Of a stretch of DNA of 64,000 nucleotides, positions 1-64,000 are shown in pieces. The notes below the pieces were generated by a model that ran no database searches, was not told the DNA's origin, and saw only the letters and a list, made by a program, of their open reading frames with translations. The stretch spans positions 157,637-221,636 of the forward strand of contig SVSI01000001.1 of NCBI GenBank assembly GCA_015064385.1, given 5' to 3'. The position numbers and the translations under genes were made by a program. The DNA is from Oscillospiraceae bacterium (GTDB lineage: Bacteria > Bacillota > Clostridia > Oscillospirales > CAG-272). Within the stretch, counting starts at the first letter, position 1. Each line of letters opens with the position of its first letter.

Positions 1-2
1 AT

Positions 3-1064
3 CCCGAATATGCGGGGCAACTCTATGAGCTCAAAGACGATTTTGGGCTTTCTATGACTATAAATCCCGAGCGTGCGGCGGCACAGGAGATAGCAAGAGT
101 ACTCAGATTTCCCTCTGCTACCGGGGTGGAAATATTTGCAAGAGGAAAAGCGGAACTGGTATCCTGCCGTGTGCCAAAGGACAATGTCCTCGTCGGTAAG
201 AAGCTAATGGAGCTTTCTTCTCTCGGTATCAACGTTCTGATATGCACCGTAGAAAGAAACGGAGAGGTCTTTATTCCGGGCGGAACTTTCGTTATAAATG
301 AAGGTGATAATCTTTATTTTACGGGCGCACCGAAGGATATAGTCAAAGCGTTCAAAAAGACGGGACTGTATCTCAATCCCGTAAAGAGCGTTATGATAAC
401 GGGTGCGGGAATGATAACCGATTATCTTTCCGAAATGCTTGTGGGTGACGGATTTTCGCTCAAAATAATAGAAAACGACAAGCAACGCGCCGAAGCTATG
501 GCAAAAAAATATCCTAAGGCGGTAGTGCTTCACGGAGACTGTTCGGATCACGAGCTCCTTTCCGAGGAAGGTATAGAAAAAACGGATGCGTTCGTATCTC
601 TCACCGGTCTTGACGAAGGAAACATACTTTCCGCGCTTTATGCGAGCAGAAAAAATGTTAATAAGGTCATAGCGAAGGTGACGAGCGACAATTTTTTCTC
701 TATGTTTAAGGGTAAAGAGCTTGAGACGGTCGTTTCTCCGAAGCTTGTTACAATAAACGAAATTTTAAGATACGTTCGTGCGCTTGCGGCGAGCGATTCG
801 GCGGGAAACGCGCTCTCTCTTTACAAGATCGTCGGCGGAAAGGTCGAGGTGCTTGAATTTGAGGCAGACGGATATATGGAGGAGATTATCGAAAAGCCCC
901 TTTACTCGCTCGGACTTAAGAAGAACATACTCGTTGCCTGCATAATCAGAAGTAACAAGGTACTTATCCCTAAGGGCTCCGACTCGATTATGGCTGGTGA
1001 CAGAGTACTTATAGTCAGCGCAGCTCAAAGAATAAACAGTCTCGGTGACATAGTAGCCGAATAA
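3..1064 (+). CDS. trkA: Trk system K+ uptake regulatory subunit TrkA, 5' truncated by window
   Basis: This is the cytoplasmic NAD(H)-binding gating subunit of the Trk potassium uptake system. The reading frame is open to the left window edge and reads through an internal Met at 54, so about the first 100 residues lie outside. The visible part holds a first TrkA-C domain, then a second Rossmann fold starting with a GAGM motif near base 399, and a second TrkA-C domain at the C-terminus. The two-RCK plan is the usual bacterial TrkA layout of about 450 residues. trkH follows 22 bases downstream, so the two form an operon. The family assignment is firm; the partial start is seen directly. Confidence 0.93.
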   Translation, partial: PEYAGQLYELKDDFGLSMTINPERAAAQEIARVLRFPSATGVEIFARGKAELVSCRVPKDNVLVGKKLMELSSLGINVLICTVERNGEVFIPGGTFVINEGDNLYFTGAPKDIVKAFKKTGLYLNPVKSVMITGAGMITDYLSEMLVGDGFSLKIIENDKQRAEAMAKKYPKAVVLHGDCSDHELLSEEGIEKTDAFVSLTGLDEGNILSALYASRKNVNKVIAKVTSDNFFSMFKGKELETVVSPKLVTINEILRYVRALAASDSAGNALSLYKIVGGKVEVLEFEADGYMEEIIEKPLYSLGLKKNILVACIIRSNKVLIPKGSDSIMAGDRVLIVSAAQRINSLGDIVAE

Positions 1065-1086
1065 ATCGAAGGAATGATGTAGACAA

Positions 1087-2547
1087 ATGAACAGAAAGAT
1101 GATTACGTACCTTTTGGGGCGTGTTCTGATGGCCGAGTTCTTTCTAATGATACCGTCTGTCGCAGTAGGCGCGATATATCTGGAAAGAGCAACGCTTTCC
1201 TTTATTATACCGATGCTGATACTTGTTCTGGCGGGTCTTACGTTCGGCATAAAAAAGCCGGAAAACACGGCAATATACGTTCGGGAAGGATTCTTTATAG
1301 TTGCCGCAGCGTGGATATTTATGTCCCTTGTCGGTGCGCTGCCTTTTTATATAAGCAGCTTTGAGTTTTTTGGTGGAGTCAGTCAGTTCTCATGTATATG
1401 GGACTGCATTTTTGAGATCATCTCCGGATTCACCACAACGGGGGCATCAATTTGCCCCGATCCCGGAATACTTCCCAAATGCATACTGTTCTGGCGCAGC
1501 TTTTCGCACTGGGTAGGCGGTATGGGAGTGCTCGTCTTCGTGCTTGCCATAATACCTATGTCAGATTCGATGCACCTTATGAAAGCCGAGGTCCCCGGAC
1601 CCGTGGTCGGAAAGCTTGTTCCTAAAATGCGGCAAACCGCACGAATACTTTATGCCGTTTATACTGTTATGACTCTCGTGCTCATTGTCTTTCTTTGCGC
1701 GGGAAAAATGCCTTTGTTTGAGGCGATATGCCATTCTTTCGGTACGGCCGGTACCGGAGGTTTTTCGGTACGCACCGAAGGAATCGGATATTATAACAGC
1801 GCATATATAGATGTTGTCCTTTCGATATTTATGATCCTTTTTGGAATAAATTTCAATCTTTTTTATCTTATTTTGATAAAAAGGACGAGGGAAGCGCTTA
1901 GGAGCGAGGAGCTAAGGTGCTATCTTCTTGTGGTCGGCGCCGCAACGTTCGCCGTAGCGCTTAACATATATTCGATATATCAAAACGCCGGGATTTCGTT
2001 GCGACACGCGTTTTTTCAGGTTTCTTCTATAATAACCACAACAGGATATTCAACGGTAGATTTCGCGCTTTGGCCTTCGTTGTCGCAAAGTATAATTGTT
2101 ATATTAATGATGGTGGGAGCTTGTGCCGGATCTACCGGAGGCGGACTGAAGGTGAGCAGAGTGCTACTTCTCCTTAAGGCATTCGTGCAGGAAATGAAGC
2201 ATTTACTTCATCCGAGGTCGGTGACCACCGTGCGTCTTGAGGGAAGTCCTGTGGAAAACTCCGTGGTTCGTAGCACGCTTGCGTATTTTGTGATTTACGT
2301 TTTTATTGTCGTACTGTCAACTCTTATGATATCGCTTGACGGATTTGACCTTACCACTAACCTGACAGCAGAGCTTTCTTGCCTTAACAATATAGGTCCC
2401 GGTCTCGGAAGGGTCGGTCCTATGGAAAATTTTTCGGGCTTCTCGCCGCTTTCCAAGGTGATATTGTCACTGAATATGCTTCTCGGACGACTCGAGATAT
2501 TTCCGATAATCGTATTCTTTTCGCCCGGCTCATGGAAAAAGAATTAA
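1087..2547 (+). CDS. trkH: Trk system K+ uptake membrane subunit TrkH
   Basis: This 486-residue integral membrane protein is the potassium-translocating subunit. Four pore-loop signatures can be seen: GFTTTGAS near residue 115, GTAGTGGFS near 219, TTTGYSTVD near 317 and NNIGPGLG near 435, matching the four-fold SKT architecture. The C-terminus LEIFPIIV is typical of the family. Length is normal for TrkH/TrkG. It follows trkA in the same direction and ends just before a bidirectional terminator. The TrkA partner would gate it in response to NADH/NAD or ATP/ADP; that is family knowledge, not visible here. Confidence 0.95.
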   Translation: MNRKMITYLLGRVLMAEFFLMIPSVAVGAIYLERATLSFIIPMLILVLAGLTFGIKKPENTAIYVREGFFIVAAAWIFMSLVGALPFYISSFEFFGGVSQFSCIWDCIFEIISGFTTTGASICPDPGILPKCILFWRSFSHWVGGMGVLVFVLAIIPMSDSMHLMKAEVPGPVVGKLVPKMRQTARILYAVYTVMTLVLIVFLCAGKMPLFEAICHSFGTAGTGGFSVRTEGIGYYNSAYIDVVLSIFMILFGINFNLFYLILIKRTREALRSEELRCYLLVVGAATFAVALNIYSIYQNAGISLRHAFFQVSSIITTTGYSTVDFALWPSLSQSIIVILMMVGACAGSTGGGLKVSRVLLLLKAFVQEMKHLLHPRSVTTVRLEGSPVENSVVRSTLAYFVIYVFIVVLSTLMISLDGFDLTTNLTAELSCLNNIGPGLGRVGPMENFSGFSPLSKVILSLNMLLGRLEIFPIIVFFSPGSWKKN

Positions 2548-2551
2548 ACAA

Positions 2552-2578
2552 AAATTCCTCGCTAAAAGCGAGGAATTT
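2552..2578. terminator. Bidirectional intrinsic terminator, trkH / coat-like gene
   Basis: An 11-bp perfect stem (2552-2562 with 2568-2578) with a 5-base loop and T-rich flanks lies between convergent genes. Its 3' end is only a few bases from the stop codon of the minus-strand gene. Confidence 0.85.
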
Positions 2579-2581
2579 CTT

Positions 2582-3037
2582 TTACGAATACATTGAATTT
2601 GTTTTCATATAATCGTAGATCATTTTTCCGTGGTTTTGCTCTTCCTTCTGGATGTGGTTGATGGTGTTTCGCACACTCTCGTCCGAAAACTCAAACACGC
2701 AGGTATCGTAAAGATGGGACGCGTGCTTTTCAATGGCGAGAAGGTCGCTGCAAAGGAAACAGTCGTCCTTCTTTTCACTCGTTTCGCTCGAGTTGTAGGT
2801 TGCCGTGAAGGTAGTAGGACAGCTTATCGAGGATCCCGAACTCTGTGAGGAGGAATTTCCCTCGAGCGAATTCAGAGTGTCAAGATGCTGTCTTTCGACC
2901 TGTGCGATGCAAGAAAACAGATTCTTGAGCTGTGCATCGTGAGCGCACTCTGCGTGACGGGTGTATTTGTCAATACAGAGCTGCTCCTGTCCTTTCATAT
3001 CCTTCAGTAAATCTTTTTCTTTTTGCGTAAATTGCAT
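2582..3037 (-). CDS. Spore-coat-type ferritin-like protein (CotF-like)
   Basis: This is a 151-residue helical protein resembling the CotF/ferritin-like spore coat family: it starts MQFTQKEKDLL, has a helix carrying E-x2-C-I-x-K-Y, a QVERQHL helix, a Ser-rich linker around residues 62-90, then a second helix pair with an EEQNHG motif. The family is found in spore formers and is associated with coats or with vegetative stress; function here is not shown. The start was put at 3037 because GAGGTG sits five bases ahead of that ATG; an upstream GTG at 3046 would overlap the Shine-Dalgarno. That ribosome site is the 3' arm of a perfect inverted repeat (see the hairpin entry). Confidence 0.75.
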   Translation of the reverse strand: MQFTQKEKDLLKDMKGQEQLCIDKYTRHAECAHDAQLKNLFSCIAQVERQHLDTLNSLEGNSSSQSSGSSISCPTTFTATYNSSETSEKKDDCFLCSDLLAIEKHASHLYDTCVFEFSDESVRNTINHIQKEEQNHGKMIYDYMKTNSMYS

Positions 3038-3042
3038 AAAAA

Positions 3043-3094
3043 TCACCTCGCGGATATTATCGGAACTTTTTTGAAGTTTTAATCCGCGAGGTGA
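3043..3094 (-). promoter_or_regulatory. Hairpin that sequesters the ribosome binding site of the coat-like gene
   Basis: A 13-bp perfect inverted repeat (3082-3094 with 3043-3055 on the minus strand) brackets a 26-base loop that itself holds a small AACTT/AAGTT stem. The 3' arm contains the GAGGTG ribosome site of the gene starting at 3037, and is followed by ATTTTT. It could act as a translation switch, as a weak terminator of the upstream gene, or both. Confidence 0.6.
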
Positions 3095-3111
3095 AAATTT
3101 TTATAAAATTT

Positions 3112-3642
3112 TTATTTTTTGCCTAAATACTTTGCGATGCCGAGACGTTTTCTGAATTTGGCAAAATAAAGAACGGCGAGCTTTCCGAGCAGAAGGTCAA
3201 ATATTACGGTCGTCGCGTTTGCAAGCACGAGCACGGCGACATATACCCAAAGGGGATCGTGCATATTCGGAAAGAATACGAATTTTGCAAGAAGTTCGAT
3301 AATAACCGTCGCAACGTTAACAGATACGATCTTTACCGTCCACGAAATAAGAGGCACGTGCTTTTCGGAGATCAGCTTTATTATCGGGTAAAGTCCCACG
3401 AATACCGTAAACATAAGTGCCGCAAATTTAGAGGGAGCGAGCATAAACGATATTGCCGACGTTGCTGCCCAAACGGTGATAGCCGCGCCGAGCGAGATCT
3501 CTATGCACGCGAAAAAGACGAACAGTGACGCTGCGGCAGCGAATGTGAGATCAAGGTCTCCGAGCGCCGAGCCGAGGCAAAGGACGGCGGACGCGCTTGC
3601 CGAAAGCAGGGCAGTGAGTGTGACTACTCTCGTTCTTTTCAT
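3112..3642 (-). CDS. Small hydrophobic membrane protein, unknown function
   Basis: A 176-residue protein with about five predicted membrane segments and a basic C-terminus (KFRKRLGIAKYLGKK). The overall look is like the small S-component/ECF-type or other biogenesis membrane proteins, but no specific motif allows a name. The start at 3642 is chosen because a GGGAG ribosome site lies just ahead; a longer version would run into the J-domain gene, whose stop is 15 bases upstream. It is the third gene of the minus-strand run DUF5685, J-domain protein, membrane protein, which suggests a shared task near the membrane. Confidence 0.6.
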   Translation of the reverse strand: MKRTRVVTLTALLSASASAVLCLGSALGDLDLTFAAAASLFVFFACIEISLGAAITVWAATSAISFMLAPSKFAALMFTVFVGLYPIIKLISEKHVPLISWTVKIVSVNVATVIIELLAKFVFFPNMHDPLWVYVAVLVLANATTVIFDLLLGKLAVLYFAKFRKRLGIAKYLGKK

Positions 3643-3656
3643 AAAAACACTCCCGA

Positions 3657-4280
3657 TCAGCAGCAGCCGATAAGATCGCCGCCGCACATCTCACAAAGGC
3701 AGTCTGCACAGATAAGACCGGTGCACATATTACACAGATCGTCCGAGCCCTGTGAGGTGTTCGTTCTGCGGTAGCGGTCACCGTAAGAGTTTGAGCGTGT
3801 TTTAAGCTCGTTGAGTGCGTTTTTGTACTCCTCGTTGTTCGGATCGAGATAGCACGCGGTTTCAAAAAGGCGGGCGGCATCGTAAAAATATCCGCGCTGC
3901 ATCAGAAGACAGCCCTTGAGAAAATGCCACTCGGCGTTTCGCGCGCTTTTGGGCATAGAATCGAGCTTGATGCTCGCCTCGGTAAAGTTGCCGAGATTTA
4001 TCAGCGTGCGGATGTCCTTGAATGCGCCGTCGTAGGTGCCGTCAGATGTGGAGGAGGTGTCGTAATATCCGGAAGAGGACGAGCGTGATGAAGCGCGCGA
4101 GCGCTGGATCTCGTCGTACGCCTCGTTTATCTCCTTCATTTTCTCCTGAACGAGATCTGCAAGCGGGTTGTTGACGTAATTATCGGGGTGATACTTACGC
4201 GCAAGCTCGCGGTATGCTTTTTTTATTTCTTCGTCTGTGGCGTCACGCGAGACGCCAAGAACCTTATAAGGATCGTTCAT
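3657..4280 (-). CDS. J-domain protein with TPR-like middle and Cys-rich tail
   Basis: This 207-residue protein opens with a canonical J domain, HPD at residues 31-33, so it should stimulate the ATPase of an Hsp70 (DnaK). A Ser-rich linker (about 63-80) leads to a helical region with TPR character ([19 protein letters not shown], then YLDPNNEEY). The last 27 residues hold eight cysteines in CxxC-like spacing and could bind metal. It lacks the Gly/Phe and zinc-finger domains of true DnaJ, so it is a specialised co-chaperone. It lies between the DUF5685 gene and a membrane protein gene with short gaps, so all three are probably co-transcribed. Confidence 0.85.
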
Positions 4281-4313
4281 TTTAAGGTCGTGTCCTTTCA
4301 GAATTTTCGTGAT

Positions 4314-5189
4314 TTATTGCTGCTTCTTGTCTTTTCGTGCAAGAATTTTCTTTACAACCTCGGGCATTCCGAGATAAAGCGTATTTTCAATAATGTTTTT
4401 CAGTCCGGCGTCGTCTATGCGGATAAGATCAAGCGCCTTTTCGCACTCTGTAAGCTCGAGGCGAAGAGAAAGCTCGATATTCTCTCTGAATTTTTCGTCG
4501 TAAAAATCTCCTCCTGACAGAACGAAGGGGTTGTAGCTTCCGCTGACGCGGTCCTTTTCCATATCGTCGAGAGCGTCGAGAGCGTATATCCATCTGCCGA
4601 CGTGAAAGCCGATCTCGTATATACAGCGTCTGTCCGAATCGTTTTTGACGTTTTTGGAGAATACCTCGGCAAGAAGCTCTCCGAAAATCCCTGCTCCATC
4701 GTAAATGCTTTCACATCTTTTTTCTTCGATAACGGAAAGGGATTCCATTTTCTCCTTCACTATCGAGTCGATGTCAGACCCCGTGCTCTTTATTACCCTT
4801 TTTCTGGCCAGAGAAGCAAAGGGGAAAGCGAACATAGACGAGAGTCTTTTAACAAATCTGCCGTCGCGGTCGTTTTTGTCATCGAGCAGCTTGTAGTAGA
4901 CGAGCAGTACGGCGGCGTCTGCCACTGCCTGCATATTGTCTCCGCCGTCAATTACTCTGCGTCGCTTAAGAGGGTGCGCGGCACAGCGCTTTTTTTGGAA
5001 GGTCAGTTCTTTTTTATCGGTAAAAGCAAGTGCGAAAAGAGAAGGGAGAACGAAATCATAGCTGAGTGAGAAGGTCATGAAAAATCCGCGCTTCTTTATG
5101 TGGTGACAAAGACCGCAGTAAACGCTTTTGTAAAGCTCGTATTCTTTTACCTTTAGCTCGCTCGGGAGCGCCCTTACGTATCCAAACAT
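4314..5189 (-). CDS. DUF5685 family protein
   Basis: A 291-residue protein recognised by its start, MFGYVRALPSELKVKEYELY, followed by a YCGLCH cysteine pair, typical of the DUF5685 family of Clostridia. A later RCAAHP segment offers a further Cys/His ligand, and the rest is helical with an acidic patch (YALDALDDMEKDR) resembling the aspartate-rich helices of isoprenoid-type all-alpha enzymes; that likeness is only suggestive. A GGAG ribosome site precedes the ATG at 5189. It leads the minus-strand operon with the J-domain gene. Molecular function is unknown. Confidence 0.75.
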   Translation of the reverse strand: MFGYVRALPSELKVKEYELYKSVYCGLCHHIKKRGFFMTFSLSYDFVLPSLFALAFTDKKELTFQKKRCAAHPLKRRRVIDGGDNMQAVADAAVLLVYYKLLDDKNDRDGRFVKRLSSMFAFPFASLARKRVIKSTGSDIDSIVKEKMESLSVIEEKRCESIYDGAGIFGELLAEVFSKNVKNDSDRRCIYEIGFHVGRWIYALDALDDMEKDRVSGSYNPFVLSGGDFYDEKFRENIELSLRLELTECEKALDLIRIDDAGLKNIIENTLYLGMPEVVKKILARKDKKQQ

Positions 5190-5349
5190 ATCCGACTCCG
5201 ATTTGCAAATTATACTTATACGATGTTATTATATCATATAAAAAGCCGCTTCGGTTAAATTTTTTGTAAATTTGTGTTAGTTTTTGCGTTAATATAAAGT
5301 AAATAACTTCAAAACAGCGATAACTTGCCCTTAATTTAATAAAATATTA

Positions 5350-5378
5350 TTGACAAAAAAGAGTTGAAATGATATAAT
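5350..5378 (+). promoter_or_regulatory. Sigma-A promoter of the LRR lipoprotein gene
   Basis: TTGACA at 5350-5355 and TATAAT at 5373-5378 are separated by exactly 17 bases: a full consensus match. The leader to the ATG at 5459 is about 75 bases. Confidence 0.9.
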
Positions 5379-5410
5379 TATACCGAATATGCGATAGAAA
5401 TAATTGCTCA

Positions 5411-5458
5411 AAGAAAGGAAACGCTTCTTGCCGTGAGTGAGAAGCCACGCATAACGAA
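5411..5458 (+). promoter_or_regulatory. Structured 5' leader with distant Shine-Dalgarno
   Basis: The only purine-rich ribosome site, AAAGGAAA at about 5413-5420, is some 38 bases before the ATG. A 6-bp stem (5423-5428 with 5440-5445) lies between them; folded, it would bring the site to within about 15 bases of the start codon. No in-frame start exists further upstream because of a stop at 5438. Confidence 0.45.
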
Positions 5459-6388
5459 ATGAAAAAACTCGCGCTGTTACTCATTTTAACTCTTGCCCTT
5501 ACCACCGTCCTTGCTTCTTGCTCGGGAAATTACGACGAGGGAGTTGCAACGCCCGGCACCGAAGACGGCGAAGGCACTACCGACGGCACCGATATAGACG
5601 TTAAGTATAATCTCAGATACGAGGGCTATACATACAATATTTATGACGGCAAGGAGATCGAAATAACCAAATACGATTTCGATTACGTTGCTGAAAACGA
5701 TGCAGAAGCGCTTGAGGATGAAGAGGAAGAACTTAAAACCGTATCACTCGTTATCCCCGATAAGATAAACGGCATCGCAGTTACGAAGATCGCACAGAAC
5801 GCGTTTGAAAAGAACAGCGTGCTCGTTTCGGTTGCCGTTCCCGAGGGAGTTATCGAGATAGGCAACGAGGCGTTTTGGTATAGCTCAGCACTTGAGAGCG
5901 TAAAGCTTCCCGATTCGCTCAAGGTTCTCGGAAGCAGAGTGTTCAACTATTGCCCCGTGCTCAAATCTATTGAGATTCCCGCAAATATCACCGAGATCCC
6001 CGCATATCTTTGTGAGGAGAATTTCGCTCTTGAAAGCGTTACCTTCAAGGGTGCCGTTACCAAGATAGGTAAGAATGCATTTGCATACTGCGCGTCTCTT
6101 AAGGCGATCGATCTTGGTGCGGAGCTCGTTACGGTAGAAGAAGGCGCATTCAAGTGGTGCTCCTCTCTCGAGAGTGTAACTCTCGGAGCAAAGGTCGAGA
6201 CCGTCGGTGCATCCGCGTTTGCAAACTGCGCAAAGCTTTCCGCTATAAGCTTCGGACAGGTCAAGGAGATCGGCGAGAGTGCATTTGCGAACTGTGCAAA
6301 GGGCGCGGTTGCAACCTTTACCGGCAGCGATAAGACTACCGTTATCGTTGGTAACTATAACGACGTTATCAAGTCGGCTCTCGCGTAA
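5459..6388 (+). CDS. BspA-type leucine-rich repeat lipoprotein
   Basis: A 309-residue secreted lipoprotein: signal peptide, then a VLASC lipobox with Cys21. After an acidic linker rich in D/E/T/G comes a run of BspA-type (LRR_5) repeats of about 22-23 residues, seen as recurring I-G-x-x-A-F/AFxxCxxLxxVxLP units. Such domains in gut Firmicutes mediate surface binding; the ligand is not visible. It has its own consensus promoter, and a hairpin follows its stop, so it is probably monocistronic. The ATG at 5459 is the only possible start in frame. Confidence 0.85.
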   Translation: MKKLALLLILTLALTTVLASCSGNYDEGVATPGTEDGEGTTDGTDIDVKYNLRYEGYTYNIYDGKEIEITKYDFDYVAENDAEALEDEEEELKTVSLVIPDKINGIAVTKIAQNAFEKNSVLVSVAVPEGVIEIGNEAFWYSSALESVKLPDSLKVLGSRVFNYCPVLKSIEIPANITEIPAYLCEENFALESVTFKGAVTKIGKNAFAYCASLKAIDLGAELVTVEEGAFKWCSSLESVTLGAKVETVGASAFANCAKLSAISFGQVKEIGESAFANCAKGAVATFTGSDKTTVIVGNYNDVIKSALA

Positions 6389-6402
6389 AACTCAAAAACA
6401 AA

Positions 6403-6427
6403 TAAAGTCGGGAATTTCCCGACTTTA
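6403..6427 (+). terminator. Hairpin after LRR lipoprotein gene
   Basis: An extended perfect inverted repeat (6403-6414 with 6416-6427) lies 15 bases after the stop. The following T-run is weak (ctcattt), and the ribosome site of manA begins ten bases later, so some read-through into manA is likely. Confidence 0.6.
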
Positions 6428-6446
6428 CTCATTTATGGAGAATATT

Positions 6447-7352
6447 ATGAAATACAGTATAAAAGAACCGATTTTGCTTGATCCGATTTGCAAGGATATA
6501 ATTTGGGGCGGGGAGCGTCTTTCGAGAGAGTTTGGCAAGGGCGATTTTTGCGGGCAGAGAATTGCCGAGACGTGGGAGCTTACCGTTCGCGAAAACGAGG
6601 TGAATACGGTAAAAAGCGGCGAAATGTGCGGTAAAGATCTGTCCGAGCTTGAAGGCACCGAGAATTTTCCCGTACTTATCAAGTTTATTGACGCAAAGTC
6701 CGATCTTTCGGTGCAGGTGCATCCGGGTGACGAGTATTCCAAAAAGCACGAGGGCGACCTCGGGAAGACCGAGATGTGGTACGTCGTTGATGCCGAGGCG
6801 GGCGCAAAGCTCGTTTACGGACTCGCCGACGGAGTAAGCAAAGCGGATTTTGCCAAAGCGGTAGAGGAAAACAAAATAGGCGGGTGCCTTAACTACGTGG
6901 ACGTACACCGCGGCGACGTTTTCTTTATTCCTGCGGGATGCGTTCACGCCATCGGCGGAGGCATACTTATAGCCGAGATACAGCAGTCCTCAAACGTGAC
7001 CTACCGTGTTTACGATTATAATCGCGGCAGAGAGCTTCATATCAAAAAAGCGCTCGACGTTATCGAGCTTTACAGTAAAGAGGATATTGATAAGATCAGA
7101 TATTCCCGTGCTGATGAGATAAGCGACACTCTGCTTGCCGACTGCGATATTTTCAGAGTTGAAAAGAAGGACTCCTCGTGCGGCGAAATAATCGGAAACG
7201 CCGATAAATTCCGCCATATTCTCGTGCTTTCGGGCAAGGGAAAGGTCGGAGATCTCGACGTTTTGGCGGGTAGTAGCGTGCTTCTGCCGCTCGGATGCGA
7301 GGTCGCAAAGCTTAGCGGCGAGTTTGAATTTCTTTTGACTGTGGTTAAGTGA
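6447..7352 (+). CDS. manA: Mannose-6-phosphate isomerase, class I (type I PMI)
   Basis: A 301-residue zinc enzyme interconverting mannose-6-phosphate and fructose-6-phosphate. Metal ligands of the cupin core are visible: Gln90 and His92 in VQVHP, Glu109 in KTEMW, and His167 in CVHAIGGG; the YRVYDYNR signature is at 186-193. The length fits the short Firmicute form (about 310). The start at 6447 was chosen because GGAG sits six bases ahead; the upstream Met at 6435 would overlap that site. No separate promoter is evident, so it may depend on read-through from the lipoprotein gene. Confidence 0.92.
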   Translation: MKYSIKEPILLDPICKDIIWGGERLSREFGKGDFCGQRIAETWELTVRENEVNTVKSGEMCGKDLSELEGTENFPVLIKFIDAKSDLSVQVHPGDEYSKKHEGDLGKTEMWYVVDAEAGAKLVYGLADGVSKADFAKAVEENKIGGCLNYVDVHRGDVFFIPAGCVHAIGGGILIAEIQQSSNVTYRVYDYNRGRELHIKKALDVIELYSKEDIDKIRYSRADEISDTLLADCDIFRVEKKDSSCGEIIGNADKFRHILVLSGKGKVGDLDVLAGSSVLLPLGCEVAKLSGEFEFLLTVVK

Positions 7353-7396
7353 AATGGGAAATTAAACGCAGATAGCAAAAACCATCCATATAAATA

Positions 7397-7428
7397 AAAA
7401 AGGAAACGAATAAACTCCGCTTCCTTTT
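7397..7428. terminator. Intrinsic terminator after manA
   Basis: A stem with AAAAGGAA pairing to TTCCTTTT (7397-7407 with 7418-7428, one mismatch), followed by CTTTTTATT. Confidence 0.7.
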
Positions 7429-7452
7429 CTTTTTATTAAAGCTTTTGAAAAT

Positions 7453-7512
7453 CCAAAAAACTTTTCACGAAAAGTTTTTTGGTGGGGATTCCAAAGGGGC
7501 AAGCCCCTTTGG
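7453..7512. repeat. Pair of intergenic palindromes, terminator region of minus-strand operon
   Basis: Two perfect hairpins stand side by side: 7453-7482 (13-bp stem, CACG loop) and 7491-7512 (10-bp GC-rich stem, AA loop). They lie 14 bases past the stop of the minus-strand oxidoreductase gene and could terminate it. Similar A/T-rich AAACTTTT-type palindromes occur at 37181-37271, so this may be a dispersed repeat type. Confidence 0.6.
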
Positions 7513-7525
7513 CAACGTCGTCCTC

Positions 7526-8596
7526 TTAAACGCTGAGCTTTACAGCTTCGCCCGTGCTTGCAGACTCGAACGCCGCTTCCATAACCTTGACGACGCGGAG
7601 CGCCTGCTCGGGTGTGATCTTAAGGGGTGCGCCCTCAATAGCGTCAACGAGCTGACGGTAAACCGGGTTGAGATTATCCTCGATTCCCTCGGGAGGCGCT
7701 ACCTCGGTAACGCTTACCGTAGAAGGATCGCGCGCGCCCATTGTCTTGGACGGTCCTGCCTTGGTTATCTTGATATCTGGAGTCCAGGTATCCTCGCGCT
7801 CCTTGACCTTGACCACGCGTCCCGTTCCTTCCCAAGAGTCGATCTGGAGAGTACCCTCGGTTCCGAGAACGTACCAACGGGGATGGAGGATAAAGTTGTT
7901 CGTGGAGATCTCGACGTATGCAGTCAGTCCGTCCTCAAAGGTGAGAACGAGATGGAAGTTGTCGTCAACCTCGTCGTAAAGTATCGAATACATCTTGCAG
8001 AACACGTTTGTGACCTTCGATTTATTCATATACATGAGCTGGTCGATAAGGTGGACGCCCCAATCGAACATCATTCCGCCGCCGAGCGCCTTCGTGCGTC
8101 TCCAGCCCTCGGGCATACCGCGCGAGCCCTCGACTCTCGTTTCGATAACGTAGGGCTTTCCGATGATTCCGCTTTCAACCGCGCTTCTCATAGCGAGATA
8201 GTCCTTGTTGACGCGGCGGTTCTGGTCGATGGTGAAGATCTTGCCGGTCTCTTTTGCGACCGCCATTATCTCCTCAAGCTCTGCCGACGTAAGAGTTACC
8301 GGCTTTTCGCAAAGGACGTGCTTTCCCGCACGCAGAGCGGCGATAGAGAGGTCTTTGTGAACCTCGTTCGTTGCCGCAACGAGAACTATATCGACCTCGG
8401 GATCGGCAAATATTGCTTCGTTTGACTCGTAAACGTAAAGTCCCTTTTCGCGTGCGGCTTCGCGTCTGTCTTCCTTAAGGTCGTAGATTCCCTTGATTCT
8501 GACTCTTACCTCGCCCTTTGAGAGCTGTGTGAAGTGATGTCCCGCCATTCCGCCGAAGCCGATGATGGCAAGATTGTAAATTTTGCTGTTTTCCAT
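7526..8596 (-). CDS. Gfo/Idh/MocA family oxidoreductase (1)
   Basis: A 356-residue NAD(P)-dependent sugar or polyol dehydrogenase. The N-terminal Rossmann fold carries GFGGMAG at 13-19 and the family EKP motif is at 97-99; the C-terminal alpha/beta domain contains GGGMMFDWGVHLID, where the conserved Asp and His contribute to catalysis. Substrate cannot be told from sequence. It is the last gene of a four-gene minus-strand run with two TIM-barrel isomerases and another Gfo/Idh enzyme, the usual company of cyclitol, keto-sugar or glycoside degradation. No signal peptide, so it is cytoplasmic. Confidence 0.88.
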   Translation of the reverse strand: MENSKIYNLAIIGFGGMAGHHFTQLSKGEVRVRIKGIYDLKEDRREAAREKGLYVYESNEAIFADPEVDIVLVAATNEVHKDLSIAALRAGKHVLCEKPVTLTSAELEEIMAVAKETGKIFTIDQNRRVNKDYLAMRSAVESGIIGKPYVIETRVEGSRGMPEGWRRTKALGGGMMFDWGVHLIDQLMYMNKSKVTNVFCKMYSILYDEVDDNFHLVLTFEDGLTAYVEISTNNFILHPRWYVLGTEGTLQIDSWEGTGRVVKVKEREDTWTPDIKITKAGPSKTMGARDPSTVSVTEVAPPEGIEDNLNPVYRQLVDAIEGAPLKITPEQALRVVKVMEAAFESASTGEAVKLSV

Positions 8597-8633
8597 GATT
8601 TTATAGGTCGTGGTGGATTTTATCAGAGTAAGC

Positions 8634-9599
8634 TTACGCCCACCACATTTCTCCTGCTTTTTCCGTTATAAGTACGTTCTTGAGGAAGGAAATTGCCTTC
8701 TCGAGACCTTCTTTGGGTGACATAAGAGCGTCCTCGTGCTCGATGCTGATAGCTCCGTCATAGCCAACGGTCTTGAGCGCGCTGATAATAGCGTTCCACT
8801 CGAGCTGCGAATGTCCGTATCCGACCGTGCGGAATACCCACGAACGGTTGAGAATGTCGCCGTACGACTTATAATCAAGAACTCCGTTGACCTCGGTGTT
8901 TCTCTTGTCGATAGCGGTATCCTTTGCGTGGAAGTGGTGGATAGCACCCTCGAGCGCCTTGATCGCCTCGACGGGATTTATGCCCTGCCAGAAAAGGTGG
9001 CTGGGGTCGAAGTTTGCGCCGATGATGTCACCGACCTCTGCGCGAAGGCGGAGGAGAGTTTCGGGATTGTAAACCACGAACGACGGGTGCATCTCGAAGG
9101 CGATCTTCGTGATGTTATGCTCTTTCGCGAAAGCGGCGGTCTTTTTCCAGTAGGGAATGACCTTTTCCTTCCACTGCCACTCGACGATCTTGAGATTATC
9201 GTCCGGCCAAGCACATACTACCCAGTTGGGGTAGAGCGAGTTTTCGCAGTCGCCGGGGCAACCCGAGAATCCGATAACGGTATCTACACCGAGCGCCTCT
9301 GCAACGAGGATAGCGTCCTTAAATTCGCTGTCGAACTTTTCTGCGATAGCTTTCTGGGGGTGGAGTGGGTTACCGTGACAACTGATGGCGGAGATCTCCA
9401 TATCGTACTTTGCAAGAAGCGCCTTGTACGCTTCGAGCTTGGATGCGTCCTCGAGAAGCTCACGAGCGTTGAGGTGAGCGTTTCCGGGATATCCGCCTGC
9501 ACCGATCTCGATGGTATGAACGTCAAGCGATGCGAGATATTTGAGAGCGTCCTCGAAATCAAACTGTGCGAGGACGGGATTCATTACTCCGAGTTTCAT
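8634..9599 (-). CDS. Sugar phosphate isomerase/epimerase, TIM barrel (1)
   Basis: A 321-residue protein of the xylose-isomerase-like TIM barrel superfamily. Likely metal ligands are in FEMHPS, NFDPSHL, FHAKD and ISIEHED, the standard Glu/Asp/His/Glu arrangement at strand ends. The start at 9599 follows a GAAAGGA ribosome site; a TTG at 9617 would sit upstream of it. The family isomerises or epimerises sugars and keto-sugars; this member starts MKLGVMNPVLAQFDF, as do several catabolic paralogues found next to Gfo/Idh enzymes. The gap to the next gene is 34 bases. Confidence 0.85.
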   Translation of the reverse strand: MKLGVMNPVLAQFDFEDALKYLASLDVHTIEIGAGGYPGNAHLNARELLEDASKLEAYKALLAKYDMEISAISCHGNPLHPQKAIAEKFDSEFKDAILVAEALGVDTVIGFSGCPGDCENSLYPNWVVCAWPDDNLKIVEWQWKEKVIPYWKKTAAFAKEHNITKIAFEMHPSFVVYNPETLLRLRAEVGDIIGANFDPSHLFWQGINPVEAIKALEGAIHHFHAKDTAIDKRNTEVNGVLDYKSYGDILNRSWVFRTVGYGHSQLEWNAIISALKTVGYDGAISIEHEDALMSPKEGLEKAISFLKNVLITEKAGEMWWA

Positions 9600-9620
9600 A
9601 TCTAAAATTCCTTTCAAAAA

Positions 9621-10454
9621 TTACAGACCGAGAGTTCTGAGGTATGCGCGGCTCTTTGCTGCGGCTTCGAGCGAGGGGATGTCGTACGACTGGTCCTGCT
9701 CAACTATGATATACTCGACGTTTGTCTTTTCAAGTGCCTTGAGAATAGCGGGGAAGTCCTGAATTCCTTCGCCGAGAGGACGGAACTCAAAGCCGGTCTC
9801 TTCTCTCGACTTGCCGCCCTGCGGCTTTCCGTTGTTGCCGATAAGTGCGTAAACGGGACCGCCGCCAAGCTTCTTGCATGCGAAGTCCTTGAAATGGATG
9901 ATTTCCATTCTGTCGGCGTATTTTACAAGGTATTCTGCGGGATTAAGTCCTGCGTAGTGTACCCAGCACAGGTCAAGCTCGGGATCTATCTCGCCCTTGC
10001 CGAATACTTCGTAAAGAATGTCGAGGAGATATTTGCCTTCGAAGGTGTTGAACTCGAAATCGTGGTTGTGGTAGCACATCTGAATGCCGTTATCGGAGAG
10101 AAGCTTTGATACCTCTGCAAACTCCTTGACGGTGTTGTCCCAGCTCTCCGATCCCGCAAGCTTCGTCTTGTCGTACCACGGAACTGCCGAGTATTTTACG
10201 CCGAGAGTTTTCATAAAGTCAGCGGCCTCCTGACCTTTTTCGAGGTAGAGATCGACCTTCTGATGAACAGAGATGGCGGTAAGACCGATCTCGTCGAGCA
10301 TAGCGCGGAGCTCCTCTGCACTGTGATCGAAGTATCCTGCGAACTCAACGTAGTCGTATCCGATCTCCTTTACCTTTTTAAGAGTAGCTTTTACGTCCTT
10401 TGCCATTTCGTCGCGTACGCTGAAAAGCTGTAATCCGATCTTATAATTTTTCAA
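9621..10454 (-). CDS. Sugar phosphate isomerase/epimerase, TIM barrel (2), TTG start
   Basis: A 277-residue TIM-barrel protein starting (M)KNYKIGLQLFSVRDEM, the common opening of this family. Metal-site segments: CYHNHDFEF, LDLCWVHYAG, IHFKDF and YIIVEQDQ. The start is a TTG at 10454, because AGAAGG lies eight bases ahead and no ATG suits; a longer in-frame stretch upstream has no homologous look. It is only distantly like the neighbouring isomerase, so the two probably act at separate steps. It ends 21 bases before the start of isomerase (1). Confidence 0.82.
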   Translation of the reverse strand: MKNYKIGLQLFSVRDEMAKDVKATLKKVKEIGYDYVEFAGYFDHSAEELRAMLDEIGLTAISVHQKVDLYLEKGQEAADFMKTLGVKYSAVPWYDKTKLAGSESWDNTVKEFAEVSKLLSDNGIQMCYHNHDFEFNTFEGKYLLDILYEVFGKGEIDPELDLCWVHYAGLNPAEYLVKYADRMEIIHFKDFACKKLGGGPVYALIGNNGKPQGGKSREETGFEFRPLGEGIQDFPAILKALEKTNVEYIIVEQDQSYDIPSLEAAAKSRAYLRTLGL

Positions 10455-10488
10455 AATAATTACCTTCTTTCTGTTATGTTGTGAGTAC

Positions 10489-10515
10489 GCCTCGAAGCGC
10501 AAAGCGCTCCGAGGC
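10489..10515 (-). other. Intra-operon GC hairpin
   Basis: A stem of GCCTCG/CGAGGC plus GCGC/GCGC (10489-10500 with 10504-10515) without a T-run lies between two operon genes. It looks like an mRNA processing or stabilising element more than a terminator. Confidence 0.5.
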
Positions 10516-10536
10516 AGAACTTGTTATGCGCTTTGT

Positions 10537-11703
10537 TTAGATCTCGGGAATTATGACCTCAACCTCGTGTCCGCATTTCGAGGACTTAACGATGTGGTCG
10601 ATAATTGCCTGATTGTAGAGGATCTCGCTTGAAGGAACGGGAGCTTTTCCGCCGTTCTTGATAGCGTCAAGGAAGGAACGGAGCTTGTGATAGAACTCAC
10701 CCTCCTTGGGAGCTGCCTGCATCGGGATCTCGGTAGCAACGCCTACGCCCGTGCCTTCGACGTTGTGGTAGATCTTGAGAGGTCCGCCGATGGTGCCGTT
10801 CCAGCACTCGGTCGAGGGGATACGGAGCGATCCCTTGGTACCCATAATGATGGTGTCGCCGGGAGTGTCAAGGTGCATAGCCCACGCGATACGGAAGTCA
10901 AGGATTATGCCGCCCTCAAGACGGATAAGACCGCCTGCGAAATCGTCAACCTCGAAAATGTCTGCATATTCTGCGGGCTTGTTCTGAGTGGTCCAGTACT
11001 CGGGATCTTTTCCGAAATAATCGGTGGTGAATCCCGAAACGGTAAGGGGTTTCGGATAACCGAGAGCGTTAAGCACCATATCGAGCGAGTAGCATCCGAT
11101 ATCCGCCATAGCGCCGATACCTGCGGTCTTGTCCTCGATGAAGGTGGTGCCGAAGGGAGTGGGGATGCCTCTGCGGCGTCCGCCGCCGGTCTGGATATAG
11201 TAGATCTTGCCGAGCTGTCCCGACTGAACGATCTTCTTAACAAGCTGCATATTGGGGTTGAATCTAGGCTGGAAGCCGATGGAAAGGATCTTTCCGCTCT
11301 TCTTCTCGGCTCTGATGCACTCTACTGCCTCTTCGGTGGTTACGGTGAAGGGCTTCTCGAGCATTACGTGTACGCCGTGCTCAAGCGCGTCGATAGCGCA
11401 AGGAGCGTGCTGGCGGTTATAGGTGCAGATGCAGACAGCGTCAAGCTCTTCTGCCTCGAGCATCTCGTGGCCGCTGAGATAGCATCTTGCTTCCTCTTTA
11501 CCGAATTTCTTCATAAACTTTTCTGCCTTACCGGGGATGAGGTCAGCGCCTGCGACCACGTCAACGTCGGGCATCTTGAGAAGCTGAGTCATGTGAGCTT
11601 CTGCTATCCAACCGGTACCGATAATTCCTACCTTGAGCTTTTTGCTCGCGTCAATGGTAACGACGGTCTGGTCTTCTTTGAATGCGTCAAGAATGTTTGC
11701 CAT
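10537..11703 (-). CDS. Gfo/Idh/MocA family oxidoreductase (2)
   Basis: A 388-residue dehydrogenase with Rossmann motif GTGWIA at 29-34 and EKP at 116-118, followed by GAMADIGCYSLDMVLNALG in the C-terminal domain. It has an N-terminal extension of about 22 residues compared with the first oxidoreductase, from which it is clearly divergent. It is the first gene of the minus-strand catabolic run and faces the AraC gene across a 209-base region with operator-like repeats. GGAG precedes the ATG at 11703. Two such enzymes in one operon suggest an oxidation plus a later re-reduction of a keto-sugar; this is inference. Confidence 0.87.
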   Translation of the reverse strand: MANILDAFKEDQTVVTIDASKKLKVGIIGTGWIAEAHMTQLLKMPDVDVVAGADLIPGKAEKFMKKFGKEEARCYLSGHEMLEAEELDAVCICTYNRQHAPCAIDALEHGVHVMLEKPFTVTTEEAVECIRAEKKSGKILSIGFQPRFNPNMQLVKKIVQSGQLGKIYYIQTGGGRRRGIPTPFGTTFIEDKTAGIGAMADIGCYSLDMVLNALGYPKPLTVSGFTTDYFGKDPEYWTTQNKPAEYADIFEVDDFAGGLIRLEGGIILDFRIAWAMHLDTPGDTIIMGTKGSLRIPSTECWNGTIGGPLKIYHNVEGTGVGVATEIPMQAAPKEGEFYHKLRSFLDAIKNGGKAPVPSSEILYNQAIIDHIVKSSKCGHEVEVIIPEI

Positions 11704-11751
11704 AGGTAAAATCTCCTTGCTTTATAAAAATGTACTTAAAGATTTCGTATA

Positions 11752-11797
11752 ATATTGACATCGGGCAGAATGTCTGCTATAATCAGAATGTCAATAT
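11752..11797. promoter_or_regulatory. Operator-like inverted and direct repeats in the divergent AraC region
   Basis: ATATTGACAT at 11752-11761 and its perfect inverse ATGTCAATAT at 11788-11797 flank a centre that also holds the direct repeat CAGAATGTC at 11766-11774 and 11784-11792 (18-base phase). A further ATTGACAT lies at 11867-11874. The repeats cover the core promoter on the plus strand; on the minus strand only a TATTAT -10 (11754-11749) with a poor -35 is visible, as expected for an activator-dependent promoter. Confidence 0.6.
11755..11783 (+). promoter_or_regulatory. Sigma-A promoter of the AraC-led operon
   Basis: TTGACA at 11755-11760 and TATAAT at 11778-11783, spacer 17. It overlaps the repeats described for the AraC region, so autoregulation is likely. 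Confidence 0.85.
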
Positions 11798-11912
11798 AGT
11801 ACTAATGTAATTATAGGACGCTTAAAGAAATTCTTCTACAATAATTTTGACCTATTCTTATACAAAATTGACATTTGAACCGTTTTATTGCCATAAAAGG
11901 AGGTCGAACTTG

Positions 11913-12764
11913 ATGAAAAACGAAATAGTCGCTGCGAGTCTTCCCAATACACGCGTACATATATCTTACCAGAAAACGAAGGTCAATTATCTTTGCAGAG
12001 TGCATCTTCACGACGAGATCGAGCTTCTTCGTGTCGTTGAGGGCAAGCTCAAATGCGTAGTCGGAGACGACGAGTATTTCGCCGATGCGGGCGAGGTTAT
12101 TTTCGTAAACTCGAGAGTACCGCACCTCGTTACCGTTGCCGAGGGCAAAACCGAGCAGATACTCGTTCAGTACCGTATAGACGACTATATTGATAATTCA
12201 CACAGCAAGATAGGAACGGTGCTGGCGCGTTTTTCCGAATATACCGACAGACAGTGCTTCGTACTTCAGAACTGCAAGGAGCTTTGCGACAGTATCGACC
12301 TTATGTATCGGGAATTTATAAACAAGGATACGGGATACGAGGAGTACGTAAAGTCGCAAATATACTCTACGATCGCCTATCTCAGCAGATACAAAATAAT
12401 TGAAAACAACAACAAGATGCTTACAAAGCCGAGCATCGTCAGAATTATGCCCGCTCTTGAATACATAGACGAGAACTATGCAAAAGAGATCTCGCTCGAG
12501 GAGATAAGCGGAGTGCTTAACGTAAATTCGTCCTATTTCTGCCGTCTTTTCAAGGCGGCTACCGGATCGAGCTTTTGCGAATATCTGAATTTCGTACGTA
12601 TCAGTAAATCGGAAAAGCTGTTCAAGGACAGCAAAAAGAGTATTATGGAAATATCTCTTGACGTGGGCTTTGCGTCAGTTACGTATTTTAACCGTATGTT
12701 CAGAAAAATCAAGGGCTGCACTCCCAGCGTTTACCGCAAGGCAGTAAGCGCGGACGCAGTCTGA
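11913..12764 (+). CDS. AraC family transcriptional regulator with N-terminal cupin
   Basis: A 283-residue regulator. The N-terminal half is a cupin-type sensor (HLHDEIELLRVVEGKL, then NSRVPHLV), the C-terminal 100 residues a double helix-turn-helix of AraC type (LEEISGVLNVNSSYFCRLFK and the second helix pair ending VGFASVTYFNRMFRKIKGCTPS). The start at 11913 follows a near-perfect AAAGGAGGT at 11897-11904; the longer reading frame upstream is not needed. It is divergent from the catabolic run and directly precedes HAD, MFS and GDPD genes, so it probably senses the substrate of this locus and controls both arms. Confidence 0.9.
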   Translation: MKNEIVAASLPNTRVHISYQKTKVNYLCRVHLHDEIELLRVVEGKLKCVVGDDEYFADAGEVIFVNSRVPHLVTVAEGKTEQILVQYRIDDYIDNSHSKIGTVLARFSEYTDRQCFVLQNCKELCDSIDLMYREFINKDTGYEEYVKSQIYSTIAYLSRYKIIENNNKMLTKPSIVRIMPALEYIDENYAKEISLEEISGVLNVNSSYFCRLFKAATGSSFCEYLNFVRISKSEKLFKDSKKSIMEISLDVGFASVTYFNRMFRKIKGCTPSVYRKAVSADAV

Positions 12765-12782
12765 TCGGAAGGAAAAGCAAAA

Positions 12783-13589
12783 ATGAATATAAAAGATAAA
12801 AAACTGTTTCTTTTCGATATGGACGGAACGATATACCTCGGAAACCGTCTTTTTGACGGCACCACCGATCTTCTCTCGCTCATAAAGGAGCGTGGAGCGA
12901 GATATATGTTTCTTACTAATAACTCCTCCAAAAGCGCCGATGCGTACGTTGAAAAGCTTGGGAAGCTCGGTATAAAGGCAGAGCCGAGCGACTTCTTTTC
13001 TTCCACCGAGGCAACCATCTCCTTCCTTCTCAAAAACGGATACAAGAACAAGAAAATATACGCCTTCGGAACAGAGTCGTTCAAAAAACAGCTCTCGGAG
13101 GCGGGACTTGATATTACCGATAAATACGGCGAAAACATTTCGGTCCTTCTTTGCGGCTTCGATACCGAGCTTACCTTTAGGAAGCTGGACGATGCCTCGC
13201 ATCTTCTCTTTGACGGCGCAGAGTTTATCGCCACGCATCCCGACTGGGTATGTCCCACCGAATACGGCTGCGTGCCCGACTGCGGGTCGGTCTGTCAGAT
13301 GCTGACCATTGCCACTGGCAGGGAGCCGAGGGTGATCGGCAAGCCAAAGCCCGATATGGTCTATGCCGCCGCAGAGCTTTGCGGTGTGTCTCTTGAAGAT
13401 ACCGTTATGATAGGCGACAGGATATATACCGATATTGCCTGCGGAGTTAATGCCGGAATTGATACTATCCTCGTGCTTTCGGGAGAAACGAGCGCACAGG
13501 ACGCAGCGAAAAGCGAAATAAAACCGACTGCAATATGTGAAAACGTAAAAGAAATATACGAAAAGTATCTTGGAAAGGAAGATCTGTAA
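12783..13589 (+). CDS. HAD-IIA family sugar/nitrophenyl phosphatase (NagD-like)
   Basis: A 268-residue HAD phosphatase of subfamily IIA. Motif I FDMDGT holds nucleophile Asp12 and Asp14; motif II is LTNNSS; GKPKPD supplies the motif III Lys; motif IV is MIGDRIYTDI. The C2A-type cap between motifs II and III is of normal size. Known relatives dephosphorylate sugar phosphates, glycerol phosphate or phosphoglycolate. It starts 18 bases after the AraC gene and its TAA abuts the ATG of the MFS gene, so all are co-transcribed. The substrate here is unknown, but the downstream GDPD makes glycerol phosphate a possibility. Confidence 0.88.
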   Translation: MNIKDKKLFLFDMDGTIYLGNRLFDGTTDLLSLIKERGARYMFLTNNSSKSADAYVEKLGKLGIKAEPSDFFSSTEATISFLLKNGYKNKKIYAFGTESFKKQLSEAGLDITDKYGENISVLLCGFDTELTFRKLDDASHLLFDGAEFIATHPDWVCPTEYGCVPDCGSVCQMLTIATGREPRVIGKPKPDMVYAAAELCGVSLEDTVMIGDRIYTDIACGVNAGIDTILVLSGETSAQDAAKSEIKPTAICENVKEIYEKYLGKEDL

Positions 13590-14993
13590 ATGAAACTCAA
13601 TACCAAAAGAACGGTACTTATAGGATTTGCCTTTATGGCGATCTGCGCCTTTTGGCAGCTTTACGACACGGTAGTCCCTCTGCTTCTCAAATACACCTTC
13701 GGTGTTATGGACGAGGTAAAGGTTGGCGGTATTATGGCGCTTGACAACATCTTTGCACTCTTTATGCTTCCGCTTTTTGGCGCTCTGTCCGACAGAACGC
13801 ACACCAAAATAGGAAAGAGAATGCCTTATATCGTGTTCGGAACGATGGCGGCAGTCGTATTTATGATGCTTATGCCGATATCCGCGAAGGTGCAGAACCT
13901 TACGCTCTTTATCGCGGCGCTTTTCCTTGCGCTCGTTGCAATGAGCACCTTCCGTTCCCCCGCCGTTTCGCTGATGCCCGACGTCACGCCCAAGCCCCTT
14001 CGCTCAAAGGGCAACGCGATAATAAACCTTATGGGCTCGGTAGGCGGACTTATCGCCCTCGTGCTTCTTATGGTGCTTGACACCTCTAAATACAACTACG
14101 TTTGCCCCAAGGGACACGTTACCGAAAATCTCGGCGGCGGAGTCCAGGAGGCGCTTTGTGCAGACTGCTCGGTAAAATATTCGGGAGTAAACGAAAACCT
14201 TACCAGAATAAACCCCGATTATACACTCGTTTTTGCTATCCTCGGCGCAATTATGGTCCTTTCCGCGATCGTTATCTTTGCTTTCGTTAAAGAAAACAAG
14301 TTCGTTGCCGAAAGGGAAGCTCTCGAGAAGGCAAACGGAATTGCAGACGAGGACGAAAACGACTCTGCGACGGGCAAAAAGATGCCCAAGGACGTAAGAC
14401 GCAGTCTTGTCTTTATGCTTCTCTCGGTCGCATTCTGGTATATGGGATATAACGCAGTCACGTCTGCGTTCTCGAGATATTCGGTAGAGGTATGGCATCT
14501 CACCGACACGGGAACGTCCAAATGCCTTATGGTGGCTATGGGCGTTGCGCTGGTTGCATTCGTTCCGATCGGTATTATTTCAAGCAAGATCGGACGTAAA
14601 AAGACGATCCTTGCCGGAGTGCTGCTTCTTGCGCTCTCATTCCTCGTTGCGGGATTTTGTAAGTTTGACTGGTACATAAATCTTCTTTTCGGACTCGTCG
14701 GTATCGCGTGGGCGGCAATAAACGTCAATTCTTTCCCTATGGTAGTTGAAATGAGCCGCGGAAGCGACATCGGTAAATATACGGGATATTACTACACCTT
14801 CTCGATGGCGGCACAGGTAATAACCCCCGTACTTTCGGGAGTTTTCCTCAATATCGACTATAAATTCCTTTTCCCGTACGCAACCGTTTGCGTGCTGCTT
14901 TCATTCGTTACTATGCTTATGGTAAAGCACGGAGACAGCCGCATTGAAACCAAGGATGCTATGATGGAAGTCCTTGCGGGAGGAGACGACTGA
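13590..14993 (+). CDS. MFS transporter, GPH/SLC45-like sugar symporter
   Basis: A 467-residue, about 12-helix permease. The segment SDRTHTKIGKRMPYI after the second or third helix is the signature loop of the GPH/SLC45 sugar:cation symporter group, repeated in degenerate form as SSKIGRKKTI in the second half. A cytosolic or lumenal insert near residues 175-190 carries CxxC pairs (VCPKGH, CADCSVKY), which is unusual and might bind metal. Its ATG follows the HAD stop immediately, and its stop overlaps the GDPD start by one base. It probably imports the substrate broken down by the divergent enzymes. Confidence 0.85.
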   Translation: MKLNTKRTVLIGFAFMAICAFWQLYDTVVPLLLKYTFGVMDEVKVGGIMALDNIFALFMLPLFGALSDRTHTKIGKRMPYIVFGTMAAVVFMMLMPISAKVQNLTLFIAALFLALVAMSTFRSPAVSLMPDVTPKPLRSKGNAIINLMGSVGGLIALVLLMVLDTSKYNYVCPKGHVTENLGGGVQEALCADCSVKYSGVNENLTRINPDYTLVFAILGAIMVLSAIVIFAFVKENKFVAEREALEKANGIADEDENDSATGKKMPKDVRRSLVFMLLSVAFWYMGYNAVTSAFSRYSVEVWHLTDTGTSKCLMVAMGVALVAFVPIGIISSKIGRKKTILAGVLLLALSFLVAGFCKFDWYINLLFGLVGIAWAAINVNSFPMVVEMSRGSDIGKYTGYYYTFSMAAQVITPVLSGVFLNIDYKFLFPYATVCVLLSFVTMLMVKHGDSRIETKDAMMEVLAGGDD

Positions 14994-15829
14994 TGCTCGT
15001 TTTTGTTGCCGTTTTGCTCTCCCTTGCTTTGCTTATTATGATCCTTTACCCCGTGTCGCTGATGCCTGCCAGAAGAAAGCATCGGAATACGGACGAGATA
15101 AAAAAATACCGTTACGCGCACAGGGGCTTTTTCTCGCGCGAGAAAAATATCCCCGAAAACTCTCTCACGGCATTTTCTGCCGCAATAGATAACGGATACG
15201 GCTTTGAGCTCGATCTGCATCTTACCGCCGACAAAAAGCTCGTCGTAATACACGATACCTCGCTAAAAAGAACGGCAGGCGCCGATATTTCGGTGTGTGA
15301 CGTAACGTACGGCGAGATCTCTGCGTACTTACTTGAAAAAACGGATGAAAAGATCCCTCTTTTCGAGGACGTGCTTGAGCTGAACGCGGGAAAGGTCCCG
15401 ATGGTCATTGAGCTCAAGGTCGATAAGGGTAACGCCAAAGAGCTGGTTGAATATACTCTGAGGGCGCTTGAGGGATACACGGGGCTCTACTGCATAGAAT
15501 CGTTCTATCCCGACGCTCTTATAGCGCTCAAAAAGTCCGCTCCGGAGATAATGCGCGGTCAGCTTTCGTGCGACGTGCGACGGGAGGACAAGTGCTTTTC
15601 AAGGATCAAAAATTTCGTTTTGAAAAATCTTCTCACCAATTTTCTCACAAAGCCCGACTTTATCGCGTACGCGCACGAGGACAGAGATCTTTTCTCCTTC
15701 TCGCTGTGTAAGGAGCTTTACCGTCCCTGTGTTTTCTACTGGACGGTAAGGGATAAGGACACGCTCTGCATAGCCGAAAAAGAGGGCGCGGGAGTGATAT
15801 TTGACTCGTTTGATCCAAGCGAAAAATAA
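14993..15829 (+). CDS. Membrane-anchored glycerophosphodiester phosphodiesterase
   Basis: A 278-residue GDPD-family enzyme hydrolysing glycerophosphodiesters to glycerol-3-phosphate and an alcohol. One N-terminal membrane helix (residues 3-22) anchors it. Catalytic signature: HRG at 43-45, Glu72 and Asp74 in ELDLHLT, and His87 in VIHD; VIELK follows in the barrel. The start overlaps the stop of the MFS gene by one base, so translation is coupled. A strong terminator ends the operon. Its place in a sugar locus suggests use of glycerophosphodiester-linked substrates, but it could be a passenger. Confidence 0.9.
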   Translation: MLVFVAVLLSLALLIMILYPVSLMPARRKHRNTDEIKKYRYAHRGFFSREKNIPENSLTAFSAAIDNGYGFELDLHLTADKKLVVIHDTSLKRTAGADISVCDVTYGEISAYLLEKTDEKIPLFEDVLELNAGKVPMVIELKVDKGNAKELVEYTLRALEGYTGLYCIESFYPDALIALKKSAPEIMRGQLSCDVRREDKCFSRIKNFVLKNLLTNFLTKPDFIAYAHEDRDLFSFSLCKELYRPCVFYWTVRDKDTLCIAEKEGAGVIFDSFDPSEK

Positions 15830-15833
15830 GATA

Positions 15834-15867
15834 AAAACGCCGCGGAACTCAAAAACCGCGGCGTTTT
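15834..15867 (+). terminator. Intrinsic terminator of the AraC-HAD-MFS-GDPD operon
   Basis: A 12-bp perfect stem (15834-15845 with 15856-15867), GC-rich, 10-base loop, ending in TTTT. Confidence 0.9.
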
Positions 15868-15922
15868 CGTGCTTTATAAGGTATAAAAACGAAAAAAATC
15901 GAACGGGCGCGCCAAAAAATGT

Positions 15923-15951
15923 TTGACAAATATACGTTTATGTGATATAAT
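15923..15951 (+). promoter_or_regulatory. Sigma-A promoter of the lysozyme-dockerin gene
   Basis: TTGACA at 15923-15928, spacer 17, TATAAT at 15946-15951: full consensus. Confidence 0.9.
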
Positions 15952-16011
15952 CGTGTAAGGTGGCGGAGAAGCCGCATCAGTAATTTTGAAACGGAAGGAG
16001 AGGTCGTATTT

Positions 16012-18369
16012 ATGAAAAGAGCACTTTGCTTTATAATGATCGTACTTACAGTCTTTCAGACGTGCATTCCGATAGCTTACGCAACCGACACGGATACGGC
16101 CGAAGAAACCGTTGAAGAATTCGTGCCGATGCAGCTCAGCGCGTTCGGACTTGAGATGATAAAGTCCTTTGAGGGCTTTGACGCTTACCCGTACTGGGAT
16201 TACAGCCAGTGGACGGTCGGTTACGGAACGTCGTGCGGAACGGACAAGAATACATATCCGTCTCAATACGAAAACGGTATAACCGAGGTTCAGGCGACCG
16301 CACTTATGCTTGATAAAATGCAGTCGTACGTCAACGCGGTCAACAAATTTATGAAGAGCTACGAGGTAAAATTAAATCAGAATCAGTTTGATGCGCTCGT
16401 CAGCTTTTCGTATAACTGCGGTGCGTACGTCTGGAATAAATCGCTTGATGACTTTACCTTGAAGCGCCTTCTCGTTGAGGGTAACTGGACCGAAGAAGAA
16501 ATAACCGAGGCCTTCCTTATGTGGGTAAAGGCGGGCGGTCAGGTCCTTTCCGCGCTCGTAAAGAGAAGAACTCGCGAGGCGACTCTCTTTAACAGCGACC
16601 TTGATATTCAGGGTGAAAACGTAAAGCAGTATTTCGTAACCACCAATACGAGCGATCTTAATATCCGTCCCGCTCCCGGCTCTACGAAATATCTCGGCTC
16701 GGTCAAAAATACGATAATCGTGCAGGTGACCGAATTCTCGAGTGACGGAAAATGGGCGTTCACCCCTTACGGCGCGTATTTCGGCTGGGTGAGCACGTCG
16801 TACATAAAGCCGATCGAGGACGCGCTCCCCATTAACGAAGATATGCTGGACGCTCAGGGAGTAAAATACACCCTTGGCGCCGAGTTCAAAAGAATAATCG
16901 CGGGCGTTCCGGGCGCAGGTAACGGAAACGCACTTTACGACGGTCTTGGAGGCGGAAACGTCTATCTCGGAAGATATATAAAGTGCGGAGACTACGTCTA
17001 TCAGCTTTCCGAGATCGCGAGCGGCGCATTTTACGGAAACCGTGATCTTAAAACGATATATATTCCCGACAGCGTAAAGACCATTCCGGAAAATGCTTTT
17101 ACCGGATCGTCTCTTGAAATGATATACTGCTCGGCGTCGTCTTACGCCGCTTCGTATGCGGATGCACACGGCATACCGCATATGGAGTATGCCTGCCGTA
17201 ACGGACACACCTATAATAACGCGATATGGGAGATCGTCCGCGAGGTGAGCTGCACGCAGGACGGTCTTGAGGGACTTTGCTGCGACAACTGCGGATACGT
17301 AAGCGAGACGAGAGTTTATAAAACGAAGCTCGGTCACAGCTACGTTGAGGGCAAGTGGCAGACGGTCACCGCCCTTGGCTGCGTTACCGATCACGTTGAG
17401 GGTATCCTCTGCGAAAACTGCAAGGAGCCCAGAGAAACGCGAACCGTTCAGAAGGCGCCCGGACATACTTATACGGACGGAAAATACGAGACGGTAAGCG
17501 AGGCAAGCTGTACGGAAAACGGACTCAGCGCGGTTATATGTACGGTCTGCAACGAATACGTTGCAACTAAAGTGATAAACGCTACGGGACACTCCGCGGG
17601 AGCTTGGGAGACCGTTTCGACGGTGTCCTGCACCGTGGACGGAATACGCATAAAAAGCTGCACGGTCTGCGGCGATATGGTTTCCGAGGAGATAACTCCC
17701 GCCCGCCACACCTTTGATGCAAACAAGTGGGTGACAACGGCGGAGCCGAAATGTACCAAAGACGGCGAAAAAGCCGTTTTGTGCGACGTTTGCGGCGAAA
17801 AGGTCAAAACGAAGGCGATAGACGCTACCGGACACAGCTTCGGAGAATGGTATGTTAAAAAGGCGCCCACGTATCTTAAAGAGGGCGTTTTGAGGCGGGA
17901 CTGCACGAAATGCACCTTTAATGAAAACAAGTCGATAGCGGTGCTTAAGACCGAGGTCGTGCACAGCGACCTTAAGCTGAACGATAATAACAAAACGCTT
18001 GAGGCGATAGTGGTCAATACCACGGTTGCGGACGTTCTTGCGAAGATCGAAAACGCATCCGATATCAAGATAGTAAACAAAGACGGCAAGCGTCTTTCCG
18101 AAGAAGATTTCATCGGTTCGGGATCGCGGCTCGTTCTTTACGAGGGCTCAAGAGAGCTTCTTTCATACTCGATAACCGTCTGCGGTGACGCCGACGGCAA
18201 CGGACTTGCAAGCGACTGGGACTGCATACTGCTCGGAAGATATCTTGCGGGCTGGGACGTTGACATCTGCACTGAGGCGCTCGACTTCGACAAAAACGGA
18301 GAGGTCAACGACTGGGACGAGATACTTTTCAGCCGATATCTTGCAAGCTGGGATATAAAGCTTTGGTAA
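16012..18369 (+). CDS. Secreted modular lysozyme (GH24-like) with SH3, LRR, Cys-rich repeats and dockerin
   Basis: A 785-residue exported protein. A signal peptide (1-24) is followed by a phage-type lysozyme domain with the E-D-T triad at Glu54, Asp63 and Thr68 (SFEGF, YWD, TVGYGT). Then come a bacterial SH3 domain (about 206-268), one BspA-type LRR segment (about 330-390), six Cys-rich repeats of about 40 residues with C-x-x-C pairs and GH(S/T) ends (about 394-633), a linker domain, and a C-terminal dockerin (724-785) with two calcium loops, GDADGNG and DFDKNGE, each followed by RYLA. It should cut peptidoglycan outside the cell and be docked on a cohesin partner. proS follows 51 bases later without a terminator. 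Confidence 0.88.
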   Translation: MKRALCFIMIVLTVFQTCIPIAYATDTDTAEETVEEFVPMQLSAFGLEMIKSFEGFDAYPYWDYSQWTVGYGTSCGTDKNTYPSQYENGITEVQATALMLDKMQSYVNAVNKFMKSYEVKLNQNQFDALVSFSYNCGAYVWNKSLDDFTLKRLLVEGNWTEEEITEAFLMWVKAGGQVLSALVKRRTREATLFNSDLDIQGENVKQYFVTTNTSDLNIRPAPGSTKYLGSVKNTIIVQVTEFSSDGKWAFTPYGAYFGWVSTSYIKPIEDALPINEDMLDAQGVKYTLGAEFKRIIAGVPGAGNGNALYDGLGGGNVYLGRYIKCGDYVYQLSEIASGAFYGNRDLKTIYIPDSVKTIPENAFTGSSLEMIYCSASSYAASYADAHGIPHMEYACRNGHTYNNAIWEIVREVSCTQDGLEGLCCDNCGYVSETRVYKTKLGHSYVEGKWQTVTALGCVTDHVEGILCENCKEPRETRTVQKAPGHTYTDGKYETVSEASCTENGLSAVICTVCNEYVATKVINATGHSAGAWETVSTVSCTVDGIRIKSCTVCGDMVSEEITPARHTFDANKWVTTAEPKCTKDGEKAVLCDVCGEKVKTKAIDATGHSFGEWYVKKAPTYLKEGVLRRDCTKCTFNENKSIAVLKTEVVHSDLKLNDNNKTLEAIVVNTTVADVLAKIENASDIKIVNKDGKRLSEEDFIGSGSRLVLYEGSRELLSYSITVCGDADGNGLASDWDCILLGRYLAGWDVDICTEALDFDKNGEVNDWDEILFSRYLASWDIKLW

Positions 18370-18420
18370 AAAAGTAAAACAACTAAAACATAAAGACTCA
18401 TATAAAGAAAGGCACTTAAA

Positions 18421-19863
18421 ATGGCAAAGGATAACAAGAAGGCGGTGTCCGAGATCACCGCGATGGACGTTGATTTCGCACAGTGGTACACCGACGTTGT
18501 AAAGAAGGCAGAGCTCGTAGATTATTCGGGAGTTAAGGGATGTATGATCATCCGCCCCTACGGATACGCTATCTGGGAAAACATACAGAGCGATCTTGAC
18601 AGACGCTTTAAGGAGCTCGGTCACGAGAACGTGTATATGCCCATGTTCATTCCCGAAAGTCTGCTTCAGAAGGAAAAGGATCACGTTGCGGGATTTGCTC
18701 CCGAATGTGCGATAGTTACTATCGGAGGACAAAATACTCTTTCCGAGCGTCTTATCGTGCGTCCTACGTCCGAGACTCTTTTCTGCGACCACTACAAAAA
18801 CATAATTCACTCTTACCGCGACCTGCCCAAGCTCTACAATCAGTGGTGCAGCGTCGTAAGATGGGAAAAGACCACCCGTCCCTTCCTTCGCACCTCCGAG
18901 TTCCTCTGGCAGGAGGGACACACTATGCACGCGAGCGAGGAGGAGGCAAGACAAGAGACTCTTCAGATGCTTAAATGCTACGAGGACTTTTACAGAGAAA
19001 CGCTTGCAATTCCCGCTATCTGCGGTAAAAAGACCGATAAGGAAAAGTTTGCGGGCGCGGTTGAGACCTATACTATCGAGCCGATGATGCACAACGGCGT
19101 TGCGCTTCAGGGCGGAACCTCGCACTATTTCGGTGACGGATTTGCAAGAGCGTTCGATATTACCTATACCGATAAAGAAAACAAGGTGTGCTATCCTCAC
19201 CAGACCTCGTGGGGCGTTTCCACGAGAATGATAGGTGCTATTATTATGACTCACGGAGACGATAACGGACTTATCCTTCCTCCGAAGGTCGCACCCGTTC
19301 AGGTAGTAATGATCCCGGTTGCACAGCACAAGCCGGGCGTACTTGAAAAGGCAGACGAGGTAAAGCGACTGCTTCAGAAGGATTTCAGAGTAAAGCTCGA
19401 CGATTCGGACAACTCTGCGGGATGGAAGTTCAGCGAGTACGAGATGAAGGGCGTTCCCGTACGTCTCGAGATCGGTCCGAGAGATATCGAAAACAATTCG
19501 TGCGTTCTCGTTTCGAGAGTTACGGGCGAAAAGACCGTCGTTTCGCTTGATAATATCGCTATCGAGGTCGGCAAGATGCTCGAGCAGGTTCACAACGAGC
19601 TGTATAACAGAGCACTTGAAAATCTTCAGTCCAAGCTTTCTACCGCACATAATTACGACGAGTTCCTCGATATCGCCGAAAACAAACCCGGATTTATCCG
19701 TGCTATGTGGTGCGGCGACTCCGAGTGCGAGGATAAGCTCAAGGACGTTACCGGCGGCGTAAAATCAAGATGCATTCCCTTTGAAGAGGAGAGCGTTTCG
19801 GACACCTGCGTATGCTGTGGCAAAAAGGCAAAGCATCTGGTCGTCTGGGGCAGACAGTATTAA
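18421..19863 (+). CDS. proS: Prolyl-tRNA synthetase (short, archaeal/eukaryal type)
   Basis: A 480-residue class II aminoacyl-tRNA synthetase. It starts with the [21 protein letters not shown] region typical of the type without the INS editing insertion; motif 2 is [17 protein letters not shown], motif 3 [17 protein letters not shown]. The C-terminal zinc-type domain includes CxxC (CVCCGKKA). A GAAAGG ribosome site precedes the ATG. No T-box leader is present in the 51 bases upstream, so it is probably transcribed from the promoter of the secreted lysozyme gene or from an unseen internal one, an odd arrangement for a housekeeping gene. Confidence 0.95.
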
Positions 19864-19880
19864 AATAAAATTCATATATA

Positions 19881-19915
19881 AAAAAAGGAGAAAATATTGC
19901 GTTTTCTCCTTTTTT
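19881..19915 (+). terminator. Intrinsic terminator after proS
   Basis: A 14-bp perfect stem AAAAAAGGAGAAAA (19881-19894) with 19902-19915, 7-base loop, ending in T6. Confidence 0.9.
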
Positions 19916-19925
19916 GTGTTATAAT
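19897..19925 (+). promoter_or_regulatory. Promoter overlapping the proS terminator
   Basis: TTGCGT at 19897-19902, 17-base spacer, TATAAT at 19920-19925. The -35 box lies in the loop and 3' arm of the proS terminator. The -35 matches consensus at four of six positions. Confidence 0.65.
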
Positions 19926-19985
19926 AGATGTTGGAATATGATTTTCCGAAATTATACACTGATTTTTACATATTTGGAGCTATAT

Positions 19986-21326
19986 ATGAATAAAAACGGG
20001 CATTTTATTAAAAAAACGGTCAGCGTTTTGCTTCTTGCGTGTATGCTGGCAGGTACTCTCGTGTCCTGCTCGGGAGAGTCTGCGTACGAGATCGCCGTGC
20101 GAAACGGATTTGAGGGCAGCGAGGCGGAGTGGCTTGAAAGTCTTGCGGGCAAGGACGGTGCAAACGGTATTGACGGCAAAGACGGTGCAAACGGCACAAA
20201 CGGCAAAGACGGTGTGGACGGAACCGACGGTAAGGACGGCAAAGACGGCGTCTCGACAAACGGAGATGCGGCAAGCTCGGCGGCAAAGGCGATACGAAGC
20301 GCGGTAAGCATTTTTTGCAAGTTCAAAAAGTACAATTACCAGGGAGCCGGCAAGGATCCGACGATTACTGAATTTCCCGGAAACGGCGCGGGAATTATAT
20401 ATAAGCTCGATAAGGAAAAGGGAAACGCGTACGTCGTTACCAACCACCACGTGGTCTATGACAGAGACTGTATTTCAAAGGACGGAATCAGCGAGGATAT
20501 AAGCATATATCTTTACGGACTTCAGTATAAAGAGATGGCGATAAAAGCAACCTATATAGGAGGAAGCTCCACCTACGACCTTGCGGTGCTTAAGATCGAA
20601 AACAGTGAGATACTGAAAAGCGCAAACGTTGTTGAAACGCTGTGCGCAAACTCGGACGATATTTCGGTCGGTACTCTCGCGCTTGCAATAGGAAACCCGA
20701 ACAGCGACGGAATATCGGTGAGCTCGGGAATAGTAAGCGTTGACTCGGAGAGCGTTGACACGAACACGCAAAACGGAAACGTGCAGATGCGACTTATGAG
20801 GATCGACACTCCGCTCAATCACGGAAACAGCGGCGGAGGGCTCTTTGACGGCAAGGGCCGTCTTATCGGAGTGGTCAACGCCAAGCTTGAGGCGAGCGGT
20901 ATTTCAAATATCGGATATGCGATCCCCTCAAACGTCGTTTGCGCGGTTGCGAACAATATAATCGGTCGCTACGAGAGCGGCAATGGTATGGGACTTTACA
21001 AAGCGGTCCTCGGGATCGTTATAAAGAGCGAAAGCGTTTCCTCGGTTTACGATGAGGAAAACGACCGTACTCTGATACGCGAGAGCGTTATCGTATCCGA
21101 GATATCGGATACGTCCGCAGTCAAGGGTCTGCTTAGCGTGGGCGATAAGATAATTTCGGTATCGAGTGGCGGCATCTCAAGAGAGGTAAACAGACGTTTT
21201 ACCGTCAACGACTTTATACTGTCGTTGGGAGCGGGAAGCGAGGTCACCTTTAAGATCGAAAGAAACGGCGAGATTGCAGATGTAAAAGTAACGCTTCCGG
21301 AGAGCATTTTCTCCCGTGTGGCGTAA
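19986..21326 (+). CDS. HtrA/DegP-like serine protease lipoprotein with collagen-like stalk and PDZ
   Basis: A 446-residue exported lipoprotein: lipobox LVSC with Cys28, then an AYEIAVRNGFEGSEAEWLESL element that often precedes collagen-like stalks, then about eleven Gly-X-Y triplets (about 55-88, mostly GKDG). The trypsin-like domain follows with triad His155 (TNHHV), Asp198 (TYDLAVL) and Ser282 (HGNSGGG), and a C-terminal PDZ domain (about 345-440). It resembles HtrA enzymes of envelope protein quality control but is held away from the membrane by a stalk. The start at 19986 follows GGAG by six bases. It has its own promoter. Confidence 0.9.
   Translation: MNKNGHFIKKTVSVLLLACMLAGTLVSCSGESAYEIAVRNGFEGSEAEWLESLAGKDGANGIDGKDGANGTNGKDGVDGTDGKDGKDGVSTNGDAASSAAKAIRSAVSIFCKFKKYNYQGAGKDPTITEFPGNGAGIIYKLDKEKGNAYVVTNHHVVYDRDCISKDGISEDISIYLYGLQYKEMAIKATYIGGSSTYDLAVLKIENSEILKSANVVETLCANSDDISVGTLALAIGNPNSDGISVSSGIVSVDSESVDTNTQNGNVQMRLMRIDTPLNHGNSGGGLFDGKGRLIGVVNAKLEASGISNIGYAIPSNVVCAVANNIIGRYESGNGMGLYKAVLGIVIKSESVSSVYDEENDRTLIRESVIVSEISDTSAVKGLLSVGDKIISVSSGGISREVNRRFTVNDFILSLGAGSEVTFKIERNGEIADVKVTLPESIFSRVA
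20148..20252 (+). repeat. Short in-frame DNA repeats coding the collagen-like stalk
   Basis: Units related to GGCAAAGACGGT recur in 9- and 18-base phase and encode Gly-X-Y triplets of the protease stalk. Copy number may vary between strains. Confidence 0.75.
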
Positions 21327-21371
21327 AATAGGCAGACAGATCCAAGATTTTATTGATGTTTGGAGGTTTTT

Positions 21372-22325
21372 ATGAAAAAAATCAGCAAAATAGCGGTACT
21401 TCTCGCGATGGCTTTTGCTTTGGCGTTTACTGCGGTCGCATGTAAGGCGCCCGACGATGCGCCTCTGCCCGGCGGAGATCTTCCTCAGCCGAGTGAAAGT
21501 CCCGTCAACGTGACTCTTTCGCAGAGTACGATAAGCGTGGATAACAGCACGGGTGTCTCGATCTCGGGAAGCACACTGACCGTAAACGCGCCCGGCACCT
21601 ATAAGCTCAGCGGTGAGCTTACAAACGGACGGATAATTATTGATACTCTGAATAAAGGGGACGTTTTTCTCGTTCTTGCGGGCGTAAATATCCATTGCAA
21701 TAACTCTTCGCCTATTTACTGCAAGCAGGCGAAAAACCTCTATATAGTTCTTGAAAAGGATACCGAAAACCGCGTTTCGGACGGAAACAACTATATCTTT
21801 GAGCCCGGACTCGACGAACCGGATGCGACCGTCTTTTCCAAGGACGACCTCTTCATAATGGGCCAGGGATCGCTTATCGTCGATGCAAATTACAGAGACG
21901 GAATTACCGGCAAGGACGACGTTAATATCGAGAGCGGAAATATCACCGTAGATTCGGTAAATCACGGCATCAAGGGTAAGGATTCGCTTGAGATCAAAGG
22001 CGGAAACGTAAATGTTAATGCGCTTGGTGACGGACTCAAGGCGACGCAGGACAACGACGCAACACTCGGATTCGTTGAGATCAGGGGCGGAAACGTAGCG
22101 ATAGTCGCGGGTGACGAGGGTATTCAGGCATATACGCAGGTAATAATCTCGGGCGGAAATATCAATATCAAAAGCGCAGACGACGGTGTTAAGTCCGAGC
22201 AGCTCATAAGCGTCAGCGGCGGAGTACTTACGGTAAATACCTCCGATTCGGCATTTTCTTCCGCAAAGGTCGAGGGTAGCGCCGAGGCAACCGTCACCGT
22301 AAACGGAAATAAATACAGCTTCTGA
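21372..22325 (+). CDS. Cthe_2159-like carbohydrate-binding lipoprotein (beta-helix)
   Basis: A 317-residue lipoprotein with lipobox AVAC (Cys24) and a Pro-rich linker, followed by a right-handed beta-helix type domain of the Cthe_2159/DUF4353 family. Repeated short strands are visible (SGSTLTVNAPGTYKLSGEL, NIESGNITVDSVNHGIKGKD, IKGGNVNVNALGDGLKAT), with Asp/Gly turns suitable for calcium. The Clostridium thermocellum prototype binds acidic polysaccharides such as polygalacturonate; the ligand here is inferred only. GGAGG precedes the ATG at 21372. It lies 45 bases after the HtrA-like gene and is probably co-transcribed with it. Confidence 0.82.
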   Translation: MKKISKIAVLLAMAFALAFTAVACKAPDDAPLPGGDLPQPSESPVNVTLSQSTISVDNSTGVSISGSTLTVNAPGTYKLSGELTNGRIIIDTLNKGDVFLVLAGVNIHCNNSSPIYCKQAKNLYIVLEKDTENRVSDGNNYIFEPGLDEPDATVFSKDDLFIMGQGSLIVDANYRDGITGKDDVNIESGNITVDSVNHGIKGKDSLEIKGGNVNVNALGDGLKATQDNDATLGFVEIRGGNVAIVAGDEGIQAYTQVIISGGNINIKSADDGVKSEQLISVSGGVLTVNTSDSAFSSAKVEGSAEATVTVNGNKYSF

Positions 22326-22330
22326 ATATA

Positions 22331-22360
22331 AAAAGCGAAACGCTTTGGCGTTTCGCTTTT
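22331..22360 (+). terminator. Intrinsic terminator after carbohydrate-binding lipoprotein
   Basis: A 13-bp perfect stem (22331-22343 with 22348-22360), TTTG loop, ending in T6. Confidence 0.92.
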
Positions 22361-22374
22361 TTGTTTTCTTTTTC

Positions 22375-22403
22375 TTGACATAGTACGCGGCGTGTGTTAA
22401 AAT
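22375..22403 (+). promoter_or_regulatory. Sigma-A promoter of the glycosyltransferase gene
   Basis: TTGACA at 22375-22380, 17-base spacer, TAAAAT at 22398-22403. Confidence 0.88.
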
Positions 22404-22433
22404 GTAGATATAAGTAAAATAGGGGGCTGAAAA

Positions 22434-23597
22434 ATGAAAGAAAAGCTTCACGTTCTCGTGATCCCGACTTGGTTTCCGAGTAAAAGAGATAAAATAACCG
22501 GCACGTATCATCAAACCTTTTGCCGCGCGCTCGTCAAAAGCGAAAAGGCAGACGTAAATATGATATACGTTGATCCGCAGGGAATCAGTGATATATATAA
22601 ATATCCGTTTATCAAAAAGAAATACACGAACGAGTACGAGGGATATACTCTTTATGCAAAGAGAATGCTCGACTACTCAAAGTTTGCCTACGGAGCGTAT
22701 ATAAGGTCATACACCAAAAAGCTGGACAAGCTCTTTTGCGCGTACGTCAAGAAGCACGGTACTCCCGACGTGATCCACGCGCAGGTCCTTCTCGGCGCGG
22801 GATACGCTGCGGCGGTAATAGGAAAGAAATATAGTATTCCCGTGGTCATTACCGAGCACGCTACGTATTTCGAGAGCTTTTTCACGGGTAGCAAGGAAAA
22901 GTATGCCCGCTTTGCGTGTGAAAACGCACACGTTACTTGCGTTGGCAACTATATGAACGATATTTTACGCGAAAAGTATGGCTACGAGTCGGAAACGCTT
23001 CCAAATATCGTTGATACGACTATCTTTTCGGCAAATGAAAAGCAGCAGTCGGAAGACGGAACTCTTCGGCTTACCACCGTTGCCGCTCTTCGTCCGCCGA
23101 AGCATATCGACGATACCGTACGCGCACTCAAGATCCTTCGCGACAGAGGAGAACTCGGAAGGTTCAAATTCACCGTCGTTGGCGGCGGATTTATGGAAGA
23201 ACACTATAAAAGAGTTACGAGCGAGCTTGAAATGAACGACGTCGTTGAGTTCGTTGGAAGAAAGAATGCTCAAGAGATCGCAAAATATCTCTCCGAGAGC
23301 GACATTCTCGTTATGGCGTCTGTCATCGAGACCTTCGGTATTCCTGCGATAGAGGCGCTTGCCGCAGGCGTACCCGTGGTCTGCACCAGATGTAAGGGTC
23401 CGGAGGGATTTCTCGACGAAAACTGTGCTGAATTTTGTAACACCGAGGATCCCGAGGATCTTGCAAGAGCAATAAAGAAAATGAGCGAGCGATACGGCGA
23501 GATGGATACTGGTTACTTGCAGTCGCGAGCAAACGAGTTCAGCTCAGAATCGGTAGCGGATCGTGCGATAGGAATATATAAAAAGCTCATAAAGTAA
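22434..23597 (+). CDS. Glycosyltransferase family 4
   Basis: A 387-residue GT-B enzyme. The N-terminal Rossmann half starts LHVLVIPTWFPSKRDKITGTY; the C-terminal half has the GT4 E-x7-E type signature in VIETFGIPAIEALAAGVPVV, with the nucleotide-sugar site around RPPKHIDD. No membrane segment or signal, so it works at the cytoplasmic face, adding a sugar to a glycan or lipid acceptor that cannot be named. A GGGGG ribosome site precedes the start. A gap of 18 bases leads to the large LemA-partner gene, so the three genes to 26083 are likely one transcript. Confidence 0.88.
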   Translation: MKEKLHVLVIPTWFPSKRDKITGTYHQTFCRALVKSEKADVNMIYVDPQGISDIYKYPFIKKKYTNEYEGYTLYAKRMLDYSKFAYGAYIRSYTKKLDKLFCAYVKKHGTPDVIHAQVLLGAGYAAAVIGKKYSIPVVITEHATYFESFFTGSKEKYARFACENAHVTCVGNYMNDILREKYGYESETLPNIVDTTIFSANEKQQSEDGTLRLTTVAALRPPKHIDDTVRALKILRDRGELGRFKFTVVGGGFMEEHYKRVTSELEMNDVVEFVGRKNAQEIAKYLSESDILVMASVIETFGIPAIEALAAGVPVVCTRCKGPEGFLDENCAEFCNTEDPEDLARAIKKMSERYGEMDTGYLQSRANEFSSESVADRAIGIYKKLIK

Positions 23598-23615
23598 ACT
23601 CTCAAGGGGAATCTT

Positions 23616-25415
23616 ATGGACAACTATAAGGATGCAATATTCGAGCCGCTCGAATATTACGTCAATTACGGTAAGGACACACATAAAAAGAACGTCAGCG
23701 AGTATTTTGATGAGCTTACCGCAAAAAGCGGAGTAGATGTTGAGGAAAATCGCACAACTGTAAAGCGTTATCGCGATAAGCTTGCAAAGATCGAGGCACT
23801 CAAAAAGGAGCTTCGCAAAAACAAGACTTTGAGAGTTGTTTCGATCGTGCTGTCTGTTATCACGGTGGTATTGCTTGCGGCTTTTCTGCCCGAGGTCGCT
23901 TTGAAGATCGCGGTCTGCCTCCCGATCGGCGTGATCGCGGTATTCGTTATAGTCTCGGTCTTTAAGAAAACGGGCAAAAAGATCAAGGAGCTTGACGAAA
24001 AGGTGGCAAAGGAAAGCGACGAGGCGAACGTCATTCTTTGTGAGGCGAGAGCGCAAATGGCACCGCTGAACGCCCTGTTTTCGGATAACGATACCTTTGA
24101 TCTTATCGAAAAGACGATGCCGCAGATAAGCTTTGATAAGCAGTTTAAGCGCGAAAATCTCGAGGATCTGAAAAACAATTACGATTTCAACGGTACTATT
24201 GCAGAAAACAGCTCGGTTCTTGACGTAGTTTCGGGTACAATATATAAAAATCCCTTTGTTTTCGAGAGAATACGCACCTGCGAGATAGTCCCGTACACCT
24301 ATACGGGAACGCTGCTTATAACTTGGACGACCTATTCCTTTGACAGTAAAGGCCGCCGAGTTGCACATCACCATTCGCAAACGCTTGTTGCACACGTTAC
24401 AAAACCAAAGCCGCAATATACCGTTTCCACGCAGCTCAGCTACGGTTGTCAGGCGGCTCCCGACCTTTCGTTCACCAGAGAAAACAAGCACTATGAGAGA
24501 TTAAGCGAAAACGAGGTCGAGCGCGAGGTCCGTTCGGGTGCGAAAAAGCTCAAAAAGAAGTCAAACAAGGCACTTAAAACGGGAAAAAGCTTCACCGAAA
24601 TGGCAAACACTAAGTTTGACGTCCTTTTTGATGCTACCGACCGAGATAACGAGCAGCAGTTCCGTCTGATGTTTACACCGCTTGCACAGCGCGAGATGCT
24701 CGATCTCGTGCGTTCCGCAGAGGGCTACGGGGACGATTTTGACTTTTTTAAGAGGAAAAAACTAAATATCATACGCTCGGAGCATTCGCAGTCACGCGAT
24801 ATGGATACCTCGGCAAAGAGATATTATTCTTTCGATTTTGACGAGATCAAGAGTCTCTTCAATAACTTTAATAACGATTATTTCAAATCTGTCTATTTTG
24901 ATTTTGCTCCGCTCATAGCGATACCCGCTTATCAGGAGGAACCCACGGCAACCTTTGAGGCACCGTCATATTCCGATATCGGATATACGCAGTATAACTA
25001 CGAAATGATCGCAAATAAAATGGACGCCCGTGTCTTTGCACACGAACGAACGGCAACCGAATCTATACTTAAGACCGTACTTGTCGAGCGTACAGACACG
25101 TCTGATACGGTTGAGGTAACGGCACACTCTTATGCGGGCGAGCCGCGAACGGATTTCGTTCCCATGCTCGGCGGTGACGGCAAAATGCACCTCGTTCCCG
25201 TCTATTGGACGGAGTACATACCGCTTAGCAGAAGCACTAATATAACGGTTAAAAATATCGGGCTCACCACTACGCAGTACTCACAAAAGACTGCCTCGTA
25301 CGACGCTCACGAGCTTCCCGAGAACGCAGTATGCTTCCGCGGAATCTTTGCACATACGGATGCACTTGAAAAGGCAAATAAACTTATAAACAATATTTTA
25401 GGTAAAGGAGAATAA
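23616..25415 (+). CDS. Large LemA-associated membrane protein (MAG1210-like), unknown function
   Basis: A 599-residue protein: a charged N-terminal helix region, two adjacent membrane helices at about residues 71-86 and 93-108, a coiled-coil stretch (about 110-145), then a long beta-rich soluble part with GTLLITWTTYSFDSKGRR and many aromatic strands. It immediately precedes a lemA gene with only two bases between. The two-gene arrangement recalls the LemA partner called MAG1210 in mycoplasmas; that likeness is from memory and should be checked. No catalytic motif was found. Function unknown. Confidence 0.6.
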   Translation: MDNYKDAIFEPLEYYVNYGKDTHKKNVSEYFDELTAKSGVDVEENRTTVKRYRDKLAKIEALKKELRKNKTLRVVSIVLSVITVVLLAAFLPEVALKIAVCLPIGVIAVFVIVSVFKKTGKKIKELDEKVAKESDEANVILCEARAQMAPLNALFSDNDTFDLIEKTMPQISFDKQFKRENLEDLKNNYDFNGTIAENSSVLDVVSGTIYKNPFVFERIRTCEIVPYTYTGTLLITWTTYSFDSKGRRVAHHHSQTLVAHVTKPKPQYTVSTQLSYGCQAAPDLSFTRENKHYERLSENEVEREVRSGAKKLKKKSNKALKTGKSFTEMANTKFDVLFDATDRDNEQQFRLMFTPLAQREMLDLVRSAEGYGDDFDFFKRKKLNIIRSEHSQSRDMDTSAKRYYSFDFDEIKSLFNNFNNDYFKSVYFDFAPLIAIPAYQEEPTATFEAPSYSDIGYTQYNYEMIANKMDARVFAHERTATESILKTVLVERTDTSDTVEVTAHSYAGEPRTDFVPMLGGDGKMHLVPVYWTEYIPLSRSTNITVKNIGLTTTQYSQKTASYDAHELPENAVCFRGIFAHTDALEKANKLINNILGKGE

Positions 25416-25417
25416 AA

Positions 25418-26083
25418 ATGGCAAACGAACTTGATGAACTTACCCCCGAAACGAGAGACGAGGGACTTGATGCGAAGGTTATCGCAAAGCAGATACCGGT
25501 TACGGTAGGAGCGGGCTCTACGGTGTTCGAGATACTTCTTTGGGTGCTCGGAATCATTCCCGGAGTCGTCTTTCTCTTTATGAAGATAAAGGCAAAGAAC
25601 CATTTCCAGCAGCTTCAGCAGAAGATACAGAGAGACGCTTCGACTATCGACAACTATCTCGAGCAGAGAGTTATGGTGCTCCAGAACTGTGCAAAGCTTC
25701 TTGATAAGGCAATAGACCTTGACAAAACTACGCTTGAGAACATAGCAAAGTACAGAAGCGGCGCAGCCAACTCGGATACGGCACGTAACGAGGTTGCGGG
25801 CAATATCGACTCACTCTCGAGAAGCATCAACGTTGCTTTTGAGAACTATCCCGATCTTAAGGCGCATAAGGAGATCGAAGACGCTATGAAGCAGAATATG
25901 TATCTTCAGAGAGAGATAACCGCCGCAAGAGAGCTTTATAACGACACGGTCAATACCTGGAACAGAGACGTTTTCAGTTGGCCCACAAAGCAGATAGTAG
26001 CGGCTCGCTCGGGATACACCACACGTATTCCTTTCATTGCATCTGCCGAGATCAAGGAGCAGGCAAAGGGCGTATTCTTTTAA
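25418..26083 (+). CDS. lemA: LemA family protein
   Basis: A 221-residue protein with one membrane helix near residues 36-53 (VFEILLWVLGIIPGVVFLF) followed by the long LemA helical bundle: NHFQQLQQKIQRDASTIDNYLEQR, then IAKYRSGAA and FENYPDLKAHKEIEDAM, and a closing RELYNDTVNTWNRDVFSWP. The last is a diagnostic LemA signature. Role in the family is unclear and linked to envelope stress or small-peptide display. It starts two bases after the stop of its large partner, so translation is coupled. Confidence 0.92.
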   Translation: MANELDELTPETRDEGLDAKVIAKQIPVTVGAGSTVFEILLWVLGIIPGVVFLFMKIKAKNHFQQLQQKIQRDASTIDNYLEQRVMVLQNCAKLLDKAIDLDKTTLENIAKYRSGAANSDTARNEVAGNIDSLSRSINVAFENYPDLKAHKEIEDAMKQNMYLQREITAARELYNDTVNTWNRDVFSWPTKQIVAARSGYTTRIPFIASAEIKEQAKGVFF

Positions 26084-26093
26084 TTCAAACGAA

Positions 26094-26121
26094 AAAATCA
26101 CCCGCAGATGCGGGTGATTTT
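26094..26121. terminator. Bidirectional terminator, lemA / deacetylase
   Basis: A 13-bp perfect stem (26094-26106 with 26109-26121), very short loop, A-run before and T-run after, between convergent genes. Confidence 0.88.
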
Positions 26122-26124
26122 GCT

Positions 26125-26784
26125 TTATTTAATAAGTGTTTCCGAATTCGTACCGTAAAAAATGTCGTCGTGCCCGCTAATGAGCTTGCAAAACTCCTCG
26201 AAGCGCTCCCACTGTCCTTCCTCTCTGTCAAACTCGTAGCTGTGCCCCCAGATGTAAAACACCTGCGGCTTATCGGGTTTCATTTCTATGAAATTCCTTG
26301 CGAGATCGAAAAGTCGGTCGGTTTTGTGGTGGCAGGTCGGATGAAAACGCAGCAGATCGGTCTGTGTGTCAAAATTAAAGGTCGCCTTTGTCGTGCGGCT
26401 GTATTTAACGCCCGTTCTCGTTGCCATAAGATCGACGATTTTGTCATTATAGGTCCCAAACGGATATGCCATACCGATGATAGGATATCCCATTATCTCC
26501 TCGAGGCGTTTTCGATCATTCTCGATCTCGGAGACGATCCTTTCATCCTCATCGATCTGCTCAAGATGCGGATGTGTTACTGTGTGTACGGCGATCTCGT
26601 GACCTCTGTAAAGCGCGGGCATCTCCTCGGGCATTATCGTGCGGTGACCGCATCCGAAAAGTCCGGTGTTCACGTTGAAGGTGCATTTAAGTCCGTATTT
26701 ATTGAATATTTCAACAAGACGTCTGTCTTGAAAGGGGGCATCGTCGTAGCTGAACGTCACCGCCTTCATTTTGCCGTCAAACAT
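26125..26784 (-). CDS. Polysaccharide deacetylase (NodB/CE4-like), cytoplasmic form
   Basis: A 219-residue NodB-homology protein. Motif 1 is TFSYDDAPFQD, with the catalytic-base and metal Asp pair at residues 14-15; motif 2 is HTVTHPHL with both metal His; motif 3 is MAYPFGTYND, giving the usual Pro-Phe-Gly. No signal peptide or anchor is visible, which is unusual for an enzyme of peptidoglycan or chitin and suggests an intracellular substrate. The start is uncertain: neither Met1 nor Met6 has a clear ribosome site. A TTTGGAAA/TTTCCAAA inverted repeat lies just upstream. Confidence 0.83.
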   Translation of the reverse strand: MFDGKMKAVTFSYDDAPFQDRRLVEIFNKYGLKCTFNVNTGLFGCGHRTIMPEEMPALYRGHEIAVHTVTHPHLEQIDEDERIVSEIENDRKRLEEIMGYPIIGMAYPFGTYNDKIVDLMATRTGVKYSRTTKATFNFDTQTDLLRFHPTCHHKTDRLFDLARNFIEMKPDKPQVFYIWGHSYEFDREEGQWERFEEFCKLISGHDDIFYGTNSETLIK

Positions 26785-26885
26785 ATATTTGTTTTGGAAA
26801 GCCCTTTAGAAAAATGGTTTTCCAAACCTTTCTGAAAATTTTTGTAAAAATAATAAATTGCCTAAGTAAAGCTTTCTAGTAAGTG

Positions 26886-27644
26886 TTACATTCCCTTAAA
26901 AAACTCGCGCATCTCAAGTGCTCTTCCGCAGGACATCGGACCCTCGGAGCATTTTCCCTTTACGCAGGCAGGACCTGCCGCAGAGAAGAGCAGGGGAGCA
27001 ACTCCCTTGACGAGCTTCAGCATCTCGATGGCGAGAGCTCTTATTTCCCACTGTGCGCGCGTGCAGCAGCGGAGCTCAAAGAAATTGTAAAGCGAGCGGG
27101 TGTTCATAGTCATTATAATTCTCGTGTCGCAAGCGTTGGGGAGCACGAAGCGTGCATCCTCGTTCGCCTTTTTGCCTGCCGCACGGGCGGCTTCCTTTTC
27201 GTCCATGCCCTCAGCGATAAAGGTCTCGGTGTGCTTTTTGACGAGAAGCTCACGCAGGCGGCTGTACACCTCGGCGTCGCGTCTCATTTCCTCCTCGAAA
27301 AGCTCCTTTGCTTCGGGGATAGATGCGATCTCGGGGGGCATTATGTAATCAAAGCCGCTCTTTTCAACGTATCTCTGGCTCTGTACCGAGAAGGACGCGA
27401 TGCGGTGTCTGGTTATCTGTGCGAGCAGAGTACGCGAAACGCCCTCTATACCGAAGGTGAACGACGCGTGCTCAACGGGACTTTCGTGACCGAGCTTTGT
27501 GAGCGTGTCGAGAAACTCGGCAACCTTTTCGGGAGTGAGATTTTCCATAAGAGTGTCGATATCGCTCTTTGCGTAGCAGAGCTTTGCCGCCGCAGAGACG
27601 AGCTTGTCGGCGTCGGGGGTATATGCAAGAAGTTCTACCTTCAT
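26886..27644 (-). CDS. thyX: FAD-dependent thymidylate synthase ThyX
   Basis: A 252-residue flavoenzyme making dTMP from dUMP with methylene-THF and NAD(P)H. The diagnostic RHRIASFSVQSQR motif (RHRxxSx6SxR type) is present, preceded by HESPVEHASFTF, another ThyX signature; ALEMRE closes the protein. The start at 27644 follows GAGGAAA. A minus-strand promoter is seen upstream: TTGCAA (27708-27703), 17 bases, TATACT (27685-27680). It stands alone; no ThyA is seen in the window. Confidence 0.95.
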   Translation of the reverse strand: MKVELLAYTPDADKLVSAAAKLCYAKSDIDTLMENLTPEKVAEFLDTLTKLGHESPVEHASFTFGIEGVSRTLLAQITRHRIASFSVQSQRYVEKSGFDYIMPPEIASIPEAKELFEEEMRRDAEVYSRLRELLVKKHTETFIAEGMDEKEAARAAGKKANEDARFVLPNACDTRIIMTMNTRSLYNFFELRCCTRAQWEIRALAIEMLKLVKGVAPLLFSAAGPACVKGKCSEGPMSCGRALEMREFFKGM

Positions 27645-27679
27645 TTTGATTTCCTCGCTTAGAATAAATAGTTTATTTA

Positions 27680-27708
27680 AGTATAACACATATTTCTGTT
27701 TATTGCAA
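27680..27708 (-). promoter_or_regulatory. Promoter of thyX
   Basis: On the minus strand, TTGCAA at 27708-27703 and TATACT at 27685-27680 with a 17-base spacer, 36 bases from the thyX start. Confidence 0.7.
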
Positions 27709-27732
27709 CAAAAAACAAAAAATAAAATAAAA

Positions 27733-27779
27733 ATCGCGAAAATGCGGTCTGTTGGTTGACAAAATCACATTTTCGCGAT
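27733..27779. repeat. 12-bp inverted repeat straddling the mrnC promoter
   Basis: ATCGCGAAAATG (27733-27744) and its perfect inverse (27768-27779) flank 23 bases that include the TTGACA of the mrnC promoter; the right arm reaches the first base of the -10 box. A DNA operator fits better than an RNA hairpin because the left arm lies upstream of the start of transcription. Confidence 0.5.
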
Positions 27780-27784
27780 ATAAT
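27756..27784 (+). promoter_or_regulatory. Sigma-A promoter of mrnC
   Basis: TTGACA at 27756-27761, 17-base spacer, TATAAT at 27779-27784. Confidence 0.9.
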
Positions 27785-27818
27785 TTTTGCAAGTAACAAA
27801 GAAAAGAGATTTTTACAG

Positions 27819-28208
27819 ATGAGTGAAAACACTATGCACGGCGAAATAAGCTCGTGCGAGCTTGCATATCTCGGAGACGCGGTCACCGAAATTCTTACGA
27901 GACAGCGTCTGGTTGAAAAGGGAATACGCGGAGCGGGAAATCTTAACAAAGAGGCGCTTCATTTCGTAACTGCGGTGGCGCAGTCAGAGGCGATCGAGAG
28001 ACTTCTCCCGCATCTTACCGAAAAGGAGACCGAAATATATAAGCGCGGCAGAAATCAGCACAGTGCAAGTATTCCCAAAAGCGCATCGGCGGGACAGTAC
28101 AGACGTGCTACCGGCTTTGAGGCACTTTTTGGACATCTCTGGCTCTCGGGTGAGCACGAGCGCCTGAAATATCTTTTCTCGGTCGCATATCCCGACGAAG
28201 AATTATAA
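27819..28208 (+). CDS. mrnC: Mini-ribonuclease III
   Basis: A 129-residue RNase III-like enzyme without the double-stranded-RNA binding domain; in Bacillus it matures 23S rRNA. The signature LAYLGDAVTEIL supplies the acidic catalytic positions, RGRNQHSASIPKSAS is the conserved central loop, and GFEALFGHLWLSG carries the second acidic site (Glu). The length is normal for Mini-III. The start at 27819 follows AAGAG; a longer frame upstream runs through its own promoter. Its stop overlaps that of the convergent methyltransferase gene by six bases. Confidence 0.93.
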   Translation: MSENTMHGEISSCELAYLGDAVTEILTRQRLVEKGIRGAGNLNKEALHFVTAVAQSEAIERLLPHLTEKETEIYKRGRNQHSASIPKSASAGQYRRATGFEALFGHLWLSGEHERLKYLFSVAYPDEEL

Positions 28209-29267
28209 CGATATGTTCTTGATATCTCCCGCGATGCTTGCAAGCGACTCGTTTGAGAGGAGCTTTACGAGCTCGCCGTATGATGTGATTGAGAGATTTT
28301 TTGAGTTTTCTCCGACTATTTCGGAATATATCAACCAGCGAAGGCGCGAGAGTATCGAATTTTCTATCCAATATCTACGCACAAGAGAGGAGCTTTCCTC
28401 TCTTTTTTGTTTTTTCTCTATGCTCTTTAGCTTTATATAAAGTGCAAGTCCGTCCGAGGAGTCGTGCCAGAGATCGGCAAACATAAAATCGAACCTTTCC
28501 TCGGGATCGTTTTTCTCAAGATACTCAAGCGCGTCGGCGCGGATTATCTTGATCTTGTCTTTGTGCTCAAACTGGGGCAGAATGAACTCACTAAAAAGAG
28601 AGATCGCGCTTTCGTCGCGCTCTATGACCGTTACCGAGGAGACGTTTTCCTTTTCGCTTGCCTGATGTGCAAAATATCCCAGTCCCAGCCCGAGAGTTAT
28701 CACTCTTCCGTGTGCCTCGGACAGCGGTGAACGCATGGTTTCGATCTCGTTGGGAGTTACCGTCATCCACTCCCTGCCGTTTTCAAAGACGGAGGGAAAG
28801 TCGAACCTTTCGGTAAAAAAGCCGATGTGCGGAAGCTCCTTAAGGTCGTCCTCTACCGTTATCTCTCGACAAACGAATGCCTCGAATGGCGCGTAAGAGC
28901 TGGTACGCATCTCCCAATTTGCGCGCTTGACGGTGGGAAATTTTATCTTTTGGAGGTACGACGAGCTTTTATAGACGTCCGGATCGAGAAGCTCGACCGA
29001 TTTTTTGAGATATTCGTTTTCAAATATCAGATCCTCATCACGCTCGTCCGAGTCTATGTCAAAGGCGGCTGCAAGTACTGCCGTGTATGCTTCAAGTACG
29101 CTGACTCCGCAGTCGGAGACGAGCTCGTCGATAAGCTCTTTTTTTATAAAATCGGGCTCTAAATTCAGAAAATTGCTGTAAAGATCGAGCAGACGAAATC
29201 CACGGCGGCGAGTTATCTCGAGCTTTTCGAGCTTTTCTTTGTCTTTTGCTGAAAATTCGTGTTTCAC
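28203..29267 (-). CDS. Class I SAM-dependent methyltransferase, GTG start
   Basis: A 354-residue protein. The C-terminal half is a Rossmann methyltransferase: motif I VITLGLGLGYFAHQA, acidic strand-2 end VTVIERDE, and IIRADALEYL followed by DFMFADLWHDSSDG. The helical N-terminal half has no recognised domain. The start is a GTG at 29267, because GGAAAGGA lies ahead of it and no suitable ATG exists. The spermidine-synthase-like fold suggests a small-molecule or amino-group acceptor; the substrate is unknown. A consensus minus-strand promoter lies 34 bases upstream. Confidence 0.75.
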   Translation of the reverse strand: MKHEFSAKDKEKLEKLEITRRRGFRLLDLYSNFLNLEPDFIKKELIDELVSDCGVSVLEAYTAVLAAAFDIDSDERDEDLIFENEYLKKSVELLDPDVYKSSSYLQKIKFPTVKRANWEMRTSSYAPFEAFVCREITVEDDLKELPHIGFFTERFDFPSVFENGREWMTVTPNEIETMRSPLSEAHGRVITLGLGLGYFAHQASEKENVSSVTVIERDESAISLFSEFILPQFEHKDKIKIIRADALEYLEKNDPEERFDFMFADLWHDSSDGLALYIKLKSIEKKQKREESSSLVRRYWIENSILSRLRWLIYSEIVGENSKNLSITSYGELVKLLSNESLASIAGDIKNISL

Positions 29268-29300
29268 AGCGGCGATCCTTTCCCTTGATTCGGTATAAAA

Positions 29301-29329
29301 ATTATAGCATTTTGACGTCAAGATGTCAA
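29301..29329 (-). promoter_or_regulatory. Sigma-A promoter of the methyltransferase gene, with palindromic spacer
   Basis: On the minus strand TTGACA (29329-29324), 17 bases, TATAAT (29306-29301). The spacer contains the perfect palindrome TTGACGTCAA (29312-29321), a possible operator. Confidence 0.85.
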
Positions 29330-29430
29330 GAAGGTAAAAATAAACGCAAGCGATTTTAACTGTGTCCGACAAATCTGTGCGTGCATAAAATGTAAGAGAA
29401 TGATATTACCGAAAGGGAAGATGTTTAGAT

Positions 29431-30654
29431 ATGAAAAGAAGTTCAAATTATCGCCACGCGCCGGTGCAGAGCAGACCGAACGTCCCGCCGCCCGCAAGCG
29501 CTCCGCTCGTCTATCTTGACAATGCCGCAACCTCGTTTCCAAAACCGCCCGAGGTGGTGCGGGAAACTGCACGTGCGCTTGCCGAATACGGTGGAAATCC
29601 GGGACGCGGCTCACACGCGCTGTCAAGACGTGCCGCCGAAAAGGTGGGCGAGGCAAGAGAGCTTGCTGCTCAGATATTCGGTGCATCAAAGCCCGAAAAC
29701 GTGGTGTTTACACATAACGCCACCGAGGCACTCAATATGGCTATATTTTCCGCTACTAAAAACGGAGGTCACGTTCTTATATCCGATATAGAGCACAATT
29801 CGGTGTACCGCCCCGTATCGAAGCTCGCAAGCGATGGAAAAATAGCTCTTGAGATATATCCGAGTGTCGGAAGTAGTGAGAATATCGTTAGAGGTATCGC
29901 GGAGAGAATAAGAAACGATACCGTTCTCGTTGTTGCCTGTCATAAATCGAATATAGTACCCATCACTCTGCCGATAAACGAAATAGGTGCACTTTGCAGG
30001 GATAGAGGAATAAAATTTGTCGTTGACGCCTCGCAGTCGGCAGGAAACACCGATATAGATATAAAAAAATGCTCGGCGTGGGCGATCTGCGCTCCCGGAC
30101 ACAAAGGGCTTTGCGGCCCGCAGGGTGTGGGACTGCTCGTTTTCGGAGAAAACGCGAGGATTTCCGAAATAGAGCCCTTTTATTTCGGCGGAAGCGGACC
30201 GAGCAGCTTTGAAAGGGAAATGCCGAACGTTCTTCCGCACAGAATGGAGGCGGGAACACTTCCAACGCCCGCAATAGCGGGACTTTGCGAGGGAATGAAA
30301 TACGTTATAGAGCGCACTCCCTCGGATATAGGGCGTCACGAGAGCGCCCTCGTTGAATACACGAAAAGCGAGCTTTCAAAGCTTCCGCGTGTGAAAATAT
30401 ATATGTTCTCCGAAAAGGGAGCGGGAGTTTTTCTCTTTAACGTGGACGGTATTTCGTGTCAGGAGCTTGCACATTATCTTGACGGTCGCGGGATCTGCGT
30501 GCGAAGCGGACTTCACTGTGCTCCCCTTGCACACCGACGTGTAGGTAGCTACAACAGCGGCGGAGGCGTCCGTGTGAGCTTTGGACCGTTTTCAGTGAGA
30601 GGCGACGCAGACCGCCTGATATTAGCCATAAGAGAGCTTGTAATTCAAAAATAA
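29431..30654 (+). CDS. Cysteine desulfurase family protein (class V aminotransferase, SufS-like)
   Basis: A 407-residue PLP enzyme. It has a non-homologous Pro-rich lead (1-25), then YLDNAATSFPKP. The PLP lysine is Lys225 in APGHKGLCGP, and the persulfide-forming cysteine is Cys363 in SGLHCAPLAHR. The VDASQSAG segment gives the PLP-binding Asp. The length and Cys environment match the SufS-like cysteine desulfurase family found alone in many Clostridia, with no SufU or IscU partner nearby. It probably moves sulfur from cysteine for tRNA or cofactor use. A terminator closes it. Confidence 0.88.
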   Translation: MKRSSNYRHAPVQSRPNVPPPASAPLVYLDNAATSFPKPPEVVRETARALAEYGGNPGRGSHALSRRAAEKVGEARELAAQIFGASKPENVVFTHNATEALNMAIFSATKNGGHVLISDIEHNSVYRPVSKLASDGKIALEIYPSVGSSENIVRGIAERIRNDTVLVVACHKSNIVPITLPINEIGALCRDRGIKFVVDASQSAGNTDIDIKKCSAWAICAPGHKGLCGPQGVGLLVFGENARISEIEPFYFGGSGPSSFEREMPNVLPHRMEAGTLPTPAIAGLCEGMKYVIERTPSDIGRHESALVEYTKSELSKLPRVKIYMFSEKGAGVFLFNVDGISCQELAHYLDGRGICVRSGLHCAPLAHRRVGSYNSGGGVRVSFGPFSVRGDADRLILAIRELVIQK

Positions 30655-30657
30655 GAA

Positions 30658-30685
30658 ACGGCACTCCGAAAAAGCGGAGTGCCGT
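30658..30685. terminator. Bidirectional terminator between desulfurase and S1-domain genes
   Basis: An 11-bp perfect GC-rich stem (30658-30668 with 30675-30685), 6-base loop, followed by ACGTTTTT; it serves convergent genes. Confidence 0.88.
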
Positions 30686-30691
30686 ACGTTT

Positions 30692-31642
30692 TTAATTAAA
30701 TCTCGTTTCGATAACGCGTGAGTTTGACTCGGGCGAGTACCTCCAAAGGTCGATGTGCTCGGTCTCCTGCGGAATGAAATATTCGAGGCGGGAGGGCGGC
30801 TCGCATCCTTTTGCGCCGTCTATTATAACGAGCTTTATCTTCATTCTCTCGGGAATGATGTTTTTTATGTAAACCGCGGCGGCTCCGCCCACTTTTACAC
30901 CCTCGTGATATTCGGCAAGTCCCGCAAGATTCGGGGAAAGCTCAACGAAAACACCGTATTCCTCTACGCTTCGTACCTGCCCCATGACCGTTTGACCGAT
31001 AGAAAAGCGGGACGCGTTTTCCTCCCACGTACCGAGCAGCTCCTTGTGCGTGACGAATATTCGCCCGCTCTCGGCGTCAATACTCTTTATGACGACGCGT
31101 ATCGGCATACCCACGAAAAAGCGGTCGCGCGGGTGGGAGATCCGCGATACCGAGATGCAGTCGATAGACAGAAGGGAGGGAACTCCGCATCCGATGTCAA
31201 CGAATGCTCCGAAATGCTCGAGGTGAGTTACGCGCGCATCGATTATGTCGCCTGCTATGAGATCGCCGAGGAATGCGCGCATACACTCCTCCTGCGCACT
31301 CTTTCGGGATAAAAGGGCGTACGGGCGGCCGTGTTCGTCCTCGCAGATAGAGAGCACCTTGAAGCAGACTGCCTTGCCTACGCGCGAGATCACGGCGATG
31401 TCCTTCAGAGCTTCGCCCGGCATAACAAGAGCGGCGTCACATCTGCGGATTATTCCTTTCATACAGCCGAGATCGACCGTTAGATTCCGAGCGCCGTCAC
31501 AGCTCGTTGCAATCGCCTCAACTATCGCGCCGTCGGCTATCGCGCGCTCGAGTCCGCGTTCGGACGAGAGATATTCGAAGTTGCTGACGCTCCCGAGAAG
31601 GGAACCCTCGGGAAGATATTTTTTTTGTAGAGTTTCGGTCAT
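30692..31642 (-). CDS. S1-domain RNA-binding protein (ribosomal protein S1-like)
   Basis: A 316-residue cytoplasmic protein with S1 modules: a weakly conserved one (about 38-110, VEAIATSCDGARNLTVDLG...), a clear one (about 128-195, GDIIDARVTHLEHFGAFVDIGCGVPSLL) and another (about 213-275, GQTVMGQVRSVEEYGVFVELSPNLAGLAEYH). This is the compact S1-like protein of Firmicutes, related to but shorter than ribosomal S1. It would bind mRNA or structured RNA. AGGAAAGGA precedes the ATG at 31642. Upstream lies a 415-base gap shared with rplM. Confidence 0.85.
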   Translation of the reverse strand: MTETLQKKYLPEGSLLGSVSNFEYLSSERGLERAIADGAIVEAIATSCDGARNLTVDLGCMKGIIRRCDAALVMPGEALKDIAVISRVGKAVCFKVLSICEDEHGRPYALLSRKSAQEECMRAFLGDLIAGDIIDARVTHLEHFGAFVDIGCGVPSLLSIDCISVSRISHPRDRFFVGMPIRVVIKSIDAESGRIFVTHKELLGTWEENASRFSIGQTVMGQVRSVEEYGVFVELSPNLAGLAEYHEGVKVGGAAAVYIKNIIPERMKIKLVIIDGAKGCEPPSRLEYFIPQETEHIDLWRYSPESNSRVIETRFN

Positions 31643-31710
31643 TTTACTTGTTCCTTTCCTGATTAATTCCAGCGTGTTGGCACGTCGTTTTCATTTACAT
31701 CTTTATTCGT

Positions 31711-31784
31711 GCGGGAGACCGAATATGCCTTGCCGCGGCAAGCGCCCCAAATATTTTTGGCGGCATATCCGGGAGTCCCCCTGC
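31711..31784 (+). ncRNA. Candidate structured RNA with three-way junction
   Basis: In the 415-base gap between the S1-like gene and rplM, nested complementarity folds as follows: an outer stem GCGGGA/TCCCcccTGC, a GA/GAG internal loop, CCG-A-ATATGCC (31719-31729) with GGCATAT-C-CGG (31762-31772), enclosing a TTGCC/GGCAA hairpin (31730-31741) and a GCC-CCAAA/TTTGG-C-GGC hairpin (31744-31763). The purine-rich internal loop favours the plus strand. No Rfam family was recognised and no promoter was identified; it could also belong to the minus-strand leader of the S1-like gene. Confidence 0.4.
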
Positions 31785-31966
31785 AAATATAGATTATGCA
31801 GCAAAGGACGCGAGTATTTTGTCATTTTCGGGAGGATGAAAAAAATAAATTGTTAACTTTTTTCTTTTGTGGTTAGTATATAAGTGAGAAAACGGGAGAA
31901 AAAAAGAGAAAACGCGAGATAATTGTGCGAATTTTTAATTTGCGCCGAAAAAATCCAAAAAAAGTA

Positions 31967-31995
31967 TTGACATGGCGGGAAAATAATGTTATAAT
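31967..31995 (+). promoter_or_regulatory. Sigma-A promoter of rplM-rpsI
   Basis: TTGACA at 31967-31972, 17-base spacer, TATAAT at 31990-31995. The leader to rplM is about 55 bases. Confidence 0.9.
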
Positions 31996-32057
31996 CACAA
32001 AGCTGTCTAAATTCAGAAAATAAAAAATTATCATATATTAAAAGGAGTTTACTCAAG

Positions 32058-32486
32058 ATGTCCACTTACATGGCTAAAAAAGAAACCGTTGAGCGTAAAT
32101 GGTACGTTATCGACGCGGCAAATAAGCCCCTCGGTAAGACTGCGGCAGCAGTTGCCAACATCCTTAACGGCAAGCACAGACCCGAATACACCCCCCACGT
32201 TGATTGCGGCGAATACGTAATCGTTGTAAACGCAGAGAAGGCAATTCTCACCGGTAAGAAGCTCGATCAGAAGTTCTACTACCGTCACTCCGGATACATC
32301 GGCGGCCTCAAGGCAACCAACTACCGCACTCTTATGGCAGAGAAGCCCGAGCTCGCTATGAAGCTCGCAGTTAAGGGAATGCTTCCCAAGAACTCGATCG
32401 GCGACAAGAGTCTCACCCGCCTCAGAGTATATCGCGGCGCAAACCACAACAACGAGGCACAGCAGCCCGTTAACTACGAATTTTAA
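32058..32486 (+). CDS. rplM: 50S ribosomal protein L13
   Basis: A 142-residue L13, recognised by KWYVIDAANKPLGKTAAAVANIL, GKHRPEYTPHVDCGEYVIVVNA and the GMLPKNSIGDKSL region (usual PKxxLG motif). The start follows AAAGGAG with an eleven-base spacing. It is the first gene of the conserved L13-S9 operon; the S9 gene begins 22 bases later. Confidence 0.98.
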   Translation: MSTYMAKKETVERKWYVIDAANKPLGKTAAAVANILNGKHRPEYTPHVDCGEYVIVVNAEKAILTGKKLDQKFYYRHSGYIGGLKATNYRTLMAEKPELAMKLAVKGMLPKNSIGDKSLTRLRVYRGANHNNEAQQPVNYEF

Positions 32487-32508
32487 TCGGTGAAAGGAGA
32501 ATAGAACG

Positions 32509-32910
32509 ATGTACACAAGCGCTAAACCCTATTTCTATGGCACCGGCAGAAGAAAGAAGTCGGTTGCAAGAGTTCGTCTTTTCGCCGGCACCGGTAAGGT
32601 TACCATTAACGGACGTGATATTGACGATTACTTCGGCCTTGACACCCTCAAGCTCGTTGTAAACCAGCCCTTCGGAGTTACCGAGACCGCCGGTAAGTTT
32701 GACGTAGTCTGCACCGTAAAGGGCGGCGGCTTCTCCGGACAGGCAGGAGCAATCCGTCACGGTATCGCAAGAGCACTTCTTCTCGCAGGCGAGGACTTCC
32801 GCGCACCTCTTAAGAAGGCAGGATTCCTCACTCGTGACCCTCGTATGAAGGAAAGAAAGAAGTACGGACTCAAAGCAGCTCGTCGCGCTCCTCAGTTCTC
32901 GAAGAGATAA
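32509..32910 (+). CDS. rpsI: 30S ribosomal protein S9
   Basis: A 133-residue S9: [28 protein letters not shown] at the start, [19 protein letters not shown] in the middle, and the basic tail [24 protein letters not shown] whose final Lys-Arg reaches the decoding centre. AAAGGAG precedes the ATG. A terminator follows, beyond which an AT-rich islet begins. Confidence 0.98.
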
Positions 32911-32923
32911 TTATTATCTACTC

Positions 32924-32954
32924 AAATCCCAGAAACAAGCCGTTTCTGGGATTT
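32924..32954 (+). terminator. Intrinsic terminator of rplM-rpsI
   Basis: A 13-bp perfect stem (32924-32936 with 32942-32954), 5-base loop, then TTCTTTTTTT. Confidence 0.92.
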
Positions 32955-32993
32955 TCTTTTTTTGGTTTTACCGAAAATTAAAAAAGAAATAAT

Positions 32994-33032
32994 AAAACTG
33001 CTATTATCCGTTTTTGGAATAATAGCAGTTTT
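32994..33032 (-). terminator. Terminator of the TIR operon
   Basis: A 16-bp stem with one bulged base (32994-33009 with 33016-33032) lies six bases past the stop of the TIR gene and reads into a T-run on the minus strand. Confidence 0.82.
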
Positions 33033-33037
33033 AATTA

Positions 33038-33994
33038 TTAGTCAGATAGAACTCTATTTAATTCTGGTGAAATATCATTGACAATACAATTTCCAGATAA
33101 AACAGCAGAAAAACTAATTAAATTGCTTCTCTTTAATTTCTCAAATATATGATTTACAATAACTATTGGTATGTTATGTTTTTCAGCAATCTTATCACTA
33201 AAACGACATCCATTTGCAATTTCAATGGCAACTATTTTGAAAGTTATTTCATAATCATTATAGTTTGCTAATATGTAATTCTCTAATGATATAAAATTCA
33301 CATCTATAAATGGGTATGGATTTTCTCTACTCATTGTTTTTATACCACTAAAATAGCCTTTTCTATATAATATATCTATTGATGTTTTAAAATCTTCTTG
33401 GGTTATTCCAGATGCTGATACTTTATTATATAGTGAAGTTGTTGCTATGAGTTTTTCACTACCTTGTTCAATAGCAATTTTGCAGGCATTTTCAATAATC
33501 AAGTTATCAATATTATTTAATCCACCGATTCTTAACACTGGTTTATTAACATAAGCGGGAACTTTACCTAGTGCTGGTTTATCATTTATCCCTAAAATAC
33601 TATTTTTAATTCTTGAAAATGCTTCTTCATAATTATTAACATCTTTTATGGGTTCGTATAATGTGCTTTTCAAACACTCTGGGACTTCAACATTATCAAG
33701 TACTATTGGAACGATTTTTGTCTTATTGCTTATTCTCTTTACGATAGCGGTATTCAATTCTTCTCTAATCCAAGGCTTGCTTATGCTATTAGTAGATAAA
33801 ACAACAATAAAGGAATCAGCTTCTTTAATTCCTTCTTCAAAAATTTTATCAACTAATGAATCGCCAGGGAGCATTTCCCACTTATCTACCCAAGCATCTA
33901 TTCCATTATTTCTTAATTTTGTTGCAAACTCTAAAATAAATCTTTCCTTATCTTCGGTTGCGTGACTTATAAAGACTTTTGGATTTTCTTTCAT
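33038..33994 (-). CDS. TIR-domain protein, putative NADase effector of a defence module
   Basis: A 318-residue protein. Residues 5-120 form a TIR_2-type domain: PKVFISHATEDKERF, AWVDKWEMLPGDSL, then SKPWIREEL, where Glu79 fits the W-x-x-x-E position used for NAD+ cleavage in bacterial TIR effectors. The C-terminal 190 residues are helical with a winged-helix feel (ITQEDFKTSIDILYRKGYFSG; AEKHNIPIVIVNHIFEKLKRSNLI) and no named family. It is markedly AT-rich compared with flanking genes, which points to recent transfer. It is preceded by a ribbon-helix-helix gene in the same operon. Anti-phage function is inference from domain and context. Confidence 0.75.
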   Translation of the reverse strand: MKENPKVFISHATEDKERFILEFATKLRNNGIDAWVDKWEMLPGDSLVDKIFEEGIKEADSFIVVLSTNSISKPWIREELNTAIVKRISNKTKIVPIVLDNVEVPECLKSTLYEPIKDVNNYEEAFSRIKNSILGINDKPALGKVPAYVNKPVLRIGGLNNIDNLIIENACKIAIEQGSEKLIATTSLYNKVSASGITQEDFKTSIDILYRKGYFSGIKTMSRENPYPFIDVNFISLENYILANYNDYEITFKIVAIEIANGCRFSDKIAEKHNIPIVIVNHIFEKLKRSNLISFSAVLSGNCIVNDISPELNRVLSD

Positions 33995-34022
33995 ATGGTA
34001 TTCCTTTATGCTGGGTTAATTT

Positions 34023-34187
34023 TTACTTTTCTTCCTTCAAATTATCTAAGGCATATTGACAACACTGTAACACAAGATTGTTCACTGAAACACCTTTTTG
34101 CTGTGCGACAGTTTCGAGCCGCTTAATAAGTTCAACAGGCAGACGAAATGTTTTATTTGCCATTTCAGGCTTTTTTACATCAAACAT
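34023..34187 (-). CDS. Small ribbon-helix-helix (Arc/CopG-type) protein
   Basis: A 54-residue protein: NKTFRLPVELIKRLETVAQQKGVSVNNLVLQCCQYAL has the beta-strand-turn-helix pattern of ribbon-helix-helix DNA-binding proteins (TFRLPVELIKRLE, then VSVNNLVLQ). AAAGGAGG lies ahead of the ATG at 34187. It is the first gene of a pair with the TIR protein, 28 bases apart. A minus-strand -10 box TATAAT lies about 29 bases upstream with a weak -35. It probably represses this operon, or it may be an antitoxin-like partner of the TIR protein. Confidence 0.7.
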   Translation of the reverse strand: MFDVKKPEMANKTFRLPVELIKRLETVAQQKGVSVNNLVLQCCQYALDNLKEEK

Positions 34188-34281
34188 GTGCACTCCTCCT
34201 TTGCATAATATTATTATACCTTTTTTAAACAAAACAATATACACTTTATTTATGCATATAATTATATATTGTAATTTGCAC

Positions 34282-34310
34282 TTGACAACACGAGTGCGAT
34301 TTGCTATAAT
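34282..34310 (+). promoter_or_regulatory. Sigma-A promoter of the small lipoprotein gene
   Basis: TTGACA at 34282-34287, 17-base spacer, TATAAT at 34305-34310. Confidence 0.88.
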
Positions 34311-34343
34311 AAATATATAAATAAATGTTTTGGAGGAAAGAAA

Positions 34344-34847
34344 ATGAAAAACAAACTCAAAAACCTTTTAGCACTTTTACTCGCTGGCATAATGGCTCTG
34401 TCACTTGTTGCCTGTACGATAGAAGGCGACACCCCAAGTAATTCTTCAAGCAACAACACATCAGAAAATGAAGGAGAGAATAAAGAAGAAAAATTGCTCT
34501 ATTCCGATGATAACATTAAAGTAACCTATGTTAAATTTACGGAAACCCAAGGAGTAACAACTTTTAATTTATTCTTGAAAATCGAAAACAATATGGATAA
34601 AAAAGTTACGGTGTCATTGACAGATGGATATGCTAACGACACTTCCGTATGGTTTTTCACTGGAATGCCCGTGGAAATTTTACCCAGTAAAAATGCAGTT
34701 GGAGGATTTGGCTTTGGATATGCCAATTTGGGAATTGATAGTATAGATGATATTAAAAAACTTGAATTCAAGATCACTTTGAGAGATAGTGAAAACTTTT
34801 CCGATGTACTTTTAGAAACAGATAGTATAACTGTATCTTTTGAATAA
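34344..34847 (+). CDS. Small DUF4352-like lipoprotein
   Basis: A 167-residue exported lipoprotein: signal peptide, lipobox LVAC (Cys23), a Ser/Asn/Glu-rich linker (28-50), then an immunoglobulin-like beta domain (NIKVTYVKFTE, FNLFLKIENNMDKKVTVSL, LEFKITLRDSE) like the DUF4352/Telomeric-type domains of Clostridial lipoproteins. Function unknown. GGAGG lies upstream of the start. It is AT-rich like the TIR gene, so it is part of the same islet. A zinc-ribbon gene starts 25 bases after its stop. Confidence 0.75.
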   Translation: MKNKLKNLLALLLAGIMALSLVACTIEGDTPSNSSSNNTSENEGENKEEKLLYSDDNIKVTYVKFTETQGVTTFNLFLKIENNMDKKVTVSLTDGYANDTSVWFFTGMPVEILPSKNAVGGFGFGYANLGIDSIDDIKKLEFKITLRDSENFSDVLLETDSITVSFE

Positions 34848-34872
34848 TCTGATAAAGACAGATAATCATAAT

Positions 34873-35076
34873 ATGAGAAAAAAGAAAACAATTACTTGTA
34901 AAACCTGTGGTGCAGAAATATCGCCAAGAGCAAAAAGATGCCCACATTGCGGAGAAATGACACCAGGGGAAGTGTTGGGACAAGTAGTAATGGGTTTAAT
35001 TCTTGCCCCATTTTTGGGTATACTAATTTTAGTTGCTATTGGCTTTTATTTAGGATGGTTTGGATGGAGATTCTAA
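34873..35076 (+). CDS. Small zinc-ribbon membrane protein
   Basis: A 67-residue protein with an N-terminal zinc ribbon (ITCKTCGAEISPRAKRCPHCG, two CxxC pairs) and one C-terminal membrane helix (about 40-62). The start at 34873 has no clear ribosome site; a TTG further upstream at 34840 would overlap the lipoprotein gene. Proteins of this kind are common next to lipoproteins and may sense or dock at the membrane. Function unknown; AT-rich. Confidence 0.6.
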   Translation: MRKKKTITCKTCGAEISPRAKRCPHCGEMTPGEVLGQVVMGLILAPFLGILILVAIGFYLGWFGWRF

Positions 35077-35257
35077 TTTGTAAAAAATAATTGATGTCCT
35101 TTTGATGTCCGAAGTTATAAAAACATACCCAAACTCACACTAAGATATAACACGATAATTACAGAGTGGCATTACATTACCGCACTTTTTCAAACGATAC
35201 AAAACGGCGCAAAACACCTACATTATAACTCCAAGAGATAATTTCGACCTCATATAC
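35077..35257. other. AT-rich gene-free stretch at the islet edge
   Basis: No reading frame or RNA fold was supported in this stretch of about 180 bases, which is followed by a terminator. It opens with the tandem near-repeat TTGATGTCC / TTTGATGTCC at 35091-35109. It could be the 3' end of an integrated element, but no integrase or matching site was found. Confidence 0.3.
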
Positions 35258-35284
35258 AAAAGCTCTGCTTCGGCAGAGCTTTTT
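35258..35284 (+). terminator. Intrinsic terminator with UUCG tetraloop
   Basis: An 11-bp stem AAAAGCTCTGC / GCAGAGCTTTT with a TTCG loop, ending in TTTTT. It lies 180 bases after the zinc-ribbon gene. Confidence 0.9.
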
Positions 35285-35324
35285 GTGTTATATAGGTTCA
35301 TTTAGTAAAAACTCTGCCGCCCTA

Positions 35325-35353
35325 TTTACTTTTTGCAAAGATTGTGATATAAT
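35325..35353 (+). promoter_or_regulatory. Promoter of the TfoX-N gene
   Basis: TTTACT at 35325-35330, 17-base spacer, extended -10 TGATATAAT ending at 35353. Confidence 0.65.
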
Positions 35354-35393
35354 TGTGGCTGTTAGATAGAATGTAAATTTAACGGAGATAACT

Positions 35394-35699
35394 ATGCCAA
35401 GCAGTAAAGAATATCTTGAGTTTGTATTGGAAAAGTGCAGCGGTCTTTCTGCCCGTGCTATGATGGGCGAATACGTATTATATTACGGCGGCAAGGTCGT
35501 TGGTGGCATTTACGATAATCGTCTGCTTGTAAAACCCACGAAATCGGCAGATTTGTTGATTCCGAATGCGCCAAGAGAACTTCCGTACGAAGGCGCAAAG
35601 GAAATGATCCTTGTAGAAGATATTGAAAACGGAGAGCTTTTGAAAAAGCTGTTCGAGACAATGTGCGTAGAGCTTCCAGAACCGAAGAAAAAGAAATAA
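35394..35699 (+). CDS. TfoX N-terminal domain protein
   Basis: A 101-residue protein covering only the TfoX/Sxy N-terminal domain: the pattern SARAMMGEYVLYYGGKVVGGIYDNRLLVKPT is diagnostic. In Gammaproteobacteria the two-domain TfoX/Sxy co-activates competence; lone N-domain proteins in Firmicutes are common and of unknown role. It ends in a Lys-rich tail (PEPKKKK). Two small membrane-protein genes follow closely and are likely in the same transcript. Confidence 0.88.
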   Translation: MPSSKEYLEFVLEKCSGLSARAMMGEYVLYYGGKVVGGIYDNRLLVKPTKSADLLIPNAPRELPYEGAKEMILVEDIENGELLKKLFETMCVELPEPKKKK

Positions 35700-35727
35700 A
35701 ATCCACTTTGGAAAGGAAAATGATCGT

Positions 35728-35943
35728 ATGAAAAAGAAAATAATCGGTATCATAGTTGATATTTTGCTTATCGCGGCGGTTTTCGCAGTGACCGACATCT
35801 TGATGCTTAAAGTGTTTCACTCGGAAAACGTTTGGCTTGAGCTTGGCACGTATATCGTGTTCTACGCCATAGCTTTCGGCGGCAAAAAGGGAATTTGTGT
35901 GCTTTGGGACCGCTTTAAGTCCACAAAGAAAGAAAATAACTGA
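35728..35943 (+). CDS. Small two-helix membrane protein
   Basis: A 71-residue protein with two membrane helices (about 5-25 and 39-60) and basic ends (MKKK; FKSTKKENN). AAAGGA precedes the start, 28 bases after the TfoX-N gene. No family was recognised. Confidence 0.6.
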   Translation: MKKKIIGIIVDILLIAAVFAVTDILMLKVFHSENVWLELGTYIVFYAIAFGGKKGICVLWDRFKSTKKENN

Positions 35944-35962
35944 AAATCAGCGGGGTGATATA

Positions 35963-36310
35963 TTGAATCCGGCAACGTACTTACCGATAATTTTTTTATG
36001 GATTATCATATTTATAACCTTTCAAAACCGGCGAAAAACGGTGACATTAAGAAAAATCATTGAAAAAAGAAGATCAGGAGGCAATACTGAAATGAAAGAG
36101 CTTGCAGAAAGATTTATAGGCAAAGAATGTGTAATAAGCTCGTTTGACGGCGGACGTCAGTACGACGGCATAATCAAAGAGGTGACCGACGGAGCAATCC
36201 TTATCGAAAAGGAGGGCAATGCCGAGGTAATTAATCTCGATTTCGTCAGCCGTATCAGAGAATATCCGAGAAAGGCGAACGGAAAGAAAAAATCGGTCAT
36301 ACTTGACTGA
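35963..36310 (+). CDS. Small membrane-anchored protein with Sm/SH3-like domain, TTG start
   Basis: A 115-residue protein: one N-terminal membrane helix (about 6-22), a short basic linker, and a C-terminal small beta-barrel domain (MKELAERFIGKECVISSF, then YDGIIKEVTDGAILIE and NLDFVSRIRE), similar in pattern to DUF6897/Sm-like modules. The start is a TTG at 35963, with GGGGTGA ahead; no in-frame ATG precedes it. A second ATG at about 36091 would give the soluble domain alone. Function unknown. Confidence 0.55.
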   Translation: MNPATYLPIIFLWIIIFITFQNRRKTVTLRKIIEKRRSGGNTEMKELAERFIGKECVISSFDGGRQYDGIIKEVTDGAILIEKEGNAEVINLDFVSRIREYPRKANGKKKSVILD

Positions 36311-36321
36311 TAATTTTCTCG

Positions 36322-36362
36322 CACCCACGGTTTATTTTCCCCAACTAAACCAACGGTGGGTG
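36322..36362 (+). terminator. Hairpin terminator before the XRE gene
   Basis: A bipartite stem: CACCCAC (36322-36328) with GTGGGTG (36356-36362) and GGTTTA (36329-36334) with TAAACC (36346-36351), followed by TACTTTTC. Confidence 0.6.
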
Positions 36363-36411
36363 TACTTTTCATATAAAAACGTCTATACTGTACTCAGAAA
36401 GGAGAATACGC

Positions 36412-37017
36412 ATGAATCAACTTAAGATCGGCAGATTTATTGCCGAATGCAGAAAGAACAAAAATTTGACGCAGGCGCAGCTTTCCGAAAAGCTTGGTAT
36501 CACCGACAAGGCAGTATCGAAATGGGAAAGAGGCGTGTCGATGCCCGATTCGTCCATTATGCTTGAGCTATGCGATGTTTTGGGTATCAGCGTAAACGAA
36601 TTACTGAGTGGGGAGAAAATTGATATGGAAAACAATGAACGGAAAAACGAACAGCTCCTTCTTGATATGGCGAAGGAAGTAGAAAAAAGGAACAAAACCA
36701 TCTGGACGTCTATGTGGGTGCTTATGAGCGTTTGCATAGTAGGTCTGCTTGCGGGATGCGCGGTAGCCGCATTTCTTATACCCGAAGGAGTATGGCAGAT
36801 CGTTGCGGTCGTCGGACTCGTTATTGCCTTTTTGGGCCCTTGCTTCTATGCTTTGAAGCTTGAGGTGAGCGTGGGTGCATATAAGTGTAAAAACTGCGGT
36901 CACGAGATCGTGCCCACCTATTCGCAGGCACTTAATGCTATGCACGCAGGAACGACGCGTTATCTGAAATGTCCCAAATGCGGCAAGCGTACCTGGTGCA
37001 AAAAGGTGTTGAAGTAA
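36412..37017 (+). CDS. XRE-family regulator with membrane helices and zinc ribbon
   Basis: A 201-residue protein. Residues 4-60 are an XRE helix-turn-helix (IGRFIAECRKNKNLTQAQLSEKLGITDKAVSKWERG). After a charged linker there are two membrane helices (about 98-118 and 122-142), then a C-terminal zinc ribbon (YKCKNCGHEIVPTY ... YLKCPKCGKRTWCKK). The architecture is a membrane-tethered DNA-binding protein, frequent in Clostridia, where it may respond to membrane or metal state. AAAGGAG precedes the start. Confidence 0.85.
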   Translation: MNQLKIGRFIAECRKNKNLTQAQLSEKLGITDKAVSKWERGVSMPDSSIMLELCDVLGISVNELLSGEKIDMENNERKNEQLLLDMAKEVEKRNKTIWTSMWVLMSVCIVGLLAGCAVAAFLIPEGVWQIVAVVGLVIAFLGPCFYALKLEVSVGAYKCKNCGHEIVPTYSQALNAMHAGTTRYLKCPKCGKRTWCKKVLK

Positions 37018-37026
37018 TAAAAATAC

Positions 37027-37058
37027 AAAAAGCAGATGAAAATTTTCATCTGCTTTTT
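37027..37058 (+). terminator. Intrinsic terminator after the XRE gene
   Basis: A perfect 16-bp inverted repeat AAAAAGCAGATGAAAA / TTTTCATCTGCTTTTT starting ten bases after the stop. Confidence 0.88.
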
Positions 37059-37068
37059 ATTATTGAAC

Positions 37069-37271
37069 GTTCTTTTTCTCTTGAAACCGAAAGCGCAAGA
37101 GAAAAAGAACCAAAAAGAGATACGCCGCATCAGGGCGCCGCCCCTCAACGTCGCAAGCGACGTTTTCACCCCGCAAACTTTTGGAAAAGTTTGACCAAAA
37201 CTTTACTTAAAATGCTTTTTGTAAAGTTTTTGAGGGAGTTTGAGGGAACTTTTTACAAAAAGTTCCCTCAA
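37069..37271. repeat. Cluster of intergenic palindromes, ending in the trpB terminator
   Basis: Four perfect palindromes in 200 bases: 37069-37083 with 37096-37110 (15 bp), AACGTCGC/GCGACGTT near 37147-37164, AAACTTTT/AAAAGTTT near 37173-37190, and 37240-37254 with 37257-37271 (15 bp). The last lies eight bases past the trpB stop and is its terminator on the minus strand. The others resemble the palindromes at 7453-7512. Confidence 0.65.
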
Positions 37272-37278
37272 TCGTTTC

Positions 37279-38499
37279 TTATCTTATTCCGTAATTCTCG
37301 ATCACGTAGTCCATATCCTTATCGCCTCTGCCCGAGAGGTTAATGAGGATCGAGCCGTGGTCCATTCTCTTTGCGAGCTTCATTCCGTACGCTACCGCGT
37401 GCGAACTCTCGATAGCGGGAATGATACCCTCGAGGCGTGCGAGCTTGTAGAACGCGTCGATAGTCTCCTCGTCGTCGATAACGTCGTACTTGACTCTGCC
37501 GATATCCTGCAAAAATGCGTGCTCAGGACCGGACGAGGGGTAGTCGAGTCCGCTTGCCACCGAGTAAACGGGAGCGGGATCGCCGTTTTCGTCCTTGAGC
37601 ATTATCGAGTTGAAGCCGTGCATAATGCCTTCGCTGCCGTATTTGAGACTTGCCGCGTGATCTCCGAGATTCGGACCTCTGCCGAGGGGCTCAATGCCGT
37701 ATATATCAACGGGATCGTTCAGAAATCCTGCGAAAAGTCCTGCCGCGTTCGATCCGCCACCAACGCAAGCAACTATCGCCGTGGGGAGATGTCCGGTCAT
37801 ATTGATAAACTGTTCTCTCGCCTCGATTCCGACGACGCTCTGGAAGTCGCGCACCATCATAGGGAAGGGGTGCGGTCCGAGAACCGAGCCGATGCAGTAT
37901 ATCGAGTCCTTATATTCCTTACTGTATGCGTCAAACGCTGCGTCAACCGCTTCCTTGAGCGTCTGGAGTCCGTGAGTTACCTCGATAACGTTTGCACCGA
38001 GGATCTTCATTCTCGCGACGTTGGGTGCCTGCTTTTTGATATCGACCGAGCCCATATAAATATCGCACTCAAGTCCGAAATATGCCGCAGCCGTCGCAAG
38101 AGCAACGCCGTGCTGTCCTGCGCCCGTCTCTGCGATGACCTTCTTCTTACCCATATATTTTGCAAGAAGCGCTTCGCCCATACAGTGGTTGAGCTTGTGT
38201 GCGCCCGAATGGTTCAGATCCTCGCGCTTTGCGTAAAGCTGTACCTTTCCGCCGAGAGCGTCCGAAAGACGTTCAAGATGCGAAACGGGAGTCGGTCTGC
38301 CCTGAAACTCGGTACGTATTCTGCGAAGCTCGGCAATGAATTTTCTCGACTGTGCTATCGAGAAATACGCCTCGGTGATCTCTGCCATTGCGGCCTTGAG
38401 CTTATCCTCAATGTAAGCGCCGCCGTATTTGCCGAAATATCCGTCTTTGTCGGGATAGTTGTTAAAATAGGTGTCGAAATCGACGTTGTTTATCTTCAT
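37279..38499 (-). CDS. trpB: Tryptophan synthase beta chain, solitary, under a Trp T-box
   Basis: A 406-residue PLP enzyme joining indole and serine. The PLP lysine is Lys102 in [19 protein letters not shown] binds the PLP phosphate; [11 protein letters not shown] is at the end. It is a classical TrpB1-length protein. No trpA or other trp gene lies next to it: the gene is monocistronic, closed by a terminator at 37240-37271 and opened by a Trp-specific T-box. This suggests indole salvage or a scattered trp pathway. Confidence 0.95.
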
Positions 38500-38886
38500 A
38501 ATATATTTCCTCTCTTTATTTAAGACGTTATTTTTTTGATAGGGCAGGGAAGAGTCGCCATCGTTTTGTAAGCAGTATCATAAAAGCTCCTTAAAAATGA
38601 AAATCCTTGACAGAATGTGCTTCTGTCAAGGACGAATAAACACTTTTTAAGTCTTACTCGCGGTGCCACCTTGCTTGACGCGTTTTGCGCCCACCTTTTG
38701 AGATGCGTAACATCTCTTCTCTGTAACGGGAGAAGCCCGTCTTTGACTACCTTCGCGCGTGCGCTATCGCCAAAGCCCTCCGAAGTCCATTTACCGAGCC
38801 GCTTTCTGTCGGGATCACAGCATCCCCGACTCTCTGTGAGCGCGCTTCTCGATTTTATCTCTTCCTCAACGGTTTATCTTGAGTGC
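38500..38886 (-). ncRNA. T-box riboswitch, tryptophan-specific, upstream of trpB
   Basis: Read on the minus strand, the leader has a Stem I region with the CAGAGAG motif, a specifier codon UGG (38789-38787) followed by the conserved A, the T-box motif GGTGGCACCGCG (within 38672-38659) and a 12-bp terminator stem (38632-38621 with 38615-38604) followed by a T-rich stretch. Uncharged tRNA-Trp would pair with UGG and with the T-box bulge to form the antiterminator, switching trpB on when tryptophan is short. Confidence 0.93.
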
Positions 38887-38915
38887 ATTATATCACCGTA
38901 AGAGAGTTTTGTCAA
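38887..38915 (-). promoter_or_regulatory. Sigma-A promoter of the trpB T-box transcript
   Basis: On the minus strand, TTGACA at 38915-38910 and TATAAT at 38892-38887, spacer 17. Confidence 0.9.
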
Positions 38916-38950
38916 GTGTTTTTTGAAAATGCGGTAACTTTTGGGCAGTT

Positions 38951-39307
38951 TTAATTTGCGATCCTTCTTCTGATCCGATATACCGTGTCTCGGCTGACGC
39001 ACATTTCCTCTGCCGTTTCTTCCATAGTCATATTATGTAAGTAGCGGTAGGTGAGAAAAAGCTTCTCGTCGGCACGCTTTGCGGCTTCGCGCGGAGTGGG
39101 CGCGCTTGCGACGTAGCTGTCGAGCTCTTTTTCTGCCTCTCCGAGCGAGCTCTCGAGCTCGGAAATGGCGTTTAACACCGGAATGACGCGGTCGTCGCTT
39201 CGGGCGTATCCGTAGCGATCGAGCATCACGCGGAGTTGTGCTCTTCGGGTATCAAGCAATAGCTTGTCCGAACGGTATTTTTCGAATCTGCATAACCAAC
39301 CAGACAT
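38951..39307 (-). CDS. Sigma-70 region 4/ArpU-like helix-turn-helix protein
   Basis: A 118-residue protein: a basic N-terminus, a coiled-coil stretch (VLNAISELESSLGEAEKELDSYV) and a C-terminal helix-turn-helix (NMTMEETAEEMCVSRDTVYRIRRRIAN) like region 4 of sigma factors and phage ArpU/DUF1492 proteins. AAGGAG precedes the ATG at 39307. It has a consensus promoter with a LexA-type box right behind the -10, so it is probably SOS-induced. It could be a remnant of a phage late-gene regulator; no other phage gene is near. Confidence 0.7.
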   Translation of the reverse strand: MSGWLCRFEKYRSDKLLLDTRRAQLRVMLDRYGYARSDDRVIPVLNAISELESSLGEAEKELDSYVASAPTPREAAKRADEKLFLTYRYLHNMTMEETAEEMCVSRDTVYRIRRRIAN

Positions 39308-39333
39308 TATCTCAGATCTCCTTTCGAAAAATA

Positions 39334-39346
39334 CGAACAAATGTTC
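39334..39346. promoter_or_regulatory. LexA/DinR-type SOS box
   Basis: CGAACAAATGTTC at 39334-39346 has the GAAC-N4-GTTC core of the Gram-positive SOS operator. It lies eight bases downstream of the -10 box and 27 bases upstream of the HTH gene start, ideal for repression. Confidence 0.75.
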
Positions 39347-39354
39347 TGTTTTTG

Positions 39355-39383
39355 ATTATACCACCGTGCTTTCGATTTGTCAA
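39355..39383 (-). promoter_or_regulatory. Sigma-A promoter of the HTH gene
   Basis: On the minus strand, TTGACA at 39383-39378 and TATAAT at 39360-39355, spacer 17. Confidence 0.9.
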
Positions 39384-39831
39384 TAGCTGATTTGATAAAA
39401 TATAAGTGCGAAAAAAAGAAAAAAGCGTCGTAAAACCGAAAATAAAATCAAAAAAGAGGATCTTTTTTCGAGAATTTGAAATTTCGTCAAAATGTAGAAA
39501 AAGCGATCTCAAAATTGTACAAAATGCACAACGAGTTAAATACCGGAGATTTTTGATCGTTGAGAAAAAAATAAATTTCGTCACTATTACCATATCTGTT
39601 GGCGGCTTAAAAAAACAAAAAAATGACTTAAAACGCCTGCTAAATCGGGGACTTTTTGCCAAAATGGATTAAAGAGAGCAAAAGCACGAAAAGAGCAACA
39701 AGAAACGCACGGACGCGTGTGAACAAAACGCAAAATCCGATCGGTTTTCAAAAACTTTACAAAAAGGTTAAAAATCCCTCGAAAACCAAAAAAAGTGCGG
39801 TGTTCTTCAATTATATTAGGACGGCGTTCTA
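39384..39831. other. A-rich gene-free stretch
   Basis: About 450 bases with a strong excess of A on the plus strand and many A-tracts. No reading frame with a ribosome site or recognisable protein was found. It may serve as an UP-element or curved DNA for the strong promoter at 39832. Confidence 0.4.
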
Positions 39832-39860
39832 TTGACATTTTTGCCCGTTTGTGCTATTAT
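39832..39860 (+). promoter_or_regulatory. Sigma-A promoter of the glycan-transport operon
   Basis: TTGACA at 39832-39837, 17-base spacer, TATTAT at 39855-39860, preceded by A-rich DNA. Confidence 0.88.
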
Positions 39861-39866
39861 TTTGTT

Positions 39867-39948
39867 ACAGTTCGCAGGCAAATCAATACTAAAAATCGCG
39901 GTGACGACTGCGCGAACTGGCGTTACCGTCGATTTTTTTTGTTTTTTT
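39867..39948 (+). ncRNA. Terminated leader RNA: attenuator or sRNA ahead of the transport operon
   Basis: From the expected start of transcription near 39867, the RNA soon forms a 15-bp stem with one bulge (39892-39906 with 39921-39936), a 14-base loop and a long T-tract: a full-strength terminator about 120 bases before the first gene. The loop segment 39908-39919 is complementary to upstream CAGTTCGCAG (39868-39877), apart from a 2-base bulge, so an alternative fold is possible. Either this is a switch controlling read-through or an sRNA of about 80 bases. No known riboswitch family was recognised. Confidence 0.6.
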
Positions 39949-40055
39949 GACGCTTTTATGTGAGAGAAGCTGCTGAAAAGGCAGAACCGTCCGTGTAAAA
40001 TCGGCCAAAAGTGCTTGCAATTTCGCAAAACCATCTGTTAGGAGGAAAATTTTTA

Positions 40056-43000
40056 ATGACCCGTTCGAAAAGAACTAAAATTCTGGCATTTTTCCTCGCC
40101 GTTCTGACTGTTATAGCCCCGTCAACCGCAGTTGCGGCCAAGGAGACTAACGATGCATATCAGTCAGCGTCCCTTTCCGATCTGCTCCGCCTCTCCAAAT
40201 ACGAGGATTATATGCTGGAGCATCAGAATGTCGGCTTCGGTGAGAAAAGTTACGTTCTTTCCTCTGATGATATCCTGAACTACAACGCGGATATCACGAA
40301 CGCGGAAGTCAGAGAAGAGTGTGTTGATGAAGAAAGGGGTATTAAGGGCCTCTACCTTCCCGCTACGGGAATCGTAGGTTGGAATATCCCCGAAGAAATG
40401 AAGGCGGGTATGTACGCCGTCAAATTCAAATACGTCCCTATCAAAGAGGAAATCTCGAAAACGACTTCCATTGAAAGAACGTTTTATATCAACGAGTCGG
40501 TTCCTTACTACGAAGCGCGTTACCTTTCCATTTCAAAGGTATGGGTGGATGACGTAAATTCGTATCAGAAGGATTCCGACGGTAACGTTATCTACCGTTA
40601 TCTCAACGCAGACGGAACGCTTGCTTTCGAATACGTTGATATAAACGGTAACGTGCTTGAGCGCGCAGTTGAAAACAGAGCACTCGTCTTTAAGAAGACG
40701 GGTGAGACCGTTTCGGCAGACGGATATCAGAAATATCCCGTTTTCGCAAACGATATAGACGGTAACGAATCCAAGCCGTCCAAATATATGGTCAACGAGC
40801 TCTGTACGTACGTTGCTACCGACTCCTCGGGATATCACATAGAACCCCTTCAGTTCTATTTCCCTGATGGAAACAACACGATCCAGCTCGAGGCACAGCG
40901 CGAAGCTATGGTCCTCGTGGGAGTTGAGATCTTCCCGTACGATTACGACAAGGAAGTAAAGTCCTTTGATGAATACGTAAAATACTGGCAGGACAACGGC
41001 GCCGCCGACGTTGCCGACTTCTACAAGAAGCTTCAGGCAGAGTATCCCGACGCTACGTCCGAGACCACGCTCTATCCCCTTGCGGACAGAACGAGCGCCA
41101 TATCGCAGCCCCAGTCTCCCTACATTCAGTACCTCAACGCTATCGGCGGTGACGGCGGTGATAAGTGGCAGAGCGCAGGACAGTGGGTACGCTATACCGT
41201 AGAGGTAGAGCAGGACGGATTTTACGAGATCGTTCTTCGTTACCGCCAGTCGGTAAACGAAGGTGCTTATTCCACCCGTGTGCTCAAGGTTGCTACCCAG
41301 AGCATGATAAACGAGGGAAAAGCGCCCGAGGCGCCTTTCAAAGAGGCAAACTACTTAAGATTTAATTATAAGGATACCTGGCAGGTCTCCGCGATAAACA
41401 GCGGAAGTGACGTCACCTACAAGGTATATCTTGAAAAGGGCAAGAACTATATCGAGCTCGAAGCGGGACTCGGAGATATGGCAGAGATACTTCTCGACGT
41501 TACCGACTCGCTCAACACGATAAACGACATCTATATCAAGTTCCTTATGATTACGGGATCTGATCCCGATAAATATCGCGACTATGACTTCTACAGCATC
41601 GTTCCGGACGAGGTAAACGGACTTCTCGTTCAGTCAGGTAAGCTTTACGCTCTTGCCGATAAGCTTCAGGCACAGGTTGGAAGCGGCGGTTCTTATACCG
41701 CAACCCTCCGTACCGTTGCTCAGCTCCTTGAGAGAATGGGTAAGAACGAGCACAATATTGCAGCGAACCTTGAAAACCTCAAGGAAAATCTCGGTACCAT
41801 CGGTACCTGGATCCAGAACGGAGCAAAGCAGCCCCTTGAGCTTGATTACATTATAGTCAGAACTCCTCAGGGCAACGACAATCTCCCCAAGGCGGAGGCA
41901 AACTTCTGGCAGTCGCTCTGGTTTGAGATCTGCCAGTTCTTCAGAAGCTTCGTTGCAGACTACAGCCAGCTTGGTGCTACCGTAGTGTCCGACCCCGACA
42001 ACAGAATAGTCGTATGGACCACTCTCGGACGTGACCAGGCGCAGGTTCTCAGAAGTCTTATCAACTCCGACTTCGCGAAGAATAATACGGAAGCAAACGT
42101 TGACCTAAAGCTCGTTGCGGGCGGCGCGCTGCTTCCTTCAGTTCTTGCAGGCGTCGGACCTGACGTATCGCACGGACACGGCTCGGGAGACGTTATCAAC
42201 TGGGCAATAAGAAGCGCGGTACAGCCGCTTGACGATTTCGAGGGATTTGACGAGCTTAAAGATGACTTTACCGAGGCGTCGTGGATCCCGATTACCCTGT
42301 ACAGTTTGAAGAAGGACGGCACCCGTTCCGAGACTACCTACGGTCTCCCCGAGGCGCTCGACTTCCCGATGATGTTCTACCGCGCGGACGTTCTTAACGA
42401 GCTCGGTCTTTCGGTTCCCAAGACGTGGAGCGAGATGGAGACGGTAATGGACACCCTTGGCGAGAACAACATGCAGATAGCTATTCCGACCTATATCGGC
42501 GGACACGATATCTTCCTTGCACAGATGGGTAAAGAGGTAGATAAGGGTGGAGAGTTCTGCGGAGTACGTTATATCAACGACGGTATGGAGATCGGTTACG
42601 ATACCGATACCGCTCTTGAGGCGTTCTCGTATCTTATGTCCTTCTTTACCGACCACGGTCAGCCGAAGCAGTACGACTTCGTAAACCGTTTCCGTACCGG
42701 TGAGATCCCGATCGGTATCATAGGATACTCGACTTATACTCAGCTTAGCATATTTGCTACCGAGATACAGGGACTTTGGGAATTCGTTCCGCTTCCCGGT
42801 TGGGAGACCTACAACGACGATGGAACGATATCGGTCAACAATAACGCTATCGGAACTACGACGGCAATAATTATGCTTGCCAACGAGGATCGCTCCGAGC
42901 ATCTCACGAACTTTGCATGGAAGTTTATGAAGTGGTACGTTTCGGAAAACACTCAGGCAAACTACGCTAACGAGCTTACCGCTCTCTTCGGAAGCGAATA

Positions 43001-43280
43001 CAAGTACCACACGGCAAACAACGCCGCACTTGAATCGCTTTCCTGGACGACCAGCGAATACAACAACCTTATGGCACAGATCGGAAGTCTTAAGGGAATC
43101 AGAGAGTACCCCGGCGGATACATCATCTCGCGTTATCTCAAGTTCGCGTTTGATGAGGTATATAACGACGGTGCAGAACCCGAAAAGGCACTCAGAGACT
43201 ACGTTCGTGATATCAATACCGAGATCACGAGAAAGCGCTCAGAGTTTGATCTTGCAGTCAAAGAGGTTACGTTTGGATAA
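40056..43280 (+). CDS. Giant extracellular solute-binding protein with N-terminal carbohydrate-binding-like region
   Basis: A 1074-residue secreted protein; ordinary family 1 solute-binding proteins have about 430. A signal peptide ends near AVAA (25-28). The N-terminal 600 residues include beta-sandwich stretches (WVRYTVEVEQDGFYEIVLRY near 374, and a similar GIVGWNIPEEMKAGMYAVKFKY near 110) like carbohydrate-binding modules. The substrate-binding fold begins near residue 650 (IVVWTTLGRDQAQVLRSLI) and ends with MKWYVSENTQ and the tail helix. GGAGG precedes the ATG at 40056. It leads a seven-gene operon with two permease pairs, so it probably delivers a large glycan or oligosaccharide to them. 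Confidence 0.85.
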   Translation: MTRSKRTKILAFFLAVLTVIAPSTAVAAKETNDAYQSASLSDLLRLSKYEDYMLEHQNVGFGEKSYVLSSDDILNYNADITNAEVREECVDEERGIKGLYLPATGIVGWNIPEEMKAGMYAVKFKYVPIKEEISKTTSIERTFYINESVPYYEARYLSISKVWVDDVNSYQKDSDGNVIYRYLNADGTLAFEYVDINGNVLERAVENRALVFKKTGETVSADGYQKYPVFANDIDGNESKPSKYMVNELCTYVATDSSGYHIEPLQFYFPDGNNTIQLEAQREAMVLVGVEIFPYDYDKEVKSFDEYVKYWQDNGAADVADFYKKLQAEYPDATSETTLYPLADRTSAISQPQSPYIQYLNAIGGDGGDKWQSAGQWVRYTVEVEQDGFYEIVLRYRQSVNEGAYSTRVLKVATQSMINEGKAPEAPFKEANYLRFNYKDTWQVSAINSGSDVTYKVYLEKGKNYIELEAGLGDMAEILLDVTDSLNTINDIYIKFLMITGSDPDKYRDYDFYSIVPDEVNGLLVQSGKLYALADKLQAQVGSGGSYTATLRTVAQLLERMGKNEHNIAANLENLKENLGTIGTWIQNGAKQPLELDYIIVRTPQGNDNLPKAEANFWQSLWFEICQFFRSFVADYSQLGATVVSDPDNRIVVWTTLGRDQAQVLRSLINSDFAKNNTEANVDLKLVAGGALLPSVLAGVGPDVSHGHGSGDVINWAIRSAVQPLDDFEGFDELKDDFTEASWIPITLYSLKKDGTRSETTYGLPEALDFPMMFYRADVLNELGLSVPKTWSEMETVMDTLGENNMQIAIPTYIGGHDIFLAQMGKEVDKGGEFCGVRYINDGMEIGYDTDTALEAFSYLMSFFTDHGQPKQYDFVNRFRTGEIPIGIIGYSTYTQLSIFATEIQGLWEFVPLPGWETYNDDGTISVNNNAIGTTTAIIMLANEDRSEHLTNFAWKFMKWYVSENTQANYANELTALFGSEYKYHTANNAALESLSWTTSEYNNLMAQIGSLKGIREYPGGYIISRYLKFAFDEVYNDGAEPEKALRDYVRDINTEITRKRSEFDLAVKEVTFG

Positions 43281-43326
43281 ATCCAAAACTAAATATCAGT
43301 AAACAACATTAAGGAGTGATCATAAA

Positions 43327-44292
43327 GTGTCAGCAAAAGTAAAGACACACTCCAATGATGAAGTTAAAAAGCCGGTCGCCAGAAAAGATCTTTCGAAAGC
43401 GGCGTGGACGTGGAAGGAAATGAAGAAAAATTGGGTAGCTTACGCAATGCTTGCTCCCTACTATATAGTTTTTCTTCTTTTCACCATCGTTCCGGTTATA
43501 GTATCATTGGTGTTAAGTTTCTTTGAATTTAATATGATAGAACCTCCTGTCTGGGTTGGTATCCAAAACTATACCAGACTCTTCCTCGCAGACGACCTGT
43601 TTGTAACTGCATGTAAGAACACGCTTATCTTTGCATCGATAATCGGTCCCGTTTCCTACATAATGTCATTCTGCGTGGCATGGTTCATCAATGAGCTCGG
43701 TCCCAAGCTCCGTGCGGTAGTAACGCTTATATTCTACGCACCTAACATCGGTGGATCTGTTTACCTTATCTGGAAGACGCTCTTCTCGAGTGACTCTTAC
43801 GGATACGTAAACGGTATTCTTCTCGATCTGGGAATCATTACGAAAGCGATCTCCTTCTTTGAGGACGCTAAGTACATTATGCCCCTTTGTATCGTCGTAG
43901 CCCTTTGGCTCTCGCTCGGTACGTCCTTCCTTAACTTCATTGCCGGACTTCAGGGCGTTGACCACTCGCTTTACGAGGCGGGCGCGGTTGACGGCATCTC
44001 GAACAGATGGCAGGAGCTTTGGTATATCACGCTTCCGTACATGAAGCCCCAGCTGCTTCTCAGTGCGGTACTCGCGATCACGCAGGCGTTCGGTTTCGGT
44101 CAGGTAGTTAACGACCTTTGCGGTAACCCCTCTACCGACTACGCGGCGTGGACGATAATGCACCACCTTGACGACTACGGCGGTGCGCGATTTGAGATAG
44201 GTTACGCTTCGGCTATCGCTACGGTACTGTTTATCGTAATGGTAGGAACTAACCAGCTCGTCAAAAAACTCTTATCGAAGGTGGGACAGTGA
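43327..44292 (+). CDS. ABC sugar transporter permease, MalF/UgpA type, GTG start
   Basis: A 321-residue inner-membrane permease of the CUT1 family with six helices. The ATPase-coupling EAA loop reads EAGAVDGISNRWQELWYITLPYMKP near residue 217. The first helix follows a basic, charged cytoplasmic lead of about 45 residues. The start is a GTG at 43327, with AAGGAG ahead. It pairs with the next gene, two bases away. Confidence 0.92.
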   Translation: MSAKVKTHSNDEVKKPVARKDLSKAAWTWKEMKKNWVAYAMLAPYYIVFLLFTIVPVIVSLVLSFFEFNMIEPPVWVGIQNYTRLFLADDLFVTACKNTLIFASIIGPVSYIMSFCVAWFINELGPKLRAVVTLIFYAPNIGGSVYLIWKTLFSSDSYGYVNGILLDLGIITKAISFFEDAKYIMPLCIVVALWLSLGTSFLNFIAGLQGVDHSLYEAGAVDGISNRWQELWYITLPYMKPQLLLSAVLAITQAFGFGQVVNDLCGNPSTDYAAWTIMHHLDDYGGARFEIGYASAIATVLFIVMVGTNQLVKKLLSKVGQ

Positions 44293-44293
44293 T

Positions 44294-45175
44294 ATGGCTA
44301 AAACACAGAAAATGAGAGTTAGAAAACACAGAGTCGTTCTCAACCGTTCGGTTGGAGGCGATACGGGAATATTCTTCTTCCTTGCAATAATGGGAATAGT
44401 AATGTTCCTCCCCATGCTTTACACGATAATGCAGTCGTTAAAGCCGCTTGACGAGCTTTGGTATTTCCCGCCGAAGTTCTACGTTATGAACCCGACTACC
44501 AAGAACTTCTCTGACCTCTTCAGACTTATGAGTCAGAGCTGGGTGCCCTTCTCGAGATACATATTCAACACCGTGCTCATCTCGGTAGGCGGTACCTTCG
44601 GTCACCTTATCCTTGCGGCTATGGCGGCTTACGTTCTTGCAAAGATCAAGTTCCCCGGAAGAAACTGGCTCTTCCAGACGGTCGTTCTTTCACTTATGTT
44701 CCATACGACCGTTGCATCCCTGTCGAAGTTCATCATTATGTCGGGAATCGGCATGATAGATACTATCTGGTCGATAATCATTCCCGCGTGGGGATCTTCG
44801 CTCGGACTTTACCTTATGAAGCAGTTTATGGAAAGCGCGGTAGCGGACGCAGTGCTCGAAAGCGCACGTATCGACGGTTGCCGCGAGTTCAAGACCTTCT
44901 GGGTAATTGCGATGCCTATGGTTAAGCCCGCTTGGCTTACCCTTATAATGTACTCGTTCAAGGACCTTTGGAACACGGGTAACGTTATTTACATTTACAG
45001 TGAGCAGCTCAAGACGCTCAACTACGCTATCAACCAGATCATAAGCGGCGGTATCACCCGTGCGGGTGCGGCTGCGGCTTCCACGGTCGTAATGATGGCA
45101 GTGCCGATCCTCGTATTCGTTGTCAGCCAGAGTAACATCATAGAGACGATGGGTACGTCGGGTATGAAGGACTAA
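44294..45175 (+). CDS. ABC sugar transporter permease, MalG/UgpE type
   Basis: A 293-residue CUT1 permease, partner of the previous one. EAA loop: ESARIDGCREFKTFWVIAMPMVKP near residue 194. The typical C-terminus TMGTSGMKD is present, close to the usual TGGAVKG. It starts two bases after the MalF-type stop, and the next gene starts ten bases later after a GGAGGT site. Confidence 0.92.
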   Translation: MAKTQKMRVRKHRVVLNRSVGGDTGIFFFLAIMGIVMFLPMLYTIMQSLKPLDELWYFPPKFYVMNPTTKNFSDLFRLMSQSWVPFSRYIFNTVLISVGGTFGHLILAAMAAYVLAKIKFPGRNWLFQTVVLSLMFHTTVASLSKFIIMSGIGMIDTIWSIIIPAWGSSLGLYLMKQFMESAVADAVLESARIDGCREFKTFWVIAMPMVKPAWLTLIMYSFKDLWNTGNVIYIYSEQLKTLNYAINQIISGGITRAGAAAASTVVMMAVPILVFVVSQSNIIETMGTSGMKD

Positions 45176-45185
45176 GGAGGTAGCG

Positions 45186-47363
45186 ATGAAAAAGAAAATC
45201 ACGTGTATAGCTGCTTTTCTGTGCTGCCTCATAATGCTTCTCGGTTCGTTTGGTGCTTACGCTGATACGTACACCTACAATATTGACGGAGAGCCCGTAA
45301 ACTCTCCCGATGCGTATCACGCGCACGCGCAGATAACTGCGACGCAGATGGGACTTAAAACCGCGCTTAAATATCCTTCGGACATTAAGACCGATAGCGA
45401 CGGCAACGTTTACATCGCGGATCCTGAGAACAGCAGAATAGTAGTTCTTGACAAAACTTACAAGTTAAAATTCGAAATCACAAAATTCACCAACGGCAAC
45501 GGCGTTGAAAACGACGCGCTGAAGGGTTGCCAGGGCGTTTTCGTATGGGAAGGTCTTGAGCCCACCGACGACGGCGGATATATAACTTCCAAATATATCT
45601 ACGTAGCGGACACCGAAAACAAGAGAATAGTAATATTCGACAAAGACGGCAAATATTTAAGACATCTCACTGCGCCCTCCTCGGACGTGTTCGACGAAGG
45701 CGAATCGTACAATCCTAAGGCAATCGCGGTCAGCGATTCGATGCGTATTTACGTAGTATGTACCTCAACTCATCAGGGTGTTATGACTCTGAACAATGAA
45801 GGTGAATTCTGCGGATACATCGGTGCTACAAAGGCAAAGTACAATCTCTTCCAAATGATCTGGAGAAATTTCCAGACTCAGGAACAGCTCGAACAGTCGG
45901 GCAAGGTGCTTTCCACCGCCTTCAATAATATCGTTATCGACGACGATGGATTCCTTTGGGTAACTACTAATACTATCGACGAAGCCGAAGCAAGCAAGGC
46001 GCTCAAAAACAAAAAGCCGGACTATGCAACGGTTAAGAAGATAAGTACCTCGGGTGACGACATAATGAAGCGTAACGGCTTCTTCGCACCTATGGGTGAG
46101 GTTCAGATCAATCTGTTCGTGGACGCAGCTTCCTCGCAGGGAGTTGTAACCGGAACTTCGAGTATCGTCAGCATAGCAATGGGCCCCGAGGGTACTTATT
46201 CGATCGTTGACGATAAGAGAAGTAAGATCTACACCTACAACGATCAGGGTGAGCTTCTCTTCGTGTTCGGAGACAAGGGCTCGCAGCTCGGAAGCATCAG
46301 TAAGGTTTCTTCAATAGCATATCAGGGCGATAAAATGCTCGTTCTCGACTCGCAGAACCACTCGTTTACGGTATTTACCCGCAACCAGTACGGCGATATG
46401 CTCATAAGAGCTATCAAGCATGACAACGAGCGCAGATACGACCTCTCCATCAGAGACTGGAACGATGTTCTTCAGAGAAACAATAACTTCGACGCGGCAT
46501 ACATCGGTCTCGGCGATGCTTATTACAGAAGCGGTGCGTTTGCGGAGGCGATGGAATACTATAAGGTAGCGTACGATACCGACGGATATTCGGACACCTT
46601 CCAGTACTGGAGAAAGAATTTTGTTGAACAGAATATTATTCTGATCATAATCGTTCCCGTTATTGCAATACTCCTTATCGGCTATCTCTTCAAGGTAGCA
46701 GGTAAGGTCAACAAGAAGGCAGCCCTTTCGGGACGCCGCAGAAGAACCTTTAAGGAAGAATTCTTCTATGGTTTCCACGTAATATTCCATCCGTTTGACG
46801 GATTCTGGGATCTTAAACACGAAAAACGCGGCTCATTGCGCGGAGCGTTTGCTTGGCTCGGACTTGCGGTACTCGTGTTTACCTATCAGGCAACCAGTGA
46901 AGCGTTCATCTTCAACCCCAGAGGTGCAATGACGAGCGTTGTTTCACAGATGCTCGGACTTATCGTTCCGCTCGTTCTGTGGACGGTTGCAAACTGGTGT
47001 ATTACCACACTCTTCAACGGTGAGGGAAGTCTTAAGGATATATTCATTGCAAGCTGCTACTGCCTTGCTCCGATAGTTCTTATAATCTTCCCGTCCACGC
47101 TTCTCACCTATTGTGTGACTGCAAGCGAAGCAACGTTCATAACGCTTATCGTTGCAATCTGCTACATCTGGCTCGGACTTCTTCTGTTCTGCTCCACGAT
47201 GGTAACGCACGATTACACCTTCAGTAAGAACATACTCACCGTTATCGTAACTATCGTAGGTATGGCGATCATCATGTTCATACTCGCACTCTTCTCGGGA
47301 CTCTTCGTGAAGATGGCAAGCTTCATAAGCAACATAATAACCGAAATTCAGTACCGTGCATAA
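45186..47363 (+). CDS. Secreted NHL-repeat / TPR / Yip1 membrane fusion protein
   Basis: A 725-residue protein. A signal peptide (1-26) leads to an extracellular NHL-type beta-propeller (about 50-415: SDGNVYIADPENSRIVVLD, YVADTENKRIVIFDKDGKYL, VDDKRSKIYTYNDQGELL). Then comes a short TPR pair (about 415-475), a membrane helix (about 481-501) and a Yip1 domain with five helices (about 525-715) starting EEFFYGFHVIFHPFDGFWDLK. The order means the propeller faces outside and the Yip1 part spans the membrane. In an ABC-importer operon it could sense or gate substrate entry; that is inference. Confidence 0.85.
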   Translation: MKKKITCIAAFLCCLIMLLGSFGAYADTYTYNIDGEPVNSPDAYHAHAQITATQMGLKTALKYPSDIKTDSDGNVYIADPENSRIVVLDKTYKLKFEITKFTNGNGVENDALKGCQGVFVWEGLEPTDDGGYITSKYIYVADTENKRIVIFDKDGKYLRHLTAPSSDVFDEGESYNPKAIAVSDSMRIYVVCTSTHQGVMTLNNEGEFCGYIGATKAKYNLFQMIWRNFQTQEQLEQSGKVLSTAFNNIVIDDDGFLWVTTNTIDEAEASKALKNKKPDYATVKKISTSGDDIMKRNGFFAPMGEVQINLFVDAASSQGVVTGTSSIVSIAMGPEGTYSIVDDKRSKIYTYNDQGELLFVFGDKGSQLGSISKVSSIAYQGDKMLVLDSQNHSFTVFTRNQYGDMLIRAIKHDNERRYDLSIRDWNDVLQRNNNFDAAYIGLGDAYYRSGAFAEAMEYYKVAYDTDGYSDTFQYWRKNFVEQNIILIIIVPVIAILLIGYLFKVAGKVNKKAALSGRRRRTFKEEFFYGFHVIFHPFDGFWDLKHEKRGSLRGAFAWLGLAVLVFTYQATSEAFIFNPRGAMTSVVSQMLGLIVPLVLWTVANWCITTLFNGEGSLKDIFIASCYCLAPIVLIIFPSTLLTYCVTASEATFITLIVAICYIWLGLLLFCSTMVTHDYTFSKNILTVIVTIVGMAIIMFILALFSGLFVKMASFISNIITEIQYRA

Positions 47364-47377
47364 GGAAAGGAGGAAAA

Positions 47378-50300
47378 ATGATGACTACTAAAAATACAAG
47401 AATTGCATCTTTGTTCATACTTATCTGTATGATCACTGCTATGTTTACATTTTTACTCCCCGTTTCCGCAGACAGCGCGGCACCGGAGACGGGCGAGGAG
47501 CTTCTCGCTACCGAGGAGATCCTTGCTACCTACCTTACCAAGGTATATAAGAACGAAAGAGCGAAGCTCGCAACGATGGAATATAAAAAGGCGAGCCCTA
47601 ACGGCAATTACCGTCTTTATATAGACTCACATTCGGGTGAGGTCGCAGTTGAATGCGTATCCACCGGCGAGATACTTCTTTCCAACCCTTACGATGCCGC
47701 AAGCGTCAAGAGTGAGGATATAAGAAAGCAACTCCTTTCTCAGGTCATTATCAATTTCCGTGACCTTGAGGATAACGGCAAGGAAAGACAGTTTATCAGC
47801 TATACCGATAGTGCTTTGTTCGGCCAGATCGACGTAAAGAACACTAAGACCGGTATTCGCGTTGAGTACGTACTCGGTAAAGAGTCCACACGTTCGCTCG
47901 TTCCCAGATGGATCGAGGCAACGAGATTCGAAGAGCAGATAATGGCTTATATCGATCCCGAAAAGAGCGTGGAGGAAGCTTACATCTACGACAAGCTCAT
48001 TTCTTACTATTCTCTTATCAATACCAACTCTGATAAAATATCGAGCGTAGCGGCAAAGGAATATGAAACCAAATATCCCTGTGTTGCAAAGCCGTATTAC
48101 ACGGAGGAGGTCAACATTGGTCTTATGGTAAACGATAAGGACACTGTTGGTCCCAATATAGTTTCGGGTGTTACCGGACTCAAAAAGGACAAAATGGCAA
48201 TATACGCTATCGACAGTGACGTTGAGTCCTCCGAGCAGGAGCTCAACCGCCTTGAGGGTTACATCAAGCGTTTCTGCCCCCACTATAACTTTGAAGAGGT
48301 CGTAAACGACCACGAGCTTACGGGTTATAAGGGATCTGCAAACCAGAACGCAGTATTCTATTTCTCAATAGAATATTCCATAACCAACGAAGGGCTCGTT
48401 GCCAGCGTTCCCGGCAACAGCATTACGTATGATGAGGAAAAATACAACCTCGATAATATTATCCTTCTTCCTTATATGGGCGCATCCAACGGAGCAAAGA
48501 ATGACGGTTACACCTTCATCCCCGACGGAAGCGGAACCATTATAAGAAACACGGATATAACCAAAGCCGGTTCTGCATATACGCTCACCGGTCAGGTTTA
48601 CGGTCCCGACTACGCTTATCACACTATAAATAAGCGTTGGGACGGAAAGAGCGAGGTATTCACCGCTCCCGTATTCGGCATCATCAACACTACGACTCAT
48701 ATCGAATATGGCGATCTTATTTCCCAAAGAGAGGAAATAGTCTATAAGCGTGATGAGAACGGAGAAATCGTTTATATCCCGGGTACAAACGACCCCGAGA
48801 TCGTTTACGTGTATGACAGTAACGGACGTCCGATGCAGTATCCTGACGGAAGCCCCGTTACCGAGACTGAGACCGTTTACGTTTACGAGGAGTTCAAGAG
48901 CACCTCGTCAAACGGCGTATTTGCAGTCATCACCGAGGGTGAAGCACTTGCATACATTACCTCCTCTCACGGAGGCGGACTCAGCCACAACTACAACACC
49001 GTATATGCAGAGTTCTATCCCAGATCGTCTGACTCGTACAACCTCGGAGACTCTATCTCGGTTGCGGGAAGCACTGAGTGGACGATCACCTCTGACAGAA
49101 AGTACACCGGTAGATTTACCGTAAAGTACATAATGCTCAGCGATAAAGAAAACTCCGCTTACGATGCAACTTACGTTGGAATGGCAAACGCTTACCGCGA
49201 TCACCTCGTCTCAAACGGATTTATCAGTAAGATAGACGATGCAAAGCAGAATATTCCGCTTTACCTTGAGACCTTCGGTATGATCGAGGTCCAGGAGATG
49301 ATAATGACCATCCCCACATGGGTCGATACACCTCTTTCTACGTTCGAGGACGTTGAAAAGATGTACGGTGCTCTTGCCGAGGCAAATATCGACAACGTTA
49401 AGTTTAAGCTGACCGGCTTCACAGAGGGCGGTTGGAAATCAAGTCTTGCTCCCAGCACCGTCAAGTTTGAAAAGGTTCTCGGCGGCAAGGACGGATACAA
49501 CACACTTGTTGAAAATGCAGAAAAGACGAACGGACTCCTTGAGGTGTTCCCCGACTTCGATTTTGCAAACGTAAATACCACGAAGTTCTTTGATAAATTC
49601 AGCCAAAACAAAGACGTAGCAAGAACGGTTGACGACCGTTATGCGGGTAAGAGAGAGTACACCTCTATATACCAGACCTTCCAGTACACGGGCTCTGTAT
49701 GTGTGTCTCCCGCATCTTACGAAAAGATCTACGAACACTTTGAAAAGGCAATGAGAAAGTTTAACAAGGGCGGTATTTCGGTATCCACGCTGGGTAGCGA
49801 CGTTAACACAGACTTCAATGAGGATAATCCGCTCAACAGAGAGGACGGCAAGGGCTACACTGTAGAGCTCCTGTCCAAGCTGAAGAGCCAGTATTCCAGC
49901 GGAGTTATGGTGAGCCAGGGTAATGCATACGCTTGGCCCTATGCGTCACACATTCTTAACGTAGCGCTCGAGGGAAGTAACTACATCCGTACCAGCGAGA
50001 GCATCCCCTTTATAGGAATGGTTCTCCACGGATATATCAACATTGCGGGCTCGCCCACAAATATGCAGGGTAATATCGAGCACGAAATGCTGAAGATAAT
50101 CGAAAACGGCGCATCCCCCTACTACGTTCTCGTAATGCAGAACTCCTCGCTTCTTAAGGAATATTTCCAGTATTCCGATTATTATTCGATCGACTTTGAA
50201 AACTGGAAGAGCGACGTTATAGAGACCTATAACACGATAAACAAGGCACTTTATGACGTTCAGACGGCACAGGTAGTTGATCACAAGTTTGTGATCGGCG

Positions 50301-50677
50301 AAAGAGTGCTTGACGAAAGCGAACAGAGCGAGAGAGATGCAAGCTACGAAAAGCAGCTTGCAGCTTATAAGGCAGGTCGCGAAGAAGCTTTTGAGATATA
50401 TCTGAAAGAGCTTGCAAAAGCAGAAGAGAAGAAGCAGGCAGCCATCGCTGCAGGCGAAGACTATACCGAGGAGATCGCTCCTTTCGAGTATAAGGAATTC
50501 GTCTATACCGATTCGGTATATACTGCTGTGGACGATAACACTATCGTTTATATGGAGTACGAAAACGGAATAAGCTTCGTTCTCAACTACAACCTGTTCG
50601 ATACAAGAGTCGAGGTGGACGGAGTCACCTACGAGGTTGACGCTATGTCGTTCATCAAGATCTACCCCACTAAGTGA
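47378..50677 (+). CDS. Secreted DUF5696 family protein, likely glycan-active
   Basis: A 1099-residue secreted protein with an N-terminal signal (to about residue 32, VSAD). The main body matches the DUF5696 family of Paenibacillaceae and Clostridia: an N-terminal beta region, a beta-sandwich middle, then a TIM-barrel-like part (residues about 620-930, with DVEKMYGALAEANIDNVKFKL, LLEVFPDFDFANV, and GISVSTLGSDVN). A charged coiled segment rich in E/K/A (about 985-1030) precedes a closing beta domain. The family always sits beside sugar ABC transporters and is suspected to be a glycoside hydrolase; no activity has been recalled. GGAGG precedes the start; a second ATG follows at once. Confidence 0.8.
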   Translation: MMTTKNTRIASLFILICMITAMFTFLLPVSADSAAPETGEELLATEEILATYLTKVYKNERAKLATMEYKKASPNGNYRLYIDSHSGEVAVECVSTGEILLSNPYDAASVKSEDIRKQLLSQVIINFRDLEDNGKERQFISYTDSALFGQIDVKNTKTGIRVEYVLGKESTRSLVPRWIEATRFEEQIMAYIDPEKSVEEAYIYDKLISYYSLINTNSDKISSVAAKEYETKYPCVAKPYYTEEVNIGLMVNDKDTVGPNIVSGVTGLKKDKMAIYAIDSDVESSEQELNRLEGYIKRFCPHYNFEEVVNDHELTGYKGSANQNAVFYFSIEYSITNEGLVASVPGNSITYDEEKYNLDNIILLPYMGASNGAKNDGYTFIPDGSGTIIRNTDITKAGSAYTLTGQVYGPDYAYHTINKRWDGKSEVFTAPVFGIINTTTHIEYGDLISQREEIVYKRDENGEIVYIPGTNDPEIVYVYDSNGRPMQYPDGSPVTETETVYVYEEFKSTSSNGVFAVITEGEALAYITSSHGGGLSHNYNTVYAEFYPRSSDSYNLGDSISVAGSTEWTITSDRKYTGRFTVKYIMLSDKENSAYDATYVGMANAYRDHLVSNGFISKIDDAKQNIPLYLETFGMIEVQEMIMTIPTWVDTPLSTFEDVEKMYGALAEANIDNVKFKLTGFTEGGWKSSLAPSTVKFEKVLGGKDGYNTLVENAEKTNGLLEVFPDFDFANVNTTKFFDKFSQNKDVARTVDDRYAGKREYTSIYQTFQYTGSVCVSPASYEKIYEHFEKAMRKFNKGGISVSTLGSDVNTDFNEDNPLNREDGKGYTVELLSKLKSQYSSGVMVSQGNAYAWPYASHILNVALEGSNYIRTSESIPFIGMVLHGYINIAGSPTNMQGNIEHEMLKIIENGASPYYVLVMQNSSLLKEYFQYSDYYSIDFENWKSDVIETYNTINKALYDVQTAQVVDHKFVIGERVLDESEQSERDASYEKQLAAYKAGREEAFEIYLKELAKAEEKKQAAIAAGEDYTEEIAPFEYKEFVYTDSVYTAVDDNTIVYMEYENGISFVLNYNLFDTRVEVDGVTYEVDAMSFIKIYPTK

Positions 50678-50694
50678 GAAAGGAGAGACGTAAA

Positions 50695-51651
50695 ATGAGT
50701 AAAACAAAAGTAAATACCAATGGCTCTCCTATAAAGAAGCCGAAAAAGGCGATCTCGCTTGAAAGAAAGAAATCCCGTGCCGGCTGGCTGTTTATTCTTC
50801 CGTTCCTTATCGGTCTTATACTTATATACATTCCGATGATAGTAAACTCGGTAAATATCAGCTTCAGCGACTATCGAGGATTCGAGCTTCATCCGGTTGG
50901 ATGGGAAAACTACCAGGTAGCTCTTATGGAGGATCCTGATTTCGTTCAGGTTCTCAGAGACGGACTTCTCAGTATGCTTCTGAATATCCCCGCGATAGTA
51001 TTTCTTTCGCTCTTCCTTGCCATTCTTCTTAACCAAAAGATGGTAGGACGTGCGGCGTTCAGAGCAATACTCTTCGTGCCCGTTATTCTTTCTACCGGTC
51101 TTATCGACAGTCTCGATGCAGCCAACTCCACGATGCTTAACTATATGGGAAGCAACGAAGGCGTTGATACGGGTGCTGTCGGAGAATCTGCGGCAAACGA
51201 GATCATCTCGGCAGCAGACATCTCGGTTCTTTTCTCGAATATGAAGGTCGGTACCGGACTCGTTACCTATATAACCCGTCTCGTTAACAATATTTATAAT
51301 ATCGTTAACGATGCAGGCGTTCAGATACTTATCTTCCTTGCAGGACTTCAGTCGATATCTCCCGCGATTTACGAATCGTGCGATATAGACGGAGCAACCG
51401 CGTGGGAGACCTTCTGGAAGGTAACCTTCCCGATGATCAGCCCTATGATCCTTGTAAACACCGTTTATACGGTCATAGACTCGTTCACCAAGGCGGACAA
51501 CTCGGTAATGGCGTTCATAGTAAACTATGAATCACGATCCAGAACCGTCGCAACCGCGATGGCGTGGGTATATTTCCTTATAGTTGCCCTGATCGTTGTT
51601 GTAGTTGCAGCTCTGATAAAGACGTTCGTCTTCTATCAGAGAAGAGACTGA
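50695..51651 (+). CDS. ABC sugar transporter permease, MalF/UgpA type (second pair)
   Basis: A 318-residue CUT1 permease, only distantly like the first MalF-type gene. EAA loop ESCDIDGATAWETFWKVTFPMISP near residue 224. It has a large periplasmic insertion of about 60 residues (about 140-200: SLDAANSTMLNYMGSNEGVDTG...), which is longer than usual and may contact the binding protein. The start at 50695 follows AAAGGAG. It belongs to the same operon as the genes before. Confidence 0.9.
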   Translation: MSKTKVNTNGSPIKKPKKAISLERKKSRAGWLFILPFLIGLILIYIPMIVNSVNISFSDYRGFELHPVGWENYQVALMEDPDFVQVLRDGLLSMLLNIPAIVFLSLFLAILLNQKMVGRAAFRAILFVPVILSTGLIDSLDAANSTMLNYMGSNEGVDTGAVGESAANEIISAADISVLFSNMKVGTGLVTYITRLVNNIYNIVNDAGVQILIFLAGLQSISPAIYESCDIDGATAWETFWKVTFPMISPMILVNTVYTVIDSFTKADNSVMAFIVNYESRSRTVATAMAWVYFLIVALIVVVVAALIKTFVFYQRRD

Positions 51652-51667
51652 GTGGAGGTGAAAAGAT

Positions 51668-52708
51668 ATGAATTCTGCTAAAAACACTCCAAAAGTTCTT
51701 AAAGAAACCAAGGGCAAGATTCAGGTGGATTTCGACAGAACCTCCAAGTGGACTAAGTTCAAGATCAAATATCTCTCAACGAGATTCCTTACACAGACGA
51801 TATTCAAGCTTTTCCGCACCATAATTCTTCTCGGAATGTGCTACATAATACTCAATCCCTTCTTCTCGAAGATCGCGACCTCGTTTATGAGCCCCGAGGA
51901 CTTTATGGACGTTACGGTAAAGTACATCCCCAAGCACGCAACGCTTGATACCTATAAGCAGCTCATTACGGAAAACGAGTATTTCCGTTGTGTATTCAAC
52001 ACCGGAATACTTTCACTTGCATGTGCGTTTATACAGACCTTCGTTTGTAGCTTGGTAGGATACGGATTTGCAAAGTATAAGTTCAGAGGAAGCGGAATAC
52101 TCTTCGCTATGGTTATGATCACCCTTATGGTGCCTCCTCAAACGATAGAGTTCTCACTCTTCCTTATGTTCAACGACTTCAATCCGTACGGAATTTTTGA
52201 GATGATCGGCATAGCCGAAGAGTCTCGCCGTCTCCTTGATACGGTATGGCCCTTCATTATCCTTTCGCTCACAGGTCTCGGCCTTAAGAACGGTCTTTAC
52301 ATCTTTATGATGAGACAGTTCTACCGCGGAGTTCCCGACGAGCTTGAGGAATCTGCATACATCGACGGATCGGGTCCTGTAAAGACCTTCTTCAAGATCA
52401 TACTCCCGATATCGATTCCGATGATGATAACGATATTCCTCTTCTCGTTCTCCTGGCAGTGGACTGATAACTTCTACACGCAGCTCTTCTACACGAGTAA
52501 CACGAGCAGCCACGTTCTTGCGTACTTCGCAGAGGTACCTAACAGTATGCTCAAGGCGATAGAGGATTCGGGCGTTGACCGCGTGCTCTACGAACAGTCG
52601 GTAATGCATACCTGCGGACTTCTTATTATTGCTCCGCTTATCCTTATCTATCTGTTCTGTCAGAGATACCTCATTCAGGGTATCGAGCGCTCGGGTATCA
52701 CCGGCTAA
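51668..52708 (+). CDS. ABC sugar transporter permease, MalG/UgpE type (second pair)
   Basis: A 346-residue CUT1 permease with a cytoplasmic lead of about 45 residues and six helices. EAA loop EESAYIDGSGPVKTFFKIILPISIP near residue 235; C-terminus FCQRYLIQGIERSGITG. GGAGGTGA precedes the start, 16 bases after the previous stop. It is the last gene of the operon; no ATPase gene is encoded, so a shared MsmX/UgpC-type ATPase from elsewhere is expected. Confidence 0.92.
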   Translation: MNSAKNTPKVLKETKGKIQVDFDRTSKWTKFKIKYLSTRFLTQTIFKLFRTIILLGMCYIILNPFFSKIATSFMSPEDFMDVTVKYIPKHATLDTYKQLITENEYFRCVFNTGILSLACAFIQTFVCSLVGYGFAKYKFRGSGILFAMVMITLMVPPQTIEFSLFLMFNDFNPYGIFEMIGIAEESRRLLDTVWPFIILSLTGLGLKNGLYIFMMRQFYRGVPDELEESAYIDGSGPVKTFFKIILPISIPMMITIFLFSFSWQWTDNFYTQLFYTSNTSSHVLAYFAEVPNSMLKAIEDSGVDRVLYEQSVMHTCGLLIIAPLILIYLFCQRYLIQGIERSGITG

Positions 52709-52716
52709 TCAAAATA

Positions 52717-52754
52717 AAAAACGGAATATGCCATTTTCGGCATATTCCGTTTTT
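52717..52754 (+). terminator. Intrinsic terminator of the glycan-transport operon
   Basis: A perfect 16-bp stem (52717-52732 with 52739-52754), 6-base loop, ending in T5. Confidence 0.93.
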
Positions 52755-52763
52755 GTTTGCCGC

Positions 52764-52792
52764 TTGACACGGGCGGCTTTTTTATGTATAAT
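52764..52792 (+). promoter_or_regulatory. Sigma-A promoter of cca
   Basis: TTGACA at 52764-52769, 17-base spacer, TATAAT at 52787-52792. Confidence 0.9.
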
Positions 52793-52831
52793 TACAAAAG
52801 GTAAGAAAATTTCGTGAAAGGAGTGTGGAAA

Positions 52832-54043
52832 ATGGAAAGACGCGATATAGTGCTTCCCGACAAGATACTTGCTGTGATAGACCGTCTTTCTCGCGGCGGA
52901 TACCGTGGCTATGCGGTTGGCGGATGCGTACGTGATATGCTGATGGGCAAAGAGCCGCACGACTTTGACGTAACGACAGATGCGTTTCCATCCGAGACAA
53001 GGGAATGCTTTTCAGACTGCGACGTTATTTTAACGGGACTGAGACACGGAACCGTTACGGTCGTTTTTGATAAGGAAAATATAGAGATAACCACGTTCCG
53101 AGCAGACGGAGAATATCTTGATAACCGTCATCCGAGCGAGGTCACGTTCGTCAGAAATATCGCTGAGGATCTATCCCGAAGGGATTTTACCGTAAACGCT
53201 ATGGCGTATAATCCCGAGGTTGGGCTCGTTGATATGTTTGACGGTGAAGCGGATATTGAGAGAAAAATAATAAGATGCGTGGGCGATCCCGACGAGCGCT
53301 TTAACGAGGACGGACTTCGTATTCTTCGCGCCATGCGCTTTGCGTCGGTGCTCGGCTTTGAGATCGAGAAAAACACGGCGGATTCGCTGATAAGAAACAA
53401 AAATCTCCTTCACAATATTTCGGCGGAGAGGATATATTCGGAATTTACGAAGCTCCTTATCGGTGACGGCGCAAAAAATATAATAACAGAGTTTTATCCC
53501 GTGATTTTCGAGCTTTTCGGGGAAATTCCGATAGAAAATATCGAAGCGGTCGAAAGATGCCCGAAGCATCGCGCGATAAGATACGCCGCGCTTTTTGCAC
53601 ATCTTGACTCGCGCGCGGCCGGCGAAAAGATGCACTTTCTCAAGACCGATAACGAGACTCTGCGTATAGTCAAAAAGCTCGTTGAGAGTATGTCGGATCC
53701 CTTGCCTAGCGTCTCGTCTGAGCGCTTTGAAAAGGACGTTATGCACCTGATCTCGAAAAACGGATATACCGACCTTGAAATGATAATTAAGATAAAGCAA
53801 GCGTTTGGCAATGAAAACAGAGATGTGCTTGACGGTGTTTCTACCGTTATGAAAAGAGCAAAAAAAGCGAACGCGTGCATTGCGATAAATCAGCTTGCTG
53901 TCGGCGGCAAGGATCTTGCCGAGATAGGAGTCCCGAAATCTCCGAAAATGGGCGAGATACTGGGAAATCTGCTTTATCTCGTAATTGAAGGCGAGATAGA
54001 AAACGAAAGAAACGCGCTTCTTGAGAGAGCGAGAGAAATGTGA
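52832..54043 (+). CDS. cca: CCA tRNA nucleotidyltransferase
   Basis: A 403-residue class II polymerase adding or repairing the 3' CCA of tRNA. Motif A region: YAVGGCVRDMLMGKEPHDFDVTTDA, holding the GG...RD and DxD catalytic features; motif B-like RRDFTVNAMAY; motif D-like EDGLRILRAMRFAS. The C-terminal half is helical and lacks an HD phosphohydrolase signature. The start at 52832 follows AAAGGAG; a GTG at 52814 would lie ahead of that site. It is followed by a terminator. Confidence 0.94.
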   Translation: MERRDIVLPDKILAVIDRLSRGGYRGYAVGGCVRDMLMGKEPHDFDVTTDAFPSETRECFSDCDVILTGLRHGTVTVVFDKENIEITTFRADGEYLDNRHPSEVTFVRNIAEDLSRRDFTVNAMAYNPEVGLVDMFDGEADIERKIIRCVGDPDERFNEDGLRILRAMRFASVLGFEIEKNTADSLIRNKNLLHNISAERIYSEFTKLLIGDGAKNIITEFYPVIFELFGEIPIENIEAVERCPKHRAIRYAALFAHLDSRAAGEKMHFLKTDNETLRIVKKLVESMSDPLPSVSSERFEKDVMHLISKNGYTDLEMIIKIKQAFGNENRDVLDGVSTVMKRAKKANACIAINQLAVGGKDLAEIGVPKSPKMGEILGNLLYLVIEGEIENERNALLERAREM

Positions 54044-54052
54044 AAAAATCAA

Positions 54053-54081
54053 AAAACGACAGATTTTTAATCTGTCGTTTT
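54053..54081. terminator. Bidirectional terminator, cca / nuclease-like gene
   Basis: A 12-bp perfect stem (54053-54064 with 54070-54081) between convergent genes; the right arm touches the stop of the minus-strand gene. Confidence 0.88.
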
Positions 54082-54851
54082 TATTTTACCCTATAAACAT
54101 ACGAATTTCCTTTTTTGCCAACCCTCTCGACCGAGCCAACGGCGTTGAGAACGGTGAGCAGCAGGGAAGCGTCGGGACAGCGAGTAAGCTTTTTCAGATC
54201 GCCCGACGTGAAATTTTCGGGCAGTCCGCTCGGCAAGAATACCTTGTAATCCTCGGGCGTTGAAAGGTCTATCTCGTAGTGAAGCGCTTCGGGAAAGCGC
54301 TCGAGACGGACCGAGCCCTTGTGCGAGCCCCATTTTTTGCAGTTCGGAGTACGGAATTCCTCCACTGAGAGAAAAACGAGACGGATCGCAAGATTGGGAT
54401 TTTGAAGATACGGCTTTATTCTATAAAGTCGCGGTACGGCGCTGTAAATGTTCTCGTGACGCGGACTTTTGTATCTGCTGATGCGCTCACCCGTTTCGGG
54501 ATCTATTCGCGATATAACGCAGTTTTTTGCCATCGGATGCACTACGGTCACCGTGTGCTCTTTAAGAAAGGTATCGAGCTTGCGTCCCAGCCGACCGAGA
54601 TCACCCGTTTGTATCTCGATTATCTGTCCCGCCGTGACGATGTCGGCATAGTAACGTCCGATCTTTATTTCGTGGAGATTTACGTCACTCTCATAGTAAA
54701 ATTTAAGTACGCTGTGGAGGCGGCGCTCGGCAAGAGTCCCGATCTCGCTTTGTGTGCTTTCGTCGTACGCGTGGTCGCGTGCAAGCTCACACGCTTTGCG
54801 AAATCTTTCCTCGCTGCCTAATATAGCGCACTCGGGAACAAAATCCTTCAT
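54081..54851 (-). CDS. Conserved protein with PD-(D/E)XK-like core and winged-helix-like tail
   Basis: A 256-residue cytoplasmic protein of no named family. The segment RYYADIVTAGQIIEIQTG, with Asp70, Glu79 and Gln81, follows the strand pattern D...E-x-Q of PD-(D/E)XK nucleases; preceding Glu41/Glu61 could complete the site. The C-terminal part (about 195-256: FTSGDLKKLTRCPDASLLLTVLNAVGSVERVGKKGNSYVYRV) resembles a winged helix. I recall similar proteins across Clostridia, none characterised. Its ATG overlaps the stop of the chromate transporter gene by four bases, so they are translationally coupled, an unexplained pairing. Confidence 0.6.
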   Translation of the reverse strand: MKDFVPECAILGSEERFRKACELARDHAYDESTQSEIGTLAERRLHSVLKFYYESDVNLHEIKIGRYYADIVTAGQIIEIQTGDLGRLGRKLDTFLKEHTVTVVHPMAKNCVISRIDPETGERISRYKSPRHENIYSAVPRLYRIKPYLQNPNLAIRLVFLSVEEFRTPNCKKWGSHKGSVRLERFPEALHYEIDLSTPEDYKVFLPSGLPENFTSGDLKKLTRCPDASLLLTVLNAVGSVERVGKKGNSYVYRVK

Positions 54852-55453
54852 TTGATAAGCTCAATTATCGGGCAAACTATAATTCCCATAGCTGCCGAGA
54901 AAAGTATAAGAGAAACGGGAGACGGATTTTTCTTCTTGATCCTGTTGAATATTAAAATAAACGTAAGGATCAGAGCGGACAAAACGTATGTCGCCGCGTT
55001 GGTGTTTATATTTTTTATTGCCGAAGCGATGCCCGTGCTTCCGAAAGCGGGGAAGAATACTGATATCATAAAGCTTATACCCGTCGCCGCGATAAGTCCG
55101 ACCGCGACCGGTTGCGCACCCGAGAGAGCACCGTTTACGTATGGGTTTTTGATAAAGGATTTGAGCAGAGATGCGATTATCAGAATAATGATAAACGAAG
55201 GCGTCACGAGACCGAGGGTTGCACAGAGTGCGCCTAAAAATCCGGCTTGAGAGCTACCAACGAAGGTTGCCATATTTACCGAGATCGGTCCGGGAGTCGA
55301 TTCTGCGATACCAACGAGGTTCTTTATCATTTCACTGCTCAGCCAGCCGTGTGCAAGTACTTCGTCGGTCATAAGGGCAAGCATAGCGTACCCGCCGCCG
55401 AACGAGACGATACCTATTTTGAAAAAGGTTAGAAAAAGCTGTAAACAGATCAT
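54848..55453 (-). CDS. Chromate transporter half-protein (CHR family), B
   Basis: A 201-residue membrane protein with one CHR domain: FFKIGIVSFGGGYAMLALM, then GIAESTPGPISVNMATFVG. Single-domain CHR proteins work in pairs, the two halves having opposite topology. It overlaps both neighbours by four bases (ATGA type). Family members export chromate, but in gut anaerobes the true substrate is uncertain. Confidence 0.9.
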   Translation of the reverse strand: MICLQLFLTFFKIGIVSFGGGYAMLALMTDEVLAHGWLSSEMIKNLVGIAESTPGPISVNMATFVGSSQAGFLGALCATLGLVTPSFIIILIIASLLKSFIKNPYVNGALSGAQPVAVGLIAATGISFMISVFFPAFGSTGIASAIKNINTNAATYVLSALILTFILIFNRIKKKNPSPVSLILFSAAMGIIVCPIIELIK

Positions 55454-56070
55454 TTCTTGCCCTCCTTTTTATCTTCTTTCTTTTTAAGAGAGAGATTTAT
55501 AAAGGTCAGGGCAAGTCCTGCGAGAGCGCCCATTGCTATCAGATATACCGACGAAAATGAGATCGCAAAGATATCGAAGAGAAGCATTACCGCAACGGTC
55601 AGCGAGACGGTAATTATTTGAAAGGGCTCTTTTTTTAGTTTCTTTATAAACTTTATGCCAGCCATAAGAATAAGGAACGCAACTGCGATCTGTATTCCCT
55701 TAAACGCGTTTTCAACGATTGTAAAACGCATAAAGCTTTCAAGGAAAAGGGAAATAAGATATATTATCGTGAAGGGTGCGAGCACTACCGAAACGGTAGC
55801 TGCGAGCGATCCGAGCACACCGCAGATCTTATATCCGACGTAGGTTGCCGAATTTATTGCGATAGGTCCGGGCGTGGACTCGGAGACGGTTATGACCTGC
55901 ATAAGCTCTTCTTCACTTATCCACTTGCGTTTTTCGGAGACCTCGGACTGAATTATCGGGATCATAGCGTATCCGCCGCCGAAGGTGAGCAGTCCGATCT
56001 TAAAAAATACCCATGCAAGCGCAAGAGCCATTTGCATGTTGTTCTGCTCTTTTTGATTTTTTTCGTTCAT
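55450..56070 (-). CDS. Chromate transporter half-protein (CHR family), A
   Basis: A 206-residue membrane protein with the signatures FFKIGLLTFGGGYAMIPII and TVSESTPGPIAINSATYVG. It is the partner of the gene downstream, which it overlaps by four bases. A Lys-rich C-terminus (KKKEDKKEGKK) lies in the cytoplasm. GAAAGGA precedes the start. It is the first of three coupled genes. Confidence 0.9.
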   Translation of the reverse strand: MNEKNQKEQNNMQMALALAWVFFKIGLLTFGGGYAMIPIIQSEVSEKRKWISEEELMQVITVSESTPGPIAINSATYVGYKICGVLGSLAATVSVVLAPFTIIYLISLFLESFMRFTIVENAFKGIQIAVAFLILMAGIKFIKKLKKEPFQIITVSLTVAVMLLFDIFAISFSSVYLIAMGALAGLALTFINLSLKKKEDKKEGKK

Positions 56071-56337
56071 TTTTCTTCCTTTCGGGAATTGGGGAATGTA
56101 TTACAATATATAGTGTTGCTTTGATATTTTTCAAAGCACGGTCGTTTTTTTGGAAAAAGAGTGAAAAATTCACAAAGGTTTTGATGACGCAAGGTCAAAA
56201 AACGCCGAAAGTGAGCTTTTTGTTTCACTGAATGTCGAAAATCTACCGTCTTTGATAGGAGACAATATCTTTATAAAATGTTATCATATAGATACCGACA
56301 GCGAGAAGTTAACACAAGATGTTGTGAGAGGTATAAA

Positions 56338-56586
56338 ATGATATGCACTGTTAAAATAGAAAAGCAACTGTCAAATATGCGATCTGCCGAGTACGTTTTG
56401 AACGTTGAAGAAAACCGTGGCGAGAGTATCTGCTCGGTAGAGATCACTATGTGCGGTGATCGGGAGTATGCGTACGATATTTGCCGTGACGTCTCCCGCG
56501 CAAGAGAATTTCTTTGGTCACTTGCAGACGGCGAAGTAGAACCCTGCCATCTTAAGGATATAGTTTATGACCTTTTACCTCTGTAA
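56338..56586 (+). CDS. DUF6514 family small protein
   Basis: An 82-residue protein. The end DVSRAREFLWSLADGEVEPCHLKDIVYDLL matches the DUF6514 pattern (sigma-region-like helix after a beta domain, closing P-x-H-L-x-D-V). Function unknown. GAGAGG lies ahead of the ATG at 56338; the frame upstream is not needed. Its 3' end overlaps the end of the convergent esterase gene by 12 bases. Confidence 0.72.
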   Translation: MICTVKIEKQLSNMRSAEYVLNVEENRGESICSVEITMCGDREYAYDICRDVSRAREFLWSLADGEVEPCHLKDIVYDLLPL

Positions 56587-57315
56587 AAGGGAAAGGTACG
56601 CCTCGAAATATCTGTGACCGAATACTCGCAGAGATCTCGAGTCAAAATGGATGCCGTCTGAATTGAGAGTGAAGCCCTCCGAGGAGGCAACGGCGCACAT
56701 CGGAAGCTCTTTTGCTATCTCGTGGAATATGGCGTTGAGCTTTATCGGGCGGTCTCCGAGCTTGTGGCGCTCGTCCGTGGCAGTTCCGAGTTCTCCGATA
56801 ATTACGGGGATGTTTTCGTCACCGAGATCGTGGCGCAGGGTAGTTATCATAGTTATAAACTTGTCCTTGTACGCACTAACACGCTCGTCGCTACCGCAGT
56901 CGCCCTCCCCTTGATGCCAAAGTATTCCGCGCAGAGTCGAGGTTCGCATTGCGAGATTCGTCATAAAGAGCGCGTGATCGTAGAGCAGTCCGCCGACCGC
57001 CCACTGATCCATAGTCGTTCCGCCGTCAGCACAGGGAATAAGTCCTACCGGTTTTTCGCTTGCTTTTGCGTAGTCGTCCGCAAAGCTTGCCGCAAGCGAG
57101 ATCCCGCTGTGCCAGGACGGGTTGAACATATCGCGGTCGGGATTTATCGGTTCACTCATTTTCTGCCATCTGCCCATACGGAGCATGTGGCAGAGCTTGT
57201 TATTTATCGGCTCTACCTCACTAAAATGACCTCTGCCCGCCATATTGGACTGACCTATCATAAGAAAAGAATTCATAGAGGCAGATGCACTTGAAAGTCC
57301 GTCTTTTATTGCCAT
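56575..57315 (-). CDS. Sialate O-acetylesterase-like carbohydrate esterase (CE6/SASA, SGNH)
   Basis: A 246-residue esterase of the SGNH-type SASA family. The nucleophile Ser23 lies in IGQSNMAG; CADGGTTMDQW is the oxyanion block; GILWHQGEGD is diagnostic, and DGIHFDSRS near the C-terminus supplies Asp and His. No signal peptide, so it removes acetyl groups from imported oligosaccharides in the cytoplasm. AAAGGA precedes the start. It is the third gene of a run with a GH5-like hydrolase and an APH-like kinase. Confidence 0.88.
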   Translation of the reverse strand: MAIKDGLSSASASMNSFLMIGQSNMAGRGHFSEVEPINNKLCHMLRMGRWQKMSEPINPDRDMFNPSWHSGISLAASFADDYAKASEKPVGLIPCADGGTTMDQWAVGGLLYDHALFMTNLAMRTSTLRGILWHQGEGDCGSDERVSAYKDKFITMITTLRHDLGDENIPVIIGELGTATDERHKLGDRPIKLNAIFHEIAKELPMCAVASSEGFTLNSDGIHFDSRSLRVFGHRYFEAYLSLLQR

Positions 57316-57359
57316 GTCTTTTTTCCTTTCACCTTTAATTCCGTGACTGCGGATCTTTT

Positions 57360-58142
57360 TTATCCAAACACCTCAAACGCGGCAACGGTGTGCAGCTTTT
57401 CCTTATCAACAAGGTCTCTGCCGTACGCATCGAAAAAACGCTCGCGGTAGGCGTCAGTTTTAAGATTGAAGAATAGTGACCACGCACCCCAGAAAAGATC
57501 GACGTGACGGTCTCCGACGCCCGCGTGATCCACGTCTATAAATGCGGAGAACTGCCAGTTATTTAGTATAATATTAGGCAGGCAGTAGTCTCCGTGAAGA
57601 AGCACCTCGTTTTTTAGGTGCTTTTTTCCGTTTTGGACGGCACTCCACGCCTCGTCTGCCGAAGCATAGCCCCAGTTGTCGGGAAAAAGGGAAGCATCGT
57701 AGGTCCCCGACTTGTAGTTTTTCTCGGCGGTAGCGATATAAGAGGCGGTATGATCTATCGGGCAGTCCGAGCAGTCAAGCTCGTGCAGAGCGCGCAAACG
57801 CTCGGCTGTTATATCACACAGCCGCTTTGGATCGGACGTATAAAGCTCGTGAGTGCAGTCCTCGCCGGGCGCTTTTTCGGTCAGCATAAAATCTTCGGAG
57901 ATCGAGATGTAGCTGAGAAGGCGTGGCGCGAGACCTTTTTTACTGAAATACTCGGTCATTACCGCCTCTCTTTTGAGCGTACCCTTCTTGGCTCGTTTGA
58001 CGTAATATCCGCAGTCCTTATCAATAAAGAGGACTTGTGCTTCGGGAGAAGAGCTGCTGTTATAAACTGTCGCGCCTTCAAAAAGAGGTCTGATGTCACT
58101 CGGATATAGCGACGGATCGGGGGAAAATAGGATTTTTTTCAT
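57360..58142 (-). CDS. APH(3')-like phosphotransferase
   Basis: A 260-residue kinase-fold protein. The catalytic loop is HGDYCLPN (183-190, Asp185 and Asn190), the metal Asp is in FIDVDHAGVGDRHVD (Asp203, then Asp211), and the N-lobe Lys is in YYVKRAKKG. It resembles aminoglycoside 3'-phosphotransferases along its whole length. It is sandwiched between a glycoside hydrolase and a carbohydrate esterase (gaps of 14 and 44 bases), so it may instead phosphorylate a sugar released by these enzymes; antibiotic resistance remains the other reading. The ribosome site is weak. Confidence 0.82.
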   Translation of the reverse strand: MKKILFSPDPSLYPSDIRPLFEGATVYNSSSSPEAQVLFIDKDCGYYVKRAKKGTLKREAVMTEYFSKKGLAPRLLSYISISEDFMLTEKAPGEDCTHELYTSDPKRLCDITAERLRALHELDCSDCPIDHTASYIATAEKNYKSGTYDASLFPDNWGYASADEAWSAVQNGKKHLKNEVLLHGDYCLPNIILNNWQFSAFIDVDHAGVGDRHVDLFWGAWSLFFNLKTDAYRERFFDAYGRDLVDKEKLHTVAAFEVFG

Positions 58143-58156
58143 ATTAGTTTTGAGGT

Positions 58157-59242
58157 TTATCTTCCTTCGTCCTGTGCCATCTTGTTAAAGCGTTCGATAA
58201 GAGCTATCTCGCGGGGATCGTACGGACGGAGATTAGGTCTGAAGAGATCGTGCTGCCACTTTGTGAAGTCGTAGCCGCGATCCTCACCTCTGTCCCACTG
58301 CTCCCACATTACGGGCCAGGGCTCGTGAGTCTGCGTCTTTCCGAGGACGAATCCCCAGCAGTAGTTTGCTACGTTCGTGATGTAGAGAAGGGGATAAACA
58401 TCGTGAATATCGTTGTGATTTATGCGGTGGAGCCACTCGGTAAGCATGAGAGGACGACCGCTTCTCTTCTGGTGGAAGCGTATCTGAGCGACCACTCTGT
58501 CGAAGGACTGATAGCTGTGGAAGCTGATAACGTCGGAGAGCTCGTACGCCTTTTTTTCAGAATTGGAAACGAGATCATCGTTCTTTATTCCGCGCCAAAC
58601 GTCGGCGCAAAGGGGTTGAATGGGGTCCTCTGCGCGGACAGTCTCGAAAAGTACCTCGAGAAGCTCGATCGCGCGGTCTCCGATAGAGATTCCCGGCTCG
58701 TTTTCTACGTTCCAACAGATAATTCTCTCGTCCTTGGCGTATTTGCGAACCGTCTTTCTGACCATTTCAAGGAAGGTCTCTCGAAGCTCGGGGTATTCCA
58801 TGTAATGCTTCGGGGGAATCGCCTTTTCTTCCGGAGTCATGGGGCGACGTCCCTGATGTTCGCCGAGGGCGTAGGTCTGCTCGCCCATCTTTTTCGGAAC
58901 GAACACATCACCTCTGGGAAGATCCTCTTCGTGTGCAAGGACTACCATTACCTTCTGACCGTATTTTGCGCAAAGGTCTATGTATTTATCGAATATTTCC
59001 ATATACGAATCGGGCTCGGCGTAATAAACGTCAAAGTTCGCCCAGATACGAACGGTATTAAAGCCGATCTTCTGACAAAGCGCGAGCTCGCGCTCTGCAG
59101 TTGCGAGCTTTTCCTCGGATTTGTAGCTCTGGAACATATCAAGACGGTTTGCGCAGTCGCTGCCTATAAAGTTGCAGCCGCGAAGCCAGCCCTGTTTTTC
59201 GTACCATTCGTTTGCTTCCTGAATCGTCCACTGTCTTTTCAT
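58157..59242 (-). CDS. Intracellular GH5-like glycoside hydrolase
   Basis: A 361-residue (beta/alpha)8 enzyme. The general acid/base is Glu182 in WNVENEP and the nucleophile Glu269 in PLMLTEWLHR; FHSYQS precedes, as in clan GH-A. No signal peptide, so it acts in the cytoplasm on imported oligosaccharides. The subfamily and bond cleaved cannot be told by eye. It has a consensus promoter upstream and leads the GH/APH/CE6 operon. Confidence 0.8.
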   Translation of the reverse strand: MKRQWTIQEANEWYEKQGWLRGCNFIGSDCANRLDMFQSYKSEEKLATAERELALCQKIGFNTVRIWANFDVYYAEPDSYMEIFDKYIDLCAKYGQKVMVVLAHEEDLPRGDVFVPKKMGEQTYALGEHQGRRPMTPEEKAIPPKHYMEYPELRETFLEMVRKTVRKYAKDERIICWNVENEPGISIGDRAIELLEVLFETVRAEDPIQPLCADVWRGIKNDDLVSNSEKKAYELSDVISFHSYQSFDRVVAQIRFHQKRSGRPLMLTEWLHRINHNDIHDVYPLLYITNVANYCWGFVLGKTQTHEPWPVMWEQWDRGEDRGYDFTKWQHDLFRPNLRPYDPREIALIERFNKMAQDEGR

Positions 59243-59274
59243 TTGTTTTCTCCGTGTGTGAGTTTGTTATCTAC

Positions 59275-59303
59275 ATTTTATATGTTTAATATGTTTTTGT
59301 CAA
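59275..59303 (-). promoter_or_regulatory. Sigma-A promoter of the GH5-like operon
   Basis: On the minus strand, TTGACA at 59303-59298 and TAAAAT at 59280-59275, spacer 17. Confidence 0.82.
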
Positions 59304-59336
59304 TGAGATTTTGAGATAAAAACGATATTTTCATTG

Positions 59337-59669
59337 TTACTCAAGCTCTATTCCGACGACGCCGTACTTTTTCTGCTGTTCTGCCGAGTAGTATGCCTCC
59401 ATATCGCGAGGGTGTGCCGTGTCAACATCTTCCTTTGTATAACCGCACTGTAAAAGGGGCAGAGCTTTGTATAGCTCGTCAAAGCTGTCAAAAATGTGTA
59501 GCTTTACGACCGTTTTGGTCAGCTTTTCATCTGTAGATGTGTCGGTAAACACGATCTTTTCGCCGACCTTGAGCTGCCTGCGTTTTTCGTCAAACAGACG
59601 AAGCTCGATATTCTTTTCTCCGCTTTTTATCATTTCGAACGGAGCGTGGTGGAGTTTCATTTCTGCCAT
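59337..59669 (-). CDS. ASCH-domain protein
   Basis: A 110-residue PUA-like ASCH domain: MKLHHAPFEMIKSGEKNIELRL is the diagnostic start (GxKxxExR), followed by LKVGEKIVFTD. ASCH proteins bind or edit RNA or nucleosides; some are RNases or amidohydrolases acting on modified cytidines. GAGGAAA precedes the start. It stands alone between the GH5-like promoter and a dispersed repeat. Confidence 0.88.
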   Translation of the reverse strand: MAEMKLHHAPFEMIKSGEKNIELRLFDEKRRQLKVGEKIVFTDTSTDEKLTKTVVKLHIFDSFDELYKALPLLQCGYTKEDVDTAHPRDMEAYYSAEQQKKYGVVGIELE

Positions 59670-59708
59670 TTGTGTTTTCCTCTATTTTCATCTTTTTTTG
59701 AGGGGTAT

Positions 59709-59784
59709 GGGACGGCGCCTTCGACGTCCCGAGAAGCCTCAAATGCGCGTTACGGGCTGTCGTGGGCGCAAGCCCCTACGGGTT
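59709..59784 (+). repeat. 76-bp dispersed repeat, copy A
   Basis: Its first 61 bases (59709-59769) are identical to 61700-61760, and the last 15 differ by two changes. The repeat contains a GGGACG/CGTCCC stem (59709-59730) and a GGGC-rich second hairpin. It lies in the same orientation as copy B, on the other side of the nuclease-like gene. Confidence 0.92.
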
Positions 59785-59891
59785 GAGCTTATTTCTGTGT
59801 CCGAGTAACCACACTCTTGATGTGGGTGGGGACTCCAAAAGGTATATTTTATAGAGATAAAAGTGGCATTTATCCCTATAACGTTTCCTCA

Positions 59892-61538
59892 TCATAACGC
59901 AATAACGCTTTGTTCAACTCGTTGCTGAATTAATTCAGGAGTCACATCTTCCCAATAATTTATATACACTAACTTTACGCCATTTTCTTGACTCAATTTC
60001 TTTTTTTCGGCATCCCTTTTTTGCAATTTCTTAAAAGCATCTTCGCCCCCGAAATAATCAACAGGTTCAAAATGTTGCTTTCCCTGATATTCAATGGCCA
60101 CATTAAGCCCGGAAATAAATATATCATACGACATTTGACCGCCAGTAGAACTATGTAAAAAGAATGGACGGTGTTGATATATGACTCCATATTCTTTGTA
60201 TAGTTTCTTTACGATCTTATATACGTATTCCTCAGTTTTCCACCTATACTCTGGCTTGCTGTACGGAATCCTTTCAACGAACTTATATTTTCCTGATTTT
60301 ACATCATCTAAGTATTTTTGAACGGAAGCTCTTATGTCTGCCTCTTCTCTAATATAGACCGAATTGAAAGAAAAATATTTTAGATTTTCTTGCAATCTAG
60401 CAACAAGACGAGTCCCTTTATGTGAACGAAATGCATCTATAAAAGTCTTGTCCAGAATATGATTAAATTCGGAAAGACCAAACCCCATAATGCGACTATA
60501 TTCGTATGATTGAGATGCCAACCGGTCAGCAATTCTTAGAACATACGGATGAACCTGTCCTTTTATTGCATCTGCTGCATAGGAAGTATTTCCTTCACTG
60601 TCGTTCATTTCAAAAACAACTATATTGTAGGCATCCCCTTGCCAAGCATCTAAACGTTCTTTTAGTTTAACAGTAGGATAATGCTCAATCACATAAGGCG
60701 TCTGTGATGTTAGTCCGTTTGCTAAATAGTGTTGATTAACCCCTCTAAAACGACCATATCTTATCCAAGAGGTGAATATCTTCAATTTTTCTTCAATATG
60801 GCGTAAGAACGGTGCATGCTGATATTTTGGCATAATTAAATTAGGTGTTAGTTCTTCAATATCAATACCACAAACACCTTCAGCAAGATACCCAGCACGA
60901 TTTTCCTCAAAACTCATAAAATTACAAGCGATATCGTACTTAATGTAAAAAACTACTGTATCTGCAACAACGACAACCAATTCGTTGCAGTTGTTAGCAT
61001 ATTCCACGAGACCGTACCCTCTGTATAAATCAAGAAACTCAGATACAATCAATTCCGCATCTTGTCTTTGAGGTTGATGAAGTTTGTCGATGTCTTCATC
61101 TGCTTCTTCTGGTTCATTTCCATCAAAAACAAACAAATCATCAATGCGGACACACTTTCTGATAAAATCAGATATAGACACCCCTTTTGCCGTTAAATCG
61201 TATATAAGAGCCCCTGTATAACTATGTCTTTTACCTTTGCAATCAGTTATAGTCATTTCCCAATAACCAACATCTGTAGCAAGTATTTCCGGTTCTGATA
61301 TTGTCCATGTTTCAATTAAATCAAATATCATTTTTGTGGCTTCTGTGCCAATATTAATGTCAACTCTCCTGCTCGGTTTAAAATGATTGAACCCACTTGC
61401 ATAGATAAATGCTTCTAAGGAAACTTCACCAGATTCTCTTATGGTTAAAAGTTGTTCTACTTCATCAGTGGAGAGCGGTTCAGGGCCAAATGCAATATTA
61501 TTGGATAGTATTTGGATTTTTGCTATCTTGTTTTCCAT
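59892..61538 (-). CDS. AT-rich protein with C-terminal PD-(D/E)XK nuclease-like domain
   Basis: A 548-residue cytoplasmic protein of no recognised family over its first 460 residues. The C-terminal 80 residues look like the nuclease domain found in restriction, homing and defence proteins: SYDIFI (Asp472), AIEYQGKQHF (Glu483, Gln485), then FKKLQKRDAEKKKLSQENGVKLVYINYWE. It is clearly AT-rich compared with its neighbours and is flanked by two direct 76-bp repeats. Both features point to acquired DNA, perhaps an anti-phage gene. No ribosome site stands out beyond a weak GAGG region ahead of the ATG at 61538. Confidence 0.72.
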   Translation of the reverse strand: MENKIAKIQILSNNIAFGPEPLSTDEVEQLLTIRESGEVSLEAFIYASGFNHFKPSRRVDINIGTEATKMIFDLIETWTISEPEILATDVGYWEMTITDCKGKRHSYTGALIYDLTAKGVSISDFIRKCVRIDDLFVFDGNEPEEADEDIDKLHQPQRQDAELIVSEFLDLYRGYGLVEYANNCNELVVVVADTVVFYIKYDIACNFMSFEENRAGYLAEGVCGIDIEELTPNLIMPKYQHAPFLRHIEEKLKIFTSWIRYGRFRGVNQHYLANGLTSQTPYVIEHYPTVKLKERLDAWQGDAYNIVVFEMNDSEGNTSYAADAIKGQVHPYVLRIADRLASQSYEYSRIMGFGLSEFNHILDKTFIDAFRSHKGTRLVARLQENLKYFSFNSVYIREEADIRASVQKYLDDVKSGKYKFVERIPYSKPEYRWKTEEYVYKIVKKLYKEYGVIYQHRPFFLHSSTGGQMSYDIFISGLNVAIEYQGKQHFEPVDYFGGEDAFKKLQKRDAEKKKLSQENGVKLVYINYWEDVTPELIQQRVEQSVIAL

Positions 61539-61699
61539 TCTTCATACACCTCTGCATTTTTCCTTGATAATTACGAGATTTTTCATTCGATATGTTATAC
61601 TAAACAGCTGTAAATTGTATTTTCGAGTTTTGCTCAAAAGTAACATTTGTCCCAACGCAAAATTGGGGCATTTTTGATTTTGAACACCGATTTTGGTAG

Positions 61700-61774
61700 G
61701 GGACGGCGCCTTCGACGTCCCGAGAAGCCTCAAATGCGCGTTACGGGCTGTCGTGGGCGCCAGCCCTACGGGTT
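61700..61774 (+). repeat. 76-bp dispersed repeat, copy B
   Basis: See copy A: 61 identical bases, direct orientation, 1991 bases apart. It lies between the nuclease-like gene and the 3' end of rlmD, and its hairpins may terminate rlmD on the minus strand. Confidence 0.92.
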
Positions 61775-61780
61775 TTGCGG

Positions 61781-63106
61781 TTATTTTCTCGTCAGACAAA
61801 CGACAGATTCAACATGCCCCGTCCTCGAAAACATATCCGCCGCGAACGCTTTTGTGACCTTATATCCTTCGCTGTCGAAGAGCTTACAGTCACGAGCGAG
61901 GGTGTCGGGATTACACGAAACGTAGATCACGCGCGAGGGAGAGATATCCGAGATGCGCTTTATAAGCTCGCTCGAGCAGCCCTTGCGCGGGGGATCGACC
62001 ACTATAACGTCTGCGCCCGTTATCTCGGGAGAATTTGCATCGCCGCAGACGAATTTTGCGTTCGTCATTCCGTTTGCCGCCGCGTTTTCTTTTGCGTTTT
62101 CGACCGCTTCGGGAATTATTTCAACACCGAGAAGATTTGCGTCGGGGAAGTCTTTTATCATAGAAAGACCAATCGTTCCGATGCCGCAGAAGAGGTCAAC
62201 GAGGCGCTCTCCCGCTTCAAGCTCGGCAAGCTCCGCCGCCTTTTTGCAGATAAGCTCGGCACACTCGCGATTGACCTGATAGAACGATCTCGGAGAGATC
62301 TTTACTCTCAGTCCGCAGAAAATATCTTCGATCGTATCCTTACCCCAAATGGTGATATTTTTATCGCCGAGAATGACGTTCGTGCGCTTTTCGTTTATAT
62401 TCAGAATTATCGATTTTATATTAAGGAAGCGCTCGGTAAGAGCTTTGCAAAGCTTGTCCGAGTGCGGTATGTTTTTGCCGTTTATAACGAGACATACCAT
62501 TATCTCGCCGCTTCCGCGACCTTTTCGCAGATAAATATGACGCACGAGTCCCTTGCCGCTCTCAAAATCGTACGTGGATATCTTGTTTTCCTTGCCGAAT
62601 TTTACTATTTCGTCGAGAATTTCGGTAAACTCGCCGTCCTGTGCAAGGCAGTCGGACACCTCGACGATGTCGTGGCTGTGCTCGGCAAAAAAGCCGATCT
62701 TCCAATTCTCTCCGACGGGGTACTGAACCTTATTTCTATATCTGTCGGGCGATCCGCTCGAGATAACGTCCTCGACCTTTACCGACAGTCCGACCTTTCT
62801 GAAAGCGTTTTCAACGTAGTTTTTCTTAAAGATCTTCTCGCTTTCATAGTTTATATGACGGAAACAGCATCCGCCACAGCGCTTAAAGGACGGGCAAGCA
62901 TTTTCTTCTCTGATGGGAGATGGCTCAAGGATCTTGTTTACTCTCGCTACCGCATAGTCGGAAAGATTTTTGATTATTCCGATTTCGAGCTTGTCGAGAG
63001 TGACGCCTCCGCGTACGAAGACAACCTTGCCGTCGATCTTGCAAATTCCCGCGCCGAGGTTGTTCATATCAATTATTTCTACCGTGTAGAGATCGTTTTT
63101 CTTCAT
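61781..63106 (-). CDS. rlmD: 23S rRNA (uracil-5-)-methyltransferase, RumA/RlmD family
   Basis: A 441-residue enzyme making m5U in 23S rRNA. An N-terminal TRAM domain (about 4-60) is followed by the [4Fe-4S] cysteines in CPSFKRCGGC with the fourth in VSDC. The methyltransferase motifs are VDLFCGIGTIGL, VVDPPRKGC and the catalytic YVSCNPDTLARD. In Firmicutes the RlmCD enzyme modifies two sites, so the symbol is by family. The start at 63106 follows AAAGGAAA and overlaps the upstream methyltransferase stop by four bases. Confidence 0.9.
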   Translation of the reverse strand: MKKNDLYTVEIIDMNNLGAGICKIDGKVVFVRGGVTLDKLEIGIIKNLSDYAVARVNKILEPSPIREENACPSFKRCGGCCFRHINYESEKIFKKNYVENAFRKVGLSVKVEDVISSGSPDRYRNKVQYPVGENWKIGFFAEHSHDIVEVSDCLAQDGEFTEILDEIVKFGKENKISTYDFESGKGLVRHIYLRKGRGSGEIMVCLVINGKNIPHSDKLCKALTERFLNIKSIILNINEKRTNVILGDKNITIWGKDTIEDIFCGLRVKISPRSFYQVNRECAELICKKAAELAELEAGERLVDLFCGIGTIGLSMIKDFPDANLLGVEIIPEAVENAKENAAANGMTNAKFVCGDANSPEITGADVIVVDPPRKGCSSELIKRISDISPSRVIYVSCNPDTLARDCKLFDSEGYKVTKAFAADMFSRTGHVESVVCLTRK

Positions 63107-64000
63107 TTTTTGTAATTTCCTTTGTATTTCGGTGCAAAATCGTCTCTTTTCTTGAAAAACTGATAAAAGTTGCACTTTATCATACCGTTATAAAGCTTTC
63201 TGACCTTGTCCGCGCGGCGTCCGTAAAGACGCTCGAAGCCCTCGTGCGAGGTGAGGACGTAGATCTGCCAATTATCGAGATGCGAGAAGGCACGTCCCAT
63301 ATTTTTGTAAAGCTCCTCTGCCTGCTCCATAGAGAAGAGTCGCTCGCCGTACGGCGGGTTACATACTACGGTACCCCGTCTTCCGCCCGTTTTGATCTCA
63401 AGGGCGTTTCGCTCAAACGCCTTTACGTGAGCACCCACTCCCGCGCGGCGTATGTTTTCACGGGTAAGCTCAACACAGCTCATATCTATATCCGAGGCAT
63501 AGACCTCGAAGCTTGAGTCGGTTCTTATATTATCCTGCGCCTCTTCGCGCGCTTTTTTCCATATATCAGAGTCTATCTGCGGGAATCTTTCGCTGTCAAA
63601 ACGTCGGTTCATACCGGGCGCGCGGTTTGTTTGCATAAGTGCTGCCTCTATGGCAATAGTACCCGAACCGCACATAGGATCCCAAAACAGAACGTCGTCT
63701 CTCGGGCGCGCGATCTTCACGAGTGCGGCTGCGAGAGTTTCGCGTAGTGGCGCGGCGTTTGACGAGGGACGGTATCCCCGTTTGTGCAGTGCCACACCCG
63801 AGGTGTCTATCATAAGAGAGGCAATATCGTTCAGAATGAAAAACTCCACTCTGTAAGTCAGGTTATCCTCGGGAAAATAGGTGAGGTGATATTTCGTTTT
63901 AAGTCGCTCTACTATCGCCTTTTTGACTATCGACTGACAGTCGGGAATGCTGAACAGCTTACTTTTTACCGAGTGACCGGTAACGGGAAAAGCGTCGTTT
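63103..64000 (-). CDS. THUMP-type rRNA/RNA methyltransferase (RlmL/YpsC-like), 5' truncated by window
   Basis: The frame is open to the right window edge; about 298 residues are seen of the usual 370-380, and the THUMP domain is mostly outside. Visible: the linker (PVTGHSVKS..., SIPDCQSIVKKAIVERL), LHKRGYRPSSNAAPLRETLAAAL, motif I FWDPMCGSGTIAIEAAL, acidic VYASDIDMSCVELT and the catalytic CNPPYGERL. Such proteins make N2-methylguanosine in rRNA. It overlaps rlmD by four bases, giving a two-gene rRNA-modification operon. The GTG near 63849 is an internal codon, not the start. Confidence 0.92.
   Translation of the reverse strand, partial: NDAFPVTGHSVKSKLFSIPDCQSIVKKAIVERLKTKYHLTYFPEDNLTYRVEFFILNDIASLMIDTSGVALHKRGYRPSSNAAPLRETLAAALVKIARPRDDVLFWDPMCGSGTIAIEAALMQTNRAPGMNRRFDSERFPQIDSDIWKKAREEAQDNIRTDSSFEVYASDIDMSCVELTRENIRRAGVGAHVKAFERNALEIKTGGRRGTVVCNPPYGERLFSMEQAEELYKNMGRAFSHLDNWQIYVLTSHEGFERLYGRRADKVRKLYNGMIKCNFYQFFKKRDDFAPKYKGNYKK

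Follow-up and report, generated by a model that had tools for sequence, protein, structure and literature searches.

Organization of the seven-gene operon

Seven consecutive genes at positions 40056-52708 of the window, by which we mean the whole 64-kb stretch of DNA analyzed, raise the question whether a giant solute-binding protein (SBP), two permease pairs and the two proteins encoded between them work as a single glycan importer, and what the two middle proteins would do in it. The seven ORFs were found on the forward strand at the positions originally predicted, in the order giant SBP, permease pair 1 (pA1 and pB1), NHL-propeller/TPR/Yip1 protein, DUF5696 protein and permease pair 2 (pA2 and pB2), with intergenic gaps of 46, 1, 10, 14, about 17 and 16 bases (the gap between DUF5696 and pA2, about 17, was counted from ATG 50695 and not from GTG 50674). 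Upstream, a promoter-like site (39832..39860, + strand; TTGACA-17-TATTAT with a TG extension) agrees with the consensus at 11 of 12 positions, a match alone and no proof of a promoter, and is followed by a leader of about 190 nt and by a Shine-Dalgarno sequence preceding ATG 40056. The operon ends at a terminator-like hairpin with a 17-bp stem (52717..52754), and the next gene, encoding a CCA-adding enzyme, has a separate promoter-like site (52764..52792). Bounded by these signals, the seven genes would form one transcription unit, and the seven-gene set originally described is borne out by the ORFs, their strand and gaps and the fixed order in other genomes. Within the 64-kb window, no match to an Rfam family attained the gathering score.

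The giant solute-binding protein

The giant SBP (40056..43280, + strand) has 1074 residues from ATG 40056, within an ORF of 1089 codons, and was characterized by Pfam, structure prediction and profile and fold searches. From N- to C-terminus it comprises a signal/anchor helix, a beta-sandwich, a CBM35-like beta-sandwich, a helical bundle, an amphipathic linker and a MalE-like oligosaccharide-binding domain (model pLDDT 85.7, pTM 0.80). Pfam SBP_bac_8 spans only residues 725-989 of the 1089-residue ORF, and Foldseek matched this domain to the oligosaccharide SBPs 5ci5, 3uor and 5ysb, so that the sugar-type SBP domain of a CUT1 importer is present. A profile match to residues 409-520 of the cycloisomaltooligosaccharide glucanotransferase 5x7g (E = 4e-8), which we take to be its CBM35, falls where a beta-sandwich is predicted, while Pfam gave no CBM35 match in the SBP. 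The lipobox is absent from the SBP in 41 of the 44 loci fetched.

The original prediction held that one SBP serves both permease pairs. This stands for the present genome, where the other SBP_bac_1/8 proteins adjoin other permeases and none is free for pair 2, but not as a general rule: in about a quarter of the loci an ordinary SBP gene (about 360-510 amino acids) accompanies the cassette, usually directly after pair 2 (immediately behind pB2 in ten loci; at two further places some genes downstream of the Paenibacillus cassette; and once upstream, in locus L086).

Permeases and ATPase

The first pair consists of the MalF-like pA1 (43327..44292, + strand) and the MalG-like pB1 (44294..45175, + strand), both with an intact EAA loop and both assigned by Pfam, the UgpA/UgpE/MalF/MalG models and alignment; the second consists of the MalF-like pA2 (50695..51651, + strand) and the MalG-like pB2 (51668..52708, + strand), assigned by Pfam and alignment. 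The ORF of pA2 opens at GTG 50674 and has a better ribosome-binding site at ATG 50695. All four permeases matched BPD_transp_1 in Pfam (two of them slightly under the cut-off) and the UgpA/UgpE/MalF/MalG models, with scores well below the equivalog cut-offs, and the E, G and P of the EAA loop are kept at 88-100% in all four across the cassette alignment. The two pairs are diverged as had been stated (pA1 and pA2 are 24% identical, pB1 and pB2 33% over the aligned part). In place of the one pair and one SBP of a CUT1 operon, two diverged pairs and one SBP were found in 43 loci.

The operon itself encodes no ATPase. Elsewhere the same genome encodes one orphan MsmK-type ATPase, and an ATPase gene annotated ugpC directly precedes the Paenibacillus cassette. 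Several sugar importers are powered by orphan multitask ATPases (PMC7658222), and the MsmK-type protein is the probable motor of both pairs.

Conservation and co-divergence of the seven genes

The complete set was present in identical order and strand in 43 of the 44 fetched loci, the remaining one being cut by a contig end, with a median intergenic gap of 12 bases. The 43 intact loci belong to Clostridia and one Paenibacillus, presence outside Clostridia thus resting on one Paenibacillus record. Gene content was read from ORF calls without a greedy filter, since long antisense ORFs shadow genes. Among 291 Clostridia-class genomes, full-length DUF5696 was detected in 65 and the SBP N-terminus in 63, all of them within those 65; the two genomes having DUF5696 and lacking the SBP N-terminal region are metagenome-assembled genomes 73-75% complete. 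Of 84 DUF5696 places, 72 have the SBP N-terminus on the same strand at a distance of 4.7-8.7 kb upstream; contig breaks account for most of the others. About 22% of the 291 sampled Clostridia species carry the cassette, with six DUF5696 copies in one sampled relative. A survey of co-occurrence had been proposed as a check of the system, and in it the middle genes were always accompanied by the transporters (43 of 44 loci; 63 of 65 genomes). A chance neighbourhood of the middle genes is ruled out by the constant order, kept in 43 of 44 loci, and by the co-occurrence across the 291 genomes.

Moreover, all seven genes co-diverge (Mantel r of pairwise distances 0.76-0.95, reached in 0 of 500 shuffles), and in genomes with several cassettes the copies differ in all seven genes together. 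By these sequence comparisons, the seven genes are inherited as one unit and diverge together.

The same correlations bear on a different reading, that two ordinary CUT1 importers merely share an operon, pair 1 working with the giant SBP and pair 2 with an SBP encoded elsewhere, with NHL-Yip1 and DUF5696 serving as accessories of pair 2 alone. Co-divergence is mildly two-block, with r of 0.84-0.94 among SBP, pA1 and pB1 and the tightest values, 0.92-0.95, among Yip1, DUF5696, pA2 and pB2, and the ordinary SBP genes beside pair 2 in some lineages would fit two loosely linked transporters. However, cross-block correlations are still 0.76-0.90, neither block occurs alone in the 291 genomes save for contig breaks and decayed copies, and pair 2 finds no free SBP_bac_1/8 partner in this genome, so we regard two separate importers as unlikely.

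Fold and catalytic residues of the DUF5696 protein

The DUF5696 protein (47378..50677, + strand; Pfam E = 4e-133) has a GH129/GH101-like (beta/alpha)8 fold and is predicted to be non-catalytic, as judged by Pfam, profile search, AlphaFold/Foldseek and alignment. Its AlphaFold model (pLDDT 85.5; two plasmid-derived rows were left out of the input alignment) found its best PDB folds in DagB (5opq, E = 1.5e-26, TM 0.69) and NagBb (5wzn, TM 0.71), followed by GH101, and a DUF5696 profile matched this glycosidase fold group with E = 1e-9, while phmmer of the single protein against PDB gave nothing useful. The direct alignment of the DUF5696 profile to a single GH129 sequence reached the C-terminus only, and the catalytic columns were therefore bridged via free-standing relatives. 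In the resulting alignment, Thr804 (codon 49787..49789, + strand) occupies the column of the catalytic Asp (Asp435 in NagBb, Asp486 in DagB) and Ser846 (codon 49913..49915, + strand) that of the second catalytic acid (Glu517 in DagB and, by position count, presumably Glu478 in NagBb).

The original prediction had this protein trimming the captured glycan, an activity that the related folds of GH129, DagB and GH101 would suit. The catalytic positions do not uphold it. In the window copy Thr804 and Ser846 replace the catalytic pair, and both acids are jointly kept in 0 of 69 cassette copies, compared with 11 of 11 free-standing relatives; the Asp is kept in 15 of the 69 and the Glu in nine, never together. 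Arg821 (codon 49838..49840, + strand), invariant in 69 of 69 cassette proteins, and the nearly invariant Glu909 could speak for a retained active site, as could the requirement of DagB for further acidic residues, one of them supplied by a second monomer (PMC5698469). Yet just three other carboxylates reach conservation of about 88% or more among the cassette copies, Asp383 (Asp or Glu), Asp411 and Glu909, and none of them occupies a catalytic column. Some cassettes, among the 15 with the nucleophile Asp, could keep activity by means of such further acidic residues, but an active glycosidase as the general role of DUF5696 is improbable. Because the catalytic pair is lost though the free-standing relatives keep both acids, the alignment and the predicted fold suggest that DUF5696 most likely binds glycan instead of trimming it.

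The NHL-TPR-Yip1 protein

The other middle gene (45186..47363, + strand) encodes NHL, TPR and Yip1 domains (Pfam) in one protein of 725 amino acids. Pfam and hydrophobicity indicate an NHL beta-propeller and TPR, predicted to be extracellular, a membrane helix at about residues 484-502 and a C-terminal multi-span Yip1 domain (PF04893, E = 4.6e-12, residues 530-699; hydrophobic segments clustered at residues 584 to 701). NHL and Yip1 are split into adjacent genes in 11 of the 44 loci. This protein, like DUF5696, had been described as having no known role in import, which is literally true of Yip1, but the Yip1 protein YknW has a role in an ABC complex, modulating assembly of the efflux pump YknXYZ (PMC4887032).

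The protein had originally been proposed as a possible gate or sensor. The propeller-TPR-membrane architecture would also suit sensing, and some cassettes have genes for a histidine kinase, a response regulator or an AraC regulator at their flanks. Pair 2, NHL-Yip1 and DUF5696 might on that account be a glycan sensor or gate signalling the arrival of substrate, with no second transporter. We consider this quite improbable, since both pA2 and pB2 have an intact EAA coupling loop, as ATP-driven transporters would, and the seven genes contain no signalling domain.

Genomic neighbourhood and substrate

In the window the operon is flanked by TrpB upstream and by the CCA-adding enzyme downstream, and no glycan-degrading enzyme or regulator was recognized next to it. 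In other genomes, cassettes adjoin GH10, GH26 with CBM35, GH130, GH9, GH43, GH3, GH5, extra SBPs and AraC regulators. These neighbours, which include xylanase, mannanase and cellulase genes, support import of plant glycans. That the substrate is instead a polymer of the cell surface itself or some other solute, with the operon recycling envelope glycans, as its housekeeping neighbour and the lack of recognized degradative genes beside it in the window's genus might suggest, is very unlikely given the xylanase, mannanase, mannosyl-phosphorylase, cellulase and xylosidase genes beside the cassette in other lineages and the several cassettes per genome that differ in all parts, as for different food glycans.

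A model of the proposed uptake machine

We give about even chances to the operon encoding one dedicated carbohydrate-uptake machine, with two CUT1-type ABC importers and shared surface proteins. The import system is conserved, its middle genes always accompany the transporters, and it is probably the surface glycan-capture complex originally envisaged. It also appears to be undescribed: a literature search on DUF5696, on Yip1 with NHL and on Yip1 with SBP found no paper on the system, and DUF5696 is mentioned in no paper of the searched literature.

The system itself is well supported, and for its mechanism we infer the following. Oligosaccharide chains would be kept at the membrane by the barrel of the dead glycosidase together with the CBM-like modules. 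Permease pair 1 would be fed by the SBP domain, and DUF5696, or the extra SBP in some species, would present glycan to pair 2. By analogy with YknW in another ABC complex, the NHL-TPR-Yip1 protein may be an assembly hub holding the parts together, and the multitask MsmK-type ATPase would power both pairs. More tentatively, the set may represent a new class of Gram-positive importer, in which the propeller-TPR-Yip1 hub joins the two permease pairs in one complex and the dead glycosidase, as glycan receptor or chain guide, holds long or branched fragments and hands them to either channel.

If the reading as one uptake machine is right, the cassette would be a major uncharacterized uptake route for complex plant or host glycans in gut and rumen Firmicutes. 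It would give DUF5696 a function, suggest one for bacterial Yip1 domains, and define an ABC importer built from two permease pairs with a pseudo-glycosidase as receptor. Substrates can be predicted at once where the cassette adjoins GH10, GH26 or GH130 genes.

Comparison with known systems

Several non-enzymatic surface glycan binders (SusE/SusF-like) also serve one import route in the Sus-type systems of Bacteroidetes. The likeness is one of working only; no homology is expected, and neither an outer membrane nor a TonB-dependent porin is involved here. As in Gram-positive polysaccharide utilization loci, the cassette in other genomes adjoins GH10, GH26, GH130, GH43, GH9 and GH3 genes and AraC regulators, whereas the window operon has no adjacent enzyme or regulator and the seven-gene core is independent of neighbouring enzymes. 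Bacillus YknWXYZ likewise encodes a Yip1-family membrane protein with an ABC transporter, and YknW is needed by its complex; however, YknWXYZ is a MacAB-like efflux pump, while the Yip1 domain of the cassette is fused to an NHL propeller and TPR and is encoded with importer-type permeases. DUF5696 shares its N-terminal sandwich, barrel and C-terminal beta domain with the GH129 alpha-N-acetylgalactosaminidase NagBb, the 3,6-anhydro-D-galactosidase DagB and GH101 endo-alpha-GalNAcase, but is only about 9-10% identical to them, has the catalytic Asp and Glu together in none of the 69 cassette copies and always lies in a transporter operon. The transporter parts resemble CUT1 importers with multitask ATPases (MalEFGK, MsmEFGK and B. 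subtilis YtcPQ-YteP/MsmX) in the MalE-like domain, the MalF/MalG-like permeases with EAA loops and the orphan MsmK-type ATPase encoded outside the operon. Unlike these importers, the cassette is an invariant operon with two diverged permease pairs; its SBP carries CBM-like modules, exceeds twice the usual size and lacks a lipobox in 41 of 44 loci; and two further proteins, NHL-TPR-Yip1 and DUF5696, are obligatory.

Results

Seven genes occupy 40056-52708 on the forward strand, with the start and end given in the original prediction, in the order giant solute-binding protein (SBP), pA1, pB1, NHL-TPR-Yip1, DUF5696, pA2 and pB2, where MalF-like pA and MalG-like pB permeases make up pair 1 and pair 2. 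Every assignment is backed by Pfam, and the intergenic gaps are 1 to 46 bases. Because the genes are delimited by a promoter-like site (39832-39860), a strong ribosome-binding site before the ATG of the SBP gene at 40056 and a terminator-like hairpin at the cassette end (52717-52754), they are read as a single operon; the following gene, encoding a CCA-adding enzyme, has a separate promoter-like site. Elsewhere in the window, a T-box leader (38625-38878, reverse strand; 85.9 bits, slightly below the Rfam gathering score of 93) precedes a TrpB-like gene (37279-38499, reverse strand), with a terminator-like hairpin at 38603-38633. There are also a TIR-domain protein (33038-33994, reverse strand), a possible defence gene, and a 785-aa protein (16012-18369, forward strand) with an unusual pairing of a phage-lysozyme domain and leucine-rich repeats.

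Forty-four DUF5696-holding loci (42 from Clostridia genomes, the other two from plasmids of Butyrivibrio and Paenibacillus) were selected by DUF5696 match and kinship, disregarding neighbours. The full cassette is found in identical order on a single strand in 43 of them, the last being truncated by a contig end, and the median intergenic gap is 12 bases. Separate, neighbouring genes encode NHL and Yip1 in 11 loci; nearly all others have them fused, an argument for joint action of the two parts. In one genome with three cassettes, a segment of about 3.2 kb (locus L094, 5513-8746) carrying two ORFs on the opposite strand, of 263 and 498 aa, lies between the Yip1 gene and a DUF5696 gene that is shortened; the segment is probably an insertion disrupting that cassette.

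A co-occurrence survey bore out the association: of 291 genomes of class Clostridia, 65 carry full-length DUF5696, and the 63 with the SBP-specific N-terminal region all belong to these 65 (the two others are MAGs, 73-75% complete). The SBP lies 4.7-8.7 kb upstream on the same strand at 72 of the 84 DUF5696 places, and most of the remaining twelve are on separate contigs of a genome also holding an unpaired SBP. Since the two markers co-occur and are mostly paired in this way, the cassette is almost an obligate unit, carried by about 22% of the species sampled. One of the twelve, a DUF5696 copy with an internal TGA (G247:C1:744354-746003, in a one-contig genome) has no SBP gene nearby, a decaying cassette.

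Between every two of the seven families, pairwise distances are correlated (Mantel r 0.76-0.95; observed values reached in 0 of 500 shuffles), most tightly within Yip1-DUF5696-pA2-pB2 (r 0.92-0.95), followed by SBP-pA1-pB1 (r 0.84-0.94). This co-divergence is owed partly, not wholly, to species descent, because the copies in multi-cassette genomes diverge in all seven parts jointly. Mean identity across the 44 loci is 29% for DUF5696 and 36% for SBP versus 53% for pA1, values consistent with the surface proteins carrying specificity.

A 37-sequence DUF5696 profile matches two solved glycosidases, the 3,6-anhydro-D-galactosidase DagB (5opq/8rzg, E 1e-9) and GH129 NagBb (5wzn, E 5e-8). The window protein as modelled by AlphaFold (mean pLDDT 85.5, pTM 0.78) likewise resembles DagB (E 1.5e-26, target TM 0.69) and NagBb (TM 0.71), with GH101 next. 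Free-standing proteins of 560-680 aa, also labelled DUF5696 by Pfam, match the cassette profile (hhalign probability 100, E 1e-40) and align with NagBb across most of their length (E 1e-148), and were used as a bridge for matching catalytic positions. Asp435 of NagBb is equivalent to Asp486 of DagB, which is inactivated by mutation of Asp486, Glu517, Glu531 or Asp202 (PMC5698469). An invariant Asp and Glu of 11 free-standing relatives align to NagBb Asp435 and Glu478, the Glu also to DagB Glu517 (positions counted off printed alignments).

The original prediction had the set trimming the glycan; such a role for DUF5696 is not supported, given the loss of both catalytic acids in the window copy (Thr804 and Ser846 in their place). 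Across 69 cassette proteins, residues at the first position are Thr (29), Asp (15), Ser (9) and others, and at the second Asp (16), Ser (15), Asn (11), Glu (9) and others; none of the 69 combines Asp with Glu. With about 10% identity the alignment is somewhat uncertain, though the region is anchored by a conserved flanking Arg. In the same set, Arg821 never varies and Glu909 hardly does. The 15 copies with Asp could have retained or re-invented activity. Since the catalytic pair is lost, we read cassette DUF5696 as a predicted glycosidase fold retained for binding. The Pfam family DUF5696 combines two groups: the cassette proteins, and free-standing, GH129-like ones (loci L106-L121) that retain both acids and look like uncharacterised active glycosidases.

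The AlphaFold model of the SBP (pLDDT 85.7, pTM 0.80) begins with an N-terminal signal or anchor helix. Two beta-sandwiches follow (about 100-308 and 336-486), the second with a profile match to part of a glucanotransferase (E 4e-8), which we take to be the enzyme's CBM35. Residues 490-605 form a helical bundle, those around 631-648 a helix of strongly amphipathic character, and those from about 660 to 1078 a MalE-like domain for oligosaccharide binding. A lipobox-like motif is confined to 3 of the 44 proteins in each of the SBP and DUF5696 families, and many have a hydrophobic N-terminal helix with no obvious cleavage site, so both are likely anchored via an uncleaved helix or via partners.

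ATPase-coupling EAA-loop residues are kept in all four permeases, pair 2 as well as pair 1. The seven-gene operon holds no ATPase gene; the genome has one orphan MsmK-type and one PotA-like ATPase, and in Paenibacillus a ugpC-annotated gene lies directly 5' of the cassette. Orphan multitask ATPases are established motors of several sugar importers (PMC7658222). The proposal that one SBP serves both pairs stands for the window genome, whose other SBP_bac_1/8 proteins adjoin other permeases, leaving pair 2 with no evident SBP of its own. It may not extend to ten fetched loci, where an ordinary SBP gene lies directly 3' of pB2; Paenibacillus has two farther downstream, and a further locus carries one on the upstream side.

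Outside the window's family, the genes flanking cassettes include those for GH10 beside GH9, GH26 with CBM35 beside GH130, GH43 with a xylosidase C-terminal domain, GH3, GH5 and esterases, and for AraC regulators and two-component proteins. The glycan-degrading enzymes point to plant-wall glycans, e.g., xylan or mannan, as the substrate of these copies. Downstream of the cassette in Paenibacillus cellulosilyticus (L105, 15544-24767) lie several flavin-dependent oxidoreductase genes along with the two extra SBPs, surroundings that would not be expected for a sugar importer.

Discussion

Beyond the observed unit, its conservation, the predicted folds and the lost catalytic residues, we infer a mechanism in which SBP and DUF5696 would catch glycan chains at the membrane, the giant SBP would feed pair 1, and pair 2 would be fed by DUF5696 or, where one exists, by an extra SBP. 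The NHL-TPR-Yip1 protein may assemble the parts. Its precedent is the Yip1 protein YknW, which modulates assembly of the ABC complex YknXYZ through a composite interface (PMC4887032); in bacteriocin clusters, Yip1 genes also stand alongside ABC genes (PMC10707071). We put the chances of unit and mechanism together at about even, with the doubt mostly on mechanistic details and much less on a single conserved carbohydrate-import unit.

The open-licence literature searched, where absence is not proof, contained no mention of DUF5696, nothing on the cassette under Yip1, NHL and SBP combinations, and no described counterpart of the doubled permeases, pseudo-glycosidase and propeller-Yip1 hub. The core of the cassette is a CUT1 importer, an already known kind, from which these three parts set it apart.
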